Of a stretch of DNA of 64,000 nt, positions 1-64,000 are shown piece after piece. A program made the translations under genes and the position numbers. The stretch lies in the NCBI GenBank assembly GCA_002382805.1, contig DGAD01000034.1, positions 54,013 to 118,012 on the forward strand. Direction: 5' to 3'. Position 1 is the first letter of the stretch. Every line of letters starts with the position of its first letter. A model generated the notes under the pieces. The model did not search any database. It was given only the letters and a program-made list of their open reading frames with translations, and had not been told where the DNA came from. Source of the DNA: Clostridiales bacterium UBA4039 (GTDB taxonomy: Bacteria > Bacillota > Clostridia > Lachnospirales > Vallitaleaceae).

Positions 1-134
1 TCTTCATTGGCTAGTGCGTTTTTTAACTGCATGCTTTGATCAACAAAATCAATAATCGCTTTCCCTTCTAGGACAAAATCTTTGATGTCCTCTTTTGTTG
101 ATAATGCATTTTCATAAATTAACTTTTCATTCAT
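1..134 (-). CDS. DUF1961 (YesU-like) family protein, 5' fragment
   Basis: Only the first 44 residues or so are in the window; the gene runs off the left edge. The start is an ATG at 134 with a GGAGG ribosome site at 143-147. The N-terminus reads as LIYENAL, then an acidic stretch, then F-x-LEGKAIIDF, a pattern I associate with the N-terminal strand of DUF1961 proteins. These are beta-sandwich proteins, such as Bacillus YesU, often found in polysaccharide-utilisation loci. The family call rests on memory of that pattern and on a short fragment, so it is tentative. The neighbouring macroglobulin gene ends in its own terminator, so this gene is probably transcribed separately. Confidence 0.45.
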   Translation of the reverse strand, partial: MNEKLIYENALSTKEDIKDFVLEGKAIIDFVDQSMQLKNALANE

Positions 135-308
135 AATGTATGCCTCCTTCATGTCATATGCCCATACTAAAACGAATACTGCTAAAAGTAAATAATCATT
201 TTATAGCCAGTTTTTTTCCGTCAAACCTCTATTTTAAAGGGATTCCACCCTTTGATTTCTCAAATATTATCATTATATAGCCTATGTTTTTGGGCAAAAC
301 ACTCGAAA

Positions 309-352
309 AAAACCCTCTATCTGTTCCAAAAACGGAATGGATAGAGGGTTTT
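309..352 (-). terminator. Intrinsic terminator of the macroglobulin-like gene
   Basis: An 11-bp perfect stem (311-321 with 340-350) has additional inner pairing TTCC/GGAA. On the minus strand it is followed by a run of seven T. It begins about 10 bases beyond the stop codon of the minus-strand gene at 362, as expected for its terminator. Confidence 0.85.
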
Positions 353-361
353 AAAGGTTTA

Positions 362-3300
362 TTATTCGATTGTAATGGTTCCGCGTTCACCGATATATAC
401 ACTGTCTTTGACCTGAATACCTTGAATTATAGGGCTTTCTGCTGTGTACACACCTGGAGAAGTAATCCGCGCATAATAGCTGAATTCTGTCTCATTAAAA
501 CTTTCGTTGTACTTATCGGATGGCTTATAGATATAAAAGCGCACCTTCTGTCCTTCAATGTCACGATACCAATACATGTTGTCATGGCGAAGTCCTAACT
601 GCCATGGGCTTTCAATCGCTTTAAGTCCCGATGGAACATAGTCCGTTAATTGATAGCTATCATCAATTGCTTCTTGGTCTATTTCCCAATCTAAGACGAC
701 TTTAACGATATCACCTTCTTTAAAGGTTGTCTGTTCTTCTCCGGTTTGATAGTTATAGTATTTTCTAGATACCCGAACATTTTCCTCTTGAGGTTTTTTA
801 AGGATTGTATCACGCATATAGGTTGCCGTCACTGCCATATCGCCTTCAACCTTAAGGATTTTCAACTGAGACAGCGTCACACTTGGAAGGGTTAATGTCT
901 GTGCCCATCCTTGGTCTAGGGTGATGGTCTTTTCCTGTCCGCCATATGCATAGGTGACCTGTCCCGTCGTCGTCTCTAGCCCCTCGAGTTGATCTAGGAT
1001 GTATTGATAGAGATGGCTACTTACCAGAACGTCTTTATTTGTATGCGTTACTATATATGTATAGAATTTTTCATGTTCCGGTTGTTCGGTTTTTGAAGCA
1101 AGTAACATAGCTAATGCTGTCAGTTCGTATTCCATTGCTTCTGTATCTGCCTGTATGTAAGATTGCTCTTCATATGAAGTCACACGTCCTTCAACCACTT
1201 TATGGTACATCTGTTTCGCCTTATATGTATCGCCAATGGATGCATAAGCTAAACCAAGGTACAACTGGTCTTTTAGACTTAAAGGCTCAGTAAATGCATA
1301 GGTCTGTAAGTCAAAGAGTATCGGTTCATCCAGCATTGCCTGACCATATAATACAGCACCTTTTTCAACGCGTCCGGCGTCATACCATGCATTTTCAAAG
1401 TATTTTGACAAGGCGAGTACATCAACTTCTTCTTGAATCATCGGAAGCATAAGTGCTGATATCTCTACGTCCGCTTCGGCATAAGGTAAGATGGCCATTC
1501 CACCTTGATCGGTTTGATAGTCCGCTAAATTGACCTGTTCTTCTTTAACTTCTTGATTATATGTTGTATTCAGCAGTTGCTTGACTTTATTCGCCAAGTA
1601 CTTTTGATCTACACGCTTTCCACCAGAATATGCCATACGATAGAGCAGTGGCAAGTATTGTCCTCGACCTTGATCCATAAACGTCAATACTGTCTCCCCT
1701 TGATCGGTTGTGCGAATCTGGGTATTTTCATTTAATGGATAAATATCTGAAACCCGTTGTTCATGATAAGATTTTTGTACGTCTATCGCTAGAACTAGTC
1801 CATCACCTGCACCTGTATCGGTCTTGCCGGTTATGGTCACTTCATAGCTTCCGGCTTCTGAAAATGTTCCTAAAGGAATATTGGCCCGTTCAAAAGCTTT
1901 TCCTGTCGCTTCATACGTCGCAACGATTTGATTGGATTTTTTTAAGGTGACTACATAATCAATCATCGTCTCGGGTTTTAACGCATTTCCATATCCGCTC
2001 ACACCAATCATCGGCCTATCCCCGATAAGATACGTTGAACTTAATGATGTATTTAAGAAAAACGGCAAAGATACATTTACATTTTCTACCTGACTTCCGG
2101 CATTTAAGCTTTCAGAAATAGCTGCTGCCATTAAACGCCAAGACGTTACATTATCCGGAAGTTCAAAGGAAGCTTTAGCTTTTCCTGAAGAATCCAACTT
2201 AACGCTCATAAACTTTGCTGTATCTTTAAATTCTTGACGGATCTCGATAGCACTTGAATTCTTATCTATCGATCCACTTGCTGTGTCCATGGAACTTTCT
2301 TCACTTACCGCTTCGTCTACCATGCTTCCAAAGCCCATATCATACCGTGCAAATCCATCATTTTGATTATGATGCGATCCATAGCTCATACCAAATCCGC
2401 CACTAACAGATCGATATAATTCTGACAACGGATCTATCTGCATATCGCTAAGGGCAAAAAGCGCTTCATCCACGAGACTAATATTCACCACACCATCGCT
2501 TACAGGCTGTCGATTCCCTTGATCATCCACGTATGTTCCTTGAATACTCAATCCAACCGTATCACCAGGATAATAAGAGGGTGCATCGGCTGTAATGGTT
2601 AAATCGATCTCACGTTGTATATAGTCAAAACGAACATCGGTCTGAGCCGCTTCCACATAGGTACTTCCATTAAAGAAAATCCCTTTGACTTCAATATTAG
2701 GAACGTCTCCGGCTTCAAATATCATAGAATACGTTGGTTCTGTCAAGATATCCACAGTTTTGATTCCATTTTGTCCGGTTATGAACAAATATCTTCCCTG
2801 CGTGTGGAGATCATCATTATTCATAAAATTGATCTCTACATCATCATGGATTCTGTAATTTTCTTGATCGGTTTCTAAGTGATACCAGTCTCCATCATTT
2901 GGATACGGTTCATATTCCCGTCCAAAGTAAACCTTTTCCACTATTTGACGATTTTTATGGTCATAGGTCTTAACTTCTGCTGTATAGTGGACACTTCGCT
3001 CTTTAGGTAATTCCAAGGTATATTGTGCCTGGCCTTTAGCATCGGTTGTTACTGTAAAGGTATCAAACTCTGTCGTTTTCAAATCATAACGATAACGTTT
3101 TTTAACTTCTTTGTTAATATAGTCATAGTACTCTCCGGTCTCTGTCTTAATCCACTCATTACGATAGACCGTTCCTTCAAGCTTATGATTATCCACAGGT
3201 TCAGACAAAAAGTCATAATCATCCTCAGCGCTACCATCATTAAGTCGGTCAAGGGTAATATTATGCACTTCCAAGGCAATGCTACCTTCATTATCGTAAA

Positions 3301-5305
3301 TAGTGCCTGTAGGTTTTACATGAATATCATTAAAAAATACCCGAAAATAATCGTTGACATAAATACTTCCGGATTCAGGCAAGCTTGCATATGCCGAAAA
3401 AGAGTAATTTTGTTCCCCTTGTGTTCCGGCTTGATACTCCGGCGTGAAGAATACCTTCGCTTCACCACTGGCCTCTGTCGTTCCAGAGCCCTCTTTATGA
3501 TTGACTCCGTTAATCGTATAATTATAGTCTAAAAAAGATACGGGTGTTCCTTCGAAGAAATTTGTTGCAATTGTATATTCCAATGTATCGCCAACAAAAA
3601 GCGCTTCGTGATCTTTTTCCACTTCAATTTTATAACTTGGCTTCATATAATTTTCAACCTGAATATAGGTTGAGCTTATGACCTCATCCCCACGTTTCAC
3701 TAAAAGCTGATATCCGCCTTCTTTTAAGTTGGGAAGTGCTAGCTGACCGTCAAAGAAACCTTGCTCAACCGTCACCGTTTTTGTTACATAACTTAGTTCA
3801 TCCATTGGTCCGGGAATAAATCCCCAATAATAAGCTCGCCCTCTGGTGAGTTCTACGCTAAGTTTGGCAAGTTGCTCTCCATCATAGCGATGACGAACAA
3901 ACCCAAAAAAGTTGACCGTATCGTCCGGCTTATATAGGTTTCGATCCGGTTTAAAGTAGCTCCAATATTCCTGAGCCTCGCCTCCAAAATAATACGGCTC
4001 GCTCAGCGCTTGAAAATTATATAAAACCGCTTCGTTTTCTTGCGACGTCAAATGATAAAACATCGCCATCTTTTCATCGGTGTCTTTTTTAATACGTGCT
4101 AATCCTTCTGCATTTGTCTCTACACTCGTATTCGTATCTAGATTTTTCACTTTGGCATGGTTAACGGGCTCTTGATTGGATAAATCATGAATCCAAAAAA
4201 CATCTTCATTATCCCCACCTTGGTAATAAAAGCTTAAGTCTGTTACTTGCATAAATGTATGAATGACCATATCCTCATATGTTGCTTGAACCATATAATA
4301 TCCTGCATCCAAGGTATTTGGCAATTCTAAAAAGTTCGGATAATTATTCTCTATCGCAATTGTTTGCTCAAAGTCCATCACCCGCTCAAGTCCTTTGGTG
4401 GATATCTTGGCATCAAGCATTCCATAATATGACCACATCGGAATATCTGTATAGTCTTTTATATCCTTCGTAAATTGATCTGCATCTCGATAGGCAAAGA
4501 CCTCTACATCCACTGTAGCTTCTTTGATCTTAGTGTCATCAAAATAATAGTTCCACTCCAAACTAGGAACTTCTGATTCTGCAAATTCATGCATAAAGCT
4601 CTCAAAATTCATATAAAACGTTGAAGCATCAAGCGTCTCATCACTTTGTGTCTCAAAACTGAATTGGACATCCTTTTCCAGTGTTTTATCTGAGCCTTCC
4701 AGTGGTAGTCCCGCCTTAAGCGTCACTGTATAAATCGTCTGTTTTTTTAGTTCCTTAGGTACAAAGGCAACCACGCGTCCGTGACGTTCAAAGCTTCCCT
4801 TAACTTTAGGTTCAATCTCAAAGTAGTCCTTAACATTGGCGCCTTCATAATTAAAGGTAAATTCAATGCCTGTATTGATAGGCACATTGGTCGTCTGATG
4901 TCGCGGAAAATGCCCCAGCACTTCAAACTTGGCTTCGGTGCGGTATGCCCAAGTAATGCCTTTAATCGTAAAAATATATGTTGTATTTGGTTGAAGGCTT
5001 TGCTTTGGCGTGATGACAATGCCTTCTTCTTGTTCAGACAATGTATATTCTACGGTCGGTGAAATTGTCAGCACCTGTTTTAGCTCCTCAAGACTCAACG
5101 CGTCATTCGATCCATCGACCTTGAAAACAAAGGCTGAATCCATGGCCACACCAGCTGCATCCATCTGTGTTGGTGCAAGAATATATCCCTCTCGATATTC
5201 TGCTGCAAACACTTTGGTCACATCTTGATTCAAAAAAAGTGTGACACCAATTGTTACAACCACTAAGATAATAGCCGTTGCAATACTTAAAACTCTTTTT
5301 TTCAT
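362..5305 (-). CDS. Alpha-2-macroglobulin/MG2 family surface protein without thioester
   Basis: This is a cell-surface protein of about 1,650 residues. A basic N-terminus and one hydrophobic segment (residues about 5-26 of the longer reading) form a signal anchor; no lipobox follows. Two Ig-like domains come next. An MG2-type strand with the family motif DRNLYKPDDTV follows at about residue 465, then a central A2M-like region (SWRLMAAA) and a long helical C-terminal region resembling the TED domain. The thioester GCGEQ is absent; the corresponding stretch reads SGGKRVDQ. Bacterial macroglobulins are thought to trap or shield against proteases, but a thioester-less form cannot crosslink covalently. 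I prefer the second in-frame ATG (5305), because the AAAGGA site is well spaced for it and abuts the ATG at 5317. Confidence 0.82.
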   Translation of the reverse strand: MKKRVLSIATAIILVVVTIGVTLFLNQDVTKVFAAEYREGYILAPTQMDAAGVAMDSAFVFKVDGSNDALSLEELKQVLTISPTVEYTLSEQEEGIVITPKQSLQPNTTYIFTIKGITWAYRTEAKFEVLGHFPRHQTTNVPINTGIEFTFNYEGANVKDYFEIEPKVKGSFERHGRVVAFVPKELKKQTIYTVTLKAGLPLEGSDKTLEKDVQFSFETQSDETLDASTFYMNFESFMHEFAESEVPSLEWNYYFDDTKIKEATVDVEVFAYRDADQFTKDIKDYTDIPMWSYYGMLDAKISTKGLERVMDFEQTIAIENNYPNFLELPNTLDAGYYMVQATYEDMVIHTFMQVTDLSFYYQGGDNEDVFWIHDLSNQEPVNHAKVKNLDTNTSVETNAEGLARIKKDTDEKMAMFYHLTSQENEAVLYNFQALSEPYYFGGEAQEYWSYFKPDRNLYKPDDTVNFFGFVRHRYDGEQLAKLSVELTRGRAYYWGFIPGPMDELSYVTKTVTVEQGFFDGQLALPNLKEGGYQLLVKRGDEVISSTYIQVENYMKPSYKIEVEKDHEALFVGDTLEYTIATNFFEGTPVSFLDYNYTINGVNHKEGSGTTEASGEAKVFFTPEYQAGTQGEQNYSFSAYASLPESGSIYVNDYFRVFFNDIHVKPTGTIYDNEGSIALEVHNITLDRLNDGSAEDDYDFLSEPVDNHKLEGTVYRNEWIKTETGEYYDYINKEVKKRYRYDLKTTEFDTFTVTTDAKGQAQYTLELPKERSVHYTAEVKTYDHKNRQIVEKVYFGREYEPYPNDGDWYHLETDQENYRIHDDVEINFMNNDDLHTQGRYLFITGQNGIKTVDILTEPTYSMIFEAGDVPNIEVKGIFFNGSTYVEAAQTDVRFDYIQREIDLTITADAPSYYPGDTVGLSIQGTYVDDQGNRQPVSDGVVNISLVDEALFALSDMQIDPLSELYRSVSGGFGMSYGSHHNQNDGFARYDMGFGSMVDEAVSEESSMDTASGSIDKNSSAIEIRQEFKDTAKFMSVKLDSSGKAKASFELPDNVTSWRLMAAAISESLNAGSQVENVNVSLPFFLNTSLSSTYLIGDRPMIGVSGYGNALKPETMIDYVVTLKKSNQIVATYEATGKAFERANIPLGTFSEAGSYEVTITGKTDTGAGDGLVLAIDVQKSYHEQRVSDIYPLNENTQIRTTDQGETVLTFMDQGRGQYLPLLYRMAYSGGKRVDQKYLANKVKQLLNTTYNQEVKEEQVNLADYQTDQGGMAILPYAEADVEISALMLPMIQEEVDVLALSKYFENAWYDAGRVEKGAVLYGQAMLDEPILFDLQTYAFTEPLSLKDQLYLGLAYASIGDTYKAKQMYHKVVEGRVTSYEEQSYIQADTEAMEYELTALAMLLASKTEQPEHEKFYTYIVTHTNKDVLVSSHLYQYILDQLEGLETTTGQVTYAYGGQEKTITLDQGWAQTLTLPSVTLSQLKILKVEGDMAVTATYMRDTILKKPQEENVRVSRKYYNYQTGEEQTTFKEGDIVKVVLDWEIDQEAIDDSYQLTDYVPSGLKAIESPWQLGLRHDNMYWYRDIEGQKVRFYIYKPSDKYNESFNETEFSYYARITSPGVYTAESPIIQGIQVKDSVYIGERGTITIE

Positions 5306-5389
5306 CCTATTCCCCATCCTTTCTTACCATGCGACGATGTCGCACTGTACACTCTGTATACTCTTTACATTGATTAGACGTCTTACATT

Positions 5390-6106
5390 TTAAAAATGTT
5401 CCATCGCTTCTATCTTCATGGCAACGGGTTGATCCAGTCGAATTGAATCCGGGGTCACTATACTATCATAACACAAAATCTGTACCCCTTTTTTCTGGGC
5501 TTCTTTAAGCGTCTTGGAAAATAAAGGATCTGTTTTTTGATTGGGTCGAAATATTGTAACTCCTTTTAACTGAACCACAAAAAGTATATAGCTTTGGAAA
5601 CCTTCATCGATGCTATCCATAAGTTCCCGAATATGCTTCGTTCCTCGTGATGTTGGCGCATCCGGAAACATAGCCTCACCCTCTGCTTCCAAGGTCACCC
5701 CTTTGACTTCGATAAAGCCCTTGTTCCCGGTCTCAGCATTTTCATAATATATATCAAAACGGGATTTTTGAAAAGTCACTTCCCGTCGTAGCGTCGTAAC
5801 CTCACCAATGATATTACGTAAATGGGGATTAGAGGTTATCGCCTCATAAGCAACGGCATTTGGAATCTGGGAATCGATATTGATAAGTATGCCATTTTTA
5901 AAAATGGCAATTAAAGAATATCGTGTCTTACGTTCCGGATTTTTGGCTGGTTCTAGATAAACCTGTGCTCCCTCAACAAAAAGTTCCGCACATCGACCTG
6001 TATTTTTAACATGAACCTCGACCACTTCCCCATCTAGATTCACCTGTGCAATAAATCGATTCATTCGTCGTATAAATGTGGCACGCACCACTGCATCATA
6101 ATTCAT
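5390..6106 (-). CDS. sfsA: SfsA family DNA/RNA nuclease-like protein
   Basis: The 238-residue product has the length and sequence layout of SfsA (sugar fermentation stimulation protein). It has an N-terminal OB-like region (FIRRMNRFIAQV) and then a PD-(D/E)xK nuclease-like core with RSRFD-type residues (KSRFDIYYE) and GFIEVKGVTLE. The lysine in EVKG is the conserved core lysine. SfsA binds DNA, and nuclease activity has been proposed; its physiological role is uncertain. The open frame extends upstream to 6421 but would overlap the promoter of the divergent gene. The ATG at 6106 has a GAGG site and gives the family length, so I use it. Confidence 0.85.
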   Translation of the reverse strand: MNYDAVVRATFIRRMNRFIAQVNLDGEVVEVHVKNTGRCAELFVEGAQVYLEPAKNPERKTRYSLIAIFKNGILINIDSQIPNAVAYEAITSNPHLRNIIGEVTTLRREVTFQKSRFDIYYENAETGNKGFIEVKGVTLEAEGEAMFPDAPTSRGTKHIRELMDSIDEGFQSYILFVVQLKGVTIFRPNQKTDPLFSKTLKEAQKKGVQILCYDSIVTPDSIRLDQPVAMKIEAMEHF

Positions 6107-6217
6107 AAATAACCTCAACTTTACTCTATAGTCATACCCTACTATGTCATTATATACTAAAAACATGGTATAATGAAGATGATAACTATTATTAGGCAAA
6201 ACAAAGGAGTGTATTTC

Positions 6218-8125
6218 ATGAAAAAACATCTTAGTTGCCTTCTCATTATCGTCATCGCTTTTAGCACAACTGTATGTACGCCCAAAGCACAGGAACGCTT
6301 CACTGACGTAGCATTGACACATTGGGCCTATGAATATATACACGAACTTGCTGCAAAGGATGTCATCAATGGCTACCCTAACGGAGCTTTTTATCCTAAT
6401 CAAGATGTCACTGCTGAACAATTTTTAAAAATGGTCGTTAGCACCATTGGCTATCCGAACCTAAACGCATCTTCAGATAATCCCAGCCTTTGGTCCAAAC
6501 CCTATATCGAAAAAGCTTATACCCTCGGGATAATTCAAACCCCCGATGCCTTATATAACTTAGATTGGTCCGATGCTATTACGCGTGAAGTCGCTGCCGA
6601 TCTTGCCATCAAAGCAGATCATCTTCTCCACAACACACCAAAAGATAGCACGGCGACTGAAGCGAGCTACCCCATATCAGATATATACTTAATCAGCAAC
6701 GTTTTAAAGCCTTCGGTATATGATGCATTTGCAAGCGGCATCATTACAGGCTATGAAGATAAAACCTTCAAGCCCAAAGGATTATTGACCCGCGCTGAAG
6801 CCAGTGCGATTATTATGCGCATCACCAACATCGCCTTACGCCAGCCACAAGACACAACACTAGCTTTAGCACCTAGCTTGCCCAAAAGCCGTGTTATCGC
6901 CATGACCGATGGCGAAGGAGATGATCGGGCATCCATGGTCCGTTTTTTGTTCTATGCCAACGAAATGGACATCGAAGCCATCATTCAGACCAATTCATAT
7001 TATCAAATCAATGGAAATAGCCAGACGACAAATGTCTACTGGCTAGAAGATGTGATTGAAGCATATGGAAAAGACCTGAAGAATCTACGTATACATGATC
7101 CTAACTATCCCGATGCCTCTTTTCTCTTAGATAGGCTATACCTAGGGGATGAAGATCCAGAGCATGTCAAAAAAAATAATGCCAAAGCCATCCCTCCATT
7201 TGGAGCAACACCTGGCTCTAAAAAAATCATCGAAGTGCTCCTAAATGACGACCCACGTCCAGTATGGATACAAGCTTGGGGCGGATTAAACACAGCGGCT
7301 GAAGCACTTTATGAACTTAAATACAGTGGCAACTATAGTGCATCGGCATATAAAAAAGCTGCCGAAAAAACACGTATTTTTTCGATAACCTTTCAGGATA
7401 ATAGCGGCGGCTATATTCGGGAACACTTTCCTGAAGTCTTATTGATACGTAGTATGTCCTTTGATGATACCTGGGGTTATACCAACCCTCAAGACCAATG
7501 GACAGGGGAAGATTGGGTAACAGCTTATCTCTATAAACATGGAAACCTTGCTTCAAGATATACTAAGCTTTCGATTCTTGAAGGCGATACCCCTGCTTTT
7601 CTCAACAACCTTGCTAATGGACTACGTGCACACGAAAATCCTACCTTTGGCGGTTGGGGCGGACGCTTTTTTTCAAAAGATGGGTACTACTACACGGATG
7701 TTAAAGATGGCGGTTCTATCTATACTGCTGTTAAAAAATATATTCCTACAGCACAAAATGACTTTGCTGCCCGCCTAGATTGGGCAATGCATAATACCTA
7801 TGCAAAAGCGAACCATCATCCGATGATTCGCCTAGATGGTCCGCGTGATTTTGTTGTTTCACCAGGAGATGATATTGAGCTTTCTGCGCGTGGAAGCTAC
7901 GATCCAGATGGCGATAAAGTAACCTATACATGGGCACAGGATAAAAACGCCGGAACTTCCTCTGCCTCCATTAGCCTTCAAAACAACCACTCTTTGACAG
8001 ATGCATTCTTTATTGTTCCAACATCAGCAAAACCCGGAACCACCATTCACGTAATTCTAGAAGCCGTCGATGATGGAACCCCTCAGTTGGTACGATATGA
8101 ACGCCTCATTTTTCACGTGGAGTGA
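6218..8125 (+). CDS. SLH-anchored protein with nucleoside-hydrolase-like (DUF1593/Sde0182) domain
   Basis: A signal peptide (residues 1-26) is followed by three S-layer homology repeats: [15 protein letters not shown], a second starting near [11 protein letters not shown], and a third ending [12 protein letters not shown]. These anchor the protein to secondary cell-wall polymer. After a linker comes a nucleoside-hydrolase-like domain starting [15 protein letters not shown], where the acidic cluster replaces the DTDPGIDD metal site of true nucleoside hydrolases. The C-terminus is an Ig-like domain ([14 protein letters not shown]). This combination is known as the Sde0182 cellulose-binding family. 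Substrate is unknown; a carbohydrate is likely. The ATG at 6218 is preceded by AAAGGAG, and a TATAAT lies at 6169-6174. Its 3' end overlaps the convergent kinase gene by 13 bp. Confidence 0.8.
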
Positions 8126-9723
8126 AAGTGCTCAACAGCTGCCCGCTCAATATCTAACCCGTTGACATAGTATCGCATAAACTGTTCAAAGCCTTCCACA
8201 TCTTCGATAACAGGATCTAAGCGCGTTGACTCTTGCTGCGAAAATACTTGTGTATCTAAAAAGGATTCTAATCGCTTATCTTGCTTAGCATAGTCAAGAT
8301 AAGCGGCCAATATGGCAATCCCCCATGCTCCACCTTCTCCAGCCGTTTCCATGACTTCAACCGGAGCGTTGACCGCCGCCGCCATTAAGCGTTGGCCGAC
8401 GCCAGGCGTCTTAAATAAGCCTCCATGACCTAACATCTTATCCAGAACCACTTTTTCTTTTTTTAACAATATATCTGTCCCTATTTTCATAGCACCAAGT
8501 GAGGTCTGCAAGTGCACACGCATAAAGTTAGCAAGACTAAACGTGCTGTCAGACAAACGTGTAAATAGGGGTCTTCCTTCTTCAAATTTTGTGATGTGTT
8601 CACCCGAGAGGTATCCATAGGCAAGAAGGCCTCCACCATCTGCCTCCCCTTCAAGTGCTTTGTTGTACAAGGCTTGATAAAGTGTCGTCTTATCTATAGA
8701 TGCACCAAAAAGTTGTCCGACTTCATCAAATATATTCACCCATGCATCCAAGTCCGAAGTACAGTTGTTTGAATGGGCCATCGCAACCAATTTTCCTGAT
8801 GGCGTCGTCACAAGGTCAAGCTCTTTATAGACTCTGGATAATTCGTTTTCAAGTACGACCATGGCAAAAATTGATGTTCCTGCCGATACATTACCCGTGC
8901 GTTCAGCGACACTATTTGTTGCTACCATTCCTGTCCCCGCATCACCTTCTGGTGGGCATAGAGGAATATCCCCACAAAGTTCTCCACTTGGATCGATTAA
9001 TCTAGCGCCTTCTGGTGTAAGCGTTCCTGCATCCTCTCCCGCAACTAAAGTTTTTGGCAAGATGTCGCCTAACTTCCATGCAAATCCTTTTCCCGATATA
9101 TGTTCATCAAATGCTTCAATCATCCGTTGATGAAAGGTTTGGTGATGAATATCAATCGGAAACATCCCTGATGCGTCGCCAATGCCTAAAACTTTATTCC
9201 CGGTTAGCTTCCAATGAACGTATCCTGAAAGCGTCGTTATGTAGTCAACCTCACGAACATGTTCTTCTTGATTAAGAATCGCTTGATATAGATGAGCAAT
9301 ACTCCATCGCTGGGGTATGGGATAATTGAATAAATCCATCAATTGCACAGAAGCCTCTTGTGTAATATTGTTGCGCCATGTCCGAAAAGGAACTAATAGG
9401 TGTTCATGCTTATCAAAAGCCAAGTATCCATGCATCATGCCACTGATTCCCATCGCCTTGACGGTCGAAAGTTTTGCTCCATAGCGTTGATTCACATCCT
9501 TTTTCAAAGCTTTATAGCTCTCTTGAAGCCCGTTCCATACCTCGTCCAATGTATATGTCCAAATCCCTTGTTCATAAGAATTCGTCCATGCATGCTCACC
9601 TGATGCAATCGGTTTATAGTCCGTATCAATAAGCACAGACTTGATACGTGTTGAGCCCAGTTCAATCCCAAGAACAGCCTTCCCCTCTTGAATCCTATGT
9701 TTAATCATTTCACTTTGATTCAT
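8113..9723 (-). CDS. FGGY-family carbohydrate kinase
   Basis: The 536-residue FGGY kinase phosphorylates a sugar or ketose after uptake. The N-terminal nucleotide site reads [17 protein letters not shown] catalytic-base region ([10 protein letters not shown]) lies near residue 200, and the second phosphate motif ([14 protein letters not shown]) is near residue 290. The C-terminal adenosine motif ([15 protein letters not shown], then [10 protein letters not shown]) is intact. It resembles the clostridial FGGY proteins loosely labelled xylulokinase. The start is ATG 9723 with AAAGGAG, not the longer frame from 9756, which would run into the dehydrogenase gene. It is the last gene of the transporter-dehydrogenase-kinase operon, so its substrate is probably the ketose made by the dehydrogenase; the exact sugar is not determinable here. 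Confidence 0.85.
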
Positions 9724-9752
9724 GCTTTTCTCCTTTGCCCTAGCTTGTATGA

Positions 9753-10820
9753 TCAAGGTACTAACAAGACTTTGATAACACTTCCGCTAAGTGCCAACTC
9801 AAAAGCTTCTGTAAACGCTTCCAACGGATATTGTGCTGCAACGATATCATCTGCTGTGACTAACTTACGCTTTAATAAATCAATAGCGACCGGATATGTA
9901 TAGGGTCCCAAATGTGAACCGCGTATATCCAGTTCTTTACGGTCTCCAATTACACTCCAATCCGTGGTCGTCTCTTTTCCAAAGACGCTAAATTCAACAA
10001 AACGTCCCAGTTTTCGAATCATCTCCAAGCCTTGTGTTACCCCAATCGGTGATCCTGTTGCCTCAATATATACATCACAACCATATCCTTGTGTTAATGC
10101 TTTGACTTCGCTAATGGCATCTGTTTTTTGGGGATTAATGGTTATATCTGCACCAAGTTTTTTCGCCATCGCCAAGCGCTCATCACTGACATCTAATACG
10201 ATTAACGTCTTTGGTGTCTTTAAGCGTATAAGCTGAACCATACATAACCCTAAGGTTCCTGCGCCTGCAAGAACGACAACATCTTCATATTCTATGGTTG
10301 CCCGTTGCACCGTGTGCACTGCACATGCTAGAGGCTCAATAATACTAGCTTCTTCAAGTGAAAGTTCTTTTGGAATCTTATAGATTTTACTTACATTGTA
10401 GATCTTCATGTATTCTGCCATTCCACCATCAGCAATACCACCTTGGAATCCATACATATCATGAACTTCACACATCCAATATTGACCCGATTGACAGAAT
10501 CGGCACTTTCCACAGGGCTTAATTTGGTCGGTTATTATACGATCTCCGATTTGTATATCATATTTTTCAGCGGCACCTTCACCTAATTCAACGACGGTTC
10601 CAAAGAATTCATGTCCCGGTATAACCGGTGCCTTCATCCATGGATTTTCTCCACCCCAAAACATACTGGCGCCATGATACGCTTTCATATCACTGCCGCA
10701 TATCCCACAGGCACCGATTTTAATAATGACTTCTTCAAATCCGGCTTTTGGAATATCTACACTTTCAACTTTGTAATCTTCTGGTCCATAGGCTACCACT
10801 GCTTTCATTTTTTCGCTCAT
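9753..10820 (-). CDS. Zinc-dependent polyol dehydrogenase (erythritol/threitol dehydrogenase-like MDR)
   Basis: The medium-chain zinc dehydrogenase has 355 residues. Catalytic zinc ligands are visible as C41 (in GICGSD) and H70-E71 (PGHEFFG). The structural zinc lobe has four cysteines in the segment [16 protein letters not shown] near residues 103-117. The NAD(P) site is AGAGTLG near residue 185. The sequence, including [19 protein letters not shown] and [14 protein letters not shown], closely follows the group annotated as erythritol/L-threitol dehydrogenases. It likely oxidises an imported polyol to a ketose for the downstream kinase. It sits 35 bp after the permease gene and 29 bp before the kinase gene. 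Polyol identity is inference. Confidence 0.8.
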
Positions 10821-10855
10821 TATCTTTTCCTTCTTTCTTCGTTATATAGAGTTGA

Positions 10856-11845
10856 TTAGTCACGTTTTCTACTACTTAAATAAACTGCTGCAATAATGAT
10901 GAGCCCCTTAAATATTCGTTGAATATAAGGCGATACACCAATCAAATTAAGCCCATTAGTCAAGACGCCAAGCATGACGGCTCCAATCAAGGTGCCCACA
11001 ATATGTCCGCGTCCACCGGCAATATCTGTTCCACCAAGAACCACTGCGGCGATTGCATCCAGTTCAAAACCTTCTCCTGCCATGGGTTGTCCCGACATGA
11101 GACGGGATGTGATAATGGTTCCCCCAATGGATGCTGTGATTCCACTAATAACAAAGGGGAGAATAATATATAACTTGGTCTTAATTCCTGATAGTCGAAC
11201 AGCCTCTTCATTGCCTCCAATAGAGTATATATAGCGCCCCATTGCTAAATGATTCAATATAATATAGGCTAAAATATAGACAATCGCCATAATCACTACA
11301 GGCACCGGAACAACACCGAGTACATATCCCCGCCCAATAATTGAAAACTGATCGGGTAAACCATTAAGCGGATAACCGCCTGTATAAAGTAAGGCAAGTC
11401 CTCTAGGAATTTGCATCATCGCTAGGGTTACAATAATTGCAGGCAACTTTGCAAAGGCAATCAAGACACCGTTAATCGTTCCAAAAAGTGCACCAATAAG
11501 AATTCCCAACAAAATCGCTACGCCAATAGGCATGCCAAAATCTGCCATTGCCGCTGCCATCATTGTTCCTGAAAAAGCCATAATCGATCCAACCGATAGG
11601 TCAATTCGAGAGCTAATAATCACAAAGGTCATCCCTGTTGCCAATATAGAATTAATCGTGACTTGTCTTAATACATTACTAATATTGGATGATGTTAAAA
11701 ATTCAGGAGAAAAAAGCGCCATGACAATACACAAGACGACCAGTGCAGTGATGGTAAACATCATCGGTTCATCAAAGAGTTTCTGTATTATGGATCGTAA
11801 TGCTGCTATTTGACTATTTGACTTTCTTTTGCTCGTATTATCCAT
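10856..11845 (-). CDS. Ribose-type sugar ABC transporter permease
   Basis: This membrane permease of the RbsC/XylH (BPD_transp_2) family has 329 residues and about nine hydrophobic segments. Family landmarks are the N-terminal FLTSSNISNVLRQ, SRIDLSVGSIMAFSGTMM, and near the C-terminus GGTDIAGGRGHIVGTLIGA, the segment that contacts the ATPase. I start at ATG 11845, which has GGAGG at good spacing; the frame remains open to 11896 only because it overlaps the ATPase gene. The 8-bp overlap with the ATPase stop suggests translational coupling. Confidence 0.9.
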   Translation of the reverse strand: MDNTSKRKSNSQIAALRSIIQKLFDEPMMFTITALVVLCIVMALFSPEFLTSSNISNVLRQVTINSILATGMTFVIISSRIDLSVGSIMAFSGTMMAAAMADFGMPIGVAILLGILIGALFGTINGVLIAFAKLPAIIVTLAMMQIPRGLALLYTGGYPLNGLPDQFSIIGRGYVLGVVPVPVVIMAIVYILAYIILNHLAMGRYIYSIGGNEEAVRLSGIKTKLYIILPFVISGITASIGGTIITSRLMSGQPMAGEGFELDAIAAVVLGGTDIAGGRGHIVGTLIGAVMLGVLTNGLNLIGVSPYIQRIFKGLIIIAAVYLSSRKRD

Positions 11846-13352
11846 TTTGCTTACCTCCAGTAGCATAGTACATGATTTCTTCCTGGCTTGTTTCATCTGT
11901 AATCAGCTCACCTGTAATGCTTCCACCATAAACGGTCAGCACGCGGTCACTGACACCTAATACCTCCGGTAGTTCTGAAGATATCATGATAATCCCCAAA
12001 CCTTCATTTGCTAAATCACGCATTAATTTATGAATTTCATATTTTGCTCCCACATCAATTCCGCGAGTCGGTTCATCAAAAATCAAGATATGACAATCTG
12101 TATTCATCCACTTGGCCAGTACAACCTTTTGCTGGTTTCCACCACTCAGATTTTTTACTTTTTGCATTAGATGGGGTGTTTTGATATTGAGTGAATCAAT
12201 ATATTTTTTAGCAATTTTATTTTCATCACTTTGTTTTCTAAATCCAAATCGACCACATGATTTTTTCATGTTGGACAATGTAATATTATCCTTTACGGTT
12301 GCCTCAAGGATAAGTCCCTGTGTCTTTCTATTTTCAGGCACAAGACCAATACCATAGTTTAGCGCTTGATGCGGCGAATGAATCGCTACAGGTTTATCCT
12401 CTAATAGTACTTGCTTACTCTGTGCACGATCCGCGCCGATAAGTAGACGAATAAGTTCTGTACGTCCTGCACCTACAAGACCTGCAATACCAAGAATCTC
12501 TCCTTGTCTTAATTCAAAGCTTGCATTCTTTACATATTTTCCTCGATTAAAATTACGTGCCTTTAATATGATTTTATTTTTTTTGATACTGTCATATGGT
12601 GGCTTTTGAGGGTATTGATTGTCACCTAACTCTCGCCCAACCATCATTCGGACAATATCTTTTGCGGTTACATTTTTGACCAAATCCGTTCCTGCAAAAA
12701 TTCCATCCCTTAGGCAAGAAAATCGGTCACAAATTTCAAAAATCTCATTCATATGATGGGATATAAAAATCATCGTTACGCCATCTGCTTTGAGTTTCTC
12801 AATCAGTTCAAAAAATTTCTTTGTCTCGCCTTCGGTTAAACTGGCTGTCGGTTCATCCATAATTAATACTTGCGGATTCTCCATGAGTGCTTTGATAATT
12901 TCAACGATTTGCTGTTGTGCTACGGTTAAACGATCAACCGGTATATCTAGATTAACTTCCACTCCGATTTTATCTAGAAGCTTTTGTGCCTGACTTTTCA
13001 TCTTTTTGCGATCTAGAATCCCTGAAGATCTTTTTAATTCCTTGCCAAGAAAAATATTCTCATAGGCATTTAAATACGGTACAAGACTAAATTCCTGATG
13101 AATAATGCTAATTCCAAGCTTCTGGGCTTCTTTTGGATCTAAGATACTCATCGGTTTGCCTTTAAATAAAATAACGCCTTCGGTCTGTTGGTAGATTCCA
13201 ACTAGTATCTTCATAAGCGTGGATTTACCCGCTCCATTTTCTCCGACGAGTGCATGAATCTCTCCTGCATATATATCTAACGTCACATCATGAAGTGCCG
13301 TCACCCCAGGAAATCTCTTGGTAATGTTTTTAATTTCTAGTATTTTCTCCAA
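11838..13352 (-). CDS. Ribose-type sugar ABC transporter ATP-binding protein
   Basis: This is a 504-residue tandem ABC ATPase of the RbsA/MglA/XylG type. The first half has an intact Walker A (GENGAGKST), Q-loop (HQEFS), signature (LTVAQQQ) and Walker B (VLIMDEPTA). The second half has the degenerate Walker A usual for this family (GLVGAGRTE) and an intact LSGGNQQK signature and IFDEPTRGID. It energises uptake with the permease and the lipoprotein encoded either side. The start codon is TTG (13350-13352) behind an AAAGGGGG ribosome site; no ATG is available in a sensible place. It serves as a useful intact comparison for the dead ABC domain of the kinase at 15237-17120. Confidence 0.92.
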   Translation of the reverse strand: MEKILEIKNITKRFPGVTALHDVTLDIYAGEIHALVGENGAGKSTLMKILVGIYQQTEGVILFKGKPMSILDPKEAQKLGISIIHQEFSLVPYLNAYENIFLGKELKRSSGILDRKKMKSQAQKLLDKIGVEVNLDIPVDRLTVAQQQIVEIIKALMENPQVLIMDEPTASLTEGETKKFFELIEKLKADGVTMIFISHHMNEIFEICDRFSCLRDGIFAGTDLVKNVTAKDIVRMMVGRELGDNQYPQKPPYDSIKKNKIILKARNFNRGKYVKNASFELRQGEILGIAGLVGAGRTELIRLLIGADRAQSKQVLLEDKPVAIHSPHQALNYGIGLVPENRKTQGLILEATVKDNITLSNMKKSCGRFGFRKQSDENKIAKKYIDSLNIKTPHLMQKVKNLSGGNQQKVVLAKWMNTDCHILIFDEPTRGIDVGAKYEIHKLMRDLANEGLGIIMISSELPEVLGVSDRVLTVYGGSITGELITDETSQEEIMYYATGGKQNG

Positions 13353-13387
13353 GAAAACACCCCCTTTTTAGTTATGTGAAAAGTGAG

Positions 13388-13415
13388 GATGTATAGCGGA
13401 AAACCGCTATACATC
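13388..13415 (-). promoter_or_regulatory. Perfect intercistronic hairpin between binding-protein and ATPase genes
   Basis: Twelve perfectly paired bases (13388-13399 with 13404-13415) flank a four-base loop. No T-run follows on the minus strand, so it is not a standard terminator. Such hairpins after binding-protein genes usually stabilise the upstream mRNA segment or partly attenuate the downstream genes, giving more binding protein than membrane components. Confidence 0.75.
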
Positions 13416-13423
13416 TATAGGTT

Positions 13424-14431
13424 TTACCAAGTAAATCCTTCTGCATTTTCTTTTGTCAGTTTTTTCACTTCAATTGGCATCACTTCTGGAACAATCGATC
13501 CCCAGTATTTTGCAAGAGCAATCCCCAAACCAATACGTACTTGGTCGCGTGGGAATTGTGCAACTGTACATTTAAAGATGTCACCGTTTAAGATTGCATC
13601 GACCGCTTCTGGATGTCCATCCACGCTATATAAGCCAATATCTTTTTGCGCTGACTCAATCGCTGCCAAAGTTCCAAGGGCTCCACCATCATTGACACTA
13701 AAAATCGCAGAAAGGTCTGGATGTGCCTGCATCATGTTCTCTGTAACGGTCATTGCTTTATCTCTTTCTTGCTGACCATTTTGATTGTCAACGATTTCAA
13801 TTCCCGGATAATTTGCAACGGCAGCTTTAAACCCTTCAACACGCTCAAGAATTGGAACCACCGGAATACCGTTTAAGATAGCAACTTTTCCTTCTCCGCC
13901 TAAGTCTTCTGCCATTTGCTCTCCTGCCAAATAACCTGCATCATAGTTTTTGGATCCGGCAAAAGAATCAATGGGTCCATTTGCCTGCGCATCAATCGCA
14001 ACGACAATAACCCCCGCATCTTTGGCTTGAATAACTGCCGCTTCAACGCCTACACTATCCGTTGGGTTGATCAAGAGTATATCAATCCCTTTTTGAATCA
14101 TATCTTCAATATCACTAATCTGTTTGTTCACATCATGGGATGCATCTGTCGTGATAGCCGTAGCACCAATCGAAGCACACGCTTCTTCAAAAGCTTCGTG
14201 CATCGTTACAAAATATGGGTTATCCATGTCTTGAAACGACATCCCTATAACAAGATCACCCGTTGCATTTGCACTGCCTGAACCGCTATCATCTGTTGAT
14301 GCATCTTGCTTAGCTGTCGTTCCTGAAGTTTCATCTTTACCTGAACCGATTGGTTCTTGTGTACATCCGCTAAGTACGAGTACCAATACTAATATCATTG
14401 CTACCATAATTCCAAAACGTGTTCTTTTCAT
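13424..14431 (-). CDS. Sugar-binding lipoprotein of ribose-type ABC transporter
   Basis: The 335-residue periplasmic-binding-protein-like lipoprotein belongs to the RbsB (Peripla_BP_4) type. The lipobox is LSGC, with cysteine at residue 23. A Ser/Thr/Gly/Asp-rich linker leads into the mature fold, which begins DLVIGMSFQDMDNPYFVTM. Typical family segments follow: INPTDSVGVEAAV, VVAIDAQANGPID, and AIFSVNDGGALGTLAAI. It delivers substrate to the permease/ATPase pair encoded downstream. The ATG has an AAAGGAG site. The 206-bp gap upstream carries the terminator and hairpins described separately, so expression probably depends on read-through. Confidence 0.9.
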   Translation of the reverse strand: MKRTRFGIMVAMILVLVLVLSGCTQEPIGSGKDETSGTTAKQDASTDDSGSGSANATGDLVIGMSFQDMDNPYFVTMHEAFEEACASIGATAITTDASHDVNKQISDIEDMIQKGIDILLINPTDSVGVEAAVIQAKDAGVIVVAIDAQANGPIDSFAGSKNYDAGYLAGEQMAEDLGGEGKVAILNGIPVVPILERVEGFKAAVANYPGIEIVDNQNGQQERDKAMTVTENMMQAHPDLSAIFSVNDGGALGTLAAIESAQKDIGLYSVDGHPEAVDAILNGDIFKCTVAQFPRDQVRIGLGIALAKYWGSIVPEVMPIEVKKLTKENAEGFTW

Positions 14432-14543
14432 TGCTTATCTCTCCTTTGATTTTTTTAGTTGGTGTTGAACGCGTAACTATCCCCACAAGCCTCCTTTCAT
14501 ACTTGCTACGTTGTTAACTTTAAATGCCTTTAACGTGTCAAAA

Positions 14544-14597
14544 AAAGCCTTACAGATTTGTGAATGATGTGTCATCACAAATTATCTGTAAGGCTTT
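14544..14597 (-). terminator. Intrinsic terminator between the ANTAR regulator and the sugar operon
   Basis: A 14-bp basal stem (14544-14557 with 14584-14597) continues into an inner stem TTGTGA/TCACAA. On the minus strand it is followed by seven T. It lies 41 bases after the regulator stop and about 110 bases before the binding-protein gene. It either ends the two-component operon or works as the attenuator of the sugar operon. Confidence 0.88.
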
Positions 14598-14631
14598 CAT
14601 AACCTTTTTCAAATGCCACTCATAAGCATTT
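14590..14631 (-). promoter_or_regulatory. Candidate ANTAR antiterminator: two similar hairpins, the second overlapping the terminator
   Basis: Hairpin 1 (14631-14611, minus) has a six-pair stem AAAUGC/GCAUUU. Hairpin 2 (14606-14590) has AAGG/CCUU. In both, a closing U-G pair leaves a seven-base loop beginning UAUGA (UAUGAGU and UAUGAAA). The 3' arm of hairpin 2 is the same sequence that forms the foot of the terminator's 5' arm, so the two structures exclude each other. This is the architecture known for ANTAR protein targets such as those of EutV. The loops do not match the published six-base A1/G4 consensus, so the assignment is inference from structure and position. Confidence 0.5.
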
Positions 14632-14637
14632 TGTATT

Positions 14638-15213
14638 TTATTTTTGAATTAACTCATTGGCTTCGATAATTTTTTCGGCTAATGTTGCCATCTTGATATT
14701 TTTATCTCGGCTCATCTTTTGAAGCTTTTTCATCGCTTCATGTTCTCGCAAATGATGGTTTTCCATCAAAATTCCTTTGGCTCTCTCGATGTACTTACGG
14801 TCTTCATACTTTTTTTCCGTTTTTATCAGCTGTTGTTCGATATTTTTATAATCTAAAAATCTACTATTACTTGTCTGTATCGCCACTTTGATGTCTTGCT
14901 TGGATATAGGTTTAATTAAATATGCATATACTCCAACTTCATTGGCTTTCTTGACTAATTTTTGATCATGGTATCCGCTAACGATAATACTGGGGATCGA
15001 TAGTTTTTCATTGATCTGTCTAAGTGCATCAATACCATTAATAATAGGCATATTGATATCCATAATAACCATATCCGGTTTTTTTTCTAGTACCTGCTTA
15101 ACTGCATCCTTGCCATCTGTTGCTTCTCCAATTACTTCATGTCCTAGTTCTTCCAGATTCGCTTTGAGTCCCATAAGTGAAATATACTCATCTTCAGCAA
15201 TAATAACCTTCAT
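14638..15213 (-). CDS. Response regulator with ANTAR RNA-binding domain
   Basis: The 191-residue protein has a receiver domain with acidic pocket E7-D8, phospho-acceptor D52 (VIMDINMP) and the conserved lysine in LIKPIS. It is followed by a helical linker and an ANTAR domain (YIERAKGILMENHHLREHEAMKKL, in part). ANTAR proteins dimerise on phosphorylation and bind paired RNA hairpins to prevent transcription termination. Two candidate hairpins and a terminator lie directly downstream. The partner kinase gene ends 23 bp upstream. I choose ATG 15213, which has AAAGGGG at five bases; upstream in-frame ATGs overlap the kinase stop and lack a good site. Confidence 0.9.
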   Translation of the reverse strand: MKVIIAEDEYISLMGLKANLEELGHEVIGEATDGKDAVKQVLEKKPDMVIMDINMPIINGIDALRQINEKLSIPSIIVSGYHDQKLVKKANEVGVYAYLIKPISKQDIKVAIQTSNSRFLDYKNIEQQLIKTEKKYEDRKYIERAKGILMENHHLREHEAMKKLQKMSRDKNIKMATLAEKIIEANELIQK

Positions 15214-15236
15214 AAAATCCCCTTTCATTAAAACCA

Positions 15237-17120
15237 TTATCTGCCTAAAAAAATTCTTTCCGAATCTAATCTGATATTAACTTTTGCACCTGAATCATTG
15301 GTAAATTCAATAACGCCTTTGAATTCATTCTTGATCATGGATGTTACAATGGTCAACCCTAAACTTTTGTCTTTTTCTATATTAAAGTTTGGGGGAAATC
15401 CTTTTCCATTATCATGAATCTGAACATAGACTCCATTATGTTTTTTATATCCCAATATCATGACTTTTTTGTTCATATGCACCTGATCTGTAAATGCATA
15501 TTTGTTACAGTTACAAATCAATTCATTAATCAATAAAGCAATCGATGTCGCTTTACTATAGGGTATAAACATATCTTCAAAATCCACTTCTATATCCACA
15601 TCGGATTCCAATTCTGAAAATTCAATGATGACACTAATGAGCTCTTTGATATTGATGATACTGCGTCCCAATTGATCTTTTGATAACAAATCATGGACAG
15701 CGGCAATACTTTTAATTCTAGAAATCGTATTATCCAATATATTTTCAACTTCATTCTTATATTCTTGACTGATATATCTTTTTTGCAAGGCAATATAGCT
15801 GCTGATTGCTTGTAAATTGTTTTTTATTCGATGATGGCTTTCTTGCAGCATCGCTGAACGTCCGATAAGACGCGTATCTTCAATAGATATTGCCGCCTGT
15901 TGAGCAAATGCCATTAAATATTTTGCTTCTTCTTTTGAATGTACGTATGTTTCCTTATAAAAAATCTGTATAACACCTGCCACTCTTGAGCGAATACTTA
16001 ACGGGACACAGATAAGGGTTTTAACTTGCCCTTTTTCTTTAAAATACGAACAAAATTCTTTATCACGATGATTCGAGTAAAATAGCGTATCTTCATCCAA
16101 TAGCTGAAAAACAAAGTCTTCACGAACTTTTACATGCAAGGGTTCATCCTTATGATATACGTAGGTATCAATTTTTGTACGTGTACTATAATCTAACAAA
16201 TCAATACACGTCCCATCACAATTCATGGCTTTTGACACACTTTGAGCTAAAAACAACAGAACGTCCTTTAATTCATACTCGGAAGTCAAGAGTTCAGCTG
16301 CTCGAAAAACACTATTAAGCACCTCTTCATTTTCATCATATTTTATATCCAGATGACTGTCTTGAACGCTATTATCTTTTTTAAAACTATAACTATCCAA
16401 AAGGCGAAGAAGTTTACGCGGATCATTTTTAGCTTCTGCTGCTGTGAATTTACCTACGCTTTTACCTTTTGACAATACTGAAATATTATCAGCTATCTTT
16501 AATGCTTCTTCCCAGTTTTTTGTTACATAGATGACACTGCCTCCATGCCGCTTATATTCTTGTAGTATTTTAAATAGTGTCGAGACTTTTGATGTGCTTA
16601 AGTTTTCTGTCGGCTCATGTAGGACAACCAGTTGCGGGCTATGCATAAATGTCTTGGCTATTTCTAATAGCTTGCATTGTTCTTGTGTCAACCTTGCTAC
16701 TTTTTCTTTGACATGGATATGTATATTCAGATGCTGTAACACTTCTTCTGATTTTTTCTTGATTTTTCTCCAATGAATAAATTGTGTTCCTCGAATTTTG
16801 GGCAAACGGTTCAGCCATAAGTTTTCAGCTACCGTCAAATGACGGACCAAAGAATTTTCTTGAAATAAAAAGGCTATATCTTGATTCGATCGATTCAATA
16901 AGGACTTGGGACTTAACTGCTGACCATCGTAAAACACTTGTCCTTCTTCCAGGGGTGTAATCCCCGCCAACACAGATACAAACGATTTTTGTCCGGAATT
17001 ATTTTCACCGACGATAACATGTATCTCACCTCGTTTTAATTCAAGGGATATATTTGAAATTTTAAATCCATCAGGACTTTGCCCTGCCAAGTTAACAACT
17101 TTTAATATTGTATCTGACAC
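15237..17120 (-). CDS. Histidine kinase with N-terminal degenerate sugar-ABC ATPase domain, GAF and HisKA_2 domains
   Basis: This is a 627-residue fusion. Residues 1-240 align along their length with the first ABC domain of RbsA-type ATPases, but every catalytic motif is altered. Walker A is GENNSGQKS (38-46, lysine replaced by Q44), the signature is LTQEQ (144-148), Walker B is VVLHE (165-169, Asp replaced by His), and the switch histidine is K201. A GAF domain follows (about 268-415), then a HisKA_2 dimerisation domain with H430 in ESHHRIKNNLQ. A C-terminal ATPase domain has an N-box (INELICNCNKYAF) and a G-box (DNGKGF). The start is GTG with GGAG. It presumably phosphorylates the ANTAR regulator encoded next; the ABC-like domain is probably a sensor or docking module. 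Confidence 0.9.
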   Translation of the reverse strand: MSDTILKVVNLAGQSPDGFKISNISLELKRGEIHVIVGENNSGQKSFVSVLAGITPLEEGQVFYDGQQLSPKSLLNRSNQDIAFLFQENSLVRHLTVAENLWLNRLPKIRGTQFIHWRKIKKKSEEVLQHLNIHIHVKEKVARLTQEQCKLLEIAKTFMHSPQLVVLHEPTENLSTSKVSTLFKILQEYKRHGGSVIYVTKNWEEALKIADNISVLSKGKSVGKFTAAEAKNDPRKLLRLLDSYSFKKDNSVQDSHLDIKYDENEEVLNSVFRAAELLTSEYELKDVLLFLAQSVSKAMNCDGTCIDLLDYSTRTKIDTYVYHKDEPLHVKVREDFVFQLLDEDTLFYSNHRDKEFCSYFKEKGQVKTLICVPLSIRSRVAGVIQIFYKETYVHSKEEAKYLMAFAQQAAISIEDTRLIGRSAMLQESHHRIKNNLQAISSYIALQKRYISQEYKNEVENILDNTISRIKSIAAVHDLLSKDQLGRSIINIKELISVIIEFSELESDVDIEVDFEDMFIPYSKATSIALLINELICNCNKYAFTDQVHMNKKVMILGYKKHNGVYVQIHDNGKGFPPNFNIEKDKSLGLTIVTSMIKNEFKGVIEFTNDSGAKVNIRLDSERIFLGR

Positions 17121-17169
17121 GCATTGTTCTCCAATCGTATAAAAATTACAATAAAAAACACCTATCTAT

Positions 17170-17190
17170 TGTCACATTTGTAATATGACA
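17170..17190. repeat. Imperfect 21-bp palindrome in the kinase leader
   Basis: TGTCA at 17170-17174 and TGACA at 17186-17190 form the outer arms, with further AT/AT pairing inside. It lies between the consensus promoter and the kinase start. It could be an operator or a weak RNA hairpin; nothing identifies a binding protein. Confidence 0.35.
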
Positions 17191-17259
17191 TGTAGTAGGC
17201 ATCCATAACCAACACATATTCACCAACCATAAGTGAATTATTTCTTAACTTCTGTACAA

Positions 17260-17288
17260 ATTATACAATGACTATAATAAATTGTCAA
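17260..17288 (-). promoter_or_regulatory. Consensus sigma-A promoter of the kinase-regulator (and sugar) operon
   Basis: The minus strand reads TTGACA (17288-17283), a 17-base spacer, then TATAAT (17265-17260), an exact match to the housekeeping consensus. It gives a leader of about 130 bases before the GTG of the kinase gene. No comparably good promoter is visible between the regulator and the transporter genes. Confidence 0.85.
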
Positions 17289-17361
17289 CACATTTTTTAA
17301 AATTCTTGTCAAACACGCATCAAATACTCTTAAAATGCTCAAATTAAATTGCCCGGAAAAA

Positions 17362-17388
17362 AACCCCTGGATCAATGATCCAGGGGTT
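17362..17388 (-). terminator. Intrinsic terminator of the cold-shock gene
   Basis: A 12-bp GC-containing stem (17362-17373 with 17377-17388) has a three-base loop and is followed on the minus strand by a run of T. It lies 23 bases beyond the csp stop codon and separates csp from the kinase promoter. Confidence 0.9.
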
Positions 17389-17411
17389 AAGCGTCTATAT
17401 ATTATAAATAA

Positions 17412-17609
17412 TTATAGGCTAACTACGTTTTCAGCTTGAGGGCCTTTGTTTCCTTCAACTACGTCGAATTCTACTTTTTCGCCTTCTTCTAAAGTTTTGA
17501 AACCGTCTTTTTGGATTTGTGAGTAATGTACAAATACATCATTTCCTTCGTCTGAAGTGATAAAACCAAATCCTTTGTCTCCATTAAACCATTTAACTGT
17601 TCCTGTCAT
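17412..17609 (-). CDS. Cold-shock protein, CspA family
   Basis: The 65-residue single OB-fold protein binds single-stranded RNA or DNA and melts mRNA structure. RNP1 (KGFGFI, residues 13-18) and RNP2 (VFVHY, residues 25-29) are both intact. It begins [13 protein letters not shown] and has the family's usual length. The ATG has a CGGAGG site. A leader of more than 100 bases follows a possible promoter (TTGATT, 16 bases, TATGAT), consistent with the long 5' leaders of cold-shock genes. The adjacent fatty-acid desaturase is another typical low-temperature function. Confidence 0.95.
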
Positions 17610-17806
17610 AATAAATTACCTCCGAATTTTTATTTCCTTGATTCATTTGTAACACAAAACTATAGCTTTCTTTCAATAAAAATTCAGCTGATAATTTGAT
17701 ACACATAATACAAGGTTGATTTAATCATACACTATTTTCAGAAAAAATCAAGTCTTTTTAGCAAATTTGTATGATTTTTTCTAAATTTCCTTCAAAAAAA
17801 TGAGTA

Positions 17807-18808
17807 TTAATTATAGTTTTTCCTCAATTTTAATTCTTTGAAGGAAATTAACCGTTTTCTTTTTTGATCATATATTTGTAATAATGCCAGTTTTAAACTC
17901 TCTTTAAAGCCAACTGTCTTGACACTTTGCAACTCATTTATACTGTAATAACACTTCTTCAGATGATAGTTTGGAATTCGTGAATTCAAGTGATGAATAT
18001 GATGATAGCCAATGTATCCGCTAAACCATTCTAAAATGGATGGAAGCTGATAGAATGTACTTCCCTTTAACGCGGCATCAACACTATTCCATTCACTGGC
18101 TTCTTCCCAGTAGACATCTTCAAATTGATGCTGTACGTAAAACATCCACACGCCGATGGATCCTGCAACAAACATCACCGATAGCTGAATCAAAAGATAG
18201 GCTTCTATACCAAACATCAAGGACAATACGATTGCTTGTACCAAAATCCCAACATTTGTAACTACATAACCGATATGCTCTTTTTGAGACGCATGTTTTG
18301 TTGGAAAACGTTGAAGAATGGTAAAAAGAAAAATCGGTGCCACGCCAAAAAGAAATAGCGGATGTCTAAACAAACGATACCAACCTTTCATTAATACAGG
18401 CTGTGCCTTATATTCTTCAACCGTTAACGTCCATATGTCCCCTGCGCCTCTTCGATCAAGGTTACCTACTGCGCCATGATGGATATTATGGTCTTTTTGC
18501 CATGCAGGATATGATGTAAATGTGAGAATTCCAAAGAAAAATCCAAGCCTTCGATTCCATTTTTCACTAGCGGTAAACGATTGATGCGTACAATCATGGA
18601 AAAGGATAAATACGCGAACCATAAATAATCCATTTAAAATTATTAAGGGAATCAGAACAAACCAACTCACCTGTGCTTTATATAGATACATGGTAAACAT
18701 TAATAAGGCTATATATACTACAACTGTATTCATTATCTGACTGATAGCTTTTTTTAGACTCGGTGTTGCAAAAGGTTTTAACTGTTGATTCCATTCTTTT
18801 CTTGTCAT
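17807..18808 (-). CDS. Membrane fatty-acid desaturase (di-iron, Des-like)
   Basis: The 333-residue integral membrane enzyme introduces a double bond into acyl chains of phospholipids using O2 and an electron donor. All three histidine boxes are present: HDCTH (71-75), HNIHH (107-111) and HHIHH (269-273), which bind the di-iron centre. Two hydrophobic pairs lie before box 1 and between boxes 2 and 3. It resembles Bacillus Des. The gene follows accA of the FAS II operon by about 85 bp with no terminator between, and has its own promoter with an embedded Fur-type operator. An oxygen-dependent enzyme is notable beside an otherwise anaerobe-like gene set. Confidence 0.88.
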   Translation of the reverse strand: MTRKEWNQQLKPFATPSLKKAISQIMNTVVVYIALLMFTMYLYKAQVSWFVLIPLIILNGLFMVRVFILFHDCTHQSFTASEKWNRRLGFFFGILTFTSYPAWQKDHNIHHGAVGNLDRRGAGDIWTLTVEEYKAQPVLMKGWYRLFRHPLFLFGVAPIFLFTILQRFPTKHASQKEHIGYVVTNVGILVQAIVLSLMFGIEAYLLIQLSVMFVAGSIGVWMFYVQHQFEDVYWEEASEWNSVDAALKGSTFYQLPSILEWFSGYIGYHHIHHLNSRIPNYHLKKCYYSINELQSVKTVGFKESLKLALLQIYDQKRKRLISFKELKLRKNYN

Positions 18809-18852
18809 AATATCTCCTTTACGATAATATGTAGTATTGATTACTACTTATT

Positions 18853-18881
18853 ATTGTAATGGTAATGATTATCATTGTCAA
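18853..18881 (-). promoter_or_regulatory. Promoter of the desaturase gene
   Basis: The minus strand carries TTGACA (18881-18876), a 17-base spacer and TACAAT (18858-18853), a near-consensus sigma-A promoter. It starts about 13 bases after the accA stop codon. The spacer is almost entirely filled by a Fur-like palindrome. Confidence 0.8.
18861..18879. promoter_or_regulatory. Putative Fur box
   Basis: The 19-base minus-strand sequence GACAATGATAATCATTACC matches the classical Fur box GATAATGATAATCATTATC at 17 of 19 positions. It lies between -35 and -10 of the desaturase promoter, where a bound repressor would exclude RNA polymerase. Iron control suits a di-iron enzyme. Another Fur-family protein (PerR, Zur) cannot be excluded from the site alone. 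Confidence 0.68.
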
Positions 18882-18893
18882 GTTTTTTTAGCA

Positions 18894-19673
18894 TTAAAAC
18901 TTGCGATACCGCTGATAGCGTTTTTCAGTCAGCGTATCTTTGGGTAGCTCCATTAATTCTTTTAAGGAATAAATCAACTTATCTTTAAGGAGTTCTACAA
19001 TCAAGTCAAAGCTTTCATGCGCTCCGTCATAGGGCTCTGTGACCACCGAATCGATAACTTTGAGATTTTTAAGCTCCTGAGCGGTAATCTTCATCTCCTC
19101 AGCCACTTTAGGGGCTAGCGAACCATCTTTATAGAGAATGGATGCAAAGCCTTCTGGCGACAATATAGAATAGATAGCATTCTCAAACATCCAAACTTCA
19201 TCAGATACTGCAAGGGCAAGAGCTCCGCCACTACCACCTTCACCAATAATAATGGAGATAATCGGCACCTTAAGATTACTCATCTCAAAAAGATTGCGTG
19301 CAATGGCTTCTCCTTGTCCACGCTCTTCTGCTTCAAGTCCGCAAAAGGCTCCGGAGGTATCCACAAAACATACAATGGGTCGATTAAATTTTTCAGCTTG
19401 CTTCATTAAACGTAAAGCTTTACGATAGCCATCGGGATTAGGCATGCCAAAGTTTCGCTTAACCTTTTCCTTGGTTTTAGATCCTTTTTCTTGACCGATA
19501 AAAGTAACCGGTATCTCGCCAAGCATACCAATTCCGCCAATAATGGCTGCATCGTCATGATAATAACGATCACCATGCAATTCAATGAAGTCTTCGCTAA
19601 AAGCTTCAATATATCGCTGCGCCGTCGGTCGGTCGGATCGTCTTGCTTTTAGTACGCGCTCCCAAGCCTTCAT
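18894..19673 (-). CDS. accA: Acetyl-CoA carboxylase carboxyltransferase alpha subunit
   Basis: The 259-residue AccA transfers the carboxyl group from carboxybiotin to acetyl-CoA together with AccD, forming malonyl-CoA. Visible landmarks are [19 protein letters not shown] near residue 33, the oxyanion-loop segment [18 protein letters not shown] near 105, and [13 protein letters not shown] near 140. It overlaps accD by 4 bp (ATGA), indicating coupled translation of two subunits that work in a fixed ratio. It is the last gene of the FAS II operon and is shorter at its N-terminus than proteobacterial AccA, as is common in Firmicutes. Confidence 0.95.
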
Positions 19674-20581
19674 TCAATCACCTCTTCTCTTACATCATCT
19701 ATTTCTCCATCTGATTCATCATCACTGTTATAATGATGTAGTACCAAAAGCTGGTGTAGCCTATCTCTTAGTTGTTTTCGTTCAACAATCACATCTACAA
19801 ATCCATGCTCAAGCAAAAACTCTGCCGTCTGAAAACCTTCCGGCAGTTCTTGACGAATCGTATCTCGAATAACCCGCGGTCCTGCAAAGCCAATAAAGGC
19901 ACCGGGTTCAGATAAAATAATATCACCAAGCATGGCAAAACTTGCTGTCACCCCACCGGATGTGGGATCCGTCAAGATGGTAACATAAAATCCACCCTCG
20001 TCATGGTGACGTTTAAGTGCCGCTGCTGTTTTTGCCATTTGCATCAAGGAAATAATACCTTCTTGCATTCGTGCGCCACCAGATGCAGTAAATAATATAA
20101 GGGGTAAGTGTTCTTGCGTCGCAAGCTCCGTCAAGCGGGTAATCCTCTCACCAACTACATGTCCCATGCTTCCCATGAGAAACCGACTATCCATCACAGC
20201 GATAGCCACTTTGATTCCCTTAATTCTTCCTGTCCCCGTTAGTACTGCTTCATCGATGCCGGTCTTTTCTTGAAGACCTTGGATTTTATGCTCATACCCT
20301 TTAAAGTCTAGAACATTTTCCGTTGTCATCTCCAAAAACAAAGGTGTATATGTCCCCTTATCAAGTATCATCTTAAGACGCTGTGGCGCGCTCATACGAA
20401 AGTGTTTTTGACATTGAGGACAAATATATCCATTATTGCGATAATCATCTTTATAGACGACCTCATGACACTGTGGGCACTTAATCCATGAACCCGATGG
20501 AACATTGGGCTCTGTTTTATGAATAATCGTTGTCGATGTATTCACTTGAATGTACTTTGTCTTTTTAAACAATGGCTTCAT
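19670..20581 (-). CDS. accD: Acetyl-CoA carboxylase carboxyltransferase beta subunit
   Basis: The 303-residue AccD has an N-terminal zinc ribbon with four cysteines ([10 protein letters not shown] and [10 protein letters not shown], residues about 38-61). The carboxyltransferase crotonase-like fold follows, with [19 protein letters not shown] near residue 165 and [16 protein letters not shown] near 205. It acts with AccA. The C-terminal tail is rich in Asp and Glu. The gene starts 5 bp after accC, so accC, accD and accA are tightly packed. Confidence 0.95.
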
Positions 20582-20586
20582 CTATA

Positions 20587-21927
20587 TCACACTTTCATCG
20601 TTTCTATCAAACTTGTATCATAATCACCTGAGACAAACGAAGGATTCTCTAAGATTTCAAAATGAAAATCAATATTGGTCGTTACGCCTTCAACAATAAA
20701 TTCACCTAAAGCACTTTTCATTTTTGCAATCGCTTCTTCACGTGTGTCTCCATGGACGATTAGCTTTGCCAACATGGAGTCATAGTAAGGCGCCACCGTA
20801 TATCCAGGATAGATTGCTCCGTCAATACGGATACCTTTACCTCCGGGCATGATTAAATTGTTAATCGTTCCTGGCGACGGACGAAAATCTTTGCTGGCAT
20901 CTTCTGCATTGATTCGACACTCAATGGCGTGTCCATGAAGCTTGATATCTTTTTGCATTATATCAAGCGGCAATCCTGCCGCAATTTCAATTTGTTTTTT
21001 AATCAAGTCTATTCCTGTCACCATCTCAGTAATCGGATGTTCCACTTGGATTCGGGTATTCATCTCCATGAAAAAGAACTCCCCTTGATCATTTAATAAG
21101 AATTCAACGGTTCCTGCATTGGTATAATTAATGGCCTTTGCCGCACGAACAGCAACATCACCCATTTTTTTTCGTAACTTATCTGTAAGCGCTTTTGATG
21201 GTGCTTCTTCAACAATCTTTTGATGACGTCGCTGTACGGAGCAGTCTCTTTCACCCAGATGGATAACGTTTCCGTGCTCATCGGCTAATATTTGAAATTC
21301 AATATGCTTTGGATTGACAACATAGCGTTCCATATACATTCCGTTGTCACTAAATGACGCTATGGCCTCTTTTTGGGCTAAGGAGAACATCTTATGAATT
21401 TCTTCTTTACGTTCTGCTACCCGCATCCCTTTGCCGCCTCCACCATTGGCAGCTTTAATAATGAGAGGATATCCAATAGAATCTGCCAAATCATAGGCTT
21501 CATCGGCTTGGGTAATAATTCCATCCGTTCCCGGAACAACCGGGACTTTGGCATTAATCATAGTCTCTCTGGCACGTGCCTTATTTCCCATCAGCGACAT
21601 CATCTCTGATGACGGCCCAATTAGCTTAATATTGGATTCTTCGCATATTTTGGCAAACTTAGGGTTTTCTGATAAAAAACCAAAACCAGGATGAATCGCA
21701 TTGGCTCCTGTGATAACCGCTGCGCTAATAATACGTTTGATATCCAAATAACTTTCGGTTGCTTTAGCCGGTCCGATACAAACCGCTTCATCTGCAAGTA
21801 AGGTATGTAGAGCTTCACGGTCTGGCGTTGAATACACCGCGACTGTTCGAATGCCTAGTTCTCGGCATGCGCGTATAATACGTACAGCAATTTCACCACG
21901 ATTTGCAATGAGTACTTTATGAAACAT
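20587..21927 (-). CDS. accC: Acetyl-CoA carboxylase biotin carboxylase subunit
   Basis: This ATP-grasp biotin carboxylase has 446 residues. It carboxylates the biotin on AccB using bicarbonate and ATP. Motifs include KVLIANRGEIAVRIIRA at the N-terminus, the glycine-rich loop KAANGGGGKGMR near 160, EMNTRIQVEHPITE near 285 and the active-site arginine context CRINAED near 340. A GTG three codons upstream (21936) is possible, but AGGTG is better spaced for the ATG at 21927. It lies between fabZ and accD. Confidence 0.94.
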   Translation of the reverse strand: MFHKVLIANRGEIAVRIIRACRELGIRTVAVYSTPDREALHTLLADEAVCIGPAKATESYLDIKRIISAAVITGANAIHPGFGFLSENPKFAKICEESNIKLIGPSSEMMSLMGNKARARETMINAKVPVVPGTDGIITQADEAYDLADSIGYPLIIKAANGGGGKGMRVAERKEEIHKMFSLAQKEAIASFSDNGMYMERYVVNPKHIEFQILADEHGNVIHLGERDCSVQRRHQKIVEEAPSKALTDKLRKKMGDVAVRAAKAINYTNAGTVEFLLNDQGEFFFMEMNTRIQVEHPITEMVTGIDLIKKQIEIAAGLPLDIMQKDIKLHGHAIECRINAEDASKDFRPSPGTINNLIMPGGKGIRIDGAIYPGYTVAPYYDSMLAKLIVHGDTREEAIAKMKSALGEFIVEGVTTNIDFHFEILENPSFVSGDYDTSLIETMKV

Positions 21928-21936
21928 TTGATTCAC

Positions 21937-22359
21937 CTACCCTATAAAAAATGTCAATTCACACGTCACCGCAATATCGTCGCCGACTTTTGCAATTCCA
22001 TTACCTATGCCTACGGGTCCCTTACGCCTTACAATTTCCACTTCAAGGGACAATACATCTCCTGGAACAACTTTCTTTTTAAATTTCACCTTATTTAATC
22101 CGCCAAAGTAAGCAACTTTTCCTTGGTTTTCTTCTAAGGATAAGATGCTGACTGCTCCTGTTTGAGCTAGGGCTTCTACAATTAGAACACCTGGCATAAC
22201 CGGTTCTTGGGGAAAATGCCCTCGAAAAAAATATTCATTATAGGTAACACATTTTGTTGCCTTTGCACTCACCCCAGGCTCCATTTCATCTACACGGTCA
22301 ATGAGTAAAAATGGTTCTCGATGAGGAATGATTTTTTTTATTTCAGTTATATCTAACAT
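21937..22359 (-). CDS. fabZ: 3-hydroxyacyl-ACP dehydratase FabZ
   Basis: The 140-residue hot-dog dehydratase carries out the third step of each elongation cycle. The catalytic histidine lies in FRGHFPQEPVMPGVLIVEAL, with the glutamate in the same helix (E in VEALAQ). The N-terminal IKKIIPHREPFLLIDRV is typical of FabZ rather than FabA. The ribosome site is AGGAGG. No FabA or FabM is present in the cluster, so unsaturated chains would have to come from another isomerase or from the desaturase. Confidence 0.95.
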   Translation of the reverse strand: MLDITEIKKIIPHREPFLLIDRVDEMEPGVSAKATKCVTYNEYFFRGHFPQEPVMPGVLIVEALAQTGAVSILSLEENQGKVAYFGGLNKVKFKKKVVPGDVLSLEVEIVRRKGPVGIGNGIAKVGDDIAVTCELTFFIG

Positions 22360-22367
22360 ATATCCTC

Positions 22368-22877
22368 CTAAACAATCCTAAATAAAGGTTGACCATATTC
22401 AACTCCTTGTTCGTTTTCGACAAGGATTTCAACAATCTCACCTTCTTGATCTGCTTCAATTTCATTCATCAGCTTCATCGCTTCAATAATGCAAAGCACA
22501 TCTCCTTTTTTCACCTTGCTTCCCACACAAACATAAGGGTCAGCTTCAGGGCTTGGTGCATTATAATAGGTCCCTACAATAGGAGATTCGACAAGATGTC
22601 CTCCTTGAATCGGCTTCGATGCTTGTTCATCTTCCACAACGTTTATAGCACTATCTAACGACTCTATCTTTACACTTTGGGGCGTCTGAGGCATTGCCGG
22701 TGTTGCCACTGTCGATGTGGGCGCTGATGACATAGGCATCCCTGAAGATTGAGCCGTTTGTGAAAGCATCTCTGCATTTGATAAAATAATATGTGAGCCT
22801 TCATGGACGACATCTATATGTCTATATCCTGTATCTTTAAGTACCTGAATCATATTTAATACTTCTGAAGTATTCAT
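22368..22877 (-). CDS. accB: Biotin carboxyl carrier protein of acetyl-CoA carboxylase
   Basis: The 169-residue carrier has an N-terminal helix region, a Ser/Thr/Pro/Ala-rich flexible linker (about residues 38-66) and a C-terminal biotinyl domain. The biotin attachment lysine is K135 in EAMKLMNE. The domain ends with the usual QPLFRIV. It shuttles carboxybiotin between AccC and the AccAD transferase. Position between fabF and fabZ is standard for Firmicutes FAS clusters. Confidence 0.95.
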
Positions 22878-22907
22878 TGTAAAACCTCCTTGGTTTTGCT
22901 TATCGCT

Positions 22908-24137
22908 CTATATCCGCTTGAATAAGAGACTCGCATTATGACCACCAAAACCTAATGAATTACTGATAGCATATTCAACCGTCGTAGCAATTCCTTGGTT
23001 TGGAACATAGTCCAAATCGCAATTTTCATCTGGCGTCTGATATCCCATCGTTGGATGGATAAATTGGTCCACTAATGTTTTTACCGTTGCCACTGCTTCG
23101 ACTCCACCTGCAGCCCCCAGTAAATGCCCTGTCATTGATTTTGTTGAATTAACTTTCAACTTATAGGCGTGGTCGCCAAATGCACGTTTAATTGCCAAGG
23201 TTTCAAAATGGTCATTGTATGGCGTACTGGTTCCATGAGCATTAATATATTGTACCTGCTTAGGCTCAATTCCCGCTTCTGCCATGGCAAACTCCATTGC
23301 CTTACCTGCTCCTGTTCCTTCTGGGTCCGGGCTAGTCAAGTGATATGCATCACATGTCGCACCATAGCCTACAATCTCTGCAAGAATATTGGCCCTACGT
23401 GCTTTTGCATGTTCATACTCTTCCAATAGCAAAACTCCGGCACCTTCGCCCATCACAAATCCATCGCGCTCTTTATCAAAGGGACGAGATGCTGTATTAG
23501 GATCTTCGTTGGTCGATAGTGCGGTCATATTGGCAAATCCGGCAATACCAAGAGGAACAATCGAACTTTCTGCCCCACCACAAAAAATTGCATCGGCAAC
23601 GCCGTATTTAATATTTCTAAAGGCTTCTCCAATCGAATGTGTTGCACTGGCACACGCCGTAACAATATTGGTATTAATCCCTTTTACACCAATCTCAATA
23701 GCAATGTTACCGGCTGCCATATTAGTAATAATTTTAGGTATTAATGATGGTGAGACACGTGAAGGTCCCTTTTCAATCAATTTTTGTTCTTCTTTTTCCA
23801 TCGTTCCAAGTCCACCAATACCGGAAGCGACAATCACACCGATACGGTACAAATCTTCTGATGCCAAATCAAGACCTGAATGTTTAAGGGCTTCTTTAGC
23901 CGCTGCGATGGCAAACTGAGAGAACACATCATATTTTCTAGCATTTTTTCGATCCATATACTCTTTAGGATCAAAGCCTTTGACTTCTCCTGCAAGTTTT
24001 ACGGTAAAATCACTGGTGTCAAAATGGGTGATCGGTCCAATACCAACCACACCCTCTTTTAAATTATTCCAATAAGTCTCTGCATCAAGACCGATAGGTG
24101 TTATTGCTCCTAGTCCTGTAACAACTACTCTTCTCAT
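22908..24137 (-). CDS. fabF: 3-oxoacyl-ACP synthase II
   Basis: The 409-residue condensing enzyme extends acyl-ACP with malonyl-ACP. The nucleophile is C162 in NIVTACASATHSIGEA. The two histidines are in NAHGTSTPYND and in KSMTGHLLGAAGGVE, and the glycine-rich end is GFGGHNASL. Full family length. Together with FabH it forms the only condensing pair seen in this operon. Confidence 0.96.
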   Translation of the reverse strand: MRRVVVTGLGAITPIGLDAETYWNNLKEGVVGIGPITHFDTSDFTVKLAGEVKGFDPKEYMDRKNARKYDVFSQFAIAAAKEALKHSGLDLASEDLYRIGVIVASGIGGLGTMEKEEQKLIEKGPSRVSPSLIPKIITNMAAGNIAIEIGVKGINTNIVTACASATHSIGEAFRNIKYGVADAIFCGGAESSIVPLGIAGFANMTALSTNEDPNTASRPFDKERDGFVMGEGAGVLLLEEYEHAKARRANILAEIVGYGATCDAYHLTSPDPEGTGAGKAMEFAMAEAGIEPKQVQYINAHGTSTPYNDHFETLAIKRAFGDHAYKLKVNSTKSMTGHLLGAAGGVEAVATVKTLVDQFIHPTMGYQTPDENCDLDYVPNQGIATTVEYAISNSLGFGGHNASLLFKRI

Positions 24138-24148
24138 TTATTAGCTCC

Positions 24149-24886
24149 TTACATTGTCATGCCGCCGTCAACAGCGATTACTTGTCCTGTAATATATTTT
24201 GCTTGATCAGACGCCAAGAAGTTCACCATATTCGCAACATCTTCTGGCTGTCCTAATGTATGTAAAGGAATTTTATCCAAAATTGCTTCTTTTATTCCAT
24301 CGGATAATACATCCGTCATTTCTGTATCAATAAAGCCAGGTGCAACTGCATTAACACGTATTCCACGTGCTGCATATTCCTTGGCTAAAGCTTTGGTCAT
24401 ACCGATGATTCCGGCTTTTGATGCGGCGTAGTTGACTTGTCCCACATTACCGACAAGACCGATAACCGAACTGATATTGATAATGCATCCTGAACGCTTT
24501 TTAAACATAGAACGCGTTACATGTTTAACACAGTTAAATGCGCCTTTTAAATTAATATCAATAACACTGGAAAAGTCTGCTTCTGTCATGCGAAGCATCA
24601 ATTGATCTTTTGTTATTCCTGCATTGTTTACTAAAAGGTCAATGCCACCATATTCTTTGACAATTTCTTTCATCATGGTCTCTGTCTCTGTATAATTGCT
24701 GATATCGCTTTGAAAAATACTTCCGCTTCCACCACTGGCAATAACTTCATCCAATACCTTCAACGCTTCGTCTTCACGTGAGCGATAATTAATAATGACA
24801 TGATATGCATTTTTTCCTAGTGTTAATGCAATCTCTTTTCCAATACCACGACTTCCCCCTGTAATCAGGGCAACTTTCTTATCCAT
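24149..24886 (-). CDS. fabG: 3-oxoacyl-ACP reductase
   Basis: The 245-residue short-chain dehydrogenase reduces 3-ketoacyl-ACP with NADPH. It has the cofactor loop TGGSRGIG (9-16), the NNAG motif (87-90) and the catalytic S140, Y153 and K157 (VNYAASKAG). The C-terminus TGQVIAVDGGMTM is typical of FabG. It is encoded 11 bp upstream of fabF. Confidence 0.95.
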   Translation of the reverse strand: MDKKVALITGGSRGIGKEIALTLGKNAYHVIINYRSREDEALKVLDEVIASGGSGSIFQSDISNYTETETMMKEIVKEYGGIDLLVNNAGITKDQLMLRMTEADFSSVIDINLKGAFNCVKHVTRSMFKKRSGCIINISSVIGLVGNVGQVNYAASKAGIIGMTKALAKEYAARGIRVNAVAPGFIDTEMTDVLSDGIKEAILDKIPLHTLGQPEDVANMVNFLASDQAKYITGQVIAVDGGMTM

Positions 24887-24888
24887 TT

Positions 24889-25818
24889 CTACACTCCCTT
24901 TATCGCATCGACAACAGTATTTATGGCCTCATAGGAATTTAAATTAAGTACCTTTACTTTACGGTCAATTTTTTTAATCAGACCTGCTAGTGTATTGCCT
25001 GGTCCAATCTCTACAAAGGTGTCCACCCCATGATCAATCATTGTTCGAACCGATTTTTCCCAAAGGACTGCACCTTTTAACTGTTCCACCAACAAATGTT
25101 TGGTTGTACTTGTATCTGAGACAATTTCTCCGGTAACATTGGTGATATAAGGTATTTTACCTGTATCTATTTGAATAGATTCAAGCGCTTTTTCAAATTT
25201 TTCTGCTGCTGTTTCCATAAGCGGTGAGTGAAATGCACCACTCACTTGCAAAGGAATTACACGTATTTTTTCTTCCATAAGTATAGAGGAAACACGTTGG
25301 ACAGCATCTTCTTCTCCCGATATAACAACTTGTACAGGGCTATTATAATTGGCAATACCTACAACACCTGGATCCTTAGTACAAAGCTCCTCAATGTGTC
25401 CTTGATCTGCTTTGACAATTGCTGCCATACCACCTTGAACCTTGCGTCCGGCTTCTTCCATGTATAATCCACGTTTTCGAACAAGCTCTATCGCATCCGT
25501 ATAAGATAAAATATCTGCAGCAACAAGGGCGCTGTATTCACCTAGACTAAGTCCGGCCACATAATCCGGTACAATATCCACGTGCCGTCTTAACTCGTTA
25601 AGAAGACAAATTGATACCGCTACCAATGCAGGTTGGGTGTATGCCGTTTGATCAATGGGTGCCTTTTGATTGGCGCACAAATCATATAAGTCAAAATCTA
25701 ATAATCCATCCGCCGTGTCAAAGCACTTCTTCGCCTCTTCGGATTTTTCCACCAAATCAAGTCCCATTCCTGTATGTTGCGCTCCCTGTCCCGGAAAAAT
25801 AAATGCTATCTTCTTCAT
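24889..25818 (-). CDS. fabD: Malonyl-CoA:ACP transacylase
   Basis: The 309-residue acyltransferase loads malonyl onto ACP. The nucleophile is S91 in GLSLGEYSAL, the partner histidine is in SGAFHSPLM near residue 200, and the N-terminal FIFPGQGAQ is intact. Its stop codon lies 2 bp before fabG. In many clostridial clusters fabK sits just upstream of fabD; here only 19 bp separate acpP from fabD, so fabK is absent at this place. Confidence 0.95.
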   Translation of the reverse strand: MKKIAFIFPGQGAQHTGMGLDLVEKSEEAKKCFDTADGLLDFDLYDLCANQKAPIDQTAYTQPALVAVSICLLNELRRHVDIVPDYVAGLSLGEYSALVAADILSYTDAIELVRKRGLYMEEAGRKVQGGMAAIVKADQGHIEELCTKDPGVVGIANYNSPVQVVISGEEDAVQRVSSILMEEKIRVIPLQVSGAFHSPLMETAAEKFEKALESIQIDTGKIPYITNVTGEIVSDTSTTKHLLVEQLKGAVLWEKSVRTMIDHGVDTFVEIGPGNTLAGLIKKIDRKVKVLNLNSYEAINTVVDAIKGV

Positions 25819-25837
25819 GTTTCCTCCTAAAATCGTA

Positions 25838-26068
25838 TTACTTATCGTTAGCTTCGATGTAGTCTACCGCATCTTTAACCGTTTTAATGTTCGCAAGCTC
25901 TTCATTAGGAATCGCTACACCAAATGTGTCTTCAATGGACATCACTAATTCAAAAAGATCTAATGAATCCGCACCTAAATCATCTGCAAATGTTGCTTCC
26001 ATAGTCACCTCTTCTGCATCGACACCTAGTTCTTCTACGATAATATCTTGTAATTTTGAAAATTCCAT
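25838..26068 (-). CDS. acpP: Acyl carrier protein
   Basis: The 76-residue acidic ACP carries the growing chain on phosphopantetheine attached to S35 in [11 protein letters not shown]. The sequence has the usual helix II recognition residues and ends in a short basic tail. It has a good GGAGG ribosome site and is the second gene of the operon after fabH, consistent with the high demand for ACP. Confidence 0.96.
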
Positions 26069-26126
26069 GTTGTTTCCTCCTATAATTTTATATGTTTGTT
26101 ATTTATTGGTTTTTACATTTAAACCT

Positions 26127-27095
26127 TTATTGAAATTGAATAAAAGCTGCTCCATACGTCAAGCCTGCACCAAATCCCGATATACCTACGGTCTTGCCTG
26201 CAAGTTTTCCTTCTGCATTGAGTTCATCTAATGCAATGGGGATGGTTGCTGCCGATGTATTGCCGCATTTTTCAATATTCATATAGAATTTATCCATGGG
26301 TTGTCCCATTTTTTTTGCCACACGTTCGATAATTCGACTATTGGCTTGATGAAGCACATACAAATCAACCTCTGATAGCTGGATATCATTTTTTTCCATC
26401 AGTTCGCTAAAGATTTCCGGAACTTTTTTACAGGCAAACTGAAAAACTTGCTGTCCATCCATCTTTAAATAATTATCGCTCCCTTGTTGATAATAGGGTG
26501 TGCCATTATGTCGAATCTTTGATGTTAATACGTTCCAATCCGTTCCAATGGATTTGTTGTATATATCCATAACGCCTGTCTTTTCTTGTGTTGCTTCAAT
26601 CACCACAGCTCCAGCGCCATCTCCAAACAAAACACATGTCGAGCGATCCTGCCAGTTAAGCACTTGGCTTAACTTCTCAACGCCAATTAATAAAGCCTTC
26701 TTTACTTTGCCTGTTTGAATAAATTGCTCAATCACATCTAAGCCATATACAAATCCTGAACACGCTGCTTGCAAATCAAAAGCAAATGCCTGATGTGCAC
26801 TTATCTCACCTTGAACCATACACGCAACCGATGGCATAGAATAGTCTGACGTAACTGTCGCAACAACAATCATATCTATCTCTTGGGCCTGTACACCACT
26901 TTGGTCTAATGCTTTTTGAGCTGCTCTTGCTGCCATGTCATGCACATCGTAGTCTTTGGCAATTCGCCGTTCTTTTATCCCTGTTCGTGTATAAATCCAT
27001 TCATCTGAAGTTTCAACCACCTTGGCTAAATCATCATTGGTCACAATGAAATCAGGCAAAAAACTTCCTGTTCCAACTATTTTTCCATGATACAT
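26127..27095 (-). CDS. fabH: 3-oxoacyl-ACP synthase III
   Basis: The 322-residue enzyme starts fatty-acid synthesis by condensing acetyl- or branched acyl-CoA with malonyl-ACP. The catalytic C112 lies in LQAACSGFVYGLD. The histidine is in VLHQANSRIIE near residue 245 and the asparagine in EKCGNTSAATIP near 275. I start at ATG 27095, with AGGAGG five bases upstream; the longer frame from 27146 would be translated through the promoter and operator boxes. It is the first gene of the FAS II operon. Confidence 0.95.
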   Translation of the reverse strand: MYHGKIVGTGSFLPDFIVTNDDLAKVVETSDEWIYTRTGIKERRIAKDYDVHDMAARAAQKALDQSGVQAQEIDMIVVATVTSDYSMPSVACMVQGEISAHQAFAFDLQAACSGFVYGLDVIEQFIQTGKVKKALLIGVEKLSQVLNWQDRSTCVLFGDGAGAVVIEATQEKTGVMDIYNKSIGTDWNVLTSKIRHNGTPYYQQGSDNYLKMDGQQVFQFACKKVPEIFSELMEKNDIQLSEVDLYVLHQANSRIIERVAKKMGQPMDKFYMNIEKCGNTSAATIPIALDELNAEGKLAGKTVGISGFGAGLTYGAAFIQFQ

Positions 27096-27112
27096 AGGTG
27101 CCTCCTGATATA

Positions 27113-27127
27113 CTTTGATAATCAAAG
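27113..27127. promoter_or_regulatory. FabT-like operator, proximal box
   Basis: This is a perfect palindrome of 7-1-7 form, CTTTGATAATCAAAG, just upstream of the fabH ribosome site. It matches the TTTGAnTATCAAA pattern known for the MarR-family repressor FabT. It would lie about 20-35 bases downstream of the transcription start. Confidence 0.7.
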
Positions 27128-27133
27128 CATTTA

Positions 27134-27148
27134 GTTTGATAGTCAAAG
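27134..27148. promoter_or_regulatory. FabT-like operator, distal box
   Basis: The minus-strand sequence CTTTGACTATCAAAC is a near-perfect copy of the proximal box, with its centre 21 bp away (two helical turns, same DNA face). It overlaps the end of the -10 element and the expected transcription start of the fabH promoter. Confidence 0.7.
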
Positions 27149-27175
27149 TATATGTGTTTTTTTATAAATTGTCAA
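27147..27175 (-). promoter_or_regulatory. Promoter of the FAS II operon
   Basis: The minus strand reads TTGACA (27175-27170), 17 bases, then TATACT (27152-27147). The -35 overlaps the last codons of the CPBP protease gene. FabT-like boxes sit at and just after the -10. Confidence 0.85.
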
Positions 27176-28007
27176 GAGGAGATTCATAAAGTTGTCTTGC
27201 GATAAAGACACTTAAGATACTTCCGATACCGCCGATGACTATAAATACAATCGTTACATTTGCATCATCACTCACAAAATAATTCATCATAGTTGATGTA
27301 AGATTGTACGACAAATGTACGAGTATCGGCATCCATATCGAACGATAATAATGATAGATAAGCCCCAAAATAAGCCCTAAAAAGAATGCATAGATCCCTT
27401 GTACCCAGTTTAAATGCATCAGACCAAAAAAAACAGCTTGAATAATCAATGCCACCCACATAGGTACAGCTTTTTTAAAATCATTAAAAATAACACCGCG
27501 TAAAGCAATTTCTTCAAAAAGCGGTGCACTAATAACCAGTGCAATAAACACTAAAATTGGATTGCCCAACATCAGCGGTTCCATAAGTTCAGTGTAATAT
27601 TCCATCTGTTCAGTAATCGGGAAGACTTCACTTACAATGGTTAGTATTCCTACTGTCAAAATATTTAAAAAGATTCCAAAGCCAAAAAGAATGAGTCCAT
27701 TTTTTAGTTTTATCGATGAAAAATTAATATATGTTTTGAAAGATTCTCTACGTCCCAAAAACATCAAAAAGATTCCAAGAAGTGTCAACATATTTACAGC
27801 AATAATTGTTGGAATGGCAAATTCTCCAATAAGCTTAACAAGCGCTTCGGTAAACTCAACTTGATTTGCCATTATTTCTGGATTGAACATATCTTGTTTT
27901 GTAAGTAAAACAATTGCAAATACAACAAGACCTACAAATGCACTTGCAAAAAAATATATTGCAGCAATTAATGCCGAAAATCCACATGCCTTAAAAAAAT
28001 TTTTCAT
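27162..28007 (-). CDS. CPBP family intramembrane metalloprotease
   Basis: The 281-residue membrane protein has about seven hydrophobic segments. The CPBP/Abi motifs are present: EEIALRGVIF (EExxxR) near residue 170, FGLMHLNW near 200 and a third histidine in LVHLSYNLTS near 235. Members cleave peptides or prenylated proteins within the membrane; roles include bacteriocin immunity and secretion of small peptides. The ATG has GGAGAG upstream. It lies between the HAD phosphatase gene and fabH; substrate unknown. Confidence 0.85.
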   Translation of the reverse strand: MKNFFKACGFSALIAAIYFFASAFVGLVVFAIVLLTKQDMFNPEIMANQVEFTEALVKLIGEFAIPTIIAVNMLTLLGIFLMFLGRRESFKTYINFSSIKLKNGLILFGFGIFLNILTVGILTIVSEVFPITEQMEYYTELMEPLMLGNPILVFIALVISAPLFEEIALRGVIFNDFKKAVPMWVALIIQAVFFGLMHLNWVQGIYAFFLGLILGLIYHYYRSIWMPILVHLSYNLTSTMMNYFVSDDANVTIVFIVIGGIGSILSVFIARQLYESPLDNL

Positions 28008-28031
28008 CTTCTTCTCTCCTCATTCTATATA

Positions 28032-28700
28032 CTATTTTATTTGTAAAGTGTTTTGCATGTTAAGCCAACTAATAATCTCATTTAAATCTTTGGCTATATA
28101 TGCCGCTCGCTCTTGTATGGCTTTTGATGAAGGTATTAAATCCGGTACATGAATACACGTAATCTTCCCATCAAATGCACCACGAATTCCATTCTCAGAA
28201 TCTTCCAAAACCAAAGCTTCACAAGGTGTGACCTCTAGTTTTTGACATGCTGTCAAAAAAATTTCAGGGTCTGGTTTACTTCGCGTAATCTCATCGCCAC
28301 AAACTGTCGCATCAAAATACGATGCAATGTCTGCTTTTGCTATAATTGCATCAACCCGATCACGGGAACTTGATGTTGCCAATCCGATTTTGATTGACTG
28401 CTCTTTAAGATGCTCTAGTAAATTTAATGCTCCTGGTTTGAGGGGTATTCCATCTGATTCAAATGCCTTTTCAATCTCTGTATGCACTTGGTCAAGTATA
28501 CGTTCAAACGGGAATGCTTGACCATATCGTGCCTCAAACCCTTGACGCATATACTCAATATTGCTCCCTAAAAATTGAAAGTAAAACTCATCTTCAAAGA
28601 TATACTCGTACTGACGGCATACCTTCTTATACCCTTTAAATGTCATGCTCTCGCTATCAATTAGTAACCCATCCATGTCGAATATAACTGCCTTAAACAT
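28032..28700 (-). CDS. HAD-family hydrolase, beta-phosphoglucomutase-like
   Basis: The 222-residue HAD phosphatase has motif I DMDGLLIDSE (residues 7-16), motif II threonine/serine in GLATSSSRD near 115, lysine in RSKPDPEIF near 148 and acidic motif III LEDSENGIRGA near 170. The cap is of the small helical type. The group includes beta-phosphoglucomutases and broad sugar-phosphate phosphatases; which this is cannot be told. Its ATG overlaps the fxsA stop by one base (TAATG), so the two are translationally linked. Confidence 0.88.
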   Translation of the reverse strand: MFKAVIFDMDGLLIDSESMTFKGYKKVCRQYEYIFEDEFYFQFLGSNIEYMRQGFEARYGQAFPFERILDQVHTEIEKAFESDGIPLKPGALNLLEHLKEQSIKIGLATSSSRDRVDAIIAKADIASYFDATVCGDEITRSKPDPEIFLTACQKLEVTPCEALVLEDSENGIRGAFDGKITCIHVPDLIPSSKAIQERAAYIAKDLNEIISWLNMQNTLQIK

Positions 28701-29095
28701 TAGTATCCTCCTGTTTGAATCATCTGTTCAAATTTATGCTTTAATATCTTCTTATAAAGGTTACGTGTTACTGGAATAAGCAATGTAAACCCTGCAATAT
28801 CTGTCAAAATTCCCGGTGTTAATAAAAAAGCCCCTCCAATTAATACACATAAACCATCAACGAGCTCTTCTTTAGGCATAATTGCTTGCTGTAAAGATAT
28901 ACGTATTTTTTGGATGACTAATCGTCCTTGTATTTTTGCAAAAAAAGCACCTACAATTCCTGTGACTAAAATAATTACAAATGTAATCATTGCACTGGTG
29001 CGTTCTGCGATTTGAAGTAGCAAATACAACTCTACTAATGGAATCACGGTAAATAATATGAGTATATATCCAAATATACTTTTTCTTTTTTCCAT
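28700..29095 (-). CDS. FxsA family membrane protein
   Basis: The 131-residue membrane protein has an FxsA pattern. Hydrophobic segments span residues 8-28 and 33-52, then a glycine-rich GGAFLLTPGILTDIAGFTLLIP stretch (in part) near 87-108, and a basic tail. FxsA family members are inner-membrane proteins of unclear function; the E. coli member affects phage exclusion when overproduced. It is the first gene of an fxsA-HAD transcript. Confidence 0.85.
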   Translation of the reverse strand: MEKRKSIFGYILILFTVIPLVELYLLLQIAERTSAMITFVIILVTGIVGAFFAKIQGRLVIQKIRISLQQAIMPKEELVDGLCVLIGGAFLLTPGILTDIAGFTLLIPVTRNLYKKILKHKFEQMIQTGGY

Positions 29096-29145
29096 AGACA
29101 GTCTATCCTTTCATGACAATGCATTGTATAGCTTTGTTACTGTCT

Positions 29146-29174
29146 ATTATAACTGTTTTTAGGGTATCATTCAA
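29146..29174 (-). promoter_or_regulatory. Promoter of fxsA-HAD
   Basis: The minus strand shows TTGAAT (29174-29169), 17 bases, TATAAT (29151-29146), about 50 bases upstream of the fxsA start. Confidence 0.65.
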
Positions 29175-29222
29175 TTTTTTAATGGAATTCTAAGACTATT
29201 CTTTTATATTACAAAACATTCC

Positions 29223-29251
29223 TTGCTATTCTTATAGTAAGCTTTTATAAT
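29223..29251 (+). promoter_or_regulatory. Promoter of the DUF1700-DUF4097 pair
   Basis: TTGCTA (29223-29228), 17 bases and TATAAT (29246-29251) precede the GAAAGGAG ribosome site and ATG at 29290. Confidence 0.65.
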
Positions 29252-29289
29252 CAAAGCAATAAAAAATTCGAATTGAAAGGAGCTTTATT

Positions 29290-29880
29290 ATGGATAAATA
29301 TTCTTATCTTCATGAACTCTATCAGTCCTTGTCCACATTGACTGAACCAGAGCGCTCAAAAATTATGAAGGATGCTGAAGCCAAGTTTGATGACGCCGAA
29401 AAAAATGGGCGCCCAATTTCTGAAGTTATTCATGAGCTTGGTATTCCCAAAAGAACTTCCATCGTCACATCACAACAACGCATTTATAAAAATCCGGAAC
29501 CGGTTGTCCCAGTTCAAAAAGCAAACCAACCGGTATCTATGCTTCTTATTGGCATTGGATTACTAATGTTTAACCTCATTATTGTGCTTGGACCATTTCT
29601 TGGTATTTGGGGTGTTATCTTCGGTTTGTTTATCTCCGGCATTGCAATGGCTATCTCTGGACTTCTCATTGTCCTTAGCGGTATCCTAGCATTTCCTATT
29701 TCATTTATTTCGATACCTCTTATCGTTATGTCACACCCTGTTTTACTTTTTTCCACAGGATTTTTTCTCCTTGGTATCGGAGGATTTCTTGGTCTATTGA
29801 CTATTTTCGTTGGAAGATTAATAGGAATATTAACATATCGTTATACAAAATGGAATCTCAAACTAATTAGGGGGTATTAA
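29290..29880 (+). CDS. DUF1700 family membrane protein
   Basis: This 196-residue protein has a cytoplasmic helical N-terminus (residues 1-75, with LTEPERSKIMKDAEAKF). Three or four membrane segments follow, rich in Gly, Ile and Leu. This is the layout of DUF1700 (HAAS-type) proteins, which are usually encoded between a PadR-type regulator and a DUF4097 protein. The DUF4097 protein is present 2 bp downstream, but no PadR gene is adjacent. The N-terminal part is thought to contact the regulator in related systems; that role is unconfirmed here. Confidence 0.75.
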   Translation: MDKYSYLHELYQSLSTLTEPERSKIMKDAEAKFDDAEKNGRPISEVIHELGIPKRTSIVTSQQRIYKNPEPVVPVQKANQPVSMLLIGIGLLMFNLIIVLGPFLGIWGVIFGLFISGIAMAISGLLIVLSGILAFPISFISIPLIVMSHPVLLFSTGFFLLGIGGFLGLLTIFVGRLIGILTYRYTKWNLKLIRGY

Positions 29881-29882
29881 TC

Positions 29883-30809
29883 ATGAAATCTTTTAACAAA
29901 ACTATGGGCTATTTAATGGGATTTTTCTTTCTCATGGCAACGCTTAGTGTTGTTGTTGCCCTCTCTTACATTGAACGCCATGATTTATCTATCAACAATC
30001 TTTTTTCTCAGAGTACATCTTTGCGTTATTCTGATCATTGGGATATTGATTTTTTCCCAGACATACTCTCTTCAAGTCATCGAAGCGACAATTATGAAAC
30101 CTTGACCCTAAGCGACCAGAAAACATTTGAATTAGTTGACCAACTGTTCATTTCAACATCTGTAGAAGATGTCCATTTTATTGAAGAAGAGCGTGAGGAT
30201 ATTCTTGTAGAGTATTTTCGCGAACAGCCTGACACCAACCGCTACACTACCAATTTCAATACCCAATTAAAGAATAATCAGTTATCTGTTACAACGACTT
30301 TATCTATACGTAATCTAGTGATGACTCAAGATTACAAAGGTACTATCAACGTGCATATACCTAAAGATTATCATTTTAAAGAAGTAAAACTTGATTCGGA
30401 CACCACCCGTCTAACCAATGACAATATTTACCAAAACACCGATAAATTAATTTTGATTACTGATTTAGGTGATATCGATATTTCTCTCACCCAAGATATT
30501 AAAGAAGTAGGTATCTTCTGTGATTTAGGCTCCATATCTCTTGACTCCCAATCTCAACTCGGTTTTCTTGAAGTCAATAATAACCTTGGCGATATTGATT
30601 TATCACTTATGTTTGTAGATATGCTAAAGGTAAATGCTGACCTTGGTTCTATTGAGGCTGACATGAATTTAGATGAAGATACAGTAATCTATGCCGATAC
30701 AGATCTTGGCTCTGTAAATTCTGATTATAAACTAACCACAACTTCAAGTGGCAGCAACTATTCGTTCTATTCAAATCTAGGTTCTATTGAAATCAATAAA
30801 ATACAGTAA
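29883..30809 (+). CDS. DUF4097-like membrane-anchored beta-repeat protein
   Basis: The 308-residue protein has an N-terminal membrane anchor (residues 11-29). Its C-terminal half is built of short beta-repeats with a recurring DLGSI/DLGDI unit (for example near residues 199, 219, 237, 254 and 277), as in DUF4097/LiaF-like adhesin domains that form a right-handed beta-solenoid. It is likely extracytoplasmic. Start 2 bp after the DUF1700 gene indicates co-translation. A cell-envelope stress role is typical for relatives, but nothing in the sequence proves it. Confidence 0.72.
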   Translation: MKSFNKTMGYLMGFFFLMATLSVVVALSYIERHDLSINNLFSQSTSLRYSDHWDIDFFPDILSSSHRSDNYETLTLSDQKTFELVDQLFISTSVEDVHFIEEEREDILVEYFREQPDTNRYTTNFNTQLKNNQLSVTTTLSIRNLVMTQDYKGTINVHIPKDYHFKEVKLDSDTTRLTNDNIYQNTDKLILITDLGDIDISLTQDIKEVGIFCDLGSISLDSQSQLGFLEVNNNLGDIDLSLMFVDMLKVNADLGSIEADMNLDEDTVIYADTDLGSVNSDYKLTTTSSGSNYSFYSNLGSIEINKIQ

Positions 30810-30831
30810 CACCTATATTTGTACAAAAAAA

Positions 30832-30854
30832 GTCCTACTTCCGAAGTAGGACTA
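30832..30854 (-). terminator. Intrinsic terminator of rsmA
   Basis: An 11-base inverted repeat (30832-30842 and 30844-30854), with the tip bases presumably unpaired, is followed on the minus strand by seven T. It is oriented to stop rsmA transcription before it runs into the convergent DUF4097 gene. Confidence 0.8.
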
Positions 30855-30978
30855 AGCAATTATATCTATCAAAATAAAAGGGGGGATAGTTTTACCCTCT
30901 TATAATACCAAGGCTCTATGACATTATCATGAATAATGTATTACGAAAATATTAAACTTTTCGATTCATACATTTATT

Positions 30979-31851
30979 TCATGATTTTTCTGCTTTTCGT
31001 AGCTCTTTTGCCAATTCTATAAATTGTTCTAAGGATAAAGCTTCCCCACGTATTTTTTCTGAGACACCTATTTTTTCCAATGCCTGTCGAATTTCCTCTT
31101 TTGATATTTCAATACCCGGTTGATGTGCTAACGTATTAACAAGCGTTTTTCTACGTTGCTGAAATGCTCCACGAATAAGTTTAAATAAGAATTCATCATC
31201 TTCCGTTTGTTTTTTATAGTGATCGTTTACTTCTAGGCGAATAACCGAAGAGCCCACTTTAGGTTGTGGAACAAAACTACTTGGTGGCACTTTAACAAGT
31301 ACTTTAGGGTGAGAATAATATTGAACAGCTAATGAAAGCGCTCCATATTCTTTGGTAGATGGGCTCGCCTGCATGCGATCAGCAACTTCTTCTTGAATCA
31401 TAATCGTAATCGAATCCACCGGAATATGTTCTTCAAAGATTTTCATAATAATTGGCGTAGTAATATAATATGGAAGATTTGCAACAATTTTAATCTTCCG
31501 ATTTGGATACTGCTGATCAATCATTGCCTTTAGATCAACCTTTAATATGTCTTCATTAATTATATGTACATTCCCATATTCTGCTAGCGTTTCTTCCAAA
31601 ATAGGAATGAGTGTTTTATCAATTTCAATGGCAACCACCTGGTCAACCTGTTCTGCAATATATTGTGTCAAACTTCCAATACCCGGTCCAATTTCAATAA
31701 CAACATCCTCCGGATCCAATTCTGCCCCACTTATAATATTCTCCAAAATATTTTGATTAATTAAGAAGTTTTGCCCATATTTTTTCTTAAGTGAAAAAGC
31801 ATTTTTATCAATTATTTCTCTGGTGCGTTGCGGTTTTGATATTCTATCCAT
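30979..31851 (-). CDS. rsmA: 16S rRNA (adenine1518/1519-N6) dimethyltransferase
   Basis: The 290-residue RsmA/KsgA dimethylates two adjacent adenines near the 3' end of 16S rRNA, a late check in 30S assembly. The N-terminal KKKYGQNFLIN, SAM-binding VIEIGPGIGSLT near residue 53 and catalytic NLPYYITTPI near 124 are intact. It is monocistronic here, with divergent promoters separating it from the ArsR gene. Confidence 0.95.
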   Translation of the reverse strand: MDRISKPQRTREIIDKNAFSLKKKYGQNFLINQNILENIISGAELDPEDVVIEIGPGIGSLTQYIAEQVDQVVAIEIDKTLIPILEETLAEYGNVHIINEDILKVDLKAMIDQQYPNRKIKIVANLPYYITTPIIMKIFEEHIPVDSITIMIQEEVADRMQASPSTKEYGALSLAVQYYSHPKVLVKVPPSSFVPQPKVGSSVIRLEVNDHYKKQTEDDEFLFKLIRGAFQQRRKTLVNTLAHQPGIEISKEEIRQALEKIGVSEKIRGEALSLEQFIELAKELRKAEKS

Positions 31852-31903
31852 AAATCTCCTTTCTTACGGAAATATCTTTACAAGTTTTTCAGATTGGTGT
31901 ACA

Positions 31904-31927
31904 ATTACAATAATATGATATTGTAAT
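31904..31927. promoter_or_regulatory. Palindromic operator candidate upstream of the ArsR gene
   Basis: Nine-base arms ATTACAATA and TATTGTAAT are separated by six bases, 28 bp before the ArsR start. The position between rsmA and the ArsR gene fits autoregulation by the ArsR-type repressor. Confidence 0.55.
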
Positions 31928-31955
31928 ATTCAAATATAAATTATGAGGTGAAATC

Positions 31956-32237
31956 ATGGAAATCAAAGAATTTGAAAGAGCATCTGAACTTCTAAAATTA
32001 TTAGGGCATCCTGCACGCCTTTGCATTCTAATCGGAATCCTTGAAAAAGAAAACGCCGGATGTAATGTGACTTACATGCAATCGTGCCTAAATATTCCAC
32101 AATCTACCGTCTCTCAGCATTTATCAAAATTAAAAGCAGCTGGATTAATCAAAGGCGAACGACATGGTTTAGAAGTTCAATATACCGTTATTGATAAGAA
32201 TGTTGAAAAAATCATTCGTGCTCTTAATCTCATCTAA
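31956..32237 (+). CDS. ArsR-family winged-helix transcriptional regulator
   Basis: The 93-residue repressor has a winged helix: LLKLLGHPARLCIL at the N-terminus, recognition helix IPQSTVSQHLSKLKAAGLI (residues about 49-67) and wing GLEVQYTVID. The canonical ELCVCDL metal site is absent, but cysteines are present at residues 25, 37 and 45, so metal or thiol sensing is possible. It stands alone with no transporter or reductase beside it, and an upstream palindrome suggests autoregulation. Confidence 0.85.
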   Translation: MEIKEFERASELLKLLGHPARLCILIGILEKENAGCNVTYMQSCLNIPQSTVSQHLSKLKAAGLIKGERHGLEVQYTVIDKNVEKIIRALNLI

Positions 32238-32250
32238 GCCTATACGCTAG

Positions 32251-32298
32251 AATCCCTTATAATCATTCATAAACCAATGGTTATAAGGGATTTTTTAT
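32251..32298 (+). terminator. Intrinsic terminator of the ArsR gene
   Basis: A 12-bp perfect stem (32251-32262 with 32281-32292) is followed by six T on the plus strand. It lies 14 bases beyond the ArsR stop. Confidence 0.85.
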
Positions 32299-32321
32299 GT
32301 TCTATAAGACAGATAATCCAT

Positions 32322-33122
32322 CTACCCTAGTATGAATTTTTCAACAACTTCACGTACTGCATGATGATTATTATCATGTTCAGTGATATAGTTTGCTTTA
32401 GCTTTGACTTCTTCTCTTCCATTGGCTACAGCAACACCTAGACCTGCATATTCAATCATGAATATATCATTAAAGCTATCACCGACAGCAATAATCTCTT
32501 CTTGTTTTATGCCAAGCTTCTGTGCTAAATACTTCACTCCCAGCCCTTTATTTGCCTCTTTGTGAAGGACTTCTAAATAATTTGGTTTTGAGAAAAATAC
32601 ATTGACGTCTTGTCCATAGACTTCGATGATTTTTCTTTGCATAGCTTCCAAGCATTCTCGATCTTGTGAATTGAATAATACTTTCGTTGAATATTCCAAA
32701 TTTTCAAGATCTTGACTAACCAAAGGCTCACTCTTTGTTAAATCTGTATATAGTTTTACTGCTTCGTTAATTTCTTCTACGATCATTTTCTTTCCATTAT
32801 ACAGTTGAACTGTTACTTCATTGTCTTTTCCCATTTTTACTAATTCTTTTAACAATGGCTGTTCAATACGTTTGTGAAAAATATTTTGTCGGTCAATTCT
32901 ATCAATTTTTGCACCGTTGTATGATATAAAATATTCATCTTCATCGTGCATATCCAATTGTTCGATATACTGAAACATGGACTCATCACTACGTCCAGAG
33001 CAAAATAATACAACAACCCCTTGCTCTTTTGCTTTTTTTATCGCTTCAATATTTTCAGGACTAATGGACAGATCATCTTTCAATAATGTGTCATCAAAGT
33101 CCAATACTAACATTTTGTACAT
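32322..33122 (-). CDS. Cof-type HAD hydrolase
   Basis: The 266-residue HAD phosphatase of the Cof/YbiV subfamily has motif I LVLDFDDTLL (residues 5-14), motif II LFCSGRSD near 39 and motif III AVGDSFNDIFMIEYAGLGVAVANG (in part) near 215, with a large C2-type cap between. Family members dephosphorylate sugar phosphates or flavin nucleotides; no specific substrate can be assigned. It lies 23 bp after the DUF4446 gene and may be the last gene of the parAB transcript. Confidence 0.9.
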   Translation of the reverse strand: MYKMLVLDFDDTLLKDDLSISPENIEAIKKAKEQGVVVLFCSGRSDESMFQYIEQLDMHDEDEYFISYNGAKIDRIDRQNIFHKRIEQPLLKELVKMGKDNEVTVQLYNGKKMIVEEINEAVKLYTDLTKSEPLVSQDLENLEYSTKVLFNSQDRECLEAMQRKIIEVYGQDVNVFFSKPNYLEVLHKEANKGLGVKYLAQKLGIKQEEIIAVGDSFNDIFMIEYAGLGVAVANGREEVKAKANYITEHDNNHHAVREVVEKFILG

Positions 33123-33145
33123 ATTTCCTCCTAAAAATAGATGTT

Positions 33146-33646
33146 TTATTGCTGCTTCATTGCCTTTAACAGAACATCTTTTTCTTCCTGTGTCAACGTT
33201 TCTTTTGTCATTCCATTCGTAACATTCTTTGAATATAAATATGAGTATTCGCTATTATGTAAATTATGAAGAATTACACCATTATTATATCGATTAAGCA
33301 TGACTAAGACAAAGCTCATCTCGCCACCTTGACGTTCAAATGCATTATATCGATGTAGATATACTTTGGTATATGCATCTTTGGCTTTCTCCTGAATACG
33401 CTCAATATGATTAAACAATTCCTTTTCATTTTGTTTTAAATACTCAATGTCTGATTTATTTTTAATTATATGTTCTTCATAGGATTGTATTGTCTTTCCT
33501 TTATTCAATTTTTTATATTTATTTCTAAAAATCGATAAGTTAATCATCGTAATAAACAATAGAATAAATAAGATTAGCGTAACCGCTGTTACAATCATGA
33601 GTATCTCAACTTGCATACTTTCAAAAAAGGTCATTATATCACTCAT
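33146..33646 (-). CDS. DUF4446 family membrane protein
   Basis: The 166-residue protein has one strong N-terminal membrane segment (residues about 13-34), a coiled-coil stretch (about 45-85) and a conserved C-terminal region containing HRYNAFERQGGEMSFVLVMLN. This is the DUF4446 pattern, a family of unknown function regularly found next to parB in Clostridia. I start at ATG 33646, with AGGGGG upstream; the longer frame from 33679 would overlap parB. Confidence 0.82.
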   Translation of the reverse strand: MSDIMTFFESMQVEILMIVTAVTLILFILLFITMINLSIFRNKYKKLNKGKTIQSYEEHIIKNKSDIEYLKQNEKELFNHIERIQEKAKDAYTKVYLHRYNAFERQGGEMSFVLVMLNRYNNGVILHNLHNSEYSYLYSKNVTNGMTKETLTQEEKDVLLKAMKQQ

Positions 33647-33668
33647 TCGTATCCCCCTTATCTGATTA

Positions 33669-34544
33669 TTATTCAACACTTATTTGTTCAATCAGTTCAA
33701 CAATTCTTTCTAATTCCTGATTTGAAAAATATTCGATTTCAATTTTACCTTTATTTTTTTTGTTTTGAATTTTAACTTTTGTACCTAATATTTCTTCTAT
33801 ATTTTTTTCTATCGATGCCATGATTGGATCCATAAAATCTTTTTTCTTAGGTTTTATTTCTGTTTCTGGCTTTAGTAATTTTTTTATTATTCTTTCTGTT
33901 TCTCGAACATTAAGTTCATTATCAAACACTTGTAAAGCAATTTCGTACTGTTGTTTTGGATCTTTTATAGCTAATAGCGCTCTGGCATGTCCTGTCGATA
34001 ATTTTTCTTCAACTAACATTTCTCCAACTCGCTTATCTAATTGGAGCAAACGAAGGGAATTAGCTATGGCTGATCGCGATTTCGAAACTTTTTCTGCGAT
34101 TTCATCTTGCTTTAATTTATGTTCATCCATTAGTCTTCGATATGCCATGGCTTCTTCGATAGGATTCAAGTTTTCTCTTTGAATGTTTTCAATCAACGCC
34201 ACTTCAACAATTTCTTCTTCACTAAATTCTTTGATAATAATTGGTACTTCTTTTAACTTTGCCAGTTTTGCTGCACGCCAGCGACGTTCACCAGCAATAA
34301 TTTCATAGAATTTGTCTTTCTTTGTCACCACTAAAGGTTGCAACACTCCAAATCGCTTTATTGATTCTGCTAATTCATGTAAACCATCTTCATCAAATTG
34401 ATTTCTTGGTTGATTTGGATTGGGTTCAATTAGGGTGATTTTAACTTTTGAAATATTCCTTTTATTTTCTGAAGATATTTCTTCTTCTAAATCATCTGTT
34501 ATTAATGCGGATAAGCCTTGGCCTAGACCTCGTTTTCTCGCCAT
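33669..34544 (-). CDS. parB: Chromosome-partitioning protein ParB/Spo0J
   Basis: The 291-residue protein contains the CTP-binding ParB/Srx domain with the ERRWRA motif (GERRWRAAKL, near residue 86). A helix-turn-helix DNA-binding region follows (EEKLSTGHARALLAI and preceding SRSAIANSLRLLQL), then a C-terminal dimerisation domain. It loads at parS, spreads as a clamp and recruits SMC. Two exact parS sites lie beyond parA. The N-terminus RKRGLGQGLSALI is the usual ParA-stimulating peptide. Confidence 0.95.
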   Translation of the reverse strand: MARKRGLGQGLSALITDDLEEEISSENKRNISKVKITLIEPNPNQPRNQFDEDGLHELAESIKRFGVLQPLVVTKKDKFYEIIAGERRWRAAKLAKLKEVPIIIKEFSEEEIVEVALIENIQRENLNPIEEAMAYRRLMDEHKLKQDEIAEKVSKSRSAIANSLRLLQLDKRVGEMLVEEKLSTGHARALLAIKDPKQQYEIALQVFDNELNVRETERIIKKLLKPETEIKPKKKDFMDPIMASIEKNIEEILGTKVKIQNKKNKGKIEIEYFSNQELERIVELIEQISVE

Positions 34545-34546
34545 TT

Positions 34547-35314
34547 TTAATCCTCTCTTTCCATGACTTCATCAGCTAATTGTCGATAGCTCACCGCTCC
34601 TTTGGAGGAAGGATCATATTGGGTAATAGGTAATCCATAGCTTGGCGACTCTGCTAAACGAACATTTCGCGGAATAATTGTTTTATATATATTAGTATGT
34701 CGCAACTCATGTTTAACCTCTTCAACTACTTGTAGTGATAAATTCGTTCGGGCATCATACATGGTGAACACGACTCCCTCAATCTCTAAGTTTGGATTCA
34801 AACGTTTTTGAACCAAATTGATTGTATACATTAACTGGGATAAGCCTTCTAATGCAAAATATTCACATTGAATAGGTACCAATATGGAATCTGATGCACA
34901 AAGCGCATTGACTGTTAAGATACTTAACGACGGAGGACAATCAATAATAATAAAATCATACTTATGTTTAATCTTATTGACTTCATAATTTAAGATATAA
35001 TTACTTTCCTTAACACCAATTAATTCCACTTCGGCTCCAGCCAAATCAACATCCGCTGGTACTAAATCCAAATTGTCAAAAACATTTTCTAGGATTATTT
35101 CTTCTATCTTTTTTTCTTTTAAAAGCATTTCGTACACAGTCGTCTCTAATGTTTCTTTATTTATTCCTAGCCCCCTTGTAGTATTCCCTTGAGGATCAAT
35201 ATCAATTGTTAAGACTTTCTTCCCCGCTTCTGCTAAGGCAGCTGAAAGATTGATTGTTGTTGTCGTTTTTCCGACTCCACCTTTTTGATTCACTATTGAT
35301 ATAATTCTAGCCAT
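34547..35314 (-). CDS. parA: Chromosome-partitioning ATPase ParA/Soj
   Basis: The 255-residue deviant Walker ATPase has the P-loop KGGVGKTT (residues 11-18), switch DIDPQGN near 40 and IIIDCPPSLSILT near 120. ATP-bound ParA dimers bind DNA and, with ParB, move origins; in Bacillus, Soj also controls DnaA. I choose ATG 35314 over a TTG three codons upstream, because AGGAGG abuts the TTG. It starts about 35 bp from an extended -10 promoter. Confidence 0.95.
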   Translation of the reverse strand: MARIISIVNQKGGVGKTTTTINLSAALAEAGKKVLTIDIDPQGNTTRGLGINKETLETTVYEMLLKEKKIEEIILENVFDNLDLVPADVDLAGAEVELIGVKESNYILNYEVNKIKHKYDFIIIDCPPSLSILTVNALCASDSILVPIQCEYFALEGLSQLMYTINLVQKRLNPNLEIEGVVFTMYDARTNLSLQVVEEVKHELRHTNIYKTIIPRNVRLAESPSYGLPITQYDPSSKGAVSYRQLADEVMERED

Positions 35315-35348
35315 TTGATACAATCCTCCTAACTTTATACTAAAAACT

Positions 35349-35357
35349 ATTATATCA
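35349..35357 (-). promoter_or_regulatory. Extended -10 promoter of parA-parB
   Basis: The minus strand reads TGATATAAT (35357-35349), a TG-n-TATAAT extended -10. No good -35 is visible, as is usual for this class. It lies 34 bases before the parA start. Confidence 0.6.
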
Positions 35358-35421
35358 CAACTATACTTTTACTTCTATCCTTTTCAAGTCAAACTCTTGT
35401 TTTAACCTAAATCTTACTGCC

Positions 35422-35483
35422 ACTACACATAAAAACAATAGCAATGTTTCACGTGAAACATTGCTATTGTTTTTATGTGTAGT
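35422..35483. repeat. 62-bp perfect palindrome centred on parS site 1
   Basis: Both 31-base arms match exactly with no spacer, centred between 35452 and 35453. In RNA it folds into a very stable hairpin in either direction, and the five T in the 3' arm follow a shorter core stem. It could therefore also end transcription of the response-regulator gene. Confidence 0.9.
35445..35460. promoter_or_regulatory. parS site 1
   Basis: The exact 16-base parS palindrome TGTTTCACGTGAAACA lies between parA and the response-regulator gene, at the centre of a much larger palindrome. It is a ParB/Spo0J loading site close to oriC. Confidence 0.95.
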
Positions 35484-35497
35484 ATAAATCCCATTAA

Positions 35498-35513
35498 TGT
35501 TTCACGTGAAACA
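35498..35513. promoter_or_regulatory. parS site 2
   Basis: This is a second exact TGTTTCACGTGAAACA, directly abutting the stop codon of the minus-strand response regulator. It is extended to a 26-bp palindrome (35493-35518) that includes the stop codon. Centre-to-centre distance to site 1 is 53 bp, about five helical turns. Confidence 0.95.
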
Positions 35514-36161
35514 TTAATAAATATTTACAATATTATTCTTAATAGCATAAACGGCTGCTTGTGTTCGATCTGAGACTTCAATTTTCTTGAAAATATTTGA
35601 CACATGATTTTTCACTGTTTTTTCGCTGATACATAATTCATCAGCAATCTCTTTGTTTAAAAAGCCAAGGGTAATAAGCTTTAAGACCTCTGTCTCACGT
35701 CGTGTCAACTTATGATGGCGAACTTGATAATCAAGTTCTCCATTAATCTTTTTAAATAGCAAGGATGCCATATTGGGCTGAATATAAGACTCGCCACTGT
35801 GTATTGAACGAATGGCTTTAATCAAGACATCTGATTCTGAATCTTTGAGAACATATCCTTCGACGCCGATTTCAACTGCTCTATACAAATACTCGACTTC
35901 ATTATGAATGGTAAGCAACAATACATCAACATCACTCTTCATCTTTTTTAATTCTTCTAATACTTCTAAACCATTCATCACCGGCATATTAATATCTAAT
36001 AATACAATGTCCGGTTTTACTTCAAGAATTTGCTTTATTGTTTCCTTACCATCACCGGCCTGAGCCACTACTTCTATATCATCTTCTAATTCAATTAATT
36101 GTTTTAACCCTTCACGAATCATGGAATGGTCATCGGCAATTAACACTCTGATTTTATCCAC
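35514..36161 (-). CDS. NarL/LuxR-type response regulator (DegU-like)
   Basis: The 215-residue regulator has a receiver with IADDHSMIREGL at the N-terminus, phospho-acceptor Asp in VLLDINMPVMNG near residue 55, and a conserved lysine in VLKDSESD. A LuxR-type helix-turn-helix follows (LTRRETEVLKLITLG, then EISEKTVKNHVSNIFKK-like segment) at about 150-210. It pairs with the kinase gene 10 bp upstream. Targets are unknown; DegU relatives control exoenzymes and motility. Confidence 0.9.
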   Translation of the reverse strand: MDKIRVLIADDHSMIREGLKQLIELEDDIEVVAQAGDGKETIKQILEVKPDIVLLDINMPVMNGLEVLEELKKMKSDVDVLLLTIHNEVEYLYRAVEIGVEGYVLKDSESDVLIKAIRSIHSGESYIQPNMASLLFKKINGELDYQVRHHKLTRRETEVLKLITLGFLNKEIADELCISEKTVKNHVSNIFKKIEVSDRTQAAVYAIKNNIVNIY

Positions 36162-36171
36162 TTTATTCCTC

Positions 36172-37353
36172 CTAACCTCTCTCCTTATTATCTACTGGCA
36201 ATCTTACAAATATAGAAGTTCCTTGACCCATCTTCGATGAAAGAACAAATTTTCCAGCCAATAAATTAACCCTCTCCTGCATAATCGATACCCCTAACCC
36301 TGTATGTGTTAAAGGATCCTTTTTGATTTGATTCACATCAAATCCACACCCGTTATCTGTAATACGTATTTCTGTATATCGATTACAAAATATCAAGTCA
36401 ATAATTACCTCATCTGCTTTTGCATACTTTTGAATATTATTCAGTGATTCTTGGACAATACGAAACAATGTCAAAGAGTTGATTTTTTGCACGTTCTCTG
36501 ATTGAAGATCATCCAAATATTGAATATTCAATTGAATCGAAAAATTATTAATTGATTCAACTTTGTCAATATAGCGTTCCAATGTTGGTACTAAACCTAG
36601 ATCATCAATCGACATAGGTCTCAAATTATAAATCAACTCTCGCGTTTCACCAATGGTATCATGGATGTGACCACGTAATATCTGCATCTCCATCTTTGCT
36701 TTATCAATATCTTTATCAATGAGTTTCAAACAAATTTCTGCCTTAAAACTAATATTACTTAAACTTTGTGCTGGCCCATCATGTAATTCTCTAGCTACTC
36801 TCTGACGTTCTTCTTCTTGTGCATGAATAATACGATACCCTAATAAACGCTCATTTTGGTACTGACCCAAATGCTCTGTAAGATCTTTTAAACTACCATG
36901 CAACATGTTATGGGCTAGCTCAAAATCATTGGATAATTTATCTGCTTTATCAACAATATTCCTAACTGATTTCAAGTGCAATTCTAATTCGTTACGTCGC
37001 TTGACAATGTTCATCTCCCGTTCTCTTTCAAGAACAAGTTGTACACGTAAATGATCGGTTTTTTCATATATCTTCTTCATATCTTTTTCAGAATAACTAT
37101 CATAATTTTTATTTACAATAATTAACTTTGATTTACTGATTCGATACTCTTGATCCAATTTTTCTACACGCTCAATAAGCTCACTTGCCTCAATACGTAG
37201 CTTCAAAAATTCATCTTCTAGCTCTTGATATTCTTTTTTTGCAAAATGGCTTATTTCTTTAATCTCTGTACCACTTTGCTGTATAGAAATAATCGTTGTA
37301 TCAATAATCTCATCAAGCCGCTTATTTTCTTTAAGATTCATTTTTTTGTCCAT
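36172..37353 (-). CDS. DegS-like sensor histidine kinase
   Basis: The 393-residue cytoplasmic kinase has no membrane segment. Residues 1-170 form a long coiled-coil sensor region as in DegS. The HisKA_3 phospho-acceptor helix has RVARELHDGPAQSLSNI near residue 188, and the C-terminal ATPase domain has NNIQKYAKA and DNGCGF. It should phosphorylate the NarL-type regulator encoded downstream. The lack of a transmembrane part suggests an intracellular cue. Confidence 0.88.
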   Translation of the reverse strand: MDKKMNLKENKRLDEIIDTTIISIQQSGTEIKEISHFAKKEYQELEDEFLKLRIEASELIERVEKLDQEYRISKSKLIIVNKNYDSYSEKDMKKIYEKTDHLRVQLVLEREREMNIVKRRNELELHLKSVRNIVDKADKLSNDFELAHNMLHGSLKDLTEHLGQYQNERLLGYRIIHAQEEERQRVARELHDGPAQSLSNISFKAEICLKLIDKDIDKAKMEMQILRGHIHDTIGETRELIYNLRPMSIDDLGLVPTLERYIDKVESINNFSIQLNIQYLDDLQSENVQKINSLTLFRIVQESLNNIQKYAKADEVIIDLIFCNRYTEIRITDNGCGFDVNQIKKDPLTHTGLGVSIMQERVNLLAGKFVLSSKMGQGTSIFVRLPVDNKERG

Positions 37354-37544
37354 AGAATTACATCCTTTGTCCAGTATACTTAATTATAGCATTAAATACC
37401 TAGTGTATACAAGTATTTCCTACTAGGACAACATACCTATAAAACCACATAAATCCAATGAAGATATATTATATGGTTGTATTTTATATCGTTTTACGTC
37501 ATAATAAATATAAAGTCATTTGATATAATTAGGAGGTCAAATAC

Positions 37545-38492
37545 ATGAATAAAAAACATTGGATTATCCCATTAGCAATAACTGGTTTTTCCATTCATCT
37601 CTTCAATAATCGTTTATTTAATAATGCCAAAGAAAAAATACAACATAAAGAAAAAAACTACAAAGCCTACGCTTGGAAATTTGGGACTATTCATTATCGT
37701 CAAACCGGCTCCGGTTCACCGCTGCTTTTAATTCATGATACCTTTTCCGGGGCATCTTCTGTCGAATATGAGCGTATTATTCAACAACTTTCAAAAAAGC
37801 ATGAGGTATTTGCTCTAGATTTGTTAGGTTTTGGATTTTCTGAAAAAGCAAATATCACATACACAGGTTATCTGTATGTTCAGCTAATTCATGATTTTAT
37901 TGTGGAGGTTATTCGCCAAACCCATGTTGATATTATTACCTCCGGTAATAGCCATATTTTTGCTTTGTTCGCTTCGTATCAAACCAATGACCTTATTCGA
38001 AAGTGCATTATGATTAGCCCACCTGGTCTAGACAAAATTGCATTGAACCCATCCAAGAAAAATTATACTTTAAAATATCTACTTGAATCACCTTATATCG
38101 GTACGACGCTTTATAATCTACTCAATAGTCAATTCATGTTTAACCGTCAATTTGGTGTGAGTGATAAACCTATGAACAAAGTTCTTTTACCATACATTGA
38201 ACAATTTTATTATAACGCACATAATGAAGATTCCCGTATACGTTATGCCTATGCCTCAAGTATTTGTAATTATCTAAACCTTGACTTACGTAATATTTTA
38301 GATAAATCCGACCATTGCCTGTATATCATTAATGGAAGTCAAAGGGACGATGATATCAAGGCTTTAGAAGTACAGTATACCCATATTAATCCATCGATTG
38401 AATGTGCTACCATCAAACACTCAACGAATTTTCCTCACATCGAAAATCCGTATGCAACTTGCGATACAATTGAACTTTTCTTACACGATTAA
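37545..38492 (+). CDS. Alpha/beta-hydrolase fold protein with atypical nucleophile elbow
   Basis: The 315-residue protein has an N-terminal hydrophobic stretch and an alpha/beta-hydrolase core. The oxyanion-loop motif is LIHDTFSGASS near residue 65, an FALDLLGFGFSEK strand-turn follows, and a C-terminal histidine lies in FPHIENP. The expected GxSxG elbow reads GNSHI (near residue 138): serine is kept but the last glycine is isoleucine. Substrate is unknown. The ATG has AGGAGG. It is transcribed against the neighbouring genes and ends at a shared terminator. Confidence 0.75.
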   Translation: MNKKHWIIPLAITGFSIHLFNNRLFNNAKEKIQHKEKNYKAYAWKFGTIHYRQTGSGSPLLLIHDTFSGASSVEYERIIQQLSKKHEVFALDLLGFGFSEKANITYTGYLYVQLIHDFIVEVIRQTHVDIITSGNSHIFALFASYQTNDLIRKCIMISPPGLDKIALNPSKKNYTLKYLLESPYIGTTLYNLLNSQFMFNRQFGVSDKPMNKVLLPYIEQFYYNAHNEDSRIRYAYASSICNYLNLDLRNILDKSDHCLYIINGSQRDDDIKALEVQYTHINPSIECATIKHSTNFPHIENPYATCDTIELFLHD

Positions 38493-38509
38493 TAAAAGTA
38501 TGTACTAAA

Positions 38510-38563
38510 AAGGCTATATGTAGAGGTAGCATTCGCTCTACATATAGCCTTATAATTTTTTCT
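38510..38563. terminator. Bidirectional terminator between hydrolase and acetyltransferase genes
   Basis: A 16-bp perfect stem (38510-38525 with 38536-38551) has T-rich sequence after it on the plus strand and a T-run on the minus strand. It lies between two convergent genes. Confidence 0.85.
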
Positions 38564-38572
38564 ATGTATTTT

Positions 38573-39025
38573 TTAGGAATCACAGGGTTTTTTAAACATT
38601 TCCTCTGTAATATACATGCTCACATGATCTAAGTCAGATTCTTTATAGATACTGCCATATTGCTCAAACCCAATCCTTTTGTAAAAATCAACCGCATGTA
38701 ATTGGGAATGTACTTCAACACGTTTAGTACCTTGGTCAAATCCATAACAAACGAGTTTACGTACAATCAAGTCTCCGATCCCTTGACCACGGTGTGACTT
38801 TAACACTGCAATACGTCCAATAAGTAAATTGCCTGTCTGTTGAATAATTCTCCCTGTTCCAATGGGCGTTGTATTATCATATACAATCACATGAAAACAC
38901 TTTGAATCTTCTATATCATGACTTATTTCCATCGGAATATTTTGTTCCATAGTAAAAACTTCGTCACGTATTTTATATTGTATCTCTAAACCTTTGGATC
39001 CGTGAACCATTTGTGCAACAATCAT
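38573..39025 (-). CDS. GNAT-family N-acetyltransferase
   Basis: The 150-residue GNAT protein has the acetyl-CoA loop RIAVLKSHRGQGIGDLIVRK (in part, near residue 72) and the C-terminal VDFYKRIGFEQYGSIY, as in the ElaA/YjcF-type group. The acceptor is not predictable. It follows rsmG by about 15 bp and may be its co-transcribed partner. Confidence 0.88.
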   Translation of the reverse strand: MIVAQMVHGSKGLEIQYKIRDEVFTMEQNIPMEISHDIEDSKCFHVIVYDNTTPIGTGRIIQQTGNLLIGRIAVLKSHRGQGIGDLIVRKLVCYGFDQGTKRVEVHSQLHAVDFYKRIGFEQYGSIYKESDLDHVSMYITEEMFKKPCDS

Positions 39026-39040
39026 GGGTATACTCCTTGT

Positions 39041-39778
39041 TTAAGATTTTAATAACGGTTTCTTTTGTGGAACACCCGCCCGTCTAGGGTAACGTTCTTG
39101 TGTGTTGACTTTTTTGTCAATGAAGACAAAACGCCGCGGCATCTGTCCACTATATAAATCAATGTCTTCTATTTTATGAATCGTTGCGCCTAATGTCTCA
39201 ATAGCATATTCAGCGTCCTTGATTTCCTCTTCCGTATTCACCGACTTATAAGCTATAAAACATCCATCCACCTTGACAAAGGGAATACAATACTCACTTA
39301 AAACAGCTAGTTGACTGACTGCCCTTGATACACAACAGTCAAACTGTTCACGATACTGTGGGTCTTTTCCGACTTCTTCAGCCCGTCCATGTATTGCAAC
39401 GATATCCACAAGACCAAGTTCATCAATAAGTTCATTTAAAAAATTGATACGTTTATTTAAAGAATCCACTAGGGTCATTTGAAGATGTGGAAAAACGATT
39501 TTTAAGGGAATACCAGGTAATCCAGCCCCTGTCCCAAGATCAATGACAGTATTTATTTTAGAAAAATCGTAAAATTTTGCAGAAGTTATGCTATCAACAA
39601 CATGCTTTTGAGCAAAATCCACCTCATCCACAATTGCCGTTAAATTCATTACGGCATTCCATTCTTTCAATTTTTCATAATAATGACAAATTTGCTCTTC
39701 TTGTTTAGTATTCAATTGTATATTTAATGCCTTTAATGGTTGTTCAAGCTCTTGAATAATCTTTGTTTTCCCGTCCAT
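39041..39778 (-). CDS. rsmG: 16S rRNA (guanine527-N7) methyltransferase
   Basis: The 245-residue RsmG (GidB) methylates G527 of 16S rRNA. The SAM site is VIDLGTGAGLPGIPLKI near residue 72, and the N-terminal helical region contains EWNAVMNLTA. Its ATG immediately follows the mnmG stop codon, and its GGAGG site lies inside mnmG. Loss of this enzyme gives low-level streptomycin resistance in other bacteria. Confidence 0.95.
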   Translation of the reverse strand: MDGKTKIIQELEQPLKALNIQLNTKQEEQICHYYEKLKEWNAVMNLTAIVDEVDFAQKHVVDSITSAKFYDFSKINTVIDLGTGAGLPGIPLKIVFPHLQMTLVDSLNKRINFLNELIDELGLVDIVAIHGRAEEVGKDPQYREQFDCCVSRAVSQLAVLSEYCIPFVKVDGCFIAYKSVNTEEEIKDAEYAIETLGATIHKIEDIDLYSGQMPRRFVFIDKKVNTQERYPRRAGVPQKKPLLKS

Positions 39779-41683
39779 TTATCCCTCCTGCTTTTCACGA
39801 TTTTTTTGTCGATAATACTGTTCTAGATAGACTAACAAAACCGATATATCAGCTGGTGACACCCCTGATATACGTGAGGCTTGCCCAACGGATCTTGGTT
39901 GAACCTGTTTTAGCTTTTGCACCGCTTCAATGCGCAGACTTTTAATGGTTGAATAGTCAATTGCTTCTGGAATCAGCTTTTTCTCCAATTTATCAAACTG
40001 CTGTACTTGCTTCTTTTGACGGTTAATATAACCTTCATACTTGATTTGGATTTCAACTTGTTCGATTACATCATAGGATAAATTCGGTCGATTCGAATCA
40101 ATGGATTCGATACTTTGATAAGTCATTTCCGGCCGCTTAAGTAGCTCTTTTAATGATATCCCCGAACGTAAAGGCGTAGAATTATGGGCATCCAGTAATG
40201 CTTGAACGTCTTGGGAGGTACCAACCATGGTTTTAGATAAACGATTGATTTCATTTTTGATAGCTTCACGTTTTCTTTTGAAACTTTCATAGCGCTCTTC
40301 ATCAATAAGACCAACATTATATCCTGTCTCAGTTAATCGAAGATCTGCATTGTCTTGTCTTAACAACAATCGATATTCTGCTCTTGATGTCATCATACGG
40401 TAAGGCTCATTGGTTCCTTTGGTAACAAGGTCGTCAATAAGTACCCCTATATATGCTTCCGATCGATCAATAACAATTGGTTCTTTTCCTTGAATACGCA
40501 AAACAGCATTGATTCCGGCAACCAGTCCCTGGGCTGCAGCTTCTTCATAGCCTGAACTTCCATTAAACTGTCCCGCACTAAACAAGCCTTCAATCATCTT
40601 AAATTCAAGGGTGGATTTTAATTGCAAAGGATTAATACAATCATATTCAATCGCATATCCTGTACGCATGATTTCAACGCTCTCAAGCCCTGGTAGCGTA
40701 CGCAACATATCCTTTTGTACATCCTCAGGCAAGGAACTTGACATCCCCTGTACATACATCTCATTCGTATCTTCCGCTTCTGGTTCTAAAAATACTTGAT
40801 GACGCTCTTTATCACTAAATCGCACCACTTTGTCTTCTATTGACGGACAATATCTTGGACCTGTTCCGCTAATTTCACCCCCATACAATGGCGATCGGCT
40901 TAAATTATCCCGTATAATATCATGGGTTTGGTGATTTGTATACGTTAGCCAGCACGATATTTGATCGCGATAGATATCTTCCGGTGTGTTTGTAAAAGAA
41001 AATGGCACTACCTTTTCATCACCTTTTTGTTCTTCCATCTTCCTGAAATCCACTGTTTTTTTGTCGACTCTCGCTGGTGTTCCTGTTTTAAAACGATAGA
41101 TTTCGATGCCAAGATTTTTTAACGACGCTGTCAAATGATTAGCTGCTTGTAATCCATTCGGACCACTGTATATACTCACATCTCCATAGATACACCGTGC
41201 CTTCAAGTAAGTTCCTGTAGCAATAATAACGGCCTTGGCTTTATAGATTAGCCCTGACACAATTTTAACGCCTACTACTTTTTGATTTTCAACTAATATT
41301 TCTGTCACTTCATTTTGTCGAATTAAAAGGTTTTCCTGCTTTTCTAATGTCCGTTTCATTGTTTGTGCATACCGATGCTTATCTGCCTGTGCCCTCAAGG
41401 AGTGTACTGCTGGACCTTTGGCCGTGTTAAGCATCCTAGATTGAATATATGTTTTATCAATATTTTTTCCCATTTCACCACCTAATGCATCAATTTCACG
41501 CACTAAGTGTCCTTTTGATGTACCACCGATATTAGGGTTACATGGCATCATCGCTATACTGTCAATATTAATTGCAAAGACAACTGTTTTCATGCCTAAG
41601 CGTGCACTAGCAAGCGCTGCTTCACACCCGGCATGACCACCGCCAATAACAATGACATCAACGCTATTTTCGATATAATTCAT
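39779..41683 (-). CDS. mnmG: tRNA uridine-5-carboxymethylaminomethyl modification enzyme MnmG
   Basis: The 634-residue FAD enzyme has the dinucleotide fold [16 protein letters not shown] at the N-terminus, the tRNA/FAD motif [22 protein letters not shown] (in part) near residue 48, and [17 protein letters not shown] near 370. With MnmE it modifies the wobble uridine of several tRNAs. It starts 10 bp after the mnmE stop. Confidence 0.96.
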
Positions 41684-41693
41684 TGATTTCTCC

Positions 41694-43076
41694 TTATTTT
41701 CCGAGACAAAATTGACTAAATATCTGTGAAATCACATCTTCGGTTACATGATTACCTGTTACTTCACCAAAAGACTCGTATATGCTATGTAAATCTATTG
41801 CCCAACAGTCTTCCGGCATTCCCATATCAATCGATTCAATCACTTGTCCAACACTCTGATATGCCTTTTCAAGGCTGTGCTTATGACGAATATTATGAAT
41901 GACTGTATCATCATTCGATTGAATATGTCCCGACATAAACTGTTCTTTAATTTCTTGTTCAAGTAGGTCCAATCCTTCATATGAAACTGCAGAGGTTTCA
42001 ATAACTGTCGCTGACTGTAGATGTTCTTTTAGATGTTCTTTTTTAACTTGTCGGTTCAAATCACTTTTGTTCATAAGAATAATGACTTTTTGATCATGAA
42101 TCAAATCCATAATCGCATCATCTTCTGTGGTAAGTGCTTGTGATGAATCAATGACATATAAAACCAAATCCGCTTGCTCTACAAGGTCTTTTGATTTATT
42201 AACTCCTATTTTTTCAACTATATCATCTGTTATGCGTATACCTGCCGTATCAATTAATTTTAAGGGTATACCATGGACATTCATATATTCTTCCAAGGAA
42301 TCTCTTGTTGTTCCCGGAATCTCTGTTACAATGGCACGCTGCTCTTTGAGCAAGGCATTTAGCAATGAAGATTTTCCAACGTTAGGTCGCCCGACAATAA
42401 CTGTCTTAATTCCCTCTCGAACAATACGTCCGTGATCATAACTTTGAATCAGTTTTTGTATTCGCCCTTGAATGTTTTCACACTGCTGTCTTACCTTTGA
42501 AAATTCTAACTCTTCCACATCATATTCCGGATAGTCTATTGATGCTTCCACGTGAGCTATTAAAGACAAAACTTCCTCATTCAGTTCATCAATTTCTTTT
42601 TTTACACTACCCTCAAGTTGTTTGACAGATGCATTTAAGGCCAGTTCAGTTTTTGAGTGAATAATATCCATAACCGCTTCTGCCTGGGATAAATCTATAC
42701 GTCCATTTAAAAATGCACGTTTGGTGAACTCTCCCGGTTCTGCTATACGCGCACCACGTCGAAGTACCAGTGAGAGTATGCTTTGCATAACCACCAGACC
42801 TCCATGGCAATTAATTTCTATAATATCTTCACATGTATATGTATTTGGACCTAACATGAAAGAAACCAACACTTCATCTAAAATACGCACATATTCTGGG
42901 TCAACTATATGCCCATATTTGAGCGTGTGGCTAACAATGTTGTCATAATTTATTTGTTTTTTGGGTTTGAAAATAGACTGAATAATTTCAAGAGCATCAT
43001 TACCAGATATTCGTATAATACCTATACCTGCTGAAGATAGTGGTGTTGAAATTGCAGCAATCGTATCATTTAACAT
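41694..43076 (-). CDS. mnmE: tRNA modification GTPase MnmE
   Basis: The 460-residue GTPase has an N-terminal tetrahydrofolate-binding domain (residues 1-120) and a helical domain interrupted by a G domain. G-domain motifs are [12 protein letters not shown] near 228, DTAG near 272 and NKSD near 337. The C-terminal FCLGK supplies the conserved cysteine motif. It works as a complex with MnmG encoded next. Confidence 0.96.
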
Positions 43077-43116
43077 AGTGTCACTCCTTTATTCGACCGG
43101 AAACGCTAAAAAGCAT

Positions 43117-43146
43117 AAAAGCCCAAACAGGCACGCTTGGGCTTTT
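43117..43146 (-). terminator. Intrinsic terminator after jag
   Basis: A ten-base stem (43117-43126 with 43137-43146) is followed by T-rich sequence on the minus strand. It lies nine bases beyond the jag stop, between jag and mnmE, so it may partly separate the yidC-jag unit from mnmE-mnmG. Confidence 0.75.
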
Positions 43147-43154
43147 GACTTATG

Positions 43155-43784
43155 TTATTTCTTCTTTGAAGGAATAATAACAACCTTACGATGCGGTTCT
43201 TCACCTTCACTGTGTGTTTCGACAAATTTATTATTCTGTAATGTTGAATGAATAATTCTGCGTTCATAAGGATTCATAGGCTCTAGGGTAAATTTTCGCC
43301 CGGTCTTTTTTACTTTATTTGCTAAGTTATTGGCTAAGGATTCAAGTGTTTCTTTACGTCGTTCACGATAATTTTCTGTATCTAACTTAATACGAACATA
43401 ATGGTCCGATTCTTTATTTACGACCAAACTAATTAAATATTGTAATGAATCTAAAGTTTGACCTCGCTTACCAATAAGAACGCCCATATTTTCTCCGCTG
43501 AGTTCAATATCCATATTATTCTTTTCATCAACTTCAATCTTAATTTGTACATCAAGTTCCATTTCACGAAAAACATTTTTTAAAAATTCTGCAGCTACAT
43601 CCGCTAAATTCGACTTTTTAGTTACCTTAACTCTCGCTTGCTTACTACTAAATAATCCAAATAATCCAGAAGGCGCCTTTTCTAAAATTTCTACTTCTAC
43701 TTCATCACTTGTTACGCCTAACTCAATCAATGCTTCTGTTATCGCATCGTCAACTGTTCTGCCCGATTTTTCTACGACATTCAT
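43155..43784 (-). CDS. jag: Jag/KhpB RNA-binding protein
   Basis: The 209-residue protein has an N-terminal Jag domain (residues 1-50), a KH domain with LIGKRGQTLDSLQ near 105 and an R3H domain (NPYERRIIHSTLQ near 170). It is the SpoIIIJ-associated protein that binds RNA with KhpA and affects cell division. I use ATG 43784, for which GGAGG is correctly spaced, rather than the ATG two codons upstream. It lies 14-20 bp after yidC. Confidence 0.93.
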   Translation of the reverse strand: MNVVEKSGRTVDDAITEALIELGVTSDEVEVEILEKAPSGLFGLFSSKQARVKVTKKSNLADVAAEFLKNVFREMELDVQIKIEVDEKNNMDIELSGENMGVLIGKRGQTLDSLQYLISLVVNKESDHYVRIKLDTENYRERRKETLESLANNLANKVKKTGRKFTLEPMNPYERRIIHSTLQNNKFVETHSEGEEPHRKVVIIPSKKK

Positions 43785-43803
43785 AACCATTTCCCTCCAT
43801 TAT

Positions 43804-44799
43804 TTACTTCTTATCTGGTGTATCATTGTGAACATGCTTATTAATAATTAATTGTTGTCCTAATTGGAATAAACTACCAACTAACCAATATAAACCAAGT
43901 CCTGCAGGTAATGTCATGGCAAAAAAGCCTGAAACAAGAGGCATTGTATACATCATCGTCTTATTTGTTTGATCCGCCTGTGTCTTTGCTCCGTCATTTT
44001 TCTTAGCATTTTGCGCCATGGATGTCTGTGTAACTAAAAATTGAACCGCAACGTTCAAAATAGGAATTAAAACCCCAATAGACATCATGTCTGGTTTATC
44101 TGCAAGATTAATGCCAAACATAGAGTAGATATTATTTAATTCGACAACCTGAGTGGCTACCTGATTTTGTATTGATGGGAATATTTCATAGAATTTTTCC
44201 CATGTACCTGTTTGAAATTGATATAATAAATCGATTACTTTATCTAAAACTGTTGCATCAAAATTCTTAACTATGATGGAAGAGCTTTCCATAATCGATG
44301 TTAGTTTTTCACCATAATTAGGAACTTCAAAAATATGATCAGCGATATTAATGTAATACACTTTAATATTATCAATATATGCAGGAATATTTCTTAAAAC
44401 ACTAAATAAAGAAAAGATAATTGGCATTTGAATTAATAAGGGCAAACATCCACCAAAAGGGTTTACACCATGCTGTTGATAGAGTGCCGATAATTCTGCC
44501 TGCATCTTTTGTTGAGATTCTTGATCCTTCTTATTTTTATACTTGTCTTGTATTTTTTTAATTTCCGGTTGGATAACTTGCATTTCTTTCATGGACTTTT
44601 GCTGTTTAAATGCCAATGGCAACATCAATAATCGTGTAATGATCGTAAAGACGATAATACTTAATCCTAAAGAATACACTCCAAAATTACTACCAAAAAA
44701 ATTGTAAATCCCATCCATTAAAAACCCAAAAAACCTAGCAATATCCCCTATAATTGGAGTTGTTGACTGTGTCAAAAAAAATTGTATCGATGAAAACAT
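43804..44799 (-). CDS. yidC: Membrane protein insertase YidC/SpoIIIJ
   Basis: The 331-residue Oxa1/YidC insertase has the conserved first hydrophobic hairpin ([26 protein letters not shown], in part). It also has the arginine-bearing groove, a cytoplasmic coiled-coil ([16 protein letters not shown]) and [15 protein letters not shown] near residue 117. It lacks the large periplasmic domain of proteobacterial YidC. No lipobox is seen. Its ATG overlaps the yidD stop by one base. Confidence 0.95.
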
Positions 44800-45062
44800 T
44801 ATTCTTTTTCCTCCTTGTAAGGTACAGGATCATAGCCACCTTTTGCAAACGGATTGCAGCGTAAAATCCTTCGAATAGACAGATAACTGCCTTTAATAAA
44901 TCCATATCTTTCTAATGCCTCAAGAGAGTAACTGGAACAAGATGGTATATATATACATGTTGGCTGCTTTAATGGCGAAATATACTTACGATAAAACTTT
45001 ACCAATCCAATAGCCAACGATTTTAATCCGTTTTTCATCATCTTATATAAGACTTTTACCAT
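44799..45062 (-). CDS. yidD: Membrane protein insertion efficiency factor YidD
   Basis: The small YidD protein (87 residues with this start) has [28 protein letters not shown] (in part) and the C-terminal [17 protein letters not shown], both family hallmarks including the three conserved cysteines. It associates with the inner membrane and assists insertion with YidC. I choose ATG 45062 because AGGAAG is nine bases upstream; the frame opens nine bases earlier at 45071. Confidence 0.9.
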
Positions 45063-45186
45063 CACTATCATCTTCCTAATTCAATCTATTCATACATTAT
45101 TAACATACTGTTATTATTATAACTGAAAATGCATCGTTTAACAATCAATTGATGATGCTTTCATACTATTTTAATATTTTTTATAT

Positions 45187-45525
45187 TTACATTTCCCATA
45201 GTTTATTCAATTTAAGCAAGTGAATAATTCCACTTTCAAATTCTTGAAATGTATGCTCTTTTGCTGATGGACGAACGATGACGATCATATCATACCCCTT
45301 AATCATCTTATGCTGATTTAAACGAAAAACCTCACGAACTAAGCGGGTCATTCGATGTCTTACAACACTGTTACCCACTTTTTTACTGACCGATATACCC
45401 AGACGACTCTCCATAGACCCATTTTTCATAATATACATTATAAAGAGACGATTCGCCTTTGATCGATGATAATTATATACTTTTTTAAATTCACTTGTTT
45501 TTTTGAGTGAAGTAACAAATTTCAT
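45187..45525 (-). CDS. rnpA: Ribonuclease P protein component
   Basis: The 112-residue basic protein partners the RNase P RNA in tRNA 5' processing. The N-terminal SLKKTSEFKKVY and the helix VSKKVGNSVVRHRMTRLVREVFR (in part) mark the family. The usual RNR motif reads RHR. It follows rpmH in the order seen in nearly all bacteria, with a hairpin in the intergenic space. Confidence 0.95.
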   Translation of the reverse strand: MKFVTSLKKTSEFKKVYNYHRSKANRLFIMYIMKNGSMESRLGISVSKKVGNSVVRHRMTRLVREVFRLNQHKMIKGYDMIVIVRPSAKEHTFQEFESGIIHLLKLNKLWEM

Positions 45526-45622
45526 ATAAACACTTTCTTTTCCCTGATGATTAATATGTCAAAACTAAGTATCACCCAATTTGGATACAGAGTTTTAACA
45601 GCTTAATCCCTAATTGTAGAAA

Positions 45623-45661
45623 GGGAAAGTCAATCTAAACAAACGATAGATAAACTTTCCC
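45623..45661 (-). promoter_or_regulatory. Hairpin between rpmH and rnpA
   Basis: Eight perfect base pairs GGGAAAGT/ACTTTCCC (45623-45630 with 45654-45661) continue into a second inner stem. The minus-strand sequence after it is only moderately T-rich, so it looks like a partial terminator or processing hairpin that lowers rnpA relative to rpmH expression. Confidence 0.6.
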
Positions 45662-45692
45662 ATTTATTCTTGGTTTTTAAAGACATTTTTCA

Positions 45693-45827
45693 TTATGCTG
45701 ATAATGCTTTTCTACCTTTAGCTCTTCTTCTTGCTAAAACTTTTCTACCACCAACGGAACTCATTCTTTTTCTAAAACCATGCTCTTTACTACGTTGACG
45801 CTTTTTTGGTTGAAATGTTCTTTTCAT
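45693..45827 (-). CDS. rpmH: 50S ribosomal protein L34
   Basis: This 44-residue, highly basic protein begins [19 protein letters not shown] and ends GRKALSA, the standard L34 sequence. The ATG at 45827 has an AAGGAGG site. It is the first gene leftward from oriC and is driven by a strong promoter at 45942-45970. Confidence 0.97.
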
Positions 45828-45941
45828 TTTGGCACCTCCTTAACAAATCTATACGAATTCATCGAATCCAAGATTATCTAAATCTTACATGTACATCAAT
45901 TTTTGAAGTTCACAAATATAGCTTCAAAAAGCACTATTCCA

Positions 45942-45970
45942 ATTATAATAAAAACTTCTCTAAACGTCAA
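45942..45970 (-). promoter_or_regulatory. Promoter of rpmH
   Basis: TTGACG (45970-45965), 17 bases and TATAAT (45947-45942) are read on the minus strand. The leader of about 108 bases contains an inverted repeat (45901-45908 with 45922-45929). Confidence 0.8.
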
Positions 45971-46025
45971 GAAATAAATACTCTTTTTTTTAATTCTTGA
46001 AAAAAATAATTATATTTATATTTTC

Positions 46026-46302
46026 TTATCCACAGCATATTACCGAATTATAGCTTATATGTGGATAACTTGTTCGTACTTTCTTATCCACATGTTATCC
46101 TTTTTCTGTGGATAAGCTCCTCTTTTTTACAATATTCTTATTCACATCCAAATTCAAAATTCTACTTCAATCCCTTGATTTTATGATATTCTAATACTGT
46201 CAACAATTTTAATCCACATTTGTTGATAAATAATACCTTTTTATACTTATCCACAGCTTCAACAGTATACACTTTGATTATTATAAACACTATTCATCCA
46301 CA
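46026..46302. promoter_or_regulatory. oriC, upstream DnaA-box cluster
   Basis: The 597-base gap between rpmH and dnaA holds no gene. Exact DnaA boxes TTATCCACA lie at 46026, 46084 and 46247 (plus) and as TGTGGATAA at 46060 and 46107 (minus). One-mismatch boxes lie at 46210, 46221 and 46294. The rest is very AT-rich. This is the incA/B half of a bipartite Firmicutes origin and probably also autoregulates dnaA. Confidence 0.93.
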
Positions 46303-46424
46303 GGTAAAAAATTAAACTGTTGAAAACTTCTATTCATTAATGGTAATATAGGTTCTATACTCATCATATACCATAGGTTAAATAGGTTAAATATGTATGA
46401 AATTAAATAAAGGAGGTCGATCCA

Positions 46425-47783
46425 TTGGCTCAAAACATCATAGAAAACTGGGGTAAGGTCCAAGATTTATTGCGTTATGAATCCGATATTTCTAAAGTCT
46501 CATATATCGCATTTTTGAAAAACCTAAAACCTCTACGCATTGAAGATGATACGATTATCATTCAAGCTGAAGATAAAATTGTCATTGATATTATTGAAAA
46601 AAAATATCTAAAAACCATTCTCATCGCAATTAGTGAGACCATGAATGAATCTTATGACGTTCGATTTGTCCTAGAAGATTCCATTGTTGAAGATGATTCT
46701 TCACGTAAGCATGTAGAAAAAAAACCAGTTCCTTCTATAACAACAAGCGATAGTAACTTAAATACGCGCTACACATTTGAAACCTTCGTTGTAGGAAATA
46801 ATAATAAATTTGCAAATGCTGCAGCCTTAGCTGTTGCCGAAGCACCTGCCGAAGCATACAATCCCCTCTTTATATATGGAGGTGTTGGACTTGGTAAAAC
46901 CCATCTCATGCATTCGATTGCGCATTTCATTTTAAATGAATCGCCAGATACCAAGGTCCTATACGTTTCATCTGAAAAATTTACTAACGAATTGATAAAT
47001 TCAATTCGAGCCGATAAAAATGAAGCTTTTCGGCAAAAATACCGTAATATTGACGTCTTGCTCGTCGACGATATCCAGTTTATTGCTGGAAAAGAACGAA
47101 CACAAGAAGAATTTTTCCATACCTTTAATACTCTATATGAAGCCAAAAAACAAATTATTATTTCTTCTGATCGCCCACCTAAAGAGATTGAAACCCTAGA
47201 GGAACGATTACGATCACGCTTTGAATGGGGCCTAATTGCTGATATTCAGGCACCTGATTTTGAAACACGCATGGCGATCTTAAAAAATAAAGCTGAACTT
47301 GAAAGCCTAGATTTAGATGATGAAGTTCTTCAATATGTTGCTGCCAACATAAAATCCAATATCCGTGAACTGGAAGGCGCTGTTACAAAAATCGTTGCCT
47401 ATTCTCGCTTAGTACAATTAGGATATGAAAAAATAACAAAACAAATTGCAGAAGACGCACTTAAGGATCTTATTGCACCACAAGAAGATAATATTGTTAC
47501 GCCCGAATTGATTTTAGAAGTGGTATCAGAACACTACAATATTAGTCACTCAGATATTGTCAGCAAAAAACGTCCGCGTGAAATCGCCTATCCAAGGCAA
47601 ATCGTGATGTATTTGTGCCGTAAATTAACCGATGCCTCTTTACCACGTATTGGAGAAATCCTCGGAAAACGAGATCACACCACTGTTTTACACGGCTACG
47701 AAAAGATTAATCAAGATATTAAAAAAGATGCCACACTAAAAAATTCAATTGATATATTGACTAAAAAAATCGTTGGAAAATAG
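46425..47783 (+). CDS. dnaA: Chromosomal replication initiator DnaA
   Basis: The 452-residue initiator ATPase has an N-terminal oligomerisation domain (1-85), a variable linker and an AAA+ core with Walker A GGVGLGKTH near residue 150 and Walker B LLVDDIQF near 215. The C-terminal helix-turn-helix signature is KRDHTTVLHGYEKI near 420. The start codon is TTG (46425) behind AGGAGG; there is no nearby ATG that gives the conserved N-terminus. It binds the box clusters on both sides of its own gene. Confidence 0.97.
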   Translation: MAQNIIENWGKVQDLLRYESDISKVSYIAFLKNLKPLRIEDDTIIIQAEDKIVIDIIEKKYLKTILIAISETMNESYDVRFVLEDSIVEDDSSRKHVEKKPVPSITTSDSNLNTRYTFETFVVGNNNKFANAAALAVAEAPAEAYNPLFIYGGVGLGKTHLMHSIAHFILNESPDTKVLYVSSEKFTNELINSIRADKNEAFRQKYRNIDVLLVDDIQFIAGKERTQEEFFHTFNTLYEAKKQIIISSDRPPKEIETLEERLRSRFEWGLIADIQAPDFETRMAILKNKAELESLDLDDEVLQYVAANIKSNIRELEGAVTKIVAYSRLVQLGYEKITKQIAEDALKDLIAPQEDNIVTPELILEVVSEHYNISHSDIVSKKRPREIAYPRQIVMYLCRKLTDASLPRIGEILGKRDHTTVLHGYEKINQDIKKDATLKNSIDILTKKIVGK

Positions 47784-47784
47784 C

Positions 47785-48031
47785 TGTGGATATCTATTGA
47801 ATTTTCATGTGGTCAATTAAAATCGACTTGTGGATAGATTTTTCTGCAAAAAATGACCTGTTAACTGTTTATAACAACTTTTTCTTTCGTCAACATGTTT
47901 ATACTTGATGAACAAAGCTTTATTCATCATTGGTTTGACTACTTATTCACAAATTAACAGTGCCTATTATTATCATTACTAAAAAAATATTTATTTATAT
48001 TATTGTTTTTACACGAAAGGAGTTATTCACA
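47785..48031. promoter_or_regulatory. oriC, downstream unwinding region with DnaA-trio
   Basis: Near-consensus boxes lie at 47785 and 47829 (minus) and at 47943 (TTATTCACA, plus). Close after the last comes a run of six trinucleotides CTA-TTA-TTA-TCA-TTA-CTA (47964-47981), and then an almost pure A/T tract to about 48010. This arrangement matches the Bacillus basal unwinding system, in which DnaA loads from box to single strand through DnaA-trios. A further TTATTCACA at 48023-48031 overlaps the first base of dnaN. Confidence 0.85.
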
Positions 48032-49134
48032 TGCATATCATTTGTCACAAGAATGATTTACTTAATGGAGTTAATACTGTTTTAAAAGCAGTATCAACAA
48101 GAACTACATTGCCTATTCTTCAATGTATCTTATTGGATGCTCATGAAGATGACTTTAAACTTATAGGTAATGATCTTGAACTTGGAATTGAACATAGAAC
48201 AAAAGCAACTATTGTAAAGCCTGGAAATATAGCCGTTGATTCAAAAATGTTTTCTGAAATTATTCGAAAACTACCGGATAATGATGTCGAAATCACTGTC
48301 GATGAACATCAACTCATGACCATTAAATGTGAAAAATCTGTTTTTAATATTTCAACACAACCAGGGTCTGAATTTATTCAGCTGCCACAAGTAACAAAAA
48401 CTAAACCACTCTTAATATCACAAAGCGTGTTAAGGAATATGATTCATCAAACGATTTTCTCAATAGCTGTAGAAGAGATTCGTCCTATACTCACGGGCGA
48501 ATTGTTTGAGATAAAGGACAATTTTCTGAATATTGTGTCAGTTGATGGGTATAGAATTTCAATACGACAAACTGAATTAAGTGAAAATTTTGAAAATTTA
48601 TCTGTTGTTATTCCAGGCAAGACTTTATCCGAGATTCAAAAAATATTCTCAACGGAAGAGGACAGTGAAGTTGCTATTTATTTTACCGACAAGCATATTC
48701 TTTTTGAACTCAATGAAACGATTATTGTGTCCCGACTACTTGAAGGGGATTTTCCAAAATATGATCAGATTTTTTCATCGGATTATGAAACTTTGATTAA
48801 GGTGGATCGTAAAAATCTACTCCAAAGTATTGACCGTGCAGCGTTGATGGCACGTGACAGTAAGAAAAATCCGATTAAATTCCAAATTGAAGAGGACACC
48901 CTTTCCATTACTTCGAATACGGATTTAGGAAAGGTGCATGAGGAGATTGATATTGATCGAGAAGGAAACACATTAAATATTGCTTTTAACCCTAAGTATC
49001 TTATTGATGCACTTAAAGTTATTGAAAATGAAGTTGTTGAATTGACATTTACATCTGCATTAAATCCATGTATTATTAAAAACTCGACGGATGAATCCTT
49101 TAAGTATCTGATTTTACCGATTCGCTTGAGTTAA
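48031..49134 (+). CDS. dnaN: DNA polymerase III beta sliding clamp
   Basis: The 367-residue clamp subunit has three repeated clamp folds and ends in the usual LILPIRLS. The N-terminus HIICHKNDLLNGVNTVLKAV and TTLPILQCILLDA are typical. It tethers polymerase to DNA. The ribosome site AAAGGAG is followed by a DnaA-box-like sequence touching the start codon. Confidence 0.96.
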   Translation: MHIICHKNDLLNGVNTVLKAVSTRTTLPILQCILLDAHEDDFKLIGNDLELGIEHRTKATIVKPGNIAVDSKMFSEIIRKLPDNDVEITVDEHQLMTIKCEKSVFNISTQPGSEFIQLPQVTKTKPLLISQSVLRNMIHQTIFSIAVEEIRPILTGELFEIKDNFLNIVSVDGYRISIRQTELSENFENLSVVIPGKTLSEIQKIFSTEEDSEVAIYFTDKHILFELNETIIVSRLLEGDFPKYDQIFSSDYETLIKVDRKNLLQSIDRAALMARDSKKNPIKFQIEEDTLSITSNTDLGKVHEEIDIDREGNTLNIAFNPKYLIDALKVIENEVVELTFTSALNPCIIKNSTDESFKYLILPIRLS

Positions 49135-49216
49135 TTATATTGACCATGAATTGACAAAGAGTGGTATAATGAATTGTTGTAAGTATTTTTGGTCAAGTTT
49201 AAGAGGAGACCACGTG

Positions 49217-49426
49217 ATGAATGAAATAAAGATTGATCAGCCTTTTATTAAATTAGGGCAGGTATTAAAATTAGCAGGTATTGCAGATTCAGGATCTTAT
49301 GCTAAACTATTTATTAGTGACGGATTAGTTCAGGTTAATGGAGAAGTAGATACCCGTCGAGGTAGAAAAATACATCCTGGAGATGTCATAACCTTTGAAG
49401 ATCAAACCATAAAAATAGTAGACTGA
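49217..49426 (+). CDS. rlbA: S4-domain RNA-binding protein (YaaA/RlbA)
   Basis: The 69-residue S4-domain protein FIKLGQVLKLAGIADSG...VNGEVDTRRGRKIHPGD is the small protein found between dnaN and recF in Firmicutes. It is suspected to bind ribosomal RNA. ATG 49217 has GAGGAG upstream; the longer frame from 49151 adds residues not seen in the family. Confidence 0.92.
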   Translation: MNEIKIDQPFIKLGQVLKLAGIADSGSYAKLFISDGLVQVNGEVDTRRGRKIHPGDVITFEDQTIKIVD

Positions 49427-49436
49427 TGGTGTTTAC

Positions 49437-50519
49437 ATGATAATTAAACGAATGCATCTGAAGAATTTTAGAAATTATGAGGAATGCTCAGTTGAGTTTG
49501 ATGAAAAAATGAATATTATCCATGGCGATAACGCTCAAGGTAAAACCAACATCCTTGAGGCTATTTATGTGTGTGCAACGTCAAAATCCCATCGAACGAA
49601 TGCATTTAAAGAAATGATTCAAATGGGATTTGATGCTGCGCATATAACTCTTGATGTTGAAAAAGATGAAGAAATATTTACGATTGATGTGCACTTTCGA
49701 AAGTCGAATAAGAAACATATAGCCATCAATAAATTGCCAATTAAAAAAATGGATGACCTTTTAGGTGTGGTTCATGTAATTATGTTCTCGCCAGAGGATT
49801 TAAGTTTAATAAAAAGTGGACCCAAAGAGCGACGACGTTTTATTGATATTGAACTGAGTCAACTTGATGGCGTTTATTATAAATATTTGCATCAGTATCA
49901 TCATTTACTTAAACAGCGCAATGCCTTATTAAAAAACTGTCAAAAAAACTATTCACAAAGTCTAAAAGACCAGTTGGATATTTGGAATATACAGTTTATT
50001 GATATAGGTTCCAAAGTGATTGATTATCGAGAAAAGTTCATATCAGACCTAAATATTATTTATCAAAAACGACATTATGATATATCCGGCAATAAAGAAA
50101 AAATGAATTTAGTTTATGAAAAGAATACATCAATTGAGGAATTTGAAAGAAAAATCAGTGCAGCGACACCAAGGGATATTCGCTTTGGTTCAACAACAGT
50201 TGGACCTCACCGAGATGATCTTTTGTTTGAAATTAATGGTGTTGATCTAAGAAAGTATGGTTCTCAAGGTCAGCAAAGAACAGCAGCACTGTCTTTAAAG
50301 TTATCCGAGATTGATTTAGTTGTTCAACAAAAAAATATTCGGCCAATCCTTTTATTAGATGACGTCTTATCAGAATTGGATGGACATCGTCAGGTTTATT
50401 TGATAAACCATCTAAGTGATATACAAACATTTATTACTTGTACAGGTGTCGAAGATTTTATTCAAAAAAATAATCACCATAAAAGCTTTTTTTATATCAA
50501 ATCAGGAGAAATTGCATAA
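49437..50519 (+). CDS. recF: DNA replication and repair protein RecF
   Basis: The 360-residue SMC-like ATPase has Walker A GDNAQGKTNILEAI near residue 30, the signature SQGQQRTAALSLKLSE near 270 and Walker B LLLDDVLSELD near 302. It assists RecA loading at gaps. It starts 10 bp after rlbA. Confidence 0.95.
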   Translation: MIIKRMHLKNFRNYEECSVEFDEKMNIIHGDNAQGKTNILEAIYVCATSKSHRTNAFKEMIQMGFDAAHITLDVEKDEEIFTIDVHFRKSNKKHIAINKLPIKKMDDLLGVVHVIMFSPEDLSLIKSGPKERRRFIDIELSQLDGVYYKYLHQYHHLLKQRNALLKNCQKNYSQSLKDQLDIWNIQFIDIGSKVIDYREKFISDLNIIYQKRHYDISGNKEKMNLVYEKNTSIEEFERKISAATPRDIRFGSTTVGPHRDDLLFEINGVDLRKYGSQGQQRTAALSLKLSEIDLVVQQKNIRPILLLDDVLSELDGHRQVYLINHLSDIQTFITCTGVEDFIQKNNHHKSFFYIKSGEIA

Positions 50520-50545
50520 CATAGTAGACTAAGCTATAATGGTAA

Positions 50546-52474
<1,929 letters not shown>

Positions 52475-52494
52475 TGATTTGGAGGTAGCAACGA

Positions 52495-54960
52495 ATGGAT
52501 GAAAATCAACAAAGAGATCAGATTATTTCCGTCGAGTTACAAGATGAGATGAAAAAATCATACATCGACTATGCAATGAGTGTTATTGCTTCAAGAGCAT
52601 TGCCTGATGTACGCGATGGATTAAAACCTGTACAAAGACGAATTTTATACTCAATGAGTGAGTTGAACTTATCTCCGGATAAACCTTTCCGTAAATCGGC
52701 GCGTATCGTCGGAGATACAATGGGGAAATATCACCCCCATGGTGACTCCTCAATATATGATGCTATGGTAAGACTAGCCCAAGATTTTTCCATGCGGGAA
52801 ATGTTGGTTGAAGGGCATGGAAACTTTGGATCGGTTGATGGTGATAGTGCCGCAGCTATGCGTTATACGGAAGCTAGATTAAGTAAAATATCCATGGAAA
52901 TGTTAGCTGATATCAATAAAGATACGATTGACTATCGACCTAACTTTGATGAATCGTTAAAAGAACCTGTAGTTCTTCCGTCAAGATACCCAAACCTTTT
53001 AGTTAATGGGGCATCAGGTATTGCAGTTGGAATGGCAACAAATATTCCGCCACATAACTTGGAAGAAGTTATCGATGGTGTTGTTAAGATTATTGATAAT
53101 CAAGTCAATGAAGATCGAGATACCGATATTGATGAATTGATTGATATTATCAAAGGACCGGATTTTCCAACCTATGGCAATATCTTAGGTACGACGGGCA
53201 TTACAGAAGCCTATCGCACAGGACGAGGTATGGTTAAAGTCCGTGCAACAGTTGATATAGAGCCAATGAGTGCAACACGTCAGCGAATCATCGTGACCGA
53301 ATTACCTTTCCAGGTCAATAAAGCACGTTTGATTGAAAAAATAGCCGATTTGGTTAAAGAAAAACGGATTGAAGGTATCAGTGATTTACGTGATGAATCC
53401 GACCGACGCGGTATGCGCATGGTAATTGAATTAAAGCGAGATGCCAATGCTAACGTGATCTTAAACAAACTTTATAAGCATACGCAATTACAAGATTCCT
53501 TTGGTATGAATATGCTTTCATTAGTCAATAACGAGCCCAAGATATTGAATTTAAAGCAAATGCTCGTATATTATTTAGATCATCAAAAAGATGTAGTAAC
53601 ACGACGTACAAAATATGAGTTAAAACGTGCAGAAGATCGTGCACATATCTTAGAAGGTTTGATTAAAGCCTTAGACCACATTGATGAAGTCATCAAAATT
53701 ATTCGTGCTTCAAATAGTACGCCGGATGCTAAGATTAACTTAATGGAACGTTTTGGTTTTTCAGAGGCTCAAGCTCAAGCAATTGTTGATATGCGTTTAC
53801 GTGCACTTACTGGTTTGGAACGGGAAAAACTACAAAATGAATATCAGGAATTACTGGAATTAATTCAAGAGTTAAAGGCTATTCTTGCAGATACCAAACG
53901 TCTTCTACAAGTTATACGAGAAGAATTGTTTGTGGTTCGTGCAAAATATGGAACGCCAAGACGGACAAAAATTACCTTTGATGATGGTGAAATTGATATT
54001 GAAGATTTGATCAAAGAAGAGATGACCACTATTACAATGACCCATCTAGGATATATTAAACGTATGCCAATAGATACCTACCAAAGTCAAAATAGAGGCG
54101 GTAAAGGAAAAATTGGTGCAACCATACGTGAAGAAGATTTTATTGAACGTATTTTTATTACCTCAACACATCACTATATTTTATTCTTTACAGATCGAGG
54201 TAAAGTATATCGATTAAAGGCATATGAGGTTCCAGAATCTGGCCGTACAGCTAGAGGAACAGCCATTGTCAATCTATTACAGATTGAATCAGGAGAAAAT
54301 ATTACTGCGGTTATTCCGCTCAAAGAATATTCAGAAGAACAATACTTACTAATGGCAACCAAAGATGGGATGATTAAAAAATCATCGATTATGGAATATG
54401 CCAATATTCGTGTCAGTGGTCTTCAGGCAATCAATTTACGAGATGATGATATTTTGATTGAAGTAAAACTTACGGATAATAATCAAGAAGTTCTTCTAGG
54501 AACAAAACTGGGTCAATGCATCCGATTCTTTGAATCAGACGTTCGAGTGATTGGTCGAACATCTATTGGAGTTAAAGGTATTAACCTTAATCCTGAAGAT
54601 GAAGTTATAGGTATGCAACTGATCTCCCAAGGACAGGACTTGCTGGTTGTTTCTGAAAAAGGTTTAGGAAAACGTACACCAATGGATGAATTCAGTGTGC
54701 AAAATCGTGGTGGAAAAGGTGTTAAATTCTACAAGATAAATGCTAGGACCGGGAATGTTGTTGGGATGAAAGCTGTAAATGACGATAATGAAGTGATCCT
54801 AATTACGACAGAGGGTGTTGTTATCTGCATTCGTGTACACGACATCAGTACCTTTGGACGTGTAACATCCGGAGTAAAGCTAATGGATCTAGATAAAGAT
54901 GTCTACATAGCAAGCATTGCAAGAATTAAAGAAATCAAGACCAAAATAGAAGAAGAATAG
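52495..54960 (+). CDS. gyrA: DNA gyrase subunit A
   Basis: The 821-residue breakage-reunion subunit has the active-site tyrosine in [10 protein letters not shown] near residue 122. Its quinolone region [17 protein letters not shown] carries serine and aspartate at the two classical positions. The C-terminal beta-pinwheel holds two QNRGGKG repeats, near residues 531 and 739, in place of the canonical QRRGGKG GyrA box. It lies 20 bp after gyrB and ends at a strong terminator. Confidence 0.97.
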
Positions 54961-54973
54961 AAGAACATTATGC

Positions 54974-55010
54974 AAAACGAGTCGCCACTAGTGGTGACTC
55001 GTTTTCTGTA
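54974..55010 (+). terminator. Terminator of gyrBA
   Basis: An almost fully paired 32-base palindrome (54974-55005, with one G-T pair) ends in four T. It lies 13 bases after the gyrA stop. Confidence 0.8.
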
Positions 55011-55042
55011 ATATGTTTGTAATAGGAAACATAGGGATAATT

Positions 55043-55051
55043 TGTTATAAT
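55043..55051 (+). promoter_or_regulatory. Extended -10 promoter of the CAP/SLH gene
   Basis: TGTTATAAT (55043-55051) is a TG-n-TATAAT element 39 bases before the start codon; no clear -35. Confidence 0.5.
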
Positions 55052-55090
55052 AGTAATGCAATGCAAATATTTGTTTAGGAAAGAATGGTT

Positions 55091-56494
55091 ATGAAAAAAA
55101 AGAATATAAAACAACAGATAATTTCATATGTACTTATATTTTTTATTTTTATGATATGTAATATAAGTGCAGTCAGCACTGTTTCAGCTCGAGAAATGGG
55201 TACCTTTGGTTTTACCGATGATGAAATCAATCGAACAATTAATCAGATCAATAGTGTAAGGGCAATCTATGACTTACCTTCTTTGTCGTATAATCAATCA
55301 TTAAATAAAACGGCAGAGACGCACAATCGCTATATGGAATTTAATAATAGCTTTTCATCGATTGAAGAAAGCGGAAAAACATATTTTCGCGGAAGATATC
55401 CTTGGGATCGAACGACTTTTAACAACTATCGAAAGGCATATGTCTTTGAACTATTAAACAATAACATATCAAATTATACCAGTGGATTAAATCAACTTAT
55501 GCAAAACCCATATGCCAGATATGGCATTTTAGATCCCCTTTATGAAGATTTAGGAATGAATATTTATAAAGGTTACGCAACATATCTACTTGGAGGAAAA
55601 TCACGAAGTGATCAATATGAAGTGGTTTATCCATATAATCAGCAAACGGATGTGGGAACGATTTTTACGAATAAGTATATTTTGAATCCCTATGCGGATT
55701 TAAAGATGAATGCGTTTGTCGGAATTCCTATCACCTATACTTACTATGAAGAAAAAGGGATTATTGAACGATTTAATAATTTAAAAGTAAATGTAACCAA
55801 CATTTCAACAGGCAAAGAAATCGAAACACATATCGTAACATCAGATCAAGATCGAAATATTAACAATACCATTATGATTTTGCCATTAAAAGCCTATGAT
55901 TATGGAACAACATATCAAATAAAAATTACAGGAACAATGATTTTTGATCGAATGGTAGAAATTAATGGTGTAACAACAAATCGTAAGGCTATTAATTATA
56001 CATCAACATTTACAACAGCATCCAGCACATATACGATTAATCAGCAAGCCTATATCACACGAGCTCAATTTGTCGAAGAATTAATTAAGGCAAGTTCTAT
56101 TCCGGTGCAAGAATCTTTAGAAATTATTTTTTCAGATATAAATGTAAATTCACCTAATTATAAGTATATATATACGGCATATGTCAATAATATCATCTTA
56201 GGATATGAAAATAACATGTATCGACCGGGCGCAAATATTAATCGAGAACAAGTATATACAATATTAATTCGTACATATGAAAAAGAATATGGAGAAATTG
56301 AATTATCATCAGTAGATCGGTTCTTACGGTTCACAGACAAAGAAAAAATTAATACATATGCATTGGAATCTATGTATAAAGCAAAAAAAATAGGACTGAT
56401 TACAGATAATGCATATCAGTTTAACCCATCGTCATATATAACGACATTAGAGTTTAACAATATTATGGATCAATATAAAAAAATTATTAAATAA
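55091..56494 (+). CDS. Secreted CAP-domain protein with C-terminal SLH repeats
   Basis: This secreted protein of about 467 residues has a signal peptide (residues 1-33, ending VSTVSA). A CAP/SCP-like domain (about 40-195, beginning INRTINQINSVRAIYDLPSLSY) and a beta-rich middle region follow. Two to three SLH repeats complete it (AYITRAQFVEELIKA; NNIILGYENNMYRPGANINREQ; and a weaker last one). It should be anchored to the cell wall surface. CAP domains in bacteria are of uncertain function. Start ATG 55091 is better spaced from the GGAAAG site than the ATG at 55085. Confidence 0.78.
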   Translation: MKKKNIKQQIISYVLIFFIFMICNISAVSTVSAREMGTFGFTDDEINRTINQINSVRAIYDLPSLSYNQSLNKTAETHNRYMEFNNSFSSIEESGKTYFRGRYPWDRTTFNNYRKAYVFELLNNNISNYTSGLNQLMQNPYARYGILDPLYEDLGMNIYKGYATYLLGGKSRSDQYEVVYPYNQQTDVGTIFTNKYILNPYADLKMNAFVGIPITYTYYEEKGIIERFNNLKVNVTNISTGKEIETHIVTSDQDRNINNTIMILPLKAYDYGTTYQIKITGTMIFDRMVEINGVTTNRKAINYTSTFTTASSTYTINQQAYITRAQFVEELIKASSIPVQESLEIIFSDINVNSPNYKYIYTAYVNNIILGYENNMYRPGANINREQVYTILIRTYEKEYGEIELSSVDRFLRFTDKEKINTYALESMYKAKKIGLITDNAYQFNPSSYITTLEFNNIMDQYKKIIK

Positions 56495-56515
56495 AATCTA
56501 TATGGAGGTCACTGA

Positions 56516-57418
56516 ATGCACAATGCTATGCACCATTCGGATTTACGAATTATCGAACTATCAGAAGTAACAGCAAAAGTTAAATCAATGATTTTATCAG
56601 CCAACTATAATCTAGGCGAAGATATTAAAGCCAAGCTTAATGATGCTATAAAAACCGAAGAATCGGAGACGGGGATTAATATTTTAAATCAATTGCTTGA
56701 AAATGCACAAATAGCTGCAAATAAAAAAATGCCTATTTGTCAGGATACAGGTATCGCTGTTTTTTTTCTAGAAATCGGTGAAGACATACATTTTCACAAT
56801 GATTTAGCAATAGAAAAAATGCAGCCTTTACAAAGTGGAATTGAGCAGGCAATCAATGAAGGCGTACGCCAAGGCTATACTGATGGATATTTGCGAAAAT
56901 CCATTGTAAAAGATCCATTTGATCGCGTCAATACAGGAGATAACACTCCAGCGGTGATTCATTATAATATCGTTCCCGGACGGCAATTAAAAATTTATTT
57001 TTCACCTAAAGGTATTGGCAGTGAAAATATGAGTCGTATTTATATGCTAAAACCTTCCGAGGGCATGGAAGGTGTAAAAAGAGTTGTTCTTGAAACAATC
57101 GAAGCTGCCGGTCCTAATCCATGTCCCCCAATTATTGTTGGTGTTGGTGTTGGAGGATCCTTTGAAAAGGCCGCAATCTTAGCAAAAAAATCCTTACTTC
57201 GTCCAATTAATCAAACATCAGAAGATGAAGCGATTGCTAAACTTGAACGGGATATATTAAATGCAGCGAATGATTTAGGCATTGGACCACAAGGTTTTGG
57301 AGGTAGGACAACAGCCCTTAGTGTGAATATATTGACATATCCTACACATATCGCCGGATTACCAGTTGCAGTTAATATGAGCTGCCATGCAACAAGGCAT
57401 GCAGAGATTGTCATATAA
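56516..57418 (+). CDS. Class I fumarate hydratase, alpha (N-terminal) subunit
   Basis: The 300-residue FumA/TtdA-type alpha subunit carries the oxygen-labile [4Fe-4S] cluster. The three ligand cysteines are in MPICQDTG (near residue 75), AAGPNPCPP (near 202) and MSCHATRH (near 290). It interconverts fumarate and malate; a tartrate dehydratase role is a less likely alternative. It is followed 20 bp downstream by the beta subunit. Two-subunit class I fumarases are typical of anaerobes. Confidence 0.9.
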   Translation: MHNAMHHSDLRIIELSEVTAKVKSMILSANYNLGEDIKAKLNDAIKTEESETGINILNQLLENAQIAANKKMPICQDTGIAVFFLEIGEDIHFHNDLAIEKMQPLQSGIEQAINEGVRQGYTDGYLRKSIVKDPFDRVNTGDNTPAVIHYNIVPGRQLKIYFSPKGIGSENMSRIYMLKPSEGMEGVKRVVLETIEAAGPNPCPPIIVGVGVGGSFEKAAILAKKSLLRPINQTSEDEAIAKLERDILNAANDLGIGPQGFGGRTTALSVNILTYPTHIAGLPVAVNMSCHATRHAEIVI

Positions 57419-57438
57419 TTTTAAGAGGAGACGAGACA

Positions 57439-57987
57439 ATGATTCGAATTCAAACCCCATTAACAAAAGAAATAGTTGAACAACTTAAGTGTGGTGATCA
57501 AGTCCTACTTACAGGAACATTATATACATCAAGGGATGCAGGGCATAAGCGGATGATAGAGCAAATAAAAAACAATCAGCCGTTGCCATTTCCAATTCAA
57601 GAAAGTATTTTGTACTATGTGGGTCCGGCACCTGCGCGTGAAGGTGAAGTAATTGGTTCAGCAGGACCGACAACAAGCTATCGAATGGATGAATTTACAC
57701 CGACACTTTTAGAGCTTGGACTGACAGGAATGATTGGAAAAGGAAACCGTAATCAAGATGTTGTTGATTCAATGATTAAAAATAAAGCAATATATTTTGG
57801 AGCTGTTGGTGGAGCCGCAGCACTCTTAGCAAATTGTATAAAAAAATCAGAAGTTATCGCTTATGAAGATTTAGGGCCAGAAGCCTTAAGAAAATTATAT
57901 GTTGAAGATTTTCCAGTGACAGTAGTCATTGATTCTAAAGGCGATAATTTATATAAGATAGCAAAAGAAAAGTACGTGAGAAAATAA
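57439..57987 (+). CDS. Class I fumarate hydratase, beta (C-terminal) subunit
   Basis: The 182-residue beta subunit matches the C-terminal half of single-chain class I fumarases: LLTGTLYTSRDAGHKRM, YVGPAPAREGEVIGSAGPTTSYRMD (in part), GMIGKGNR, and YFGAVGGAAALLANCI. It contributes to the active site with the iron-sulfur alpha subunit. The ribosome site is AGAGGAG. Confidence 0.92.
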   Translation: MIRIQTPLTKEIVEQLKCGDQVLLTGTLYTSRDAGHKRMIEQIKNNQPLPFPIQESILYYVGPAPAREGEVIGSAGPTTSYRMDEFTPTLLELGLTGMIGKGNRNQDVVDSMIKNKAIYFGAVGGAAALLANCIKKSEVIAYEDLGPEALRKLYVEDFPVTVVIDSKGDNLYKIAKEKYVRK

Positions 57988-58020
57988 AATTATATGTCAT
58001 TACATAATGACATATAATTT
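57987..58020 (+). terminator. AT-rich hairpin after the fumarase genes
   Basis: A 16-bp perfect inverted repeat (57987-58002 with 58005-58020) begins at the last base of the stop codon. It is AT-rich and no T-run follows, so it is at best a weak terminator or mRNA end-stabiliser. Confidence 0.45.
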
Positions 58021-58079
58021 GAAAACAATGTTGTAATTCAAAAATATATATACTATAATAAATTTAGATTGGAGTTTAC

Positions 58080-58553
58080 GTGATACAAGAAATCATTAGG
58101 CATAAAAAGTTAACACTATTTCAATGGTGGATTATTTTCATCATACTATTTATGGCAGTTGTTTCAATAACAGAAATAATTGAAATCGTAGGAAAGTATG
58201 AAATAAATCGTATTATTGATTTTTTTATTGTGTTGTACTTGTATATTTTTATCTTTTTATACTGGCAAATGCACTATTATCAGTATGAAATCATTGATGG
58301 GCATCTAGTGATAAAGGAATTTTTAGGGAAAAAAGAAAAATACACACTAATTATTCCATTTAGTCACATCATAAGCCTCTCAATGCAATCATCAAAAACA
58401 GTATCTAAATATCATAAGAAGAAAACCTGTAAAAAACATTGGATGATTGGTTATAACATATATTTCATTGAATATGATGATTATATGGATGTAAGTCTAT
58501 TAGAATTTCAATGTAGTCATGAATTTATTCAATCACTTAATAGACATATATAG
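58080..58553 (+). CDS. Unknown membrane protein with PH-like tail
   Basis: The 157-residue protein starts with GTG behind TTGGAG. It has two hydrophobic segments (residues about 15-36 and 50-70). A beta-rich cytoplasmic tail follows, starting YEIIDGHLVIKEFLGKKEKYTLIIPFSHI (in part), which resembles the bacterial PH-like domains of small membrane proteins. I do not recognise a specific family. It stands between fumarase and the nucleoside transporter with its own spacing on both sides. Confidence 0.6.
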   Translation: MIQEIIRHKKLTLFQWWIIFIILFMAVVSITEIIEIVGKYEINRIIDFFIVLYLYIFIFLYWQMHYYQYEIIDGHLVIKEFLGKKEKYTLIIPFSHIISLSMQSSKTVSKYHKKKTCKKHWMIGYNIYFIEYDDYMDVSLLEFQCSHEFIQSLNRHI

Positions 58554-58571
58554 TTTTAAATTGTCTATATA

Positions 58572-58580
58572 TGTTATAAT
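58572..58580 (+). promoter_or_regulatory. Extended -10 promoter of the BMP transporter operon
   Basis: TGTTATAAT at 58572-58580 is an extended -10 element. A short palindrome GACAA/TTGTC (58602-58616) lies just downstream and could be an operator. Confidence 0.5.
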
Positions 58581-58641
58581 ATATTAAGTAACAAATATTT
58601 TGACAATAAATTTGTCGTCTTAACAAGGGAGGAAAAGAATT

Positions 58642-59787
58642 ATGAAAAAAATGTTAGCAATTTTATTAGCACTTATGTTAGTTGTAGGATTAACAGCATG
58701 TGGTGGAAGTGATGATACATCAACGGATGGCGACACTACGGATGCAGTTGAAGACACTGTTGATGAAGGTGAAGACACAACAGAAGAAACACCAGATACA
58801 ACAGAAGAAACTGAAGATACATCGGATGAAATGACAGAAGAAGTTGATTTTTCTGTGGCACTTGTAACAGATACAGGTGGAATTGATGATAAATCTTTTA
58901 ACCAAGGGACTTGGGAAGGTATTCAAAAATTTGCTGAAGAAACAGGAGCTGAAATTACATATGCTCAATCAAATTCAGATGCAGATTATATTCCTAACCT
59001 TTCAACATTCTCAGAAGAAGATTATGATTTAATCGTAGCACCAGGATTCTTATTTGTAGAATCTATGTCAGAAGTTTCTAATAACTTCCCAGAGCAAAAC
59101 TACTTGCTTATTGATGACGTTGTTGCCGATCGACCAAATGTTGCAAATGCAGTATTTGCAGAAGAACAAGGTTCTTTCTTAGTAGGGGTTGCAGCAGCTC
59201 AAGCAACACTTGACGCAGGTAAAAACTCTGTTGGATTTATCGGTGGTATGGACTTTGCTTTAATTCAAAAATTTGAAGCTGGTTTTATTGCTGGTGTTAA
59301 AGAAGTTGCTCCAGATATGGAAGTTGTTGTTGAATATGTTGGTGACTTCGTTTCAACAGAAGTTGCTGCATCATATGCAAGCCGTATGTATGATAATGGT
59401 GCTTATGCAATTTATCATGCAGCAGGTGGAGCAGGTAACGGTTTATTAAAAGAAGCAAAAGACCGTCGTGCAAGTGGTGAAGACGTATGGGCGATTGGTG
59501 TTGATAAAGATCAATATGCAGATGGTGTATATGGAGATAATGGCGAATCTGCGGTATTAACTTCTATGGTTAAACGTGTTGACGTTGCATCATATAATGT
59601 TGCTGAAATGGCAATGAATGGTGAATTCCCAGGTGGAGAAACTCTTTTATTTACACTTGAAAATGATGGTGTAGGTATCCCAGCTGAAAATCCAAACTTA
59701 TCAGATGAAATTGTAGCTTTAGTTGATGAGTACACAGGTAAAATCAAATCAGGCGAAATCACTGTACCAGCTGTACCAGAAGATTAA
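58642..59787 (+). CDS. BMP-family nucleoside-binding lipoprotein
   Basis: The 381-residue binding lipoprotein has lipobox LTAC (cysteine at residue 20). A very acidic Asp/Glu/Thr linker spans residues about 23-69. The mature PnrA/TmpC-type domain begins FSVALVTDTGGIDDKSFNQGTWEG (in part). Characteristic segments are GVAAAQATLDAGKNSVGFIGG and YHAAGGAGNGLLKEA. Relatives bind purine nucleosides such as guanosine. It is the first gene of a transporter operon and is followed by a terminator that should limit expression of the membrane components. Confidence 0.92.
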   Translation: MKKMLAILLALMLVVGLTACGGSDDTSTDGDTTDAVEDTVDEGEDTTEETPDTTEETEDTSDEMTEEVDFSVALVTDTGGIDDKSFNQGTWEGIQKFAEETGAEITYAQSNSDADYIPNLSTFSEEDYDLIVAPGFLFVESMSEVSNNFPEQNYLLIDDVVADRPNVANAVFAEEQGSFLVGVAAAQATLDAGKNSVGFIGGMDFALIQKFEAGFIAGVKEVAPDMEVVVEYVGDFVSTEVAASYASRMYDNGAYAIYHAAGGAGNGLLKEAKDRRASGEDVWAIGVDKDQYADGVYGDNGESAVLTSMVKRVDVASYNVAEMAMNGEFPGGETLLFTLENDGVGIPAENPNLSDEIVALVDEYTGKIKSGEITVPAVPED

Positions 59788-59802
59788 TTCGCATAATGAC
59801 AT

Positions 59803-59832
59803 AAAAACCAAGACTTATGTCTTGGTTTTTAT
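59803..59832 (+). terminator. Attenuating terminator between the binding protein and ATPase genes
   Basis: A 12-bp stem (59803-59814 with 59819-59830) and loop TTAT are followed by T residues on the plus strand, 16 bases after the stop codon. Because the transporter genes continue on the same strand, it is probably a partial terminator. Confidence 0.8.
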
Positions 59833-59861
59833 TTTATACTAAAAAATTAAGGAGTGGTGTT

Positions 59862-61388
59862 ATGGAATATGTAATTGAAATGCTGGATATTACAAAAGAA
59901 TTTCCCGGAATAAAAGCCAATGATCATGTTACATTACAAATTAAACAGGGTGAAATTCATGCGTTGCTAGGAGAAAATGGGGCTGGTAAATCAACACTTA
60001 TGAGTGTTTTATTTGGATTGTATCAACCGGAAGAAGGAATCATAAAAGTTAAAGGCAAAGAAGTTAACATAGCAAATCCTAACATCGCGAATGATTATGG
60101 AATTGGAATGGTACACCAACACTTCAAATTAGTAGAAAATTTTACAGTAACAGAAAATATTATTTTAGGAGCAGAGCCTAAAAAATCTGCAGGTCGTATA
60201 GATATGGACCAAGCAGAAAAAAGAGTTAAAGAGCTTAGTGAACAATATGGTCTTCATGTAGATCCAAAAGCGAAGATAGAAGATATATCTGTAGGAATGC
60301 AACAGCGTGTAGAAATTTTAAAGATGCTGTATAGGAATGCAGAAATATTAATTTTTGATGAACCTACAGCGGTATTAACACCTCAAGAAATTCATGAATT
60401 GGTTAATATCATGAAGGAACTTGTAAAAGAAGGAAAATCGATTGTATTAATAACACATAAGTTAAAAGAAATAAAAGAAGCCGCTGACAGATGTACGGTT
60501 TTACGACGAGGAAGATATATAGGTACAATTGATGTAGCAGATACAACAGAAGAAGAAATGGCCGAAATGATGGTTGGACGTGAAGTAAGCTTTAGCGTTG
60601 AAAAAGATGAAGCTAAGCCTAAAGAGGTTGTTTTATCCATAAAGAATTTGGTTGTAAAAAATAATCGAGAACTCGTAGCCGTTAAAGATTTTAGTTTAGA
60701 TGTAAAACGTGGAGAAATATATTGCGTTGCAGGAATTGATGGTAATGGTCAATCAGAATTAATTGAAGCAATAACAGGATTAAGAAAAGTAGAGTCAGGC
60801 TCTATTTCAATTAATGGAAAAGAAATTCAAAATAAAAGTATTCGAGAAAGAACATTATCAGGTATTGGACATATTCCGGAAGATCGTCATAAATTTGGAT
60901 TAGTCTTGGACTTTTCTTTAGAAGAAAACTTTGCACTACAATCTTATTTTGATTCTTCATTATCACAAAATGGATTAATAAAATTTGAAGAACGACGAAA
61001 AATGTCCGAACAATTAATTGAAGAATTTGATGTACGAAGTGGAAAAGGAAGTGAGACATCAGCCCGCAGCATGTCAGGAGGAAATCAGCAAAAGGCTATC
61101 ATCGCACGTGAAATATATCGTTCACCGGATTTACTTATTGCTGCTCAGCCAACAAGAGGGCTAGATGTTGGAGCTATAGAATATATACATAAACGTTTGG
61201 TTGAAGAGAGAGATCAAGGAAAAGCTGTATTATTGATGTCATTAGAGATGGAAGAAGTTCTTAATCTATCAGATAAGATAGCTGTTATCTATGAAGGAGA
61301 AATAGCAGGTATTGTAAATGCAAGTGAAACAAATGAAAATGAAATTGGATTGATGATGTCTGGTTCAAAGAAAGGAGCTATCAAATAA
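59862..61388 (+). CDS. Nucleoside ABC transporter ATP-binding protein
   Basis: The 508-residue tandem ABC ATPase is of the NupO/YufO type. The first half has Walker A GENGAGKST, Q-loop HQHFKLV, signature ISVGMQQR and Walker B LIFDEPTAVL. The second half has AGIDGNGQSE and SGGNQQKAIIARE, with AAQPTRGLD at the Walker B. It starts at ATG 59862 behind AAGGAG; the longer frame from 59817 would begin inside the terminator. Its stop overlaps the permease start by one base. Confidence 0.93.
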   Translation: MEYVIEMLDITKEFPGIKANDHVTLQIKQGEIHALLGENGAGKSTLMSVLFGLYQPEEGIIKVKGKEVNIANPNIANDYGIGMVHQHFKLVENFTVTENIILGAEPKKSAGRIDMDQAEKRVKELSEQYGLHVDPKAKIEDISVGMQQRVEILKMLYRNAEILIFDEPTAVLTPQEIHELVNIMKELVKEGKSIVLITHKLKEIKEAADRCTVLRRGRYIGTIDVADTTEEEMAEMMVGREVSFSVEKDEAKPKEVVLSIKNLVVKNNRELVAVKDFSLDVKRGEIYCVAGIDGNGQSELIEAITGLRKVESGSISINGKEIQNKSIRERTLSGIGHIPEDRHKFGLVLDFSLEENFALQSYFDSSLSQNGLIKFEERRKMSEQLIEEFDVRSGKGSETSARSMSGGNQQKAIIAREIYRSPDLLIAAQPTRGLDVGAIEYIHKRLVEERDQGKAVLLMSLEMEEVLNLSDKIAVIYEGEIAGIVNASETNENEIGLMMSGSKKGAIK

Positions 61389-62485
61389 TGGGGAAAATTA
61401 GAAATTTTGTCGCAAACGAAAAAAACCATAAAGTACTAATTCCATTGATAGCTATTTTTATGGGATTTTTAATCGGTTCATTTATTATGTTGATAACAAA
61501 ACAAAGTCCTGCCATCATGTTTAAATCAATGATTCGTGCAATTACAGGCATTAACCTCGATCGCTTAGGAACGGATAAATGGTTTAGTGCAAGGATTGCA
61601 GGTGAGTATTTTGTATATGTCATGCCAATTGTACTTACCGGTTTATCTGTTGCATTTGCATTTAGAACAGGATTATTTAATATCGGTGCAGAAGGTCAGT
61701 TACTTATGGGAGCTTTTGCAACAACTGTTATCGGAATTAATTTAGATCTTCCTAAAATCATCTTATTGCCGCTTGTTATTATTGCAGGAGCAGTAGCAGG
61801 AGGATTATGGGGATTTATACCAGGTTATCTTAAAGCAAAGTTTAATGTTCATGAGGTTGTTGTTACAATAATGCTAAACTATACAGCTTTGCATTTAACC
61901 AATTATTTAATGAAGTTAATTCCTGGAAGTACATCCAATAAGACAGAAGCATTAAATGAAAATGCGTTGCTTGGAAGTGAACTTCTTCGTAAATTAACAA
62001 GCAATTCACGATTAAACTTTGGATTTATCGTAGTCATTCTAGCTGTGTTCTTATTTTGGTTTATTATTAATAAGACAACCTTTGGATATGAATTAAAAGC
62101 CGTAGGGTTTAATCCATTTGCTGCAAAATATGCAGGGATGAAAGTTGAAAAAAATGCAGCTTTATCCATGGCGATTGCAGGTGCCTTCTCAGGTTTAGCC
62201 GGTGTAATTATTGTATCAGGAACCTTTGGATATGGTCGAATGATTGCATCCTTTGAAAACTATGGATTTGATGGAATTGCCGTTGCCTTAATCGGTGGAA
62301 ATACTGCAATTGGTTCATTATTAAGTGGCTTGTTATTAGGTGCCTTAAAAGCAGCACAGCCGATTATGCAAGGTCAAGGGGTTCCAAATGCAATAGCAAC
62401 GATAATTACAGCAACGATTATTATCTTTGTTGCGATGCAAAAAGGTATACAGGCTCTTCTAAAAAAAGTAAAGGGGGCTAAATAA
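61388..62485 (+). CDS. Nucleoside ABC transporter permease 1
   Basis: The 365-residue permease is of the NupP/YufP type. It has about ten membrane segments, with GLSVAFAFRTGLFNIGAEGQLLMGA (in part) near residue 88, VHEVVVTIMLNYTA near 160, and GFDGIAVALIGGNTAIGSLLSGLLLG (in part) near 295. It forms the membrane channel with the second permease. Confidence 0.93.
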   Translation: MGKIRNFVANEKNHKVLIPLIAIFMGFLIGSFIMLITKQSPAIMFKSMIRAITGINLDRLGTDKWFSARIAGEYFVYVMPIVLTGLSVAFAFRTGLFNIGAEGQLLMGAFATTVIGINLDLPKIILLPLVIIAGAVAGGLWGFIPGYLKAKFNVHEVVVTIMLNYTALHLTNYLMKLIPGSTSNKTEALNENALLGSELLRKLTSNSRLNFGFIVVILAVFLFWFIINKTTFGYELKAVGFNPFAAKYAGMKVEKNAALSMAIAGAFSGLAGVIIVSGTFGYGRMIASFENYGFDGIAVALIGGNTAIGSLLSGLLLGALKAAQPIMQGQGVPNAIATIITATIIIFVAMQKGIQALLKKVKGAK

Positions 62486-62486
62486 T

Positions 62487-63455
62487 ATGAAAGATTTGAT
62501 TTATTCAATGATTCAAGCGACCTTGATTTATTCTACACCAATTATTTTAGCTGCAATGGGGGGATTATTCTCCGAGCGAAGTGGTGTTGTTAATATAGGT
62601 TTAGAAGGGATTATGATGATTGGTGGATTTGCATCTGCCACAGTAATTGTTTTTATTGAAAGTTTTACAAGTTTGGCACCTTGGATATCTTTAATTGCCG
62701 GAGTATTAGCAGGAATGTTAATTGCATTGTTACATGCTTATCTTTCTGTTAACTTAAGTAGTGATCAAGTCATTTCAGGTACAGCTATTAATATTTTTGC
62801 TGGTGGTATTACAATATATTTGGCAGAGATAATTTTCCAACAACAACGAACGGATACATTTAATCAAGGATTCCTAAAAACTTCAGTCCCAATATTAGAA
62901 AAAATTCCAATTATAGGACCAAGTTTATTTAGTAAGGTTTATCCAACGGTATATTTAGCCTTTATTATTGTATTAATTTCGTGGTATATACTATATAGAA
63001 CTTCTTTTGGATTACGATTAAGAGCAACAGGAGAGCATCCTCAAGCAGTTGATAGTATGGGGATTAGTGTCTATAAGATGCGCTATATTGGTGTTTTGAC
63101 GTCAGGAGCTTTAGCAGGTCTTGCCGGTGGAATTATGGTATTGACCCAAAACACACAATATACGATAACCAGTATACATGGTACAGGATTTATTGCCTTA
63201 GCAGCACTTATTTTTGGTAAGTGGAGACCTGCAGGTGTGGTTGCAGCAAGTTTATTCTTTGGATTTTCACAAGTACTTAGCTTATATTCCAGTTCAATAG
63301 CAGATGTATTTAGCTTAGATTTTATAGGAAAACTTCCTAATGAATTCTTCTTTGCGCTTCCATATGTGTTAACAGTTATCGCTCTTGTTGTATTTAGTGG
63401 AAAATCTGTTGGGCCAAAAGCGGCAGGAGAACCTTATGATAAAGGTAAACGTTAG
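62487..63455 (+). CDS. Nucleoside ABC transporter permease 2
   Basis: The 322-residue permease is of the NupQ/YufQ type. It has GGLFSERSGVVNIGLEGIMMIGGFA (in part) near residue 25, SSDQVISGTAINIFAGGIT near 91 and GTGFIALAALIFGKWRP near 231. It starts 1 bp after permease 1. The four-gene set makes a complete purine-nucleoside-type importer. Confidence 0.93.
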   Translation: MKDLIYSMIQATLIYSTPIILAAMGGLFSERSGVVNIGLEGIMMIGGFASATVIVFIESFTSLAPWISLIAGVLAGMLIALLHAYLSVNLSSDQVISGTAINIFAGGITIYLAEIIFQQQRTDTFNQGFLKTSVPILEKIPIIGPSLFSKVYPTVYLAFIIVLISWYILYRTSFGLRLRATGEHPQAVDSMGISVYKMRYIGVLTSGALAGLAGGIMVLTQNTQYTITSIHGTGFIALAALIFGKWRPAGVVAASLFFGFSQVLSLYSSSIADVFSLDFIGKLPNEFFFALPYVLTVIALVVFSGKSVGPKAAGEPYDKGKR

Positions 63456-63477
63456 GTAATGGTTTAACATATTTACT

Positions 63478-63524
63478 ATAAGATAGGGTCAAGATAATCC
63501 CATATTTACTTGATCCTATCTTAT
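63478..63524 (+). terminator. Terminator after the nucleoside transporter operon
   Basis: A 16-bp stem with one G-T pair (63478-63493 with 63509-63524) lies 22 bases beyond the permease stop. The following bases are only modestly T-rich, so efficiency is uncertain. Confidence 0.65.
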
Positions 63525-63592
63525 ATCATACTATGTAGCATAGGTATATATTAGAAGAGAAGTGATTTTTTACAAATAGTTTGGAAAAGAGG

Positions 63593-63621
63593 TTGACAAT
63601 CATAAGCGCCTTTAGTATAAT
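63593..63621 (+). promoter_or_regulatory. Consensus promoter of tRNA-Ser
   Basis: TTGACA (63593-63598), 17 bases, TATAAT (63616-63621): an exact sigma-A consensus. A small hairpin CGCTG/CAGCG (63630-63646) begins nine bases after it, near the expected transcript start. Confidence 0.88.
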
Positions 63622-63675
63622 AATCCTTGCGCTGAAAACAACAGCGATTTCATATTATTATAAGTAATTCAGTTT

Positions 63676-63764
63676 GGAGAAGTACTCAAGTGGCTGAAGA
63701 GGTGCCCCTGCTAAGGGTATAGGTCGTTAATAGCGGCGCGAGGGTTCAAATCCCTCCTTCTCCG
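63676..63764 (+). tRNA. tRNA-Ser (anticodon GCU)
   Basis: The acceptor stem GGAGAAG (63676-63682) pairs with CTTCTCC (63757-63763), with discriminator G at 63764 and no encoded CCA. The anticodon GCT is at 63710-63712 in loop CTGCTAA. A long variable arm and a T-loop GGTTCAAATCC are present, as expected for a class II serine tRNA reading AGC/AGU codons. Confidence 0.95.
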
Positions 63765-63767
63765 TTC

Positions 63768-63792
63768 GTTTTCAAGAAATTGAAAACTTTTT
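63768..63792 (+). terminator. Short terminator after tRNA-Ser
   Basis: An eight-bp stem GTTTTCAA/TTGAAAAC with a GAAA loop is followed by five T. It separates tRNA-Ser from the rRNA promoter 12 bases downstream. Confidence 0.7.
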
Positions 63793-63803
63793 CAAAAAAG
63801 TTG

Positions 63804-63835
63804 TTGACACGGTCGGTGAGATATGATATTATAAT
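63804..63835 (+). promoter_or_regulatory. rRNA operon promoter
   Basis: TTGACA (63804-63809) is followed after 17 bases by TATTAT (63827-63832), overlapping TATAAT at 63830-63835. A hairpin CGCTG/CAGCG (63839-63855) follows, matching the one after the tRNA-Ser promoter. Confidence 0.85.
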
Positions 63836-63855
63836 CTTCGCTGACAAAAACAGCG

Positions 63856-64000
63856 AAACGCAAAAAAAATACCAAACGAACATTTGATAATTGAATAGTG
63901 AAGTAAACCAAGTTATACCAAACAATTCTTGAGAGATCAAGTAACAGTAATAGCGAACAGCTAGTGTTTAAGCGAGGATAAAAAACTTTTAATTTGAGAG
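63856..64000 (+). rRNA. rRNA operon leader and first bases of 16S rRNA (partial)
   Basis: The sequence is AT-rich leader RNA with a processing-type hairpin (63928-63941). The window stops at TTTGAGAG, which matches the extreme 5' end of 16S rRNA just before the universal TTTGATC sequence. Only about the last 11 bases would be mature 16S; the rest is leader. An rRNA operon shortly after gyrA is usual in Firmicutes. Confidence 0.75.

Follow-up and report, generated by a model that had tools for sequence, protein, structure and literature searches.

A family of HisKA_2 histidine kinases with a catalytically dead sugar-transporter ATPase as input domain, linked to CUT2 operons and an ANTAR-type RNA element

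PdtaS-PdtaR consists of a HisKA_2 histidine kinase and a REC-ANTAR regulator, and in the XylFII-LytS type systems of the Bacillota, an extra sugar-binding protein acts on the kinase. For EutV, a two-hairpin RNA lying before a terminator, which the phosphorylated regulator prevents from forming, has been described, with hexanucleotide target loops carrying A at position 1 and G at position 4 and four eut sites (PMC3369931). BceAB-BceRS combines a kinase that reads an ABC transporter with an output that raises synthesis of the transporter, BceS being a membrane kinase bound through membrane helices (PMC6978683, PMC10314905). Transporter-coupled sensing is best known from such separate membrane kinases leaning on a transporter.

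We analyzed a 64,000-nucleotide stretch of DNA (the window). The system encoded there is of a known kind, in which HisKA_2/ANTAR antitermination governs the use of a nutrient; no description of its input domain was found in the open-license PMC literature searched. EutW-EutV has the kinase core, the REC-ANTAR partner, and the two-hairpin RNA before a terminator in common with the window system. The EutV hexaloops carry A1/G4, whereas the loops described here are 7 nt long with A2/G4 and other spacing, and against the four eut sites there are one or two elements where the kinase itself is encoded. Only the window kinase has a dead ABC ATPase plus a GAF domain as input when it is set against EutW-EutV and PdtaS-PdtaR, the latter judged from Pfam names. 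Its N-terminal 240 residues align end to end with the first NBD of the CUT2 ATPases RbsA, XylG, and AraG; whereas RbsA has two working NBDs, the kinase has a single NBD that has lost its catalytic residues and is fused to a kinase. In XylFII-LytS, a transporter-like part also serves as kinase input, but that part is an extracellular binding protein rather than a cytosolic ATPase. The working mode of BceAB-BceRS would resemble that of the window system only if the docking proposed below is true, and unlike BceS, the window kinase lacks a membrane span, has the transporter-like part within its own chain, and would act through RNA. Here the receptor seems to have arisen from a component of the transporter.

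The kinase and the loss of its ATPase motifs

The preliminary description of this DNA placed at 15237-17120 a histidine kinase with a dead sugar-ABC ATPase as its N terminus, followed by GAF and HisKA_2/HATPase domains. These coordinates are right, the ORF running on the minus strand from a GTG start at 17120 to a stop at 15237, and Pfam, NCBIfam, and AlphaFold agree on the N-terminal domain, as does the Pfam order on the remainder (Table 1). Pfam matched ABC_tran at residues 22-171 (77 bits), GAF at 291-413 (26.3 bits), HisKA_2 at 427-499 (56 bits, cut-off 22.3), and HATPase_c at 525-620 with 26.3 bits, 0.1 below the cut-off of 26.4. When P0001 was aligned with 61 of the 120 listed homologs, hand-picked for spread (alignment A1), the H-box ESHHRIKNNLQ was invariant in 62/62, as were three N-box residues (N, E, and N).

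Table 1. Features of the kinase locus in the window
Feature	Position	Strand	Basis
Promoter-like TTGACA-17-TATAAT before kinase leader	17260..17288	-	12/12 matches, consensus scan only
Two-hairpin ANTAR-type element, kinase's own leader	17198..17238	-	Covariance model 42.2 bits; in model alignment
Terminator-like stem and T-run overlapping second hairpin, kinase leader	17152..17202	-	Fold
Histidine kinase, 627 aa: pseudo-NBD, GAF, HisKA_2, HATPase_c	15237..17120	-	Pfam, AlphaFold, hydropathy
Dead CUT2 (RbsA N-terminal) ATPase domain, residues 3-240	16401..17114	-	Pfam, NCBIfam, motif alignment
GAF domain, residues about 270-415	15876..16313	-	Pfam (291-413) and alignment A1
Kinase core: HisKA_2 427-499, HATPase about 501-620	15261..15842	-	Pfam, alignment
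Response regulator, 199 aa: REC 11-120, ANTAR 140-191	14638..15237	-	Pfam
Two-hairpin ANTAR-type element before transporter operon	14590..14631	-	Covariance model 45.6 bits; in model alignment
Intrinsic terminator, 5' arm common with second hairpin	14540..14597	-	Fold z -7.4
Substrate-binding protein (SBP), RbsB-like (Peripla_BP_4)	13424..14431	-	Pfam, NCBIfam
True RbsA-type double ATPase, first-NBD motifs intact	11838..13352	-	Pfam, NCBIfam, motif check
Ribose-type permease (BPD_transp_2)	10856..11896	-	Pfam, NCBIfam
Zinc dehydrogenase, Tdh/IolM kind	9753..10820	-	Pfam, NCBIfam
FGGY sugar kinase (XylB-like)	8113..9756	-	Pfam, NCBIfam

The best NCBIfam matches of the kinase N terminus were the CUT2 ATPases XylG, AraG, MglA, and AlsA, with alignment to the first NBD from end to end (residues 3-232 on profile 3-232 for XylG, 21-245 on 21-245 for AlsA), and for the RbsA-like proteins of the same genome, first NBDs outscored second NBDs as matches to this region. 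Hydropathy detected no membrane span in the kinase (highest 19-residue mean 1.54), which is apparently soluble. Its AlphaFold model has a mean pLDDT of 75 and a pTM of 0.44, the ABC domain lying mostly at 80-94 with one block at 59, and Foldseek matched the model to ABC ATPases, for example LptB with a TM of 0.85 by target length. The model of a divergent member from Butyricicoccus, which reaches only 26.7 bits with ABC_tran, keeps the ABC fold (pLDDT mostly 80-96) and was also matched to ABC ATPases by Foldseek.

In the window kinase, Walker A reads GENNSGQKS (K to Q), Walker B VVLHEP (D to H, the Glu retained), the switch TKNW (H to K), and the signature LTQEQ. At E ≤ 0.001, the homolog search returned 698 proteins, and plain ABC ATPases may be present among the weaker matches beyond those listed; among the 120 matches listed, query coverage was 88-100%, with HisKA_2 annotated in 120/120 and ABC_tran in 119/120, ruling out a chance ABC match. 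Motifs were tabulated for 141 distinct homologs, comprising 121 proteins and 29 kinases from 31 loci minus identical segments; the truncated L137 and interrupted L138 kinases were left out for length. None of the 141 has all three motifs intact and 125 have none: Walker A GK[ST] is present in 14, Walker B DE in 2, and the switch His in 0, with the 14 retaining the P-loop only and the 2 Walker B only. All three motifs are intact in 24/24 linked RbsA proteins (the labeled ORFs with lengths of 470-540 aa, including a few second CUT2 copies at the same locus). The statement that all catalytic motifs are broken thus holds for the window kinase and has to be relaxed for the P-loop in 14 of the 141 homologs; the motif losses for which a survey of homologs had been suggested are family-wide. 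Such losses, with GAF and kinase retained, also rule out a one-off pseudogene.

The signature LTQEQ had been read as a further sign of death, a point that did not survive comparison. The position of the signature Gly is E in the window kinase and A (17), S (5), or G (2) in the 24 linked RbsA N-domains, and because these mostly carry A or S there, the Gly is not diagnostic and its loss was dropped as proof of death. The replacement residues are themselves conserved: the Walker B D has become H in 77/121 proteins and Q in 25/121, the switch H has become K in 102/121, K208 is K in 120/121, and W203 and E99 are invariant in this set of 121. Near-fixed noncatalytic residues across the larger set are N100 (139/141), W203 (135/141), and K208 (134/141); V-x-E-N is frequent in ABC ATPases generally. 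By sequence, the input domain of the kinase is related to the first NBD of RbsA and is catalytically dead. It might instead act as a nucleotide sensor that takes ATP without hydrolysis and reports the energy state, as the G-K-[ST] kept by 14 homologs, Halanaerobiales members among them, could indicate; but the P-loop is lost in 127/141, the window's included, and linkage to a single transporter class would be left unexplained, which makes such a role very improbable.

Linkage to CUT2 operons and an RNA output

The regulator gene, whose product matches REC with 87.8 bits and ANTAR with 66.1 bits, overlaps the kinase stop, and likely RNA targets were found for it, so the ANTAR partner that had been guessed is correct. 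On one strand, the order is kinase, REC-ANTAR, SBP, RbsA, permease, zinc dehydrogenase, and FGGY kinase. A dehydrogenase and an FGGY kinase beside a CUT2 importer suggest a polyol or pentose that is oxidized and then phosphorylated. The linked enzymes vary, with a phosphotriesterase-like protein at L149 and an aldolase plus PfkB at L146, and since they differ between loci, the sensor family is probably not bound to one sugar. The kinase locus at L144:4683-10258 (+) encodes two CUT2 permeases as well as a glycyl-radical enzyme together with the activator of that enzyme. Adjoining the window operon, at 6173-8125 (+), is a gene for an S-layer-domain protein with an Sde182 nucleoside-hydrolase-like domain; in the region 17358-17761 (-), a cold-shock gene of 65 aa (17609-17412) was identified by eye, and its 5' region matches the Rfam cspA thermoregulator with 69.2 bits, below the curated 78.

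Thirty-one kinase loci were examined, 30 of them distinct (L015 = L150). A REC-ANTAR gene adjoins the kinase in 30/31 (partial at the contig end in L013), the sole exception being the truncated kinase remnant L137. The regulator precedes the kinase in L013, L014, L015/L150, L019, L131, L146-L149, and L153; the two genes are divergent in L009, L010, L012, L132-L134, and L145; tandem kinase-then-regulator order also occurs. When BLAST was applied with fixed criteria, 25/29 loci had a linked CUT2 ATPase or permease (window and L150 excluded, remnant L137 included); in L014 and L015, about 4-9 kb separate the CUT2 genes from the regulator. The four failing loci are the very short contigs L010 and L013, in the second of which the start of an RbsA gene is still visible, and L147/L149, where RbsA is split over two half-size genes and, in L149, a Peripla_BP_4 protein adjoins. 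Every locus long enough to test therefore has CUT2 genes, in line with the linked transporter anticipated for homologs, and the contrary case named beforehand, homologs with intact Walker motifs and no linked transporter, was not encountered. As controls, we used HisKA_2 kinases without the ABC domain, drawn from many phyla and to that extent an imperfect control (71 of the 72 other HisKA_2 loci, L028 having been removed since it matched as RbsA). CUT2 genes were linked in 1/71 of them (Fisher p 2e-18) and in 1/25 of those that also have an ANTAR-type regulator (p 3e-10), the one locus being L020, with a kinase of the PdtaS type (GAF_PdtaS, PAS). At L012:6390-7912 (-), in Gracilibacillus halophilus, the linked RbsA gene lies in two ORFs, a real break or an assembly error. 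At L137:9184-10970 (+), the truncated kinase lies by a dehydrogenase fragment in a genome that also has two full kinases, and it is probably the remnant of a lost kinase copy.

New here is the output, a REC-ANTAR regulator together with a covarying two-hairpin/terminator element. The same hairpin pair stands before the kinase and before the SBP gene, and its second hairpin shares an arm with the terminator. In the kinase leader this terminator is weak (fold z -1.86, 9/200 shuffles as good); that of the SBP leader was missed by the terminator scan because its loop is long. Fourteen modules from 13 loci were alignable (alignment A2), with the two-hairpin pairing formed in 98.1% of cells, and 28 cells changed on both sides compared with 6.0 when shuffled and 3 to 9 in slid controls, a covariation count that is biased toward structure since the modules were chosen for hairpins. 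The fairer test is the covariance model search, which gave E < 0.01 in 24/31 kinase loci and 0/72 control loci; 11 of the 24 positive loci were absent from model building, one of which, L148, is nearly identical to L146. At this threshold, the element was not found in L010, L014, L015/L150, L137, L147, and L149. By coordinates, 22/24 loci have it ahead of the CUT2 operon or of the gene that opens the operon's cluster. At L146:11681-11733 and L148:11614-11666 (+), it precedes a divergent 278-aa gene, not CUT2 genes; in L146, this gene has a weak DAPG_hydrolase match.

All 28 loops in A2 measure 7 nt and follow the pattern N-A-N-G-R-N-N, A occupying position 2 and G position 4; counted from the loop A, the fourth base is G in 12/14 first loops and 8/14 second loops and otherwise A. 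A third hairpin with a similar loop lies ahead of the usual two at L138:11677-11759 (+). The covariance model replaced a strict hairpin scan (8/31 loci) and a looser one (13/31), whose 17 "control" matches are narrower copies of focal loci, except L002. Rfam gave three matches in window positions 5000-20000, all below curated scores and none to an ANTAR family.

In the window's 3.5 Mb genome, where the best 150 of 3058 candidates were scored, the element occurs only as the two window copies (E values 1.5e-6 and 9.1e-6; next 4.3). The genome has a second ANTAR gene, at G000:C24:27094-27234 (-), and the RNA model finds no target beyond the window locus. Among 19 other kinase genomes of the 25 available, with the best 150 candidates scored per genome, 20 matches reached E ≤ 0.05, and by coordinates each of them falls at a kinase locus; as 10/12 non-window model sequences come from the searched genomes, the absence of matches elsewhere is the informative part. 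G595, with two full kinase loci, has two elements, and G397 (three kinases) and G788 (two kinases) have one each.

The kinase family appears to switch on linked transporter genes through a private RNA switch. By analogy with EutW/EutV, phosphorylation would dimerize the regulator, and the dimer would hold both hairpins and prevent the terminator, upon which the transporter genes, and in the window the kinase too, would be read; such a circuit would amount to dedicated induction of one CUT2 sugar (or polyol) operon. We regard the anatomy and output of the system, as read from sequence, as well supported and very probably correct. The loci supply compact candidate ANTAR regulons in Bacillota, and with input, likely partner, and output in one small cluster, the question of how a transporter's state is sensed by bacteria becomes testable.

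Possible roles of the dead domain

Docking on the permease, or competition with the true ATPase, had been proposed in the preliminary description. The weaker step of our proposal is that the pseudo-NBD would have kept the RbsA-NBD fold so as to bind the linked CUT2 transporter on its cytosolic side, most likely where the permease accommodates an NBD. Each kinase dimer would bring two NBDs, the same number as RbsA, a stoichiometry that fits docking; kinase activity would follow transporter state, with the GAF domain relaying it or adding a second signal. Among the possible roles of the dead ATPase, we tentatively favor docking on the transporter as the likeliest. The more specific picture of a class of receptors that mimic a transporter, in which the two dead NBDs of the kinase dimer occupy the NBD sites of the CUT2 permease dimer and a signaling protein impersonates the transporter motor and answers through a private RNA antiterminator, is possible but doubtful. 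If it is true, a nutrient is sensed by impersonating the motor, and more of that one transporter is made.

In ABC importers, the NBD surface toward the permease is formed by the helical subdomain and by the residues that follow the Q-loop. Conservation of the pseudo-NBD relative to RbsA, with its minimum in the N-terminal third, is 0.52-0.54 in Walker A (0.52), the helix after Walker A, and the noncatalytic stretch 56-80 (0.53); 0.63 in the Q-loop; 0.66 in both the D-loop and the N terminus; 0.85-0.86 in residues 90-142; 0.96 in 215-235; and 1.06 after the switch. The Walker B, signature, and switch stretches stand at 0.81-0.86 with their residues changed. This profile is compatible with a seat on the permease being kept while the engine was lost, and it is weakly specific: it does not single out the permease side because residues 56-80 are relaxed and the Walker B, signature, and switch stretches are retained. 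We accordingly dropped it as strong evidence for a permease surface, 56-80 being noncatalytic and relaxed like Walker A. The position equivalent to MalK Arg47, an EAA-loop contact, is mostly Q, E, or N in the kinases and is not kept. A search for solved sequence relatives of the permease gave 0 matches at E ≤ 0.001.

NBDs dimerize with NBDs in ABC proteins, and the pseudo-NBD could heterodimerize with an NBD of RbsA, rather than bind the permease, and read the ATPase cycle or sequester RbsA. The domain resembles the first NBD of RbsA-type proteins best, and its signature stretch retains 0.83 of RbsA conservation, both of which would suit such pairing; further parts of the NBD dimer surface are relaxed, as the Walker A and D-loop values indicate, and we consider pairing with RbsA unlikely.

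Docking was also compared with the coevolution of the proteins, using the 19 of 22 chosen loci that have all of them. Given the kinase core, the partial r with permease distances was 0.29 for the ABC domain, 0.37 for the regulator, 0.90 for RbsA, and -0.13 for GAF; by part of the ABC domain it was -0.005 (3-89), 0.10 (90-142, 258/2000 permutations as high), and 0.33 (143-236). This mirror-tree result is not specific to docking because the regulator, which is not expected to touch the permease, scores as high, and we rejected it as proof. Together with the relaxed 56-80 stretch, the value of 0.10 for residues 90-142 makes docking slightly less likely. The lack of any special tracking of the permease by the ABC domain would suit a system in which GAF does the actual sensing, of the imported sugar or of a product, the ABC-like domain being a structural or dimerizing leftover without transporter contact. 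Also in keeping with a sensing GAF domain, conservation is higher in GAF than in the ABC domain (mean pairwise identities of 0.58 and 0.41), and the two examined kinases without the ABC domain, L018 and L020, have PdtaS-type GAF and PAS inputs. A mere leftover is harder to reconcile with the ABC fold of the modeled Butyricicoccus member, with the near fixation of N100, W203, and K208, and with the rarity of CUT2 operons beside kinases that lack the domain, and this explanation is on the unlikely side.

Origin and distribution

In a quick tree without bootstrap, built from representatives with the motif columns excluded, 74 kinase domains and 14 RbsA domains separate across one branch (SH-aLRT 99). 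The pseudo-domain is apparently of single origin by this sequence comparison, in which the RbsA proteins of these loci alone form the outgroup. The P-loop G-K state changes four times on the tree, with Halanaerobiales members among the keepers; an ancestral P-loop lost repeatedly would fit, in a tree that gives no direction of change.

A single-sequence scan of genome contigs gave no match, nor did plasmids queried with the relative P0007 at E ≤ 1e-30. More than 150 relatives are among the protein matches listed, some of them named misleadingly, for instance as "ribose transport system ATP-binding protein." Their names point to Bacillota (Vallitalea, Clostridium, Halanaerobium, and Bacillus relatives), plus Mesotoga, Fusobacteriaceae, and Elusimicrobiota MAGs. 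As lower bounds from scoring the top candidates alone, there are at least 2 true members in 391 genomes of the window's own class, the window's genome included, with RbsA-only matches in two more genomes, and in other groups at least 4 in 193, 9 in 38, 3 in 159, 3 in 87, and 3 in 348 genomes. The distribution of the family is scattered.
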